A DNA stretch of 22,472 bases from a virus, in the IMG/VR virus record IMGVR_UViG_3300023228_000006, positions 1-22,472 of that record; one strand, given 5' to 3'. The translations under genes were made by a program, and so were the position numbers. The notes under the pieces were generated by a model. It did not search any database. It saw only the letters and a program-made list of their open reading frames with translations, and was not told where the DNA came from. This document shows, piece by piece, positions 1 to 22,472 of this stretch. Position 1 is the stretch's first letter, and each line of letters opens with the position of its first letter.

Positions 1-22
1 GATAGATGAGGCCATCGGGGCC

Positions 23-370
23 ATGAGCTACGACAAGGTCAAAGTCTATACGGTCTACGGCGAAGGCGGCGTGATCGTGCACGATACCCGGCACGATGCC
101 CGCAACTACGCCCCGGCCCCGGTGGCGCCAGCGGTTGAGCCCACCCCCGAGCCGGTGAAGGCCGCCAAGCCCGCGCCAGCCCCCAAGGTTGCGAAGCCCT
201 CTTACCGCGGCCTCAAGGCCATCGGCTCAGACGGTCAGAAGGTCGCCGTAGACATTTACATCGACTGGAAGATGGTCAATGCAATCGTGAACCTCGCAGC
301 CAACAGCGCAAACGGCGTATCCATCGACGGCGCAATCCGCGCAGTAGTTACCGGCCCCGCTGAGAAGTAA
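23..370 (+). CDS. Hypothetical Ala/Pro-rich phage protein, possibly 5'-partial
   Basis: I do not recognise this 115-residue protein. An N-terminal segment (about residues 1-28) with alternating hydrophobic residues is followed by an Ala/Pro/Lys-rich linker (about 30-60, repeated PAP and KPA motifs) and a C-terminal domain of about 55 residues. It looks like two small domains joined by a flexible tether. The reading frame stays open from ATG 23 to the left edge (base 2), and the ribosome site before ATG 23 is weak, so the real start may lie outside the window. It is the first gene of a + strand operon of small phage genes; 52 bases with a GC-rich hairpin separate it from the methyltransferase gene. 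Reality of the gene is supported by codon usage and position; function is unknown. Confidence 0.6.
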   Translation: MSYDKVKVYTVYGEGGVIVHDTRHDARNYAPAPVAPAVEPTPEPVKAAKPAPAPKVAKPSYRGLKAIGSDGQKVAVDIYIDWKMVNAIVNLAANSANGVSIDGAIRAVVTGPAEK

Positions 371-386
371 CCAAGTAGGCAACCGT

Positions 387-406
387 GGCCCGGCGTGATC
401 CGGGCC
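387..406 (+). terminator. Intergenic GC-rich hairpin, terminator- or attenuator-like
   Basis: A perfect 7-bp inverted repeat, GGCCCGG and CCGGGCC, surrounds a 6-base loop in the 52-base gap before the methyltransferase start. No T-run follows; the next bases are GAAAGG, which probably serves as the ribosome site of the downstream gene. It may slow transcription, protect the mRNA or modulate translation. A full intrinsic terminator is unlikely. Confidence 0.35.
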
Positions 407-422
407 GAAAGGCTGTAAGCGC

Positions 423-1400
423 ATGGCAACCGCAACCCTTGACAGGCCCACCCTGGGCGACTCCAAGTTGGTCACCCGCTTTCGCGCATGGGCCGCCGCC
501 CTAGATTCGCAGATCGAACACGCGGGCCGTCCCATGTCTCAGAACCCAACCCCGAAGCGCAATCGCGAACTCCAAAGCCGGATGATCGACTGCTGCAATC
601 TGGAGCGCACACAGCGCGCCCTTCAAGCTCTCGCCGATGCTCACGAGGCCGGAAGCATCCCCGACTCGCTGGCGGGCCTGAGAACCAAAGCCGAGGTGGC
701 CGGCATGGTGCGCAAGTGCACCGATGGCTCCAAGGGCGGTTACTATTCCTGCATCGAGAGCGACGACTTCGCAGATAAGACGCCAGCCGCCCGGATGCTG
801 CAAGAATTGATCGACCTCCCATCTTCTCTGCGCGCCGAACGTGACCGGCTCCGGAAGATCGAGGAGCTTGCGGCCGAGATTGCCCTGTCGAACATCCCCG
901 GATTCTTCCCGACGCCGCCGGCAGTGGTTGACGTAATGTTGCGCCGGGCGCGCCTGGAACCGGGCCTATTGGTCCTTGAGCCATCGGCGGGGAGTGGCAA
1001 CATAGCCGACGCCGTCCGGGCCGCTCAGGCGGGCGTGGCGGTTCACTGCATCGAACCAAACGGACGGCTGCGCGAGATTCTGAAACTCAAGGGATACGCT
1101 CTGATCGGCTTCGACGTGACGGACGTCATGGGTCAAGCCGTCTATGACCGGGTAATAATGAACCCTCCCTTTGAACGCCAGCAGGACATTGACCACGTTC
1201 GCGAAGCCTACACGCTCCTTAAGCCCGGCGGCGTCCTGGTATCGGTCATGGCCCCTAGCTTTGAGTTCCGGCAGGATCGCAAGAGCATCGACTTCCGCGG
1301 CTGGCTGGAGGATGTTGGAGCAAGCTGCGAAGACCTCCCTGATGGCTCCTTCAAGGCCAGCGGAACCGGCGTTTCAACCAAGCTCATAACAATCGGATAG
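423..1400 (+). CDS. SAM-dependent DNA methyltransferase (N6-adenine type, NPPF motif)
   Basis: The 325-residue protein has the hallmarks of a class I amino-methyltransferase. Motif I (SAM binding) is EPSAGSGNIA at residues 186-195, preceded by a FFPTPPAVVDVML segment (about 160-172) typical of phage and restriction-linked adenine methylases. The catalytic motif IV is NPPF at 247-250, followed by a LLKPGGVLVSVMAP strand-turn. About 155 N-terminal residues, with two Cys (CC) and a charged helix, are less recognisable and could help target recognition. The family transfers a methyl group from SAM to an exocyclic amine, usually N6 of adenine. No restriction endonuclease lies beside it, so it looks like an orphan phage methylase, perhaps for escaping host restriction. 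That role and the adenine specificity are inferred; the methyltransferase fold is well supported. GAAAGG about 10 bases upstream supports the ATG. Confidence 0.88.
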   Translation: MATATLDRPTLGDSKLVTRFRAWAAALDSQIEHAGRPMSQNPTPKRNRELQSRMIDCCNLERTQRALQALADAHEAGSIPDSLAGLRTKAEVAGMVRKCTDGSKGGYYSCIESDDFADKTPAARMLQELIDLPSSLRAERDRLRKIEELAAEIALSNIPGFFPTPPAVVDVMLRRARLEPGLLVLEPSAGSGNIADAVRAAQAGVAVHCIEPNGRLREILKLKGYALIGFDVTDVMGQAVYDRVIMNPPFERQQDIDHVREAYTLLKPGGVLVSVMAPSFEFRQDRKSIDFRGWLEDVGASCEDLPDGSFKASGTGVSTKLITIG

Positions 1401-1410
1401 CGTCCGGAAG

Positions 1411-1441
1411 ACAGGCGGGCGTGGACAAAACGCCCGTCTGT
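1411..1441 (+). terminator. Terminator-like hairpin after the methyltransferase gene
   Basis: A 12-bp stem (ACAGGCGGGCGT with ACGCCCGTCTGT, one G-U pair) and a 7-base loop lie 10 bases after the methyltransferase stop and before a new promoter. No T-tract follows. Its position between a gene end and a promoter suggests partial termination or 3' end protection. Confidence 0.45.
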
Positions 1442-1481
1442 GACAGCCATCACAGAGGTTGAGAATAGTTCATTCTGACTA

Positions 1482-1509
1482 TTGACATCTTAGACTAACA
1501 TGATAATCT
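1482..1509 (+). promoter_or_regulatory. Candidate sigma70-type promoter
   Basis: A consensus TTGACA at 1482-1487 is followed after 16 bases by TAATCT (1504-1509); GATAAT at 1502-1507 is a closer -10 match but at a short spacing of 14. The stretch 1460-1515 is clearly more A/T-rich than its surroundings and sits 26 bases before the next gene's start. It would drive the operon from 1535 to 4391. Confidence 0.5.
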
Positions 1510-1534
1510 GAACTTGTAAGGAATGGAGAGCAGC

Positions 1535-2101
1535 ATGAACGAGCAGGAACAGAACATGAGATTTGCCAAGAGGTTCGGATGCCCGCTTGCAACACTGGAA
1601 AGCATGATCGACAAGACGGCGACGGCACCCTCAATCGCCATAGTGGCCGTGTCGATCCTCAGCGATTCACAAGAGTTGATCGAGCGTGGCCGGAATGAAG
1701 AGGCCCGCCAAGCCATCAACCGCGCCAAGTGGTTGATGGCTCAGATCGGCCGACCGGTTCCAATGACCCTCGTGGACGGCCAGATGATCGTCACGGACTC
1801 GGTAGAGGGTCCGCAATATTCAATCGTGGGCAGCGTTGAGGGTTACGCCCGCAAGTACCAAGAAGATCCAGCCATCGCCTTTAAGCGCGCCGTGGAAAGG
1901 GGCCATGAGGTCGCATGGGCCAACAAACAGGCGACGGTGATCTGCAATTCTCCATCCTTCTACGCCCACGAGGACGCCGAACGCGCCAAGGCAATCACGG
2001 TCAATGCCGGCGCGCTGGTAGAGATCGAGGGCCGCCGCTACAAGGTGACCTTGACGCATCCCCGGTACAGCGACTTCGTAAAGTTCACCCCGGTCAAGTA
2101 G
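1535..2101 (+). CDS. Hypothetical phage protein
   Basis: This 188-residue protein is not recognised. I prefer ATG 1535 because GGAGAG ends four bases upstream; ATG 1523, in the same frame, would add four residues. The N-terminal half is helical and includes a small hydrophobic stretch (SIAIVAVSIL) and a charged helix (RGRNEEARQAINRAKWL). The C-terminal half looks like a mixed alpha/beta domain ending in a strand-rich segment (GALVEIEGRRYKVTLTHPRYSDF). No signal peptide or convincing membrane helix is seen. It is the first gene after the candidate promoter at 1482-1509 and precedes the DUF2786-like gene, so it probably belongs to the early/middle accessory operon. Function unknown. Confidence 0.7.
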   Translation: MNEQEQNMRFAKRFGCPLATLESMIDKTATAPSIAIVAVSILSDSQELIERGRNEEARQAINRAKWLMAQIGRPVPMTLVDGQMIVTDSVEGPQYSIVGSVEGYARKYQEDPAIAFKRAVERGHEVAWANKQATVICNSPSFYAHEDAERAKAITVNAGALVEIEGRRYKVTLTHPRYSDFVKFTPVK

Positions 2102-2228
2102 CCGGGCAAGTTTCCGCCGCCGCCAGCGGCAAGGTGTAGGGCCGGCTTAGGGCAGCGCATTGAGCCATGAGTCCGATAAGCAACCGGCCAGGCGGCGGAG
2201 AACCACTGCAACCCCGGAGGGCCGACGG

Positions 2229-3005
2229 GTGAACCCGGCCAGGAGCATGGACGTGGCTAGCGTAACCGACAAGTTGACCAAATTGATTGCCATGGAACAG
2301 AGCGCCCGGACCATCGGCAACCTGCAAGAGGCCGAGGCGTTCGCCGCCAAAGTCCAAGAGATGCTTTTCAAGTACAACCTCAGCATGACGGACCTCGAAA
2401 TTGAGGAACAGGAGCGCGACGAACCGATAGACGAGGAGCGGATTGACATTCTCAAGACCCGCCAGCGTTCACAGTGGCAGGAGATGTTGGCCGAGGCTAC
2501 CGCCGCATCCTGCTTTTGCCGGTCATACGTCATACTCGGATCGTCAAGGCAGGTTTTTGCAGGGCGCACCAGTGACCGCCAAGCGGCCATCGCACTGTTC
2601 GGGTATTTGGCGGCCTCTGGCAAGTCGATCTGTGACACTGAGGCCCGCAAGGCGCGCACGAGCAACCCTTTCGGCGAAGCGGCTAAAGGAAGGGATCGCT
2701 ACTCTTGGCAGGTTGCCGAGCGTGACGAGTGGGCGCGCAAATGGCGCAAGTCCTTCTTCATCGGCTTCGCGCTGGCTATCTCCACCCGGCTAACCAAAGA
2801 TCGGCTCTATCTCTCCGCGCAGTCCGAGGCGTCAACCGCCATGGTTCTCCGCAAGGATGTGGCGCTGGCCGCCTGGGAAAAGAACACCACTACCGGCCAA
2901 GCCCGCGGCCTTGCTACCGGCGGCCTGAATCGTGACGGTTACCGGGCCGGTGAGCGCGCCGGCAGTTCCATCAACCTCAAGGCCCACGCCGCCCTCACAG
3001 CGTAG
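2229..3005 (+). CDS. DUF2786 / DUF7168-like domain protein
   Basis: Residues about 11-52 (KLTKLIAMEQSARTIGN, then EAEAFAAKVQEMLFKYNLS) match the helical DUF2786 pattern, in which a small helical repeat ends in KYNLS. The following region (about 80-200), with WQEMLAEATAASCFCRSYV and a later GRTSDRQAAIALFGYL, fits the DUF7168-type domain that often accompanies DUF2786 in phage and bacterial proteins. The C-terminus is basic with a Gly-rich RAGERAGSS turn. Function of the family is not known. GTG 2229 is chosen because GGAGG (2216-2220) sits eight bases upstream; an in-frame TTG at 2160 would add 23 Arg-rich residues. ATG 2247 is less likely because its purine box is only one base away. With the chosen start the protein has 258 residues. 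Confidence 0.78.
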   Translation: MNPARSMDVASVTDKLTKLIAMEQSARTIGNLQEAEAFAAKVQEMLFKYNLSMTDLEIEEQERDEPIDEERIDILKTRQRSQWQEMLAEATAASCFCRSYVILGSSRQVFAGRTSDRQAAIALFGYLAASGKSICDTEARKARTSNPFGEAAKGRDRYSWQVAERDEWARKWRKSFFIGFALAISTRLTKDRLYLSAQSEASTAMVLRKDVALAAWEKNTTTGQARGLATGGLNRDGYRAGERAGSSINLKAHAALTA

Positions 3006-3052
3006 CTCAAACCCGGAGCCGGGGCGGGAATCTTCCCGGTGGAAGGAACACC

Positions 3053-3277
3053 ATGCCGCGAGGTAAAGCTGTAAACCCATGCGCCGGTTCTTGCCTCACG
3101 GTTGAGATCGACGACATCGACTCCATCGACGACAAAGACGGCCGACTTATGGTTCCGTGTCCGATATGCGCCCGCGCCCTGTATCCGCGCAGCCAATCCT
3201 CAACGAGCGACCTCACCGGCACGAAGTTCTACGCCATACTCCCAACCCACAACGAGAGAAAGAGGGACGCTGCATGA
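3053..3277 (+). CDS. Small Cys-rich hypothetical protein
   Basis: A 74-residue protein preceded by GGAAGGA a few bases before the ATG. Two Cys pairs, C10-x3-C14 and C36-x2-C39 (PCPIC), frame an acidic stretch (VEIDDIDSIDDKDG, about 17-30). The arrangement suggests a small zinc-binding knuckle, but it is not a family I recognise. Its stop overlaps the start of the Fis-type gene (ATGA), which suggests translational coupling. Function unknown; metal binding is inferred from the Cys spacing. Confidence 0.62.
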   Translation: MPRGKAVNPCAGSCLTVEIDDIDSIDDKDGRLMVPCPICARALYPRSQSSTSDLTGTKFYAILPTHNERKRDAA

Positions 3278-3567
3278 ATCTCACCCAACTTAACCAACGG
3301 CTCGACCAGATCCAGAGCGAGATCATTCGATTTCAGTCAGGCCGCGCAATGCAGTTGCTGAATGAGGTTGGAGAAATCAGGGGCCGGGTCGCGGCATTTA
3401 TCGGCGCGCCCATAGGCATCGTACCTCTCGAAACCTTGGAGCGGGCGGCGATTCTCCACGCGGTTGCTGTCTGCCGCAATAAGCACGCCGCCGCAGAAGC
3501 GTTGGGCATCGGGAAGACAAGCCTTTATCGAAAGCTGGAGCAATACGCGAGAGAGGCGGCCCTGTGA
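3274..3567 (+). CDS. Fis-type helix-turn-helix DNA-binding protein
   Basis: The 97-residue product has a predicted helical/coiled N-terminal half (LNQRLDQIQSEIIRFQSGRA) and a C-terminal Fis-family helix-turn-helix at about 53-92: LETLERAAILHAV, then NKHAAAEALGIGKTSLYRKL. This matches the HTH_8 module at the end of Fis and NtrC-type activators, where the helices after AAEALGI contact DNA. A role as a phage transcription regulator, perhaps of middle or late genes, is inferred. The start at ATG 3274 overlaps the previous stop by ATGA and has AGAGGG upstream; the open frame extends to 3157 but that part is a shadow of the previous gene. Its own stop overlaps the next start as GTGA. Confidence 0.82.
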   Translation: MNLTQLNQRLDQIQSEIIRFQSGRAMQLLNEVGEIRGRVAAFIGAPIGIVPLETLERAAILHAVAVCRNKHAAAEALGIGKTSLYRKLEQYAREAAL

Positions 3568-3833
3568 CCGCCGCGAACGCCATCTATATGCCCCTTGACC
3601 GCGCCTACCTGTGCGAGGACTGCCGGAATATCGGAAACGACCCGCACGGCTGCCCGGCCTGTGCATCCCAGGCGCTTCTATCGCTTGCCGGGGTACTTGA
3701 CCGTGAGGATCAACCGAAGATTGGAGGAAACGATGAAGGATTCATTTTGGACGATAGCCCGCGTCATTTTGCTTGGAGCGGCGCTGCTTGTTGCGCTGAC
3801 GGTACTGGGCTAATCCAGAACCTTATCGCCTAA
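3564..3833 (+). CDS. Small zinc-ribbon protein
   Basis: Starting at GTG 3564 (overlapping the previous stop, with GAGAGG seven bases upstream), the 89-residue protein contains C17-x2-C20 and C30-x2-C33 (LCEDC and GCPAC), a compact zinc-ribbon layout often seen in small phage proteins. A helix ([13 protein letters not shown]) follows. The segment after about residue 52 looks poorly constrained, and in another frame the same bases encode a convincing small membrane protein (3733-3813), so the last third may be shaped by that overlap. Zinc binding is inferred from the motif; partner and role are unknown. Confidence 0.62.
3733..3813 (+). CDS. Nested 26-residue predicted membrane protein
   Basis: In the +1 frame relative to the zinc-ribbon gene, an ATG with an excellent ribosome site (GGAGG at 3723-3727, five bases of spacing) opens a 26-codon reading frame. 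The product has a short polar start ([10 protein letters not shown]) and then an uninterrupted hydrophobic helix ([16 protein letters not shown]) that runs to the stop: a single-pass membrane microprotein. It lies entirely inside the 3' third of the zinc-ribbon gene. Possible roles include a small regulator of a host membrane protein or a lysis/superinfection factor; none can be shown from the sequence. The strong start signal and coherent membrane helix argue that it is translated. Confidence 0.55.
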   Translation: MKDSFWTIARVILLGAALLVALTVLG

Positions 3834-3855
3834 CCGAACGGGAAAGAGGAGCTTC

Positions 3856-4116
3856 ATGGGGAAGACAACAGGAATCGAATGGACAGACCACACGTTCAAT
3901 CCGTGGATCGGCTGTACCAAAGTCAGTCCCGGGTGCGCGAACTGCTACGCGAAAACGCGGGATGATCGGCACATGCTTGGACCGGTGGGGCATTGGGGGC
4001 CGGGCGCGCCGCGTCACGTCACGAGCGCATCCAACTGGCGCGAACCGCTGGCATGGGCGAAGTTCTGGCGCAAGGAAGGCAAGCGCGGCAAGGAGTTTCC
4101 GGCGGTGAACCGGTGA
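3856..4116 (+). CDS. DUF5131 / phage Gp37-Gp68-like protein, N-terminal part only
   Basis: Residues 1-32 carry the family signature: [11 protein letters not shown] followed by [13 protein letters not shown], with Cys at 20, 27 and 30. In full-length relatives, usually well over 200 residues, these three Cys are part of a radical-SAM-like metal site. A family-typical segment ([16 protein letters not shown], about 56-71) follows, but the product stops at 86 residues, before the conserved RRVFCASLADVFD-type region expected next. The gene therefore encodes a shortened version or a remnant. Its start has a GAGGAG site, and its stop overlaps the start of the next gene (GTGA), so it is still wired into the operon. 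Function of the family is not established. Confidence 0.72.
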
Positions 4117-4391
4117 CCCGCTTTGGTATAGTGAGAAGCCTGAGAGCACGAAAGGGGCCGCGCTTGCCGAAACGGCCAATCGACATCAGCAAGTGGGACT
4201 TGTCCGCCGTTCCCGATGAGGTAATCATCGCTGAGGCTGGCCGACGGCGTCGCGCCATGGCCGCGAATCGGCCCAAGGTCATGCACCCCTGTAAGCATTG
4301 CGGGAAGCTGTTCGGCGCGGCTGAGGTCCGGAAGCACTGGCCGGTCTGCCCCAAGAACCGCAAGAATCTCAAAAAGAAAGGCGGAGCCTAA
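4113..4391 (+). CDS. Small basic C2HC zinc-finger-like protein
   Basis: The 92-residue product from GTG 4113 has a basic N-terminus ([15 protein letters not shown]), a middle with [27 protein letters not shown], and a C-terminal finger: C60-x2-C63-x11-H75-x3-C79, followed by a Lys-rich tail. The spacing resembles a classical zinc finger whose last ligand is Cys. Nucleic-acid binding is inferred from the finger and high charge. The start overlaps the previous stop (GTGA), which suggests coupled translation because no good purine box sits close by; GTG 4129 is an alternative. It is the last gene of the + strand operon and ends just before a large convergent hairpin. Confidence 0.65.
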
Positions 4392-4411
4392 GCCCCGCCC
4401 CTTCTCGCACC

Positions 4412-4441
4412 CGGCCCGCTGGCTACTCTGCCGGCGGGCCG
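4412..4441. terminator. Large hairpin between convergent operons (bidirectional terminator)
   Basis: CGGCCCGCTGGC (4412-4423) pairs with GCCGGCGGGCCG (4430-4441) over 12 bp with one G-U pair and a 6-base loop. It lies 20 bases after the + strand operon ends, and the loop contains the stop codon of the last - strand gene. CTTCCGTT follows on the + strand; the T-tract is weak. The position at the head-on junction of two operons suggests termination from both sides. Confidence 0.6.
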
Positions 4442-4614
4442 CTTCCGTTATGGCCCTTGAAGGCCATGCACCCGGCGGCGACGATGGCTTGAGCGACGCC
4501 GAGTAGATCGTGGAACCGTAGAGCGGCAATGCCGACGCCCGCGCCGGCCAGAATGATGAGGACGGCCCAAACGTTCTCGCTCACGGTATTCAAGGTTGCG
4601 ATAAAGCCCTTCAT
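4423..4614 (-). CDS. Small membrane protein, holin-like
   Basis: The 63-residue protein begins at ATG 4614, which overlaps the upstream stop as ATGA; a longer open frame to 4695 is a shadow. It has two hydrophobic segments, VWAVLIILAGAGVGIAAL (about 16-33) and LLGVAQAIVAAGCMAF (about 37-52), with a short polar tail. Size, two possible membrane helices and location at the end of a lysis cassette fit a small holin, which would form membrane lesions that let the lytic enzyme reach the cell wall. No holin family is recognised by sequence, so the role rests on topology and context. The last codons are part of the terminator stem. Confidence 0.6.
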   Translation of the reverse strand: MKGFIATLNTVSENVWAVLIILAGAGVGIAALRFHDLLGVAQAIVAAGCMAFKGHNGSGPPAE

Positions 4615-5243
4615 TTCGCCAACTTTCCCGACGCGTACCCGACGCCCGCGCCGATAGCAATCCACTTTGCAGCCGTGAGCGTCCGGTGGATCCAAGTTCC
4701 GCCCTCGGCCGATGCTTCCCAGGATGCAGCGGTGATCTGCTCTGCCTCGTACTTGTTTTCAGTCGCCGCTAGTTCCGCCTTAAAGTCGATTGCATCTTTT
4801 GAGCAAGCCAGCAGCCGGGCGTTCGATTCGTCACAGTTGAGCTTGTACGCCTGAAAAGCCGGAATGTCAGCCTGGGGTACGACAATCTGCTGTGTTGCCG
4901 GGGCTGTGGCCGTGGCTGGTGTCGTTTGCACCGTGACGGGCTGCGGGAGATTCGGCACAATGGCCGGGATGGCTGCCACGGCCTGTTGAGGCGTAACAAC
5001 GATGGTCCTCTGGTTCGCGATGGCGGCCAGTTGCGCTTGCAGGTTGGCTGCCGTCTGCGCTTGGTCAGCCTTGGCCTGAGTGATGGCCGCCTGGCTCGTC
5101 TTGATTACCTGATCCTGAGCCGTCTGTGTCGCCTCGGCCCTCACTCGCGCATCGCGCTCTTGCAGCCATTCATAGCTGCCCAGGGCTAGAGAGAGGAATA
5201 GAATGGCCCCTATTACGTATCCCGCTGTCTTTGATAGCGTCAC
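4611..5243 (-). CDS. Membrane-anchored coiled-coil protein, spanin-like (Rz-type)
   Basis: This 210-residue protein has one N-terminal membrane helix (about 7-24, GYVIGAILFLSLALGSY), an Ala/Gln-rich predicted coiled coil (about 28-78), a Pro/Ala/Thr-rich stretch (about 84-126), two Cys (C137, C147), a second charged helix (DFKAELAATENKYEAEQ) and a C-terminal hydrophobic Gly-rich segment (about 192-206). Inner-membrane spanins share the N-terminal anchor plus coiled-coil build, and the gene lies between a cell-wall enzyme and a holin-like gene with ATGA overlaps on both sides. A spanin or lysis-accessory role is inferred; no separate outer-membrane lipoprotein gene with a lipobox was found beside it. 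Confidence 0.55.
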   Translation of the reverse strand: MTLSKTAGYVIGAILFLSLALGSYEWLQERDARVRAEATQTAQDQVIKTSQAAITQAKADQAQTAANLQAQLAAIANQRTIVVTPQQAVAAIPAIVPNLPQPVTVQTTPATATAPATQQIVVPQADIPAFQAYKLNCDESNARLLACSKDAIDFKAELAATENKYEAEQITAASWEASAEGGTWIHRTLTAAKWIAIGAGVGYASGKLAK

Positions 5244-5605
5244 GCGGTCACCTCCAAAAGCCTGTCGTTAGACGCCATGAGCATTTCGCGCAGGACGTGG
5301 GACAGAATGATGCAGCCATGGGAGGCTGAGTGATTGAGTTTGGGGTTGTCACCGTGAACCATGAAGCCGGAACGGCCCCAAGTATTCGTGTTTGAGCAGG
5401 GTGACAAGTGGGCTACGATCGGACCCTTTTCAGGGTCGTCGAAGAACCTCCCGATGGTGTACTGCCCAACCGGGATAGGCCCGACACCTTCCTCTTGCTC
5501 CGCGCTTGGATTATTGAGGCCGTCGCCGTTGCCGCTATAACCGCAACCGACGAGCGCGCCCGACGGGTTTGTAACGTCGCCTGTCTTCTGCTCGTACTTC
5601 CACAT
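5240..5605 (-). CDS. DUF2778 (Tlde1-like) L,D-transpeptidase-fold cell-wall enzyme
   Basis: The 121-residue protein starts at ATG 5605, where a GAGGG box stands about nine bases upstream. It opens with WKYEQKTGDV and has GYSGNGDGLNNP (22-33), VGPIPVGQYTIG (41-52), HGD (84-86) and a SHGCI motif (95-99). The H...SHGC pair is the catalytic His/Cys pattern of the L,D-transpeptidase (YkuD-like) fold, and the GPIPxGxY element is typical of DUF2778. Characterised members act on peptidoglycan stem peptides. Beside membrane and spanin-like genes it is the best candidate for the phage lytic enzyme, and no classical lysozyme is present in the window. It could instead modify the cell wall during infection. 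Confidence 0.78.
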   Translation of the reverse strand: MWKYEQKTGDVTNPSGALVGCGYSGNGDGLNNPSAEQEEGVGPIPVGQYTIGRFFDDPEKGPIVAHLSPCSNTNTWGRSGFMVHGDNPKLNHSASHGCIILSHVLREMLMASNDRLLEVTA

Positions 5606-5610
5606 TTGAA

Positions 5611-5847
5611 TTACCCTCTTGCTTTCTGCGCTTCGAGTGTTGCCAGCCGTTCGCCGTGGTTGTTGATGGCCGTCCACATCTCCTTGCGGCTCGTGTCGAG
5701 TTCCTTGATTTGTCCCTCGGCCGCCTGCGTACGCGCCTCAATGGAACCCTTAAAAATCCCCCAATAGAGCGCCTGACCGATGAGTCCCGAGAGGATGCCA
5801 ACCACCCCGGTTAAAGCGATGATCCATGCGGTTGTTTCTGCGTTCAT
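5611..5847 (-). CDS. Membrane-anchored coiled-coil protein of the lysis cassette
   Basis: A 78-residue protein with one strong membrane segment (about 7-31, AWIIALTGVVGILSGLIGQAL) followed by a cytoplasmic or periplasmic helix rich in charged residues (about 36-75) that looks like a coiled coil. GGAGG is four bases before the ATG. It is the first gene of the lysis cassette, five bases before the DUF2778-like gene. Such proteins are often annotated as holin or haemolysin XhlA-like, although XhlA usually has the reverse order (coil first). A holin or antiholin role is plausible but not shown. The 104-base gap upstream holds TTGACA in this orientation (5883-5888) but no convincing -10. Confidence 0.6.
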   Translation of the reverse strand: MNAETTAWIIALTGVVGILSGLIGQALYWGIFKGSIEARTQAAEGQIKELDTSRKEMWTAINNHGERLATLEAQKARG

Positions 5848-5951
5848 GCTGCCTCCGCCGGCGAACTAACGTCTACATTCTCTGTCAATTCCAAGCCGTT
5901 TTTAGCTGTCCAAAGGCTGCGAAATGACAAAATCACGCATTGGCCCCTGTA

Positions 5952-6281
5952 TCAGCTTGGCCACGCCGGCAGCGCCGGGATCGTGCCCGCGCCGGTGGAT
6001 ACAATGACGCGGAGCGCGGCCCTGTAAGTCTTCCACGTGTCAGGCAAGACAATTCCCGACTCGTAGCTGCGCGCGACCTGTACGTCGGAGGCGGAGAGCA
6101 ATTGCCGCGCTTGGGCTTTGAGCGCTGCCTGCGCTGCAAGCGTTGCGATAGGAACGTAAGCAGGGAACGCCGCGGCGAGCTCGGCGTCGGTTGCGTAATG
6201 ATCGAAGACGGTTTCCCCGGCCTCTTCCATGCCGGTGTCGATAGCTCTCATGCTTTGACCGCTGTTTGAGTATGCGAACAT
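5952..6281 (-). CDS. Tail fiber assembly-like protein
   Basis: The 109-residue product ends in the pattern seen in tail fiber assembly and related chaperones: a helix with ARQLLSASDVQVARSYESG, then PDTWKTYRAALRVIV, and a final WP. In that family the C-terminal helices help fold and trimerise the fiber. The gene directly follows the fiber gene, nine bases away; its AAGGAG site overlaps the fiber gene's stop. This placement supports the assignment. The N-terminal half (MFAYSNSGQSMRAID) is not distinctive. Confidence 0.62.
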   Translation of the reverse strand: MFAYSNSGQSMRAIDTGMEEAGETVFDHYATDAELAAAFPAYVPIATLAAQAALKAQARQLLSASDVQVARSYESGIVLPDTWKTYRAALRVIVSTGAGTIPALPAWPS

Positions 6282-6290
6282 GGTTTCTCC

Positions 6291-7403
6291 TTAGAGGTTG
6301 TCTTCCCACCCGAGGCAGGAGAGCACAAGCGCACTGTTGTTGCTGGCGTAATAGAGATAGAGCGATTCAAGCCCGAGCGAGAAAAGAATGTTCTCGTAGA
6401 GCGAACTAGACTGGATCATCACGGGCGGTGGATTGGTTGAACTTGACGACCCGCCGTAGCTCCCGTTCGGGGCGAAGATCACCTGGCCACCGTTGTTGCT
6501 CACGTATGCGGAAGCGGTAACCGCCACCGCAGTGGAAGGTACGAAACTGGACAGGTACACATAGGACCACGAGGGGGTAGTCGCGCTGCCCGCAGAGCCA
6601 GAGGCCATAACAGGCATGGCTGAGAGGTTTCCACCGCCGACCTTGTACTGCACCCGTCGTCCGTACTGCTGGAAGGCAAGGGGATAGGCCGTAGATGGGC
6701 CGGTGCGAATCCAGCCGACACGGGCCTTGAATGTATAGCCGCTCGGCAAAGTCGGCGAGGTTGAGGAGAGCGAGACAAGTCCGGAGACTGTTGAGCCGTT
6801 ATAGATCAGCCATACGCTGTACCAGGTGGAAGTCGCCGCAGAGCCGGTGTCGAGGCCGTTTGCTTTGCTGGCGCTGACAGAGATCGAAGCGGCCACGCTC
6901 CGAGCCGTGAAGTAGTTGTTGTTCGCGTCTTCCAGCACGAGCTCGTCGGCGGATACGCTCACGGCATAGCTGGACCCGGTTGCGGACAGGGCGAGGTTGC
7001 GAAAAGCACCGACAGTAGAAGCCCCGCTCACTACAGGATTGAGAAGCACGAAGTTTGTGCCGTCGTAAAAAACATCGCTGACCATACCGCTGACTACGCG
7101 AGCGGCGACTTTCGCGCCGTTCACGTACTGCATGAGGCTTATGGCCCCGAGGCCGGAGACGTTCAACGTGTTTGAGCCTGTCGTTCCGGCGGCATTGAAG
7201 GTCACGCTGAACCGCTGGTTGACGGCGTAGGCCGTGAGCGCCGGTGCGGGAGTCAAGGTGAACGCAGGGGCAGCGCCGCCCGTTGTGAAGGCGGTAGCGC
7301 CTTGGCCCTGCATATCGCTGTAAATCTGGGCAAAGGCAGAGTTGACGCAGGTGCGCATTGTGAGGCCCGAGACGCCCGCTGCGATGGAAGGAACAACGCT
7401 CAT
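6291..7403 (-). CDS. Tail fiber / receptor-binding protein candidate
   Basis: This 370-residue protein is rich in Ser, Thr, Gly, Ala and Tyr and has the beta-rich texture of fibers. Residues about 50-125 (AYAVNQRFSVTFNAAGTTG, then SLMQYVNGAKV and DVFYDGTNFVLLNP) follow a pattern common in phage fiber N-terminal domains. The remaining two thirds contain many aromatic and Ser-rich beta strands and probably hold the exposed binding region. The gene is preceded by the tail-tip gene (one base between them) and followed by the assembly-like gene, a normal late order. The receptor cannot be predicted. Confidence 0.72.
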   Translation of the reverse strand: MSVVPSIAAGVSGLTMRTCVNSAFAQIYSDMQGQGATAFTTGGAAPAFTLTPAPALTAYAVNQRFSVTFNAAGTTGSNTLNVSGLGAISLMQYVNGAKVAARVVSGMVSDVFYDGTNFVLLNPVVSGASTVGAFRNLALSATGSSYAVSVSADELVLEDANNNYFTARSVAASISVSASKANGLDTGSAATSTWYSVWLIYNGSTVSGLVSLSSTSPTLPSGYTFKARVGWIRTGPSTAYPLAFQQYGRRVQYKVGGGNLSAMPVMASGSAGSATTPSWSYVYLSSFVPSTAVAVTASAYVSNNGGQVIFAPNGSYGGSSSSTNPPPVMIQSSSLYENILFSLGLESLYLYYASNNSALVLSCLGWEDNL

Positions 7404-7404
7404 A

Positions 7405-10326
7405 TCAATACCCCTGTGCGATTAGGTCGATGGTTCGGGCGACGTTCACGCCGCCGTTGCTGATGTGTCCGGTGACGCTAGACGCCGAGATGCTGTCACG
7501 AATCCAGATGTCCCCGGCTTGCGCGTTGTGGATAGTGGTCTGAATGTTCGGCTGGATCTGGAAGGCTGGACTGAATGTGGCCGTTACGCCGCCCGTACCA
7601 ACCGATAGGCTCGTGAACCGTTGAATTCTGTCGGGCATATCGACAGTCCAAGAGAAGGCGGCGGCGAACGGCATCGCTGTTGGGTCTGTGCTCGTGAACT
7701 GGAGGCCCACTTGGAATATCCGGCCAAAGTAGACGCCCGGCACTAGGGCTTGCCAAGGCCCGAAGACTCCGTTATTCCCCGCCACGGAGATCATCGGCTT
7801 CACGGTAGCTAGACCCGTCGCGTCACCGTCCACGTTGTCAAATGTGTCGACATTGGCAATGTTGTCAAAAATGATCGTGCTGCGGCTTCCCGCGGCTGAA
7901 AGCGTGAAAGTCACCCCGCAAGCCTGGGCTGTGCCGATGTCAACGATGTTCCCCGCCGGGCATTGATAGAAGCCGGAGAGTGACCCGCCGGATAACTCCA
8001 GCAGACCGGAAACGATGGCGACCCCGCCGGTCTTTGTCCCTGACCATCCGCCGCCCGACTCGTTTCGCGTGGCGACAACATTGGCGACAAGCCCGGTACC
8101 GGACACTGCAAGCCCAGTCGCCGGGCCGTCTGATGTGCCAAGCCGAGGCGCAACCCAGTAAGTTCCGTCGCCGCTGGCCAGCATTTCATTTGTCGAGACG
8201 ATGCCGCAGACTGAAGCCGAGGCCCATGCGCTGCCGATGCGAACCTCGTAGGAGATGCCCGCAGTCATGGCGTCCCAATGCAACCATAGGCGGTTGTCAC
8301 GGTAAACCGTCGTCAGGTTACTCACGGGGCTATTCAGCGAGGCGTTTGAAGCGATGGTGCAGCTATAGGCGGTCAAGTTCGAAATGTTCTGAACGCCGCC
8401 GCCCAGTAGGTTGTAGCTCTGGAGTTTGAAGTAGAGCGTCCCGATACGCGTCGGCGCCAGGTCAACAGTCAGGCACGCATCGTCAAAGCGCACGAAGCTT
8501 GCGCCGGACGCGTGCGCAGAGATCGGCGTACCGTAGCACCCGCGGATGAGGTTCGTCAGGTTGTACTTCCCGGTTCCAGTGAGCGTCGCTGTCTGGAACG
8601 CGATAAGCTCAGAATCTACCCAGCACAGCGTAAGGAGATCGGTAAGCGATGCAGCCGAGACGCTTTGAAGTTGGAGCGTGCTATCGGCTAGTTGCACGCT
8701 GAGAGTGTTCACCGTGTCCGATGGATTGCCGGCTGGCAACGCGGCGGTTAATGTGCCGTGGCGCGCCGCGCTGCCAATCTTCCCGATTGGCTGAGTACCA
8801 TAGCTTGCTCCATCCTCGGACATCCACACGTAGCAGCCCCCCCAGTTAGAACCACCAGAAGTCGCGAGGGCAAGCTGATTATCTCCACCCGAGTACTGCG
8901 CCGGAACTTGGAATATCGTCGGCGCGTTGGCGTTCCCTGGGTCGGTATTCGGGATGGTCCCTGCAGAGGTCTGTGTCGCGTAGAGCGCGGCGGTCCCGAC
9001 CCCAAAGGGCCAGTCCTCGGCCGTAATTGTGAGGCCGTCTTCCTCGCTCGTCTCGTCGGGCATATCTACTGAGATGATGCGTACAATTCTCAACGACAGG
9101 CCGGAAATGGCGTCCGTCAGGGTCACCAGATCCATCGGTTCGAGCAGAATGTACTTCCAGCCCACCTTGAACGTGTAGGTATTGCGGACAAAGACGTTCA
9201 GCTGTGCCTTAATCGCGCTGATTTGCTGCGCATGAGCGGCCCGCGTGATGAGATGCAGGGTGAGCGGAGAATCCTGTTTAAGGCCATTCAGAGACACGTC
9301 TGAAGGTTCTGGACTGTCAGTAACGCTCACGTTGTAGCTGTTCGTCCGGTCCCACCATTCCACCGGCACATCGTTCTTGATGTCCTGCGTACTTGACCGC
9401 TGAGTGCTGATAGGATCGTTGCCGGTTGGCTTCCCGTCCTTGCCTATGACCCCCAGGAAGTCGTCAAAGGTCAAGTTGTAGAGCGGCGTGGTATTCGGTG
9501 TGTAGGTAACGCCGTTGGCGGTAATGGGCGTGTCGCCATAGGGAACGATCTTGAGTTGCATCCCCGTCGTACCGGCTGACCAGACGATCTCAGAATTAGT
9601 CGCGTCAAGGATCTGCTGGATGCAGGTTGCCGCATCGCTCTGGTCAGTGAAAGCCGGGCTGATAGCAAAGCCACAGGCGGTGCAATAGGTTTGGAAGCTG
9701 GCCGCGCCTGTCACCATGTCCGCGATGCGCGCCGCTAGGAATGTCGCCCCGTAGTAGGGATTCGTGAGCACGTCGAACACGACGGCCGAGGGCTTGGCGT
9801 CATACGACCCCGGCCAATTCGGGTCTGCCTCGGTTCCGAGGAGAGCCTGGACCTCAAAGTTATAGTTCGGCGGTGCACCATCGGAGCCAAGGGCAACTTG
9901 AAGGCCGGCAATATAAGCCGTTCCGCTATAACCGAGCGCCCGGCTGGGCCATTTACTCAGCCATGGCCCCCAGGGCGCTTGCGGCCTTGCGCCGGTCATG
10001 AGCGAGAGGCCGTAATAGGCCAGCGTGTAGCAGTCCTTATTTTGCCAAACCCGCTGAACCCCGACTATTCCGCTGGCGCCACCCTCACAGAGGGCAAGAA
10101 TCAAGTCAGACCAGTAGTTATAGCCGGTCACGCCGCCGCCGCCCTTGCCGCCCGACGTTGTCGCCTGAGAGGTGAAGCCAGCCCAGTCGATCATGTTACT
10201 GGCAACCAGCGTGCAGCCGTAGACGAGCGCCTTGGGCTTGCCGTACATCGAGGTCGAAACCTGAACAGACGCCAGCTTGACCGGTGTTTGCGCGTTCGAA
10301 GACCCGCCTCCCATTAAGCCGCTCAT
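7405..10326 (-). CDS. Tail tip / host-specificity protein (GTA gp15-like, lambda J-like role)
   Basis: The 973-residue protein starts with a Gly/Ser-rich segment and a tail-tip module. Residues about 280-445 (TFDDFLGVIGKDG through ITAEDWPFGVG) resemble the Phage-tail_3-type domain of host-specificity proteins. Residues about 565-620 (CWVDSELIAFQTA, YNLTNLIRGCYGT, HASGASFVRFDD) fit the beta module shared with gene transfer agent tail-tip proteins. A fibronectin-III-like segment lies at about 663-700 (VSNLTTVYRDNRLWLHWDA, SYEVRIG), and a distal region of beta strands follows. It lacks the very long N-terminal TIM-barrel part of the GTA protein. Its start overlaps the NlpC/P60 stop as ATGA. It should form the central tail tip that meets the host surface. 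Confidence 0.82.
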   Translation of the reverse strand: MSGLMGGGSSNAQTPVKLASVQVSTSMYGKPKALVYGCTLVASNMIDWAGFTSQATTSGGKGGGGVTGYNYWSDLILALCEGGASGIVGVQRVWQNKDCYTLAYYGLSLMTGARPQAPWGPWLSKWPSRALGYSGTAYIAGLQVALGSDGAPPNYNFEVQALLGTEADPNWPGSYDAKPSAVVFDVLTNPYYGATFLAARIADMVTGAASFQTYCTACGFAISPAFTDQSDAATCIQQILDATNSEIVWSAGTTGMQLKIVPYGDTPITANGVTYTPNTTPLYNLTFDDFLGVIGKDGKPTGNDPISTQRSSTQDIKNDVPVEWWDRTNSYNVSVTDSPEPSDVSLNGLKQDSPLTLHLITRAAHAQQISAIKAQLNVFVRNTYTFKVGWKYILLEPMDLVTLTDAISGLSLRIVRIISVDMPDETSEEDGLTITAEDWPFGVGTAALYATQTSAGTIPNTDPGNANAPTIFQVPAQYSGGDNQLALATSGGSNWGGCYVWMSEDGASYGTQPIGKIGSAARHGTLTAALPAGNPSDTVNTLSVQLADSTLQLQSVSAASLTDLLTLCWVDSELIAFQTATLTGTGKYNLTNLIRGCYGTPISAHASGASFVRFDDACLTVDLAPTRIGTLYFKLQSYNLLGGGVQNISNLTAYSCTIASNASLNSPVSNLTTVYRDNRLWLHWDAMTAGISYEVRIGSAWASASVCGIVSTNEMLASGDGTYWVAPRLGTSDGPATGLAVSGTGLVANVVATRNESGGGWSGTKTGGVAIVSGLLELSGGSLSGFYQCPAGNIVDIGTAQACGVTFTLSAAGSRSTIIFDNIANVDTFDNVDGDATGLATVKPMISVAGNNGVFGPWQALVPGVYFGRIFQVGLQFTSTDPTAMPFAAAFSWTVDMPDRIQRFTSLSVGTGGVTATFSPAFQIQPNIQTTIHNAQAGDIWIRDSISASSVTGHISNGGVNVARTIDLIAQGY

Positions 10327-10781
10327 TCGGGCCTCGCTTTCGCCCAGGGCGACCAGATGCCTACGAACCGATCGGCAAGGTCACAATTTGAAACGGCGTC
10401 GTCGAGAATCACCATGCCAGCCTGTTTGAAGCTGTGAATGATGGCCGGCCATTCAACGACGATGGCTCCATGCGCCGGGTTGCGCCCGAACTGGAACATT
10501 GCGATGTCGCCCGGTTGAGCCGGGCCGTCGATCTTGGCCGCGAACTGCTCAACGATATTGAGGTAAACCGGCTCGTCTTGATGGAGAAACCAGTCGGCAA
10601 CATATTCGCCAGGATCAACGTGGGGAAGAACCCCGGCGCGCTCGTAAACCTCAGCAAGGATCATGCCGCAATCCACACCAGCGCCCTTGATGCGCGCATG
10701 GTGATGGTATGGAGTCCCAACCCAAGACCGGGCCTCCTCGACGACGGCCTCACGCTGCAACATCTCATCAAGCGCGGTCAT
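10323..10781 (-). CDS. NlpC/P60-family tail assembly peptidase
   Basis: At 152 residues it is a single NlpC/P60 cysteine peptidase domain. The nucleophile is C38 in GVDCGMIL, the catalytic His is H104 in AHGAIVV, and H116 in IIHSF can serve as the third polar residue. PGDIAMFQFGRNP (90-102) is the usual strand before the active-site His. In siphophages and gene transfer agents this protein sits in the tail tip, helps tail assembly (lambda K role) and may trim peptidoglycan at DNA entry. It is coupled by ATGA overlaps to the DUF2163 gene before it and the tail-tip gene after it. Confidence 0.88.
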   Translation of the reverse strand: MTALDEMLQREAVVEEARSWVGTPYHHHARIKGAGVDCGMILAEVYERAGVLPHVDPGEYVADWFLHQDEPVYLNIVEQFAAKIDGPAQPGDIAMFQFGRNPAHGAIVVEWPAIIHSFKQAGMVILDDAVSNCDLADRFVGIWSPWAKARPE

Positions 10782-11635
10782 AGGCTGGTGCTCGTTTCTG
10801 GCACGTAGGGGAAGCCCTGATAGTTGTTCGAGTTGTTATAGGCCGCGCAAGCCGCCGCTGTGCGGGCGCAACCGGGGTAGATGGTGAAGGTGTCACCCGC
10901 CGAGGGCGTAGCGGGTAGCGGAACGGTAAAGGTGATGGCTCCGCCTGAGAGTTGGCTTACCGTCCGACGCGAGCCGGATGTTACCCCGCTCGTCATAACC
11001 ACGACCCCGAGAGCGTAGGAGCCTGTAATCGTCGTTGGAAGGCTGGAGGCTGACGGGGCCGCCCCAACCGTTCCGGCAACCGTGAGGCTCGGCAAGCTGA
11101 TTCCGCAGCCGCTATCACCAAAGCAGTTCGCGCAACCCGGCTGAAAGAGAATCCGGGGCATCTGGTACTGCAAAAGCTCGAGATCTGACTTGACGTGCAA
11201 GACAACCTGAGTCGAGGACGGATCAACGCCCGCGCAGTTGCCCTCAAACAGGACGACGGAACCCATGGACGTATCGCCGGGGTACGCGGATAAAACGCGC
11301 TCCACCCGCACCCTGGCCGCGTCAAATGCGCCGTTGATGGCCGCGAGGCTCATATTCGTTCCCATGAGTTGAGCGGAGCCGCCGCACAGCAGCGTCAAGT
11401 CCAGCGTGTCTACTTCGGTGCCCCTGGCGTTGCGGATAGCCCCGCGCTTCACGAGCGGTTGACCCCCATTGTCCAGTGATGAAGTGAACAGGAGGCTATT
11501 CAAGGTCAGAGGAATGTCCGCATTCGTCCAGCGGTAGATTCCGCCCGGTTGGAGCGTGATCGTGTAGCAGTCGGCCATGGTGAAGACGCCGCCGGTTGCC
11601 AGATACGCGATGAGTGCTGGAGTGGCGTACTTCAT
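10778..11635 (-). CDS. DUF2163 / phage BR0599-domain tail protein (GTA gp13-like)
   Basis: The 285-residue product has the DUF2163 N-terminal part (CYTITLQPGGIYRWTNADIPL, about 23-43) and the C-terminal domain ending in YPGCARTAAACAAYNNSNN and QGFPYVPE, the usual ending of the GTA-type family. A Cys cluster (PGCANCFGDSGCG, about 166-178) is also characteristic and may bind a metal; an iron-sulfur or metal site is known in the GTA hub protein. The protein would be a hub of the distal tail. ATGA overlaps join it to the DUF2460 and NlpC/P60 genes. Confidence 0.85.
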   Translation of the reverse strand: MKYATPALIAYLATGGVFTMADCYTITLQPGGIYRWTNADIPLTLNSLLFTSSLDNGGQPLVKRGAIRNARGTEVDTLDLTLLCGGSAQLMGTNMSLAAINGAFDAARVRVERVLSAYPGDTSMGSVVLFEGNCAGVDPSSTQVVLHVKSDLELLQYQMPRILFQPGCANCFGDSGCGISLPSLTVAGTVGAAPSASSLPTTITGSYALGVVVMTSGVTSGSRRTVSQLSGGAITFTVPLPATPSAGDTFTIYPGCARTAAACAAYNNSNNYQGFPYVPETSTSL

Positions 11636-12231
11636 TTGAGCGTTATCACCTTGACCGTTCCGCCGTCCCAGGCCAGTTGCATGAAGCGCTTGAAGGTCAT
11701 GGTGTCGTCGTCAAACCGGCAGATGCGGGCGAACTGGCCAGTCCAGGTGATCGGGAGGCCGTTGGCCGGGGCAGTCGTGAAGGTCACCACGCCGGTTGTT
11801 GCGTTGTAGCTCACGCCGGAAGTCTGCAAGACGCCGTTGACGTAGATCGCCGCGGACTGGATGATTCCCGCCGAATAACCCTCGTTGTCGACCAGTTGGA
11901 AGACGGTCTGCGCGCCGGTGCCAGTGCCGAACGGGCAGGCTGTTGGGCTTCCGTTCACTGGGTCGATGAAATAGAAGGAATCCCAAGCCCCGCGCATGGT
12001 GTTGAAGAAACTGGCAAGCTGCAGTAGCTCATCGGAGAGCGTCTTGGCGCTGAAACCGGCTTGGCGCACGAAGTTCAACGTCCATTCATAAGTCCACCGC
12101 GGGACGGTCCAGAAGGTAGCCCGTTGCTCTTTACCGCTGGCGCTCGTCTGGATCATCGTCGAGAACTGCGATGTGCGGTCAACCTCGATGTCCAGGCCCT
12201 TCAACGTCGATGGGAAAAGCAAGCTGCTCAT
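11632..12231 (-). CDS. DUF2460 distal tail protein (GTA gp12-like)
   Basis: The 199-residue protein opens with FPSTLKGLDIEVDRTSQFST and PRWTYEWTLNFV, the DUF2460 signature, followed by a FYFIDPVNG turn and a C-terminal beta segment (ARICRFDDDTMTFKRF). Family members form the distal tail ring that joins the tail tube to the tip. It is the first of four tail-tip genes that overlap by ATGA, but the tape measure gene that should come directly before it is separated by about 1.7 kb of cargo genes. Confidence 0.87.
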   Translation of the reverse strand: MSSLLFPSTLKGLDIEVDRTSQFSTMIQTSASGKEQRATFWTVPRWTYEWTLNFVRQAGFSAKTLSDELLQLASFFNTMRGAWDSFYFIDPVNGSPTACPFGTGTGAQTVFQLVDNEGYSAGIIQSAAIYVNGVLQTSGVSYNATTGVVTFTTAPANGLPITWTGQFARICRFDDDTMTFKRFMQLAWDGGTVKVITLK

Positions 12232-12269
12232 GCGCCGTCCTCGGGTGTTCCGCGTCGAACAAAAGCTAC

Positions 12270-12295
12270 ATACTGTTGCATTTCAGACACAGTAT
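12270..12295. promoter_or_regulatory. Perfect inverted repeat upstream of the tail-tip operon (candidate operator)
   Basis: ATACTGT and ACAGTAT form a 7-bp perfect inverted repeat with a 12-base spacer, in the 182-base divergent gap. On the - strand the right arm overlaps TATACT, a possible -10 for restarting transcription into DUF2460, but no good -35 is seen. No T-run makes it a terminator. It may be an operator or a regulator site. Confidence 0.35.
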
Positions 12296-12366
12296 AGAGC
12301 CGAATCGGGGCAAAAAGCCGGCCCCGGAGGCTCTGAAATGAGAAATCGAGAAAGTCGCAATTTTGT

Positions 12367-12407
12367 TTACATTTCCTCTTGACTTTGTAAGCAATAATGA
12401 TTACATT
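12367..12407 (+). promoter_or_regulatory. hicAB promoter with candidate HicB operator
   Basis: TTGACT (12379-12384), a 17-base spacer and TACATT (12402-12407) make a good sigma70-type promoter. The spacer and -10 carry the inverted pair TGTAA (12386-12390) and TTACA (12401-12405), and TTACATT occurs twice (12367-12373 and 12401-12407). These repeats suit autoregulation by the DNA-binding HicB antitoxin. Transcription would start almost at the hicA ATG. Confidence 0.6.
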
Positions 12408-12413
12408 AGATAC

Positions 12414-12590
12414 ATGAAGAGCAGCGAGTTCAAGCGGTGGCTGACAGCACAGGGGGCAACATTCGAGGGCGCGAAAGGCTCCCATCTGAAGGTGAAACTG
12501 AACGGCAAAACATCCTTCCTGCCGATGCACTCCAAAGAACTCAAGACCGGCCTGGTCGAAGGCATCAAAAAACAGCTAGGGTTGAAATAG
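12414..12590 (+). CDS. hicA: HicA toxin (mRNA interferase)
   Basis: The 58-residue protein is a typical HicA: a short helix (SSEFKRWLTAQGA), then the double-stranded-RNA-binding-like beta strands with the catalytic His in KGSHLKV (H24), and the closing FLPMHSKELKTGLVEGIKKQLGL. HicA proteins cleave mRNA and stop growth unless neutralised by HicB. ATG 12414 is chosen because family members begin at MKSSEF; the open frame further upstream is promoter DNA. No ribosome site precedes this ATG and the -10 is only six bases away, so the mRNA may be leaderless. The antitoxin gene follows after eight bases. Confidence 0.92.
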   Translation: MKSSEFKRWLTAQGATFEGAKGSHLKVKLNGKTSFLPMHSKELKTGLVEGIKKQLGLK

Positions 12591-12598
12591 GAGGATTC

Positions 12599-13018
12599 AT
12601 GTTGCGCTATCCAGCACATCTCGAACCACAGAAGGAAGGCGGGTACGTCGTCACCTTCCCCGATATTCCCGAGGCAATCACCCAGGGCGAAGACGTTGAA
12701 GATGCTCTACACCACGCCGCCGACGTTCTGGAATCGGCCTTGGATTACTACATCGAGGAGGGCCTTACGATCCCCGCGCCCTCCAAACTCAAGCGCGGCC
12801 AGCACGTAGTTGAACTGCCAGCCAGCTACGCGGCGAAGATCCTGCTCTTGAACGAAATGGCAACACAGAAGGTCAGACCGGCAGAACTGGCGCGGCGCAT
12901 GAAGGTCACCCGGCAGGAAGTCAACCGGCTCGTGGACTGGCGCCACGCGTCGAAGATCGACGGGATCGCCGGCGCGCTCAAGGCGCTGGGCAAGACTATG
13001 GAGATTAGGGCGGTTTAG
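12599..13018 (+). CDS. hicB: HicB antitoxin with HTH domain
   Basis: The 139-residue partner of HicA has the HicB-like N-terminal fold (RYPAHLEPQKEGGYVVTFPDIPEAITQGED, about 3-32, then DALHHAADVLESALDYYIEEG) that masks the toxin. Its C-terminal DNA-binding part (about 84-125) contains PAELARRMKVTRQEVNRLVD, a helix-turn-helix of Xre type rather than ribbon-helix-helix. AGGAGG lies four bases before ATG 12599, far stronger than the hicA start, so antitoxin synthesis should exceed toxin synthesis. The pair could aid phage or prophage maintenance or exclude other phages. Confidence 0.9.
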   Translation: MLRYPAHLEPQKEGGYVVTFPDIPEAITQGEDVEDALHHAADVLESALDYYIEEGLTIPAPSKLKRGQHVVELPASYAAKILLLNEMATQKVRPAELARRMKVTRQEVNRLVDWRHASKIDGIAGALKALGKTMEIRAV

Positions 13019-13269
13019 TTGGGCTTGCGGTCGGGGTCTTCTGGGTCGTGGCTTCCCAGGCGCGCATCGCGCAATCGGAGCGTCCTTGCACTTGCAGAAC
13101 GGTCAGAGGTAATGCGCCTTTCCTCTTTGAACTCCTTGATTAGGGACGCTGGGCACTCCATAGCCTGAAGGCAAGCAGCAATCGAGGTTCGCACGTCTTC
13201 GAGCTCTCTGAGAAGTTCTTTTTCGCGGGCCATCAGGCGGCTTCTAGTAACCGCGTATTTGGGTGGCAT
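13015..13269 (-). CDS. Small charged helical hypothetical protein
   Basis: An 84-residue product from ATG 13269 (ATG 13323 would add 18 residues; neither start has a clear ribosome site). It is highly charged, with a predicted coiled coil (SRLMAREKELLRELEDVRTSIAACL) and an Arg/Asp-rich tail (RLRDARLGSHDPEDPDRKP). It is not recognised. Its stop overlaps the hicB stop on the opposite strand. It runs in the late-gene direction, so it may be cargo read from the late transcript. Upstream open frame to 13626 is rejected because it is antisense to the secreted protein gene. Confidence 0.5.
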   Translation of the reverse strand: MPPKYAVTRSRLMAREKELLRELEDVRTSIAACLQAMECPASLIKEFKEERRITSDRSASARTLRLRDARLGSHDPEDPDRKPN

Positions 13270-13420
13270 GGGGTCATTTTGCGCCAAAACGCCCGCTTTT
13301 TGCAAATGCGGTATGGGTTGCATCTTGTTGTATGGGTTGGTGTTTTGTGCGCGAAACTGAGGCGAAAGGTTGACGCGCTGGCGGGTTGTGCTGTGAAGTA
13401 GGGGTGTAAGGAGTACGACC

Positions 13421-13888
13421 ATGAAAGCGTTCGCTGCTGTTGTGTTGCTGATTTTTTCTGCTAGTTTGACGTTTGCCCAGAACAGTGCTTGGGAATACAG
13501 TGTTGATAAGAACGCGATGGAAACCAACAGAAGTACCGAGTTTGCAATGACGTACGGCGGAAATACAACCCTTGTGGTCCGCTGCAAAACCAGGTGCGAA
13601 GTGTATTTGAAATTAAAAGGCAACATCTTTGAGGATCAGACTTCAGTCCGAGTAAAGTTCAACTCTTCAACGCCGAAACGCTTTTCGGTTTCAAGGGGAG
13701 AGGGGTCGGACTCTCTATTCTTTACTCAGCCTATAGAGTTCCTTCGTGCCGTTCGGGATAACGGGGGATACGTCGTCATCGAATACTCCCCATACGAGAA
13801 AATACCTGACACTGACACACTGCGGGTGTGGAACTTGCCGCCCACAATACTGGCGCGGTTGAGCGGGAAGCGACTAGCCTTAAAATAG
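13421..13888 (+). CDS. Secreted VasI/VMAP-like protein (cargo gene)
   Basis: The 155-residue product has a clear signal peptide (KAFAAVVLLIFSASLTFA, cleavage near residue 19-20). The mature part follows the pattern of the VasI/VMAP-like family found with type VI secretion loci and elsewhere: an early W, SVDKNAMETN, a LVVRCKTRCEVYLKL strand pair, SVRVKF, LFFTQPIEFLRAV, then VVIEYSPYEK and a final LPPTILARL helix. Function of the family is not defined; this copy has no secretion genes around it. AAGGAG lies seven bases before the ATG. A hand count of 13441-13560 gives 55 G/C in 120 bases, visibly lower than its neighbours, which suggests separate acquisition. It ends eight bases from the tape measure stop. 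Confidence 0.65.
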   Translation: MKAFAAVVLLIFSASLTFAQNSAWEYSVDKNAMETNRSTEFAMTYGGNTTLVVRCKTRCEVYLKLKGNIFEDQTSVRVKFNSSTPKRFSVSRGEGSDSLFFTQPIEFLRAVRDNGGYVVIEYSPYEKIPDTDTLRVWNLPPTILARLSGKRLALK

Positions 13889-13896
13889 CTGCTCGT

Positions 13897-16455
13897 CTAG
13901 CCCCGCCGGTTCTTCGCCGCCTCTTTGATAGCCGCCATGATGTTCCCTTGGTTCTGCTGGAAGAATGCCTTTGAATCAACTCCACCGTGGATATGGAGGT
14001 GCGTGTCGCCCCCGCCGCCATTCCCTCCGATCCCCCCGCCCGCTATGGCGCTACGCAACGGGTTGGCGATGCTGGCCGGTAGGATCATCTCGCTTTTGTG
14101 GATCTGTGCAATCTGGTCAGACGGGACGTTATCCCAGCCGCCGGCCGCTGAGGACATGTGCATCCCGAGAGCGATTACAGAAGCCACAACGCCAGCCGCA
14201 ACAGCGGGCGCAAGGAACGGACCCACGACGGGAATGGCGCTGATAGATGCCCAGGCTGATGCCGCCGCCTTCCAGCCCTCAATGGCAATCCACTTGATGC
14301 CCTCAGCGAGCTTGAGAGCCATGGTTTTCAGGGATGCCCATATTTCGGTTGCAACACGAGTGGCAGACCCGGCAAGGGTAGACCCGGTCTTCGCGCCCTC
14401 GACGGCTACATGGTGCGCCCCTGTCACTGTGTCGCTGGCCATCGTCTTTGCATCAGCCGCCGTCTGTACGCCCGTGCGAACCCCGGTCTGCGCCGTTGTT
14501 GCGGTGGTCTTGGCGACTTCGACAGAGAGGTGCCTTGCCAGCATTTTGACCATCTGCTGAATAACGAAGTCCATGGCTGACCCCATGATGGACTTGAAGG
14601 CTTGCCCGAAACTCTGGGTTCCCTTAATCATCCCGGAGATCCCAGAACTGAAACCGGAGGTCAGGCCGTTGACCCAAGTCTGAGCGGTTTTCAGATGGTC
14701 TGCCGCCTCCTTTTTGTCAATCACGGCCGATTCCGCCGCCGCCCTTGTTTCTTCGGCGGTTTTGAGCTTCATCAGCTTCGCAAACTCCTCAGCATCGCCC
14801 GCGTAGAGAATTTTCTTGATCTGGATTGCCCGCTCTTCATCGCTCAGAACAGCGGCAATATAGGCATGTTCCGCCTGTAAAAGCTGTTGTTTGGTGATGA
14901 TTCCCGCCGCCGCATCATCCCGCGCCAGTTGGACCGTCTTTGCCGCCGCCGCATTCTGGAGAGCCAGGCTTTCGTCGATAGCCCGCGCCCCGTCTGCGCG
15001 CCGCTGCGCCCCCTGCTCTTTGGTTGCCTCGGTCATCTTGGCCTGTGCGGCTGCATACTCCGGCCCCATGCCGTTGTAGACGGCCCTGAGACGAGCAACC
15101 TCATTGGTAGCCAATTGGACGCGCTCCGCACTACCCTTTGCGGCTGCACTGTATTTGCGCTCAAAGCCTTGCTCGGAGGCCTTCTCGCCTTCCTCGGCTC
15201 CCTTGCGGGTGAGTTTGTCGATCTCGTTTTGAATATCGGCGAGGGCTTTCGCCCCCAAGCCGCCGATGGTGGCCATCGTCTGCCAATATTCGATTTCGCG
15301 CTGGGTGCTCCACGTAAACCAGTTCTCCTTTAAGGCCTTCTGCGCATCGAGGTTTTCCTTGAGCGCGGCCATCTGCTCGGACGACGGGTCTTTGTCTTCC
15401 TTGCTGTCTTTCTTTGCCGCCTCGGTTCTTGCGTTGCCGGAGCGCGCATCGTGCTCAGTTTTTACAGTTTTCGTGTCGGCGGCATATTTCTGGAGGATGT
15501 TGAGAAGCTCGCGCTGTGCGTTTACCTGCCGATTCAGCGATTCAACAGAGCCATTTTCGAGTGTTACATTCTTGGCTAAAAGTGCCGTTTTTGCCTGCTC
15601 AAACTCGTTATAAGCCCCCGCGCTTTTCGACCCCGCGCCAGAAAAAGCGTCCTGCGCTTTTTGAAGGTTTGCGAAAATTTCCGACTCACGGCTGAGCTTC
15701 GCGGTCAGCAAATCGTGCGCCTCGCCCTGCTTATTTACGTCTGTCTGAAGCCCCTCATATTCAAGTCGGAAGGATTCAAGAGACGCTTTCTGCCCCGCCG
15801 CGCCACTACCAAACTGAAACCAATGTACCGCCATGCCATCAAAAACCGAGTTGGCGATTTTGGAAAGGGATTCAAACTGCTCGAAAAGCTCATTCATGGA
15901 GGCGTGGTCAATTAGCTCCAGCTTGATACGGAGCGCCTCCATCTGGTTCCCGGCAAGCTCCGCCGTCTTTTCCTGTGCCTCCAGGAGCTTGTCGTTTAGG
16001 GAGTTGAACGAGCGATTGCTCTCGATTCCCGCTTCTTTTTCGGTTGCGGCGAGCTTGCCGGATTCCTCGCGGAACTCCATCAGTTTTTCGACGCCCTTGG
16101 CAATCCATTCGATCATCTCCATGATGGCCAAGGGAGCGAAGGCCATCGACAGAGCCTGACCGACGCCGGGGAGCGTGGCGACGAAGCCACCGACAGCGCG
16201 GTTCATGCCGAGCATGTGGGCAGCGTGGCGGGCCTCGGTCTTACTGAAGTCACCCTCCATGCTTTCGGCGGCTTCCTTTGACTGCCCAGCCATGCTGTCG
16301 AACGAGGAGGCAGAGGCGGCGGTCAGGGGAGCAAAGGACGCGGCCATCTTCGCCGTGGAGTCCTTAACCCCGCTGGTGGCGTTGTTCAGCCCATCCATCA
16401 GCCCGTCTATTTGGGCTGTGATTTTTACACTGATCTCGCCCCCGTCGTCTGCCAT
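13897..16455 (-). CDS. Tail tape measure protein
   Basis: At 852 residues it is by far the longest helical late protein. It contains long coiled-coil regions rich in Ala, Glu, Lys and Gln, hydrophobic segments near about 90-120 (VGGFVATLPGVGQALSMAFAPLAIMEMI), and a C-terminal membrane-like region (AISAIPVVGPFLAPAVAAGVV type) followed by HKSEMILPASIANPL, an ending common in tape measure proteins. The family sets tail length and helps DNA cross the host membrane. AGGAGG eight bases or less before ATG 16455 overlaps the stop of the frameshifted chaperone gene, which is the standard place for a tape measure gene. It is separated from the DUF2460 gene by the cargo island. Confidence 0.9.
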   Translation of the reverse strand: MADDGGEISVKITAQIDGLMDGLNNATSGVKDSTAKMAASFAPLTAASASSFDSMAGQSKEAAESMEGDFSKTEARHAAHMLGMNRAVGGFVATLPGVGQALSMAFAPLAIMEMIEWIAKGVEKLMEFREESGKLAATEKEAGIESNRSFNSLNDKLLEAQEKTAELAGNQMEALRIKLELIDHASMNELFEQFESLSKIANSVFDGMAVHWFQFGSGAAGQKASLESFRLEYEGLQTDVNKQGEAHDLLTAKLSRESEIFANLQKAQDAFSGAGSKSAGAYNEFEQAKTALLAKNVTLENGSVESLNRQVNAQRELLNILQKYAADTKTVKTEHDARSGNARTEAAKKDSKEDKDPSSEQMAALKENLDAQKALKENWFTWSTQREIEYWQTMATIGGLGAKALADIQNEIDKLTRKGAEEGEKASEQGFERKYSAAAKGSAERVQLATNEVARLRAVYNGMGPEYAAAQAKMTEATKEQGAQRRADGARAIDESLALQNAAAAKTVQLARDDAAAGIITKQQLLQAEHAYIAAVLSDEERAIQIKKILYAGDAEEFAKLMKLKTAEETRAAAESAVIDKKEAADHLKTAQTWVNGLTSGFSSGISGMIKGTQSFGQAFKSIMGSAMDFVIQQMVKMLARHLSVEVAKTTATTAQTGVRTGVQTAADAKTMASDTVTGAHHVAVEGAKTGSTLAGSATRVATEIWASLKTMALKLAEGIKWIAIEGWKAAASAWASISAIPVVGPFLAPAVAAGVVASVIALGMHMSSAAGGWDNVPSDQIAQIHKSEMILPASIANPLRSAIAGGGIGGNGGGGDTHLHIHGGVDSKAFFQQNQGNIMAAIKEAAKNRRG

Positions 16456-16463
16456 GCCGCCTC

Positions 16464-17032
16464 CTAGAATCCGACGATGCCAGCCTCAAGTGTGGCTAAA
16501 GCGTCATCCTCGGTCATCGTGCTGGTTGCTTTTTCGTCTTTGCCGCCACACAAGTACGCCTTGACCATGATGTGAACCGGCGGGCAGACCTTCCAATAAT
16601 CCAGAAGGTCCAAAATGTCCGGCCATGGAGTTGCATCGACAATGCGCGCCGTCCAGGTGGTTGCGGTGATGATGAGCCCGTACAGTTCGCCCCAGTTCAG
16701 CGGCTCCGCTTCACCTTCTGGGGCGCGCCTTCCCCCTTGAGGCCGGTGACCTCCGCAACGCCTTCGACGGCTTTCTGGATCTCCGCAAAAGGCATCGTCT
16801 CGACCGCTTCGAGGGTCAGATTGGGGTACTTGTTCGACAGCGAAAGGTGAACCAGATCGCAGCAGTGACCAACCATCTCAGGCATGGCCTTCATGGGCGA
16901 GATTGTGCCGGCCTGAAGCTGGCCGTTGATTTCGTCGATAGCTGCCAGCTTGGCAGACGCCTGGTGACGCAACTGCCCAGCGGTGAAGGGTTGAAGATCG
17001 TACTCGGTGCCTTGAATCGTGACGGTGCTCAT
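16464..17032 (-). CDS. Frameshifted tail assembly chaperone (GT-like fusion by -1 shift)
   Basis: Between the stop of the chaperone (16697) and the tape measure start there is a -1 frame open from upstream of 16740 to a TAG at 16464-16466. It encodes a plausible protein segment (GELYGLIITATTWTARI, then DILDLLDYWKVCPPVHIMVK and EDDALATLEAGIVGF) but has no ATG, GTG or TTG near its beginning, so it needs a -1 frameshift from the gene before it. If the shift occurs at GGGGGAA (16730-16736) the product has 101 residues from the zero frame plus 88 from the -1 frame, 189 in all. This is the arrangement of lambda G and GT and of most siphophages. The open frame is seen directly; the exact slip site is inferred. 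Confidence 0.72.
16697..17032 (-). CDS. Tail assembly chaperone (lambda G-like), unshifted product
   Basis: The 111-residue protein starts at ATG 17032, with GGAGG eight bases upstream; ATG 17047 in the same frame is less well placed. It begins with STVTIQGTEYDLQPFTAGQL, has a helical body (LAAIDEINGQLQAGTI, then CCDLVHLSLSNKYP and EIQKAVEGVAEVTGL), and ends in a basic tail (PQKVKRSR). Size, charge and position between the major tail protein and the tape measure gene are those of G-type chaperones, which coat the tape measure protein before tube assembly. A -1 frame extension follows. Confidence 0.8.
   Translation of the reverse strand: MSTVTIQGTEYDLQPFTAGQLRHQASAKLAAIDEINGQLQAGTISPMKAMPEMVGHCCDLVHLSLSNKYPNLTLEAVETMPFAEIQKAVEGVAEVTGLKGEGAPQKVKRSR
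16730..16736 (-). other. Candidate -1 ribosomal frameshift site (GGGGGAA)
   Basis: Read on the - strand, the zero-frame codons are AAG GGG GAA GGC. A -1 slip lets the GGG tRNA pair again perfectly; the GAA tRNA would pair with GGA through one G-U. It lies 31 bases before the zero-frame stop and inside the overlap with the -1 frame. It is the best homopolymeric run in the overlap, but it is not the classic GGGAAAG of lambda. Confidence 0.45.
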
Positions 17033-17062
17033 GCTTTCGGCCTCCATGGCTGAGATGGGAAC

Positions 17063-17084
17063 GCGCCGCCCTCTCGAACGGCGC
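17063..17084 (-). terminator. Hairpin downstream of the major tail protein gene
   Basis: GCGCCG and CGGCGC form a 6-bp GC stem around a 10-base loop, seven bases after the major tail protein stop on the - strand. GTTCCC follows, a poor T-tract. It may lower readthrough into the chaperone gene or protect the mRNA end. Confidence 0.4.
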
Positions 17085-17091
17085 ATCCGGG

Positions 17092-17823
17092 TTAGGAGTT
17101 GGTGTAGACGTTGATGACGTTGTTGTTTGTGTCGGTGAAGGCCTGGAATTCCAGATCGACTTCGGTGTAATCGTCCTGCTTGCCCGCCAGTGACAGTTTC
17201 GGGAAGACGACCGCCCACAGCTTGTAACCGAACTGCTTGCCGCCATAGGTATTGAAGGCGTTCAACTGGAAGATGGTGGCCTGCCCCATCAGAACGTTGT
17301 TCAGATCGATGTTGTTGCCGGTGACCATGGTGTAGGTGTAATACAAGCCCACCTGGTGCGTGGTGTTGGCAGCGGCGAAGGTGTAGACGCCCAACGCCGT
17401 GACGCTGTACTGGCCGGTAGCCGGGGCGCTGGCGACAACAGACAGCCACTTGCCAGCGGTGTAGTCATACACGCCGCCATCCTGCACGAAGGTTGCGCCG
17501 TTGAGGGCCGTGACCTGGTACGGGGTGCTGGGGATGTTGCTGATTTCGTTGTTGGCCGCGGCGGTCTGCCCGGTGCTGGTGGTCGAACCGGCCAGAATGG
17601 CAGCGATGAGCCCAGCCTGAATGCGGCCAGACTTCGCCTTGCCGGTGATTTTGCCCTTACCGAGCGCAACATCCTCGGGGAAGGCATACGAGCCGACAAG
17701 CTCCTTCACATCGCGGCTGATGTCGATGGAGATGTCCTTCAGGGTGCCGACGTTGACAGGGGTAGGATTTGCGCCGGGCGGGACGATGAACAGTTGGCCG
17801 ACGCCGAAGTTGTACTGAGCCAC
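17092..17823 (-). CDS. Major tail (tube) protein
   Basis: The 243-residue product starts with AQYNFGVGQLFIVPPGANPTP and has the layout of siphophage tail tube proteins: strand (DISIDISRDVKELVG), loop, long helix (SGRIQAGLIAAILAG), a variable middle of about 90 residues (about 95-185) that may form an outward domain, and a C-terminal strand set (WAVVFPKLSLAGKQDDYTEVDLEFQAFTD). Location just before the assembly chaperone supports the role. The start is GTG 17823 with only a weak purine box (GCGAG), surprising for a protein needed in many copies. Confidence 0.85.
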   Translation of the reverse strand: MAQYNFGVGQLFIVPPGANPTPVNVGTLKDISIDISRDVKELVGSYAFPEDVALGKGKITGKAKSGRIQAGLIAAILAGSTTSTGQTAAANNEISNIPSTPYQVTALNGATFVQDGGVYDYTAGKWLSVVASAPATGQYSVTALGVYTFAAANTTHQVGLYYTYTMVTGNNIDLNNVLMGQATIFQLNAFNTYGGKQFGYKLWAVVFPKLSLAGKQDDYTEVDLEFQAFTDTNNNVINVYTNS

Positions 17824-17882
17824 GGTGGTACTCGCTTTCTGGCGTGGCCCCCGGCTTCACCGAAGGCCGCCCGGTTGAAGGG

Positions 17883-18137
17883 TTAGAGGATGGCGGTCAG
17901 GCGGGCCTTGAGTTCTTCCTTGGCCGCAAAGAGCTTGTTGTGGATCTCGGTATCCAGCGCCGTGAGGTTCTGGCGGAGATCGTTAAACCACGTCTCGACT
18001 TCCTTCTCCCAGGCCGCCGTTTCCTTTTCGGCGTCCACCTTGACGGTTTGGGCTGCATCCTCGGCATAGATAGCCGGGGCATCAGCAAGAGTCTTTGCAG
18101 CTTGGGTTACCTTGGTGGTTTCATCCGTGTCGGCCAT
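17883..18137 (-). CDS. Small helical hypothetical protein of the tail module
   Basis: An 84-residue acidic protein made almost wholly of predicted amphipathic helices (VKVDAEKETAAWEKEVETWFNDLRQNLTALDTEIHNKL and further, within about 30-80). It is not recognised. It lies between the tail terminator and major tail protein genes. A strong AGGAGG site stands nine bases before the ATG and sits in the loop of a hairpin. It might be a minor structural or assembly protein. Confidence 0.65.
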   Translation of the reverse strand: MADTDETTKVTQAAKTLADAPAIYAEDAAQTVKVDAEKETAAWEKEVETWFNDLRQNLTALDTEIHNKLFAAKEELKARLTAIL

Positions 18138-18141
18138 TGAT

Positions 18142-18161
18142 ACCGCCCTCCTTTAGGCGGT
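18142..18161 (-). promoter_or_regulatory. Hairpin that presents the ribosome site in its loop
   Basis: On the - strand ACCGCC pairs with GGCGGT around the loop TAAAGGAG, which holds both the stop codon of the tail terminator gene and the ribosome site of the next gene. The perfect 6-bp stem may expose the site or make initiation depend on upstream translation. Confidence 0.4.
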
Positions 18162-18629
18162 CGTTACAATCTCCAGGGGAATCTCTGCGATGCCCTGGGT
18201 TTGAAAAAGTCCCTCATCCTTGACGATGGTTCCGAATATCCGGCAAGACGATACAAGGCCGCCCAGCGTTGTATGCGGCGCTTGCCCGTCATTGGCGAAC
18301 GGCCCCAGTTGTGCAGCTTCTCCCGGCGTCATTTCCATGGCGGCCTCAAGAGCGGTGATGAGTTGGTTTTGCAAGGTACTCGGCGCTGCCGTCGGGTCTG
18401 CATCATGCCGGGTGTACAGCACCAGCTTGGGGCGCAATGTCCAGACGGTAGGCTGCCGGCGGTCACCGCCTGCCTGTTCGTCACCCGTTGCCAGGAATAG
18501 CGCGGGCTGCATCTCGGGCGGCGTGTCGGCGTAGCTTACCCACTGGCGAGAGCATGGCCCAGCGAAGCCGGCGACGGCGGCCAGGCGGGCGTTGAGCGCG
18601 ACAAAGATTGCCTCACGGTTGAGAGCCAT
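18153..18629 (-). CDS. Tail terminator / tail completion protein
   Basis: The 158-residue product has the order typical of tail terminator proteins: N-terminal helix (NREAIFVALNARLAAV), QWVSYADTPPEMQPALFLATGDEQ, a strand (TLRPKLVLYTR), a helix with LQNQLITALEAAM, and a final strand pair ending in IPLEIVTT. It lies after the HK97-gp10-like gene and before the major tail protein, as lambda U does. It would cap the tail tube and join it to the head. Its ATG overlaps the previous stop by one base. Confidence 0.75.
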   Translation of the reverse strand: MALNREAIFVALNARLAAVAGFAGPCSRQWVSYADTPPEMQPALFLATGDEQAGGDRRQPTVWTLRPKLVLYTRHDADPTAAPSTLQNQLITALEAAMEMTPGEAAQLGPFANDGQAPHTTLGGLVSSCRIFGTIVKDEGLFQTQGIAEIPLEIVTTA

Positions 18630-19108
18630 TAGGCTGTACCTCCGAGTGCGCTTGCCAGCGTGGCGCGGATTTCGTCCTTCATATCCGCAAGAGCTGGCGT
18701 GAGGAATGGCCGAGCGTCGTAGTGCTTCGTTCCCGGCGGGTGTTTTGCCGCATACTTAGCCGCGGCAAGATCGCTCATAGACCTGGGCCCACCCCTGGCG
18801 CCAGCGCCAACCTTGCGGTCAAAGCCAAGTTCCCAATAACGGCCATAGGGTACGTTCGTGCCAACGCTGCTGCTAAAGTTCGTCCCATCCTCGGTGAATT
18901 TTTCGTTTGTGGACCGGCGCAAACGGCCAGAGCGCACGTTGAGAGATTCCCCGGAGAGATAGAAGTCCTTCACCCGCGCCAGCAGGTTCAAGCCAAGCCG
19001 ATGCACACTCAACCCGACGCGCTTTTGGCGGTCCTTGCCGATGGCGGCCAGCTTGGCTTGAACAAGCTCCGAACCGACGATCTGTCCGACAATCAAGCCC
19101 TCGCTCAT
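18629..19108 (-). CDS. HK97 gp10-like head-tail joining protein
   Basis: At 159 residues it shows the family pattern: a start helix (VQAKLAAIGKDRQKRVGLSVHRLGLNLLARVKDF), then SLNVRSGRLRRST, a strand with SSSVGTNVPYGRYWELGF, and a final RPFLTPALADMKDEI helix. Members act at the head-tail interface in siphophages. ATG 19108 overlaps the connector stop (ATGA); the open frame to 19258 is a shadow of the connector gene. Confidence 0.85.
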   Translation of the reverse strand: MSEGLIVGQIVGSELVQAKLAAIGKDRQKRVGLSVHRLGLNLLARVKDFYLSGESLNVRSGRLRRSTNEKFTEDGTNFSSSVGTNVPYGRYWELGFDRKVGAGARGGPRSMSDLAAAKYAAKHPPGTKHYDARPFLTPALADMKDEIRATLASALGGTA

Positions 19109-19674
19109 CCGACGACCTTCTTCCAGTTCTTGAGGCTGTCGAGCGCCCAGGCCGGGATGGAGAGTTGCGAGAAGGAAACCGTCTCCGCGCCGCCTAAACT
19201 CTTGCTCACTTGGCCGATGCGGTCTGCCTCTTTGTATCCCCAGGCGACGATGCGACAAGCCACATGCTCAAGGTCAAACGGAATCTTGGTAAACCCGGCG
19301 GTATAGTTGAGGACGACGTTCATAACCCCGCGATTGAACCGTGAGCAACCGGCCAATGGCGCGCCGCCGGTAGGCGGAATGAGGCTGATAGTCCGCCGGC
19401 CATCGCAGACGGCGTTAGCTGTCACGTCTACGCCGTCCACGAGTACTTGAGTGATGGCCGTAACCGGGTAGTTGGCGGTCATGATCTGTGCGCCGCCGGT
19501 CCCGCTCAGCTTTTCGGTGTAAGAAGCCGAGAGGATGTCACGGTTGAGGTTGCTTTTGATCCATGCGCTGACAGCGGTAATCATGTACGCCAGCTTGACG
19601 TCTGCTGTCGTCGCCGCGAGGCCGAGGTATAGCTTCACGTTTGTAAGTGTCGTCAGATCGCCGGGGTCAGCCAT
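19105..19674 (-). CDS. Head-tail connector (gp6-like adaptor)
   Basis: The 189-residue protein begins with DLTTLTNVKLYLGL and helices with DVKLAYMITAVSAWIKSNLNRDI, the usual opening of gp6-like adaptor proteins, followed by beta strands (YPVTAITQVLVDGVDV) and a C-terminal helix pair (PFDLEHVACRIVAWGYKEAD). In siphophages this protein docks on the portal at the head-tail junction. It lies in the expected place, between capsid and gp10-like genes. The ribosome site before ATG 19674 is weak, and the start is three bases after the previous stop. Confidence 0.8.
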   Translation of the reverse strand: MADPGDLTTLTNVKLYLGLAATTADVKLAYMITAVSAWIKSNLNRDILSASYTEKLSGTGGAQIMTANYPVTAITQVLVDGVDVTANAVCDGRRTISLIPPTGGAPLAGCSRFNRGVMNVVLNYTAGFTKIPFDLEHVACRIVAWGYKEADRIGQVSKSLGGAETVSFSQLSIPAWALDSLKNWKKVVG

Positions 19675-19677
19675 GGA

Positions 19678-20010
19678 TTAAACTGCTTCCGCTTCCGTGT
19701 ACGCTTCGTCTGCCTCAGCCTTGCGGGCCGCGGCCACTTCCTTTACCAGCGCGGGCCGGTCCTGAGTCGCATCCAAGCCCAGGCGTACCGCCTCGGCCGT
19801 CAGAACTTCCTTAGTCCATTTCGCCGGGTTGCCGGTGGGCGTCGGCGCGGATTCTGCTACAACCGCGGGCGCTGGTGCTGTAGTGGTGAAGCCATGGCTA
19901 GCCAGATCGGCTATCGCTTCATTCGGAACGTCAACCGCGCCGTCTGCATCGGGCGTGAAGGTTTCCCCGCCCCAACTGCACCCGCCGCCGTCTTTGTGAT
20001 AGAGCTTCAT
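19678..20010 (-). CDS. Small hypothetical protein of the head-tail region
   Basis: A 110-residue protein from ATG 20010 (AGAGGA five bases upstream). It has a short N-terminal beta-like domain (KLYHKDGGGCSWGGETFTPDADGAVDVPNEAIADLASHGF, about 2-41), an Ala/Pro/Thr linker (about 42-62), and a C-terminal helical part (KEVLTAEAVRLGLDATQDRPALVKEVAAARKAE). The first domain matches a common small phage protein found just after capsid genes. Role not established. A hairpin separates it from the capsid gene. Confidence 0.72.
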   Translation of the reverse strand: MKLYHKDGGGCSWGGETFTPDADGAVDVPNEAIADLASHGFTTTAPAPAVVAESAPTPTGNPAKWTKEVLTAEAVRLGLDATQDRPALVKEVAAARKAEADEAYTEAEAV

Positions 20011-20046
20011 GGTGTCCTCTGACTTGGTTCGTGTGCTTTGTGAAGA

Positions 20047-20080
20047 GGGGCATGGAGGACTAAGCGCCCTGCCATGCCCC
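20047..20080 (-). terminator. Hairpin downstream of the major capsid gene
   Basis: GGGGCATGG and CCATGCCCC make a perfect 9-bp stem with a 16-base loop, 17 bases past the capsid stop on the - strand. TCTTC follows, so the T-tract is weak. A leaky terminator or mRNA stabiliser after the most highly needed gene is likely. Confidence 0.55.
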
Positions 20081-20096
20081 ACGGTTGAGCCTTCGC

Positions 20097-21572
20097 TTAG
20101 GCGTTGGCGACGTTGTAGAGCTTGAGCAGCGAGAACGGCGCGTAGTGCTGGAGAACTTCGTCCGCGTACACGCCGTACTCGAACTTGCGGCTCTTGAAAG
20201 GCCACTGGAGGCTGTAGTACTCCTTGCGCGTCTTCACCTGGAACACGTTGCCGACGCCATTCAGCGGGTACGGAATTTCGCGGCAGTAGCCGAGAATCGT
20301 ACCGGCGGGCATATTCGGGTGAACCCTGACGCGAATCAGAGTGTTGGTGATCGGGTTGAGGTACGAACCGATGGTGGCGCCAGCAGCCAGCCCGGAGACT
20401 CCGCCCTTGTCGTCCATAACGAACCGGAAGAGGGGCGCGCCGCCGTTGCCGATGCAGAGCTTGTTGATGGTGCGGATTCCGGCGCTCGAAACCAGCAGAT
20501 CGGAAGGCCCGATGCGGCTGGTGTCGAACATATTCTGCAGGAGGTTATTGATTTCCTGCACGCCGCCCGCGCCGTCTGCGGTCAGCCCAGTACCGGTGCC
20601 GGCTGTGCCGGTGGCCAAGGCAACGCTGATTGCGTTGTTGGCAACCTTGGCGAAGGAGAGCATACCGTCGTAGTTGTAGACGGCATCCTTCGAGTAGTCG
20701 GCTGCGGTGAGGGCGGAGGCAAGCTGGCGGGTTCCGTTCAGAGGAGCGGTAACCGCCAGGCTGTTGATTGAGGTAATGAACTCCAGATGCTCAGCGCCAG
20801 CCGCGCCGATGAACCACGCGTAGGCAACCGCGCCCTCAACTGGAGCCACAGAGCAGAATAGCGTCTGCCCGAGGGTGACGGCCTGGGTAGCCTCTGCCGA
20901 CTTCTGAGCCGCGCCGCCGTTGATGGTGTCGCTGCTACCGTCCGTGTTGGTCTTGGTGATCTGGCCAATAACGCCATTCGCCAAGCTAGACCGGCTGTTG
21001 CCCTGGTGGGTCAGCGCAACGCAGATAACGCCGTAGGTCAAGGCCGGCAGGGTTGCGCCGCTTCCGGAGGCAGAGAGCGACGGGGTAGGAGTGGTGCCGA
21101 GCGCCAGGCTGGCGTTTCCGCCGAGCAGCATCCCCTCTTCCTGAATCATCAGGGAGCGGAGCAAGCCGAGGGTTGCGCGGGCCTTGGGGTCGTCGAAGTT
21201 CTGAGCGGCATAATCCGCTTCGAACGAAACGTAGTCTTCCAGCCCGAGGCCGACATACGCGGCGGTATAGCTGGCCGTAGAGGTCGAAGTCAGCGCACCG
21301 CGGTTCGATTCCGAAACGCCGGGGTGGGTGTTTCCAACGTTGATGCCGGTGATCGCCTTCCAGCGCGTAGCGGTATCTCCACCGCCGCCCACGCGGGGAA
21401 TGTCATTGCGCAGCATGGTCATTGCGGCGACAAACGGGTAGAGGGCCAGCGCGGGCGCTTGCAGATCGTAGCCTACAAGGCCGGTGGCCTGAGTGAAAGC
21501 CTTGCTCACCACATCGGTACTGTTTTCGGTGAGGGACTTCTTAACGAGGTCCAGCGTTTCTTGCATATTCAT
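20097..21572 (-). CDS. Major capsid protein (HK97-fold)
   Basis: The 491-residue protein has the features of an HK97-type capsid protein: an N-terminal helix (about 1-35), LYPFVAAMTMLRNDIPRV, an extended loop with GVSESNRGALTST, a spine helix (DPKARATLGLLRSLMIQEEGMLLGG, about 128-152), then, after about residue 285, GGVQEINNLLQNMFD, a strand with RVHPNMPAGTILGYCREI and the C-terminal EYGVYADEVLQHYAPFSL. A segment of about 125 residues (about 155-280) with SVAPVEGAVAYAWFIG looks like an inserted Ig/fibronectin-like domain. AGGAGG is 10 bases before the ATG and lies in a small hairpin. ATG 21566 is an alternative start two codons in. Confidence 0.85.
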   Translation of the reverse strand: MNMQETLDLVKKSLTENSTDVVSKAFTQATGLVGYDLQAPALALYPFVAAMTMLRNDIPRVGGGGDTATRWKAITGINVGNTHPGVSESNRGALTSTSTASYTAAYVGLGLEDYVSFEADYAAQNFDDPKARATLGLLRSLMIQEEGMLLGGNASLALGTTPTPSLSASGSGATLPALTYGVICVALTHQGNSRSSLANGVIGQITKTNTDGSSDTINGGAAQKSAEATQAVTLGQTLFCSVAPVEGAVAYAWFIGAAGAEHLEFITSINSLAVTAPLNGTRQLASALTAADYSKDAVYNYDGMLSFAKVANNAISVALATGTAGTGTGLTADGAGGVQEINNLLQNMFDTSRIGPSDLLVSSAGIRTINKLCIGNGGAPLFRFVMDDKGGVSGLAAGATIGSYLNPITNTLIRVRVHPNMPAGTILGYCREIPYPLNGVGNVFQVKTRKEYYSLQWPFKSRKFEYGVYADEVLQHYAPFSLLKLYNVANA

Positions 21573-21576
21573 GGTG

Positions 21577-21590
21577 CGTAGCCTCCTACG
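21577..21590 (-). promoter_or_regulatory. Hairpin with the capsid gene's ribosome site in its loop
   Basis: On the - strand CGTAG and CTACG form a 5-bp perfect stem around GAGG, the core of the capsid ribosome site, four bases before the ATG region. A short stem that displays the site in its loop could keep it accessible or tune initiation. Confidence 0.35.
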
Positions 21591-21607
21591 GCTGGTTTCC
21601 CTCGCTG

Positions 21608-22350
21608 TTAGGCGCGGGTGTGAATGGTTGGCCCGGACGCGAACACTTTCTTAATCGAGTCCAAGGGGTCTGTGGGTTCGGCCTCAGCACCCGCCGCTTT
21701 TGACACGTCTCCCTCTTTGCCCTTTTCCGGCTGCATGAGGTAGCCTTTTGCCGTCATTGTCTTGACGATCTCGTCAAGCGCGGCCTGGTGTTCCTTGGCT
21801 TCGCTTTCGAGCTTTGCAACTTGATCCTTGAAGCCGTCGCGCTCTGCGCTTACCTTGGCGACTTCATCCGTCAACCCGGCAACCTTGGCGACGGTGTCCT
21901 CATCCGCAACAGCGCCGTCGGACTTTCCGGCGTCGTCGTAGCCGCTGTCTTTCATGCAATCCGCGGCCTTCTGGATGTGGTCATGAGCTTGGGCGAGCTT
22001 GCCCTTGGTGGCCGCTGAGAACTTCGCGCCCTTCTTCTCGATAGGGTCGTCACCCTTGGCGGTGTCGGCCAGGGCAACCACTTCGACAACCGGGGCAGGA
22101 TCGGGCGGCGCCAGCGATGCCAGCAGTTCGTTCGTCTCCTCTTCGGTCATGGCCTTGAGGATGTCCGCGCCGGCGGCCAGCCATGCGCGCATCTGAGCCG
22201 GTAGCGGCGAATTGTCGCCCTCATATTGCGCTTCGTAGCTGGCGTCCTGAGCCTGATAGCCCAGCGACGCCAGCAACTCGGCGAACCGTGAGACGCCATA
22301 TAGGCCCTTTCTCACGGCGTCACCGGCGGGGGAAGCCGTCTCGATCTTGG
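21608..22350 (-). pseudogene. 3' part of a head-morphogenesis (protease/scaffold-like) gene cut by a group II intron
   Basis: The exon part encodes about 247 residues. It includes KGLYGVSRFAELLASLGY (near the intron), YEGDNSPLPAQMRAWLAAGADILKAM, KFSAATKGKLAQAHDHIQKAADCM and a coiled coil (DTVAKVAGLTDEVAKVSAERDGFKDQVAKLESEAKEHQA), a layout I know from C-terminal parts of phage head protease/scaffold proteins encoded just upstream of capsid genes. The apparent ATG at 22363 lies 13 bases inside the intron and has no ribosome site; codons upstream of it soon meet a stop (22403-22405). The genuine N-terminal part should be on the far side of the intron. The intron runs antisense to this gene, so splicing cannot repair its mRNA. 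Protease versus scaffold is uncertain. Confidence 0.7.
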
Positions 22351-22472
22351 GTGCGCCCAGCATGGGCGCGTTCTTACGGGTGCGAGTCCCGTCGTAAGCT
22401 GGTCACAGTAAACGAAGTGAAGCGCAACTGCATGAGGGTGACCGAGTGTGGGGAGGAAGCGTGGATCGAAAC
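22351..22472 (+). mobile_element. Group II intron, 5' end (continues past the window)
   Basis: The sequence from 22351 starts with GTGCGCCC, which fits the GUGYG 5' consensus of group II introns. GCGCCC (22353-22358) and GGGCGC (22364-22369) form a perfect hairpin; CTTACG (22373-22378) and CGTAAG (22393-22398) enclose TGCGAGT; GGTCAC (22401-22406) pairs with GTGACC (22438-22443). The stretch with ACGAAGTGAAGC, GAGGGTGACCGAGTG and GGGAGGAAGCG resembles domain I of bacterial group II introns that carry a reverse transcriptase. The intron is transcribed left to right, opposite to the phage late genes. Its reverse transcriptase and 3' end are outside the window. The class cannot be set from 122 bases. 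Confidence 0.78.

Follow-up and report, generated by a model that had tools for sequence, protein, structure and literature searches.

A putative group IIC intron lies antisense within the head protease/scaffold gene of a probable Acidobacteriaceae prophage

Group II introns of class IIC normally occupy untranslated places behind terminators (PMC4424553; PMC8919778). Target recognition by their ribonucleoproteins involves IBS1, IBS3 and a DNA hairpin; integration is of limited specificity and occurs at multiple sites (PMC3898094). Merk, Jones and Eddy (2025; PMC12350094) reported group II matches in 9,229 IMG/VR genomes, approximately 0.06%, and the statement of the initial annotation that these introns are uncommon in tailed phages needs qualifying by these figures. 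In the parts of that study cited here, the introns are either coding-region introns presumed to splice or IIC introns behind a terminator, and phage introns are taken as active because they interrupt conserved genes. The intron of OQ555808 in the same study shows a D1D4-3 match followed by a D1D4-1 match, belongs to class IIC and lies behind a terminator.

The window analysed here is the whole of a viral contig (IMGVR_UViG_3300023228_000006, termed G000; 22,472 bases), which terminates within an intron. Its relevant features are the following.

17092..19674, minus strand: head-tail adaptor, tail completion, tail terminator and putative tail tube genes, all intact ORFs
20097..21572, minus strand: putative major capsid gene, so named by position; adjoins the interrupted gene (PHROG 13692, unnamed)
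21608..22350, minus strand: head protease/scaffold gene split by the intron, C-terminal (scaffold-like) half
22314..22339, plus strand: weak hairpin with imperfect pairing (ACGGC...GCCGT), 11 nt upstream of the insertion
22347..22350, plus strand: IBS1 TTGG of the 5' exon, complementary to EBS1 CCAA of the phage's intron subfamily
22351..22472, plus strand: first 122 nt of the putative group IIC intron, GTGCGCCCAGCATGGGCGCG..., after which the contig stops
22352..22370, plus strand: first 5' helix of the intron (alignment pairs 2-20 to 9-13), nearly invariant
22361..22363, minus strand: in-frame ATG for the truncated head gene, located on the complementary strand of the intron
22376..22392, plus strand: second helix, ACGGG...CCCGT, with compensatory changes at three pairs

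The intron starts at position 22351, where the initial annotation had placed it, and its identity is secured by longer relatives and by a copy in a bacterial MAG. The plus-strand sequence from this position through to the contig end is GTGCGCCCAGCATGGGCGCGTTCTTACGGGTGCGAGTCCCGT..., and the initial GTGCG fits a GUGYG-type group II 5' end accompanied by domain I helices. Because only 122 nt of the intron are present, the window alone gave no Rfam match at the gathering score; at a relaxed threshold the 122 nt matched group-II-D1D4-3 with 16 bits only. Other relaxed-threshold matches (CRISPR-DR9, Magnesium-II and fiv_FSE) were at chance level and were rejected. Other viral contigs were found using a 20-nt pattern from the intron start, and L003-L006 among them carry full group-II-D1D4-3 matches of 89-108 bits directly after the pattern, with D1D4-1 next in two. 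The 122 nt align to L005 at 86.9% identity, and the L005 intron reaches 108 bits against RF02001. A further locus from a 17-nt pattern scan (L132) looked by eye like a chance match in GC-rich DNA and was left unused.

The helices proposed in the initial annotation hold as well, owing to compensatory changes across eleven sequences and not to energy. RNAalifold predicted 34 pairs for eleven non-identical intron sequences, 11 of them with compensatory changes. Taken by itself, the 122-nt stretch does not fold with unusual stability (z -0.8), and the helices rest, therefore, on covariation. The first 5' helix, being nearly invariant, is without covariation support of its own.

The nearest full-length copy of the intron (L097, in genome G152) is 1833 nt long (minus strand, 3403 to 1571); it shows D1D4-3 and D1D4-1 matches and has the 3' end CCCCCTATGCCGAT. 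It encodes a 500-aa protein with RVT_1 and GIIM domains (TIGR04416, 405.7 bits) and no endonuclease domain. The best solved relative of this reverse transcriptase (RT) is that of GsI-IIC (6ar1), which at 432.8 bits leads the other solved group II RTs by a wide margin. Because the RT of L097 is closest to the GsI-IIC enzyme and has no endonuclease domain, the intron is assigned by sequence to class IIC, a classification whose RT basis is read from L097 and not from the phage copy. The RT is visible in this close copy; the window itself contains none, and all phage contigs break within the intron.

EBS1 was located between GGGCGAGCGGGC and CCGCGAAGC, with the pairing read by eye. EBS1 and the 5' exon covary among the introns (ACATC/GATGT, AACG/CGTT, CAAA/TTTG, CAAGC/GCTTG and TCATC/GATGA). 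The window ends before EBS1, and the sequence CCAA was read from the MAG copy L037. In all MAG copies, and likewise in the phage, the first base of the 3' exon (IBS3) is T; EBS3 was not located.

Introns of this kind were also seen in other phage surroundings. The phage contig IMGVR_UViG_3300048044_000038 (L126:1460-3284) carries the 5' end of a IIC-like intron together with a 469-aa RT ORF; the intron lies behind a hairpin, between tail genes, and L126 shares its metagenome with L031, a contig described below. An ORF-less intron of approximately 470 nt (L005:2900-3372, minus strand) is found on a Mu-like phage contig between head genes, behind a hairpin and sense to the genes.

A scan of the GTDB genomes with a 42-nt intron pattern found one genome only, the Acidobacteriaceae MAG AM-2014_bin-0823 (G001), with the pattern at four contig ends. 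Comparison with the whole 122 nt gave 14 matches in this MAG, representing at least 14 copies, in two subfamilies of 4 and 10. The four copies of the first subfamily align over 98-122 nt at 99-100% identity, and one of them (G001:C216:74-195) is 100% identical to the full 122 nt of the window; the ten copies of the second are 91-93% identical to it. Matching introns are present in 14 of 300 sampled genomes of the same family, and G152, with the full-length copy L097, is among them. Nearly all intron 5' ends of the MAG (L036-L053, L061-L075) lie at contig ends, which indicates that the introns fragment its assembly.

The surroundings of the host copies differ from the phage site. All 14 of the 5' copies in the MAG follow strong hairpins with T-rich tails, and most intron relatives on viral contigs are likewise behind hairpins. 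The hairpin at the phage site has an energy of -8.4 kcal/mol (as DNA), compared with -8.1 to -19.4 at host sites, and a hairpin as good is found at 14 of 187 TTGG sites of the window and at 5.6% of random positions. As a stand-in for the IIC terminator hairpin it is marginal, and suggestive at most. Because the exon letters fit but the hairpin is poor, the phage copy would be an off-target (ectopic) insertion.

The minus-strand frame of the head gene crosses the junction into the intron up to an ATG at 22363 (ORF 21608-22363). This ATG, four codons inside the intron, is the only in-frame one after the upstream stop, and no Shine-Dalgarno sequence was seen before it by eye. Among viral contigs there are 16 relatives of the ORF. 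The window shares stretches of 6.2 and 8.4 kb at 100% identity with two of them, 3300038463_000014 and 3300026456_000003; both show the same junction, also 100% identical, and they end approximately 111 and 125 nt into the intron. The remaining 14 lack the intron, and their head ORF is uninterrupted at the insertion place, extending the frame upstream by approximately 187 more residues where the contig is long enough.

The full head ORF of a relative (L024) matches PHROG head maturation proteases (9.7e-8 at best). A collection of annotated phages gave two weak matches to the head gene only (Brevundimonas phages, 26% of the query). The position of the gene fits such a function, with portal and Mu-F-like genes on L107 and the putative capsid gene following it. 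In an alignment of eight intact relatives, a conserved N-terminal part and a conserved C-terminal part are separated by a variable linker (approximately residues 155-197), and the insertion falls in this low-complexity linker, which separates the protease from the scaffold part. The predicted structure of the intact head protein (8 sequences) had a mean pLDDT of 35 and was unusable for fold matching. In L012, L015 and L030, the coding stretch GAGGAGGCCCAAGTGGCT precedes the linker; a Shine-Dalgarno-like sequence and an in-frame GTG at the linker start might allow internal initiation of a scaffold protein of its own, or may arise by chance from acidic codons.

A search with the N-terminal part of the gene found the far flank on two contigs, 3300028084_000010 (L030) and 3300048044_000012 (L031). 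Both end approximately 125 nt beyond the N-terminal gene half, in the reverse complement of the intron 3' end, which comprises domain V, CCGGATGCGGACCCGCTTGTCCGG, and CCCCCCTATGCCGAT and ends in CCGAT. This 3' end is 99% identical to four MAG copies. It was recognised by its match to other intron copies, and no Rfam D5 match scored there at the gathering threshold. A one-base difference in domain V separates the phage form (L030:6535-6660, GCGGACCC) from that of the four MAG copies (L061-L064, GCGGTCCC); the phage form is that seen in L097.

When the flanks are joined at the intron borders, the gene reads ...VEAPVDPA-T-KIETASPAGD..., in frame and seamless, and aligns gap-free at the junction to the intron-free VEAATETA-V-KVEAASPAQGD. 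On a relative of 40,323 bp (G303), the window corresponds to approximately 2,400-21,452 and the contig of L030 (G002) to approximately 21,490-39,962, with no overlap. Judged from these alignments, the window and G002 are complementary halves divided at the intron. The two contigs come from different samples and do not overlap, and we infer that both flanks represent one insertion in one strain. The central proposal of the initial annotation, a group II intron antisense within a head protease/scaffold gene, is thus borne out. The domain V and 3' end (AY) that it had listed for checking are present (...CCCCTATGCCGAT), on other contigs than the window, and the N-terminal half it described as missing lies on the far flank and joins the window in frame. 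It had further considered that related phages might carry the same bases within an intact head gene; the opposite was found, intact genes without these bases.

The far end of G002 lies in a gene with CHB_HEX_C_1 and LolA-like domains and no PHROG match. Homologues of this gene occur in 192 of 200 genomes of the MAG's family, the best (69%) in the intron-bearing MAG itself. An integrase-like ORF, recognised by sequence, is located at the left end of G303 and G304, and homologues of the phage capsid protein are found in 12 of 300 genomes of the family, although the intron-bearing MAG has none. Because of this host-type end, the integrase-like ORF and the capsid homologues, the data suit a temperate phage integrated in an Acidobacteriaceae, the probable host. 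A search for att sites, comparing the far end of G002 with the ends of relatives, gave no common core.

Three other observations concern the phage genome. In the capsid region (20071-20900), 833 aligned bases are 99% identical to G303, whereas the surroundings show 73-88% identity, a peak that, on this comparison, is attributed to recent recombination. A HicB-type antitoxin-like ORF, identified by eye, lies on the opposite strand within the tail module (12437-13018, plus strand). A protein with a Tlde1/L,D-transpeptidase-like domain is encoded near the tail-fibre end of the module (5240-5677, minus strand).

We consider off-target antisense retrotransposition of a IIC intron, from a subfamily resident in Acidobacteriaceae, that disabled the head gene of an integrated prophage to be the best account of the locus, with a probability of about 0.78. 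The source would be a mobile group IIC intron subfamily of these bacteria. A ribonucleoprotein consisting of intron RNA and a maturase/RT lacking an endonuclease domain would have entered the genome of a temperate phage by reverse splicing at CTTGG^T, on the other strand from its head protease/scaffold gene and through the pairing of EBS1 CCAA with IBS1 TTGG and the IBS3 T, and the intron would then have been copied into DNA; its mobility would thus be RNA-based. Unlike the host copies, the landing place offers no real terminator hairpin, although the weak one possibly helped. The head gene would be split at the linker between its protease and scaffold parts. Because the intron is antisense, the head-gene mRNA carries the intron complement and cannot be spliced. 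The phage is, for this reason, most likely a defective prophage, persisting in the integrated state. Among the three consequences considered in the initial annotation, a defective prophage is the best supported; a new start supplied by the intron, with the ATG at 22363 as candidate, is possible. The identical sequence in three samples fits a repeatedly sampled lysogen or strain, without proving it.

A viable phage, in which the protease and scaffold halves work separately and the scaffold starts at the intron ATG (22363) or at a later codon, appears unlikely. The cut in a variable, low-complexity linker between conserved parts would favour such an arrangement, as would the in-frame ATG and the fact that both gene halves remain ORFs, the N-terminal half reading 42 codons into the intron. 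In lambda, separate scaffold products are made from protease-scaffold genes. The persistence of sequence identical over 6-8 kb across at least three samples is also compatible with a viable phage whose gene is split. Against this, the ATG lacks a Shine-Dalgarno sequence and stands in the loop of a strong hairpin, and the host-like DNA at the end of the far flank agrees with an integrated prophage. In targetron practice, moreover, an antisense insertion disrupts the gene unconditionally (PMC3898094). It is rather improbable that the fusion gene has become two separately expressed proteins, with the scaffold start codon taken from the conserved 5' hairpin of the intron; if true, a selfish RNA would have remodelled a phage capsid operon without splicing.

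An assembly chimera, in which host-intron reads were misjoined to the phage contig, is mostly refuted and very improbable. The contig does stop 122 nt into a multicopy repeat, where assemblers stop, and the MAG copies break likewise, but the junction is identical in three contigs from different metagenomes, the far flank carries the corresponding 3' end of the intron precisely where the complementary break falls, with the joined gene in frame, and the exon IBS1 and IBS3 letters fit the intron subfamily. That the intron is sense in a plus-strand transcript (an antisense RNA or an unknown gene) and spliced from it is likewise very improbable. A 96-codon plus-strand frame is open from 22183 to the contig end, but it is the minus strand that carries the conserved gene, to which relatives align from end to end, and IIC introns normally lie in untranslated places behind terminators (PMC4424553; PMC8919778).

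Under the preferred reading, an ectopic antisense insertion into an integrated prophage, the locus documents the passage of a terminator-targeting IIC intron from host to phage or in the reverse direction, the phage and bacterial copies being 100% identical across the 122 nt. It would also indicate that IIC introns can insert elsewhere than behind terminators and disrupt a structural gene of a phage, and that antisense phage introns, not being removable by splicing, belong in a separate count. Were the split phage viable, the locus would represent an intron-driven gene fission.

Group II introns in phages (reported in 2025; PMC12350094, in the parts cited here) and IIC introns are already known. 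The intron resembles those of class IIC (IEP class C, with a GsI-IIC-type RT; terminator-targeting B.h.I1 type) in its 5' end, D1-D4 model matches, domain V, 3' end, short IBS1/IBS3 and an endonuclease-less RT closest to GsI-IIC, and in the position of the host copies behind terminator hairpins. Unlike typical IIC introns, the phage copy is antisense in a coding gene, with a weak hairpin upstream at best. As a group II intron in a tailed phage it is comparable to the introns of PMC12350094, especially that of OQ555808, whose pair of D1D4-3 and D1D4-1 matches is shared by L004, L006 and L097; in the text of that study, as far as it is cited here, antisense insertion in a structural gene is not described. 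A functional parallel is provided by antisense targetron insertions (PMC3898094), in which an antisense intron likewise means unconditional gene disruption, but the present insertion is natural, apparently of class IIC, and in a phage. The new detail is its antisense, in-gene, off-terminator place in a structural gene, together with the identification of an identical bacterial copy.
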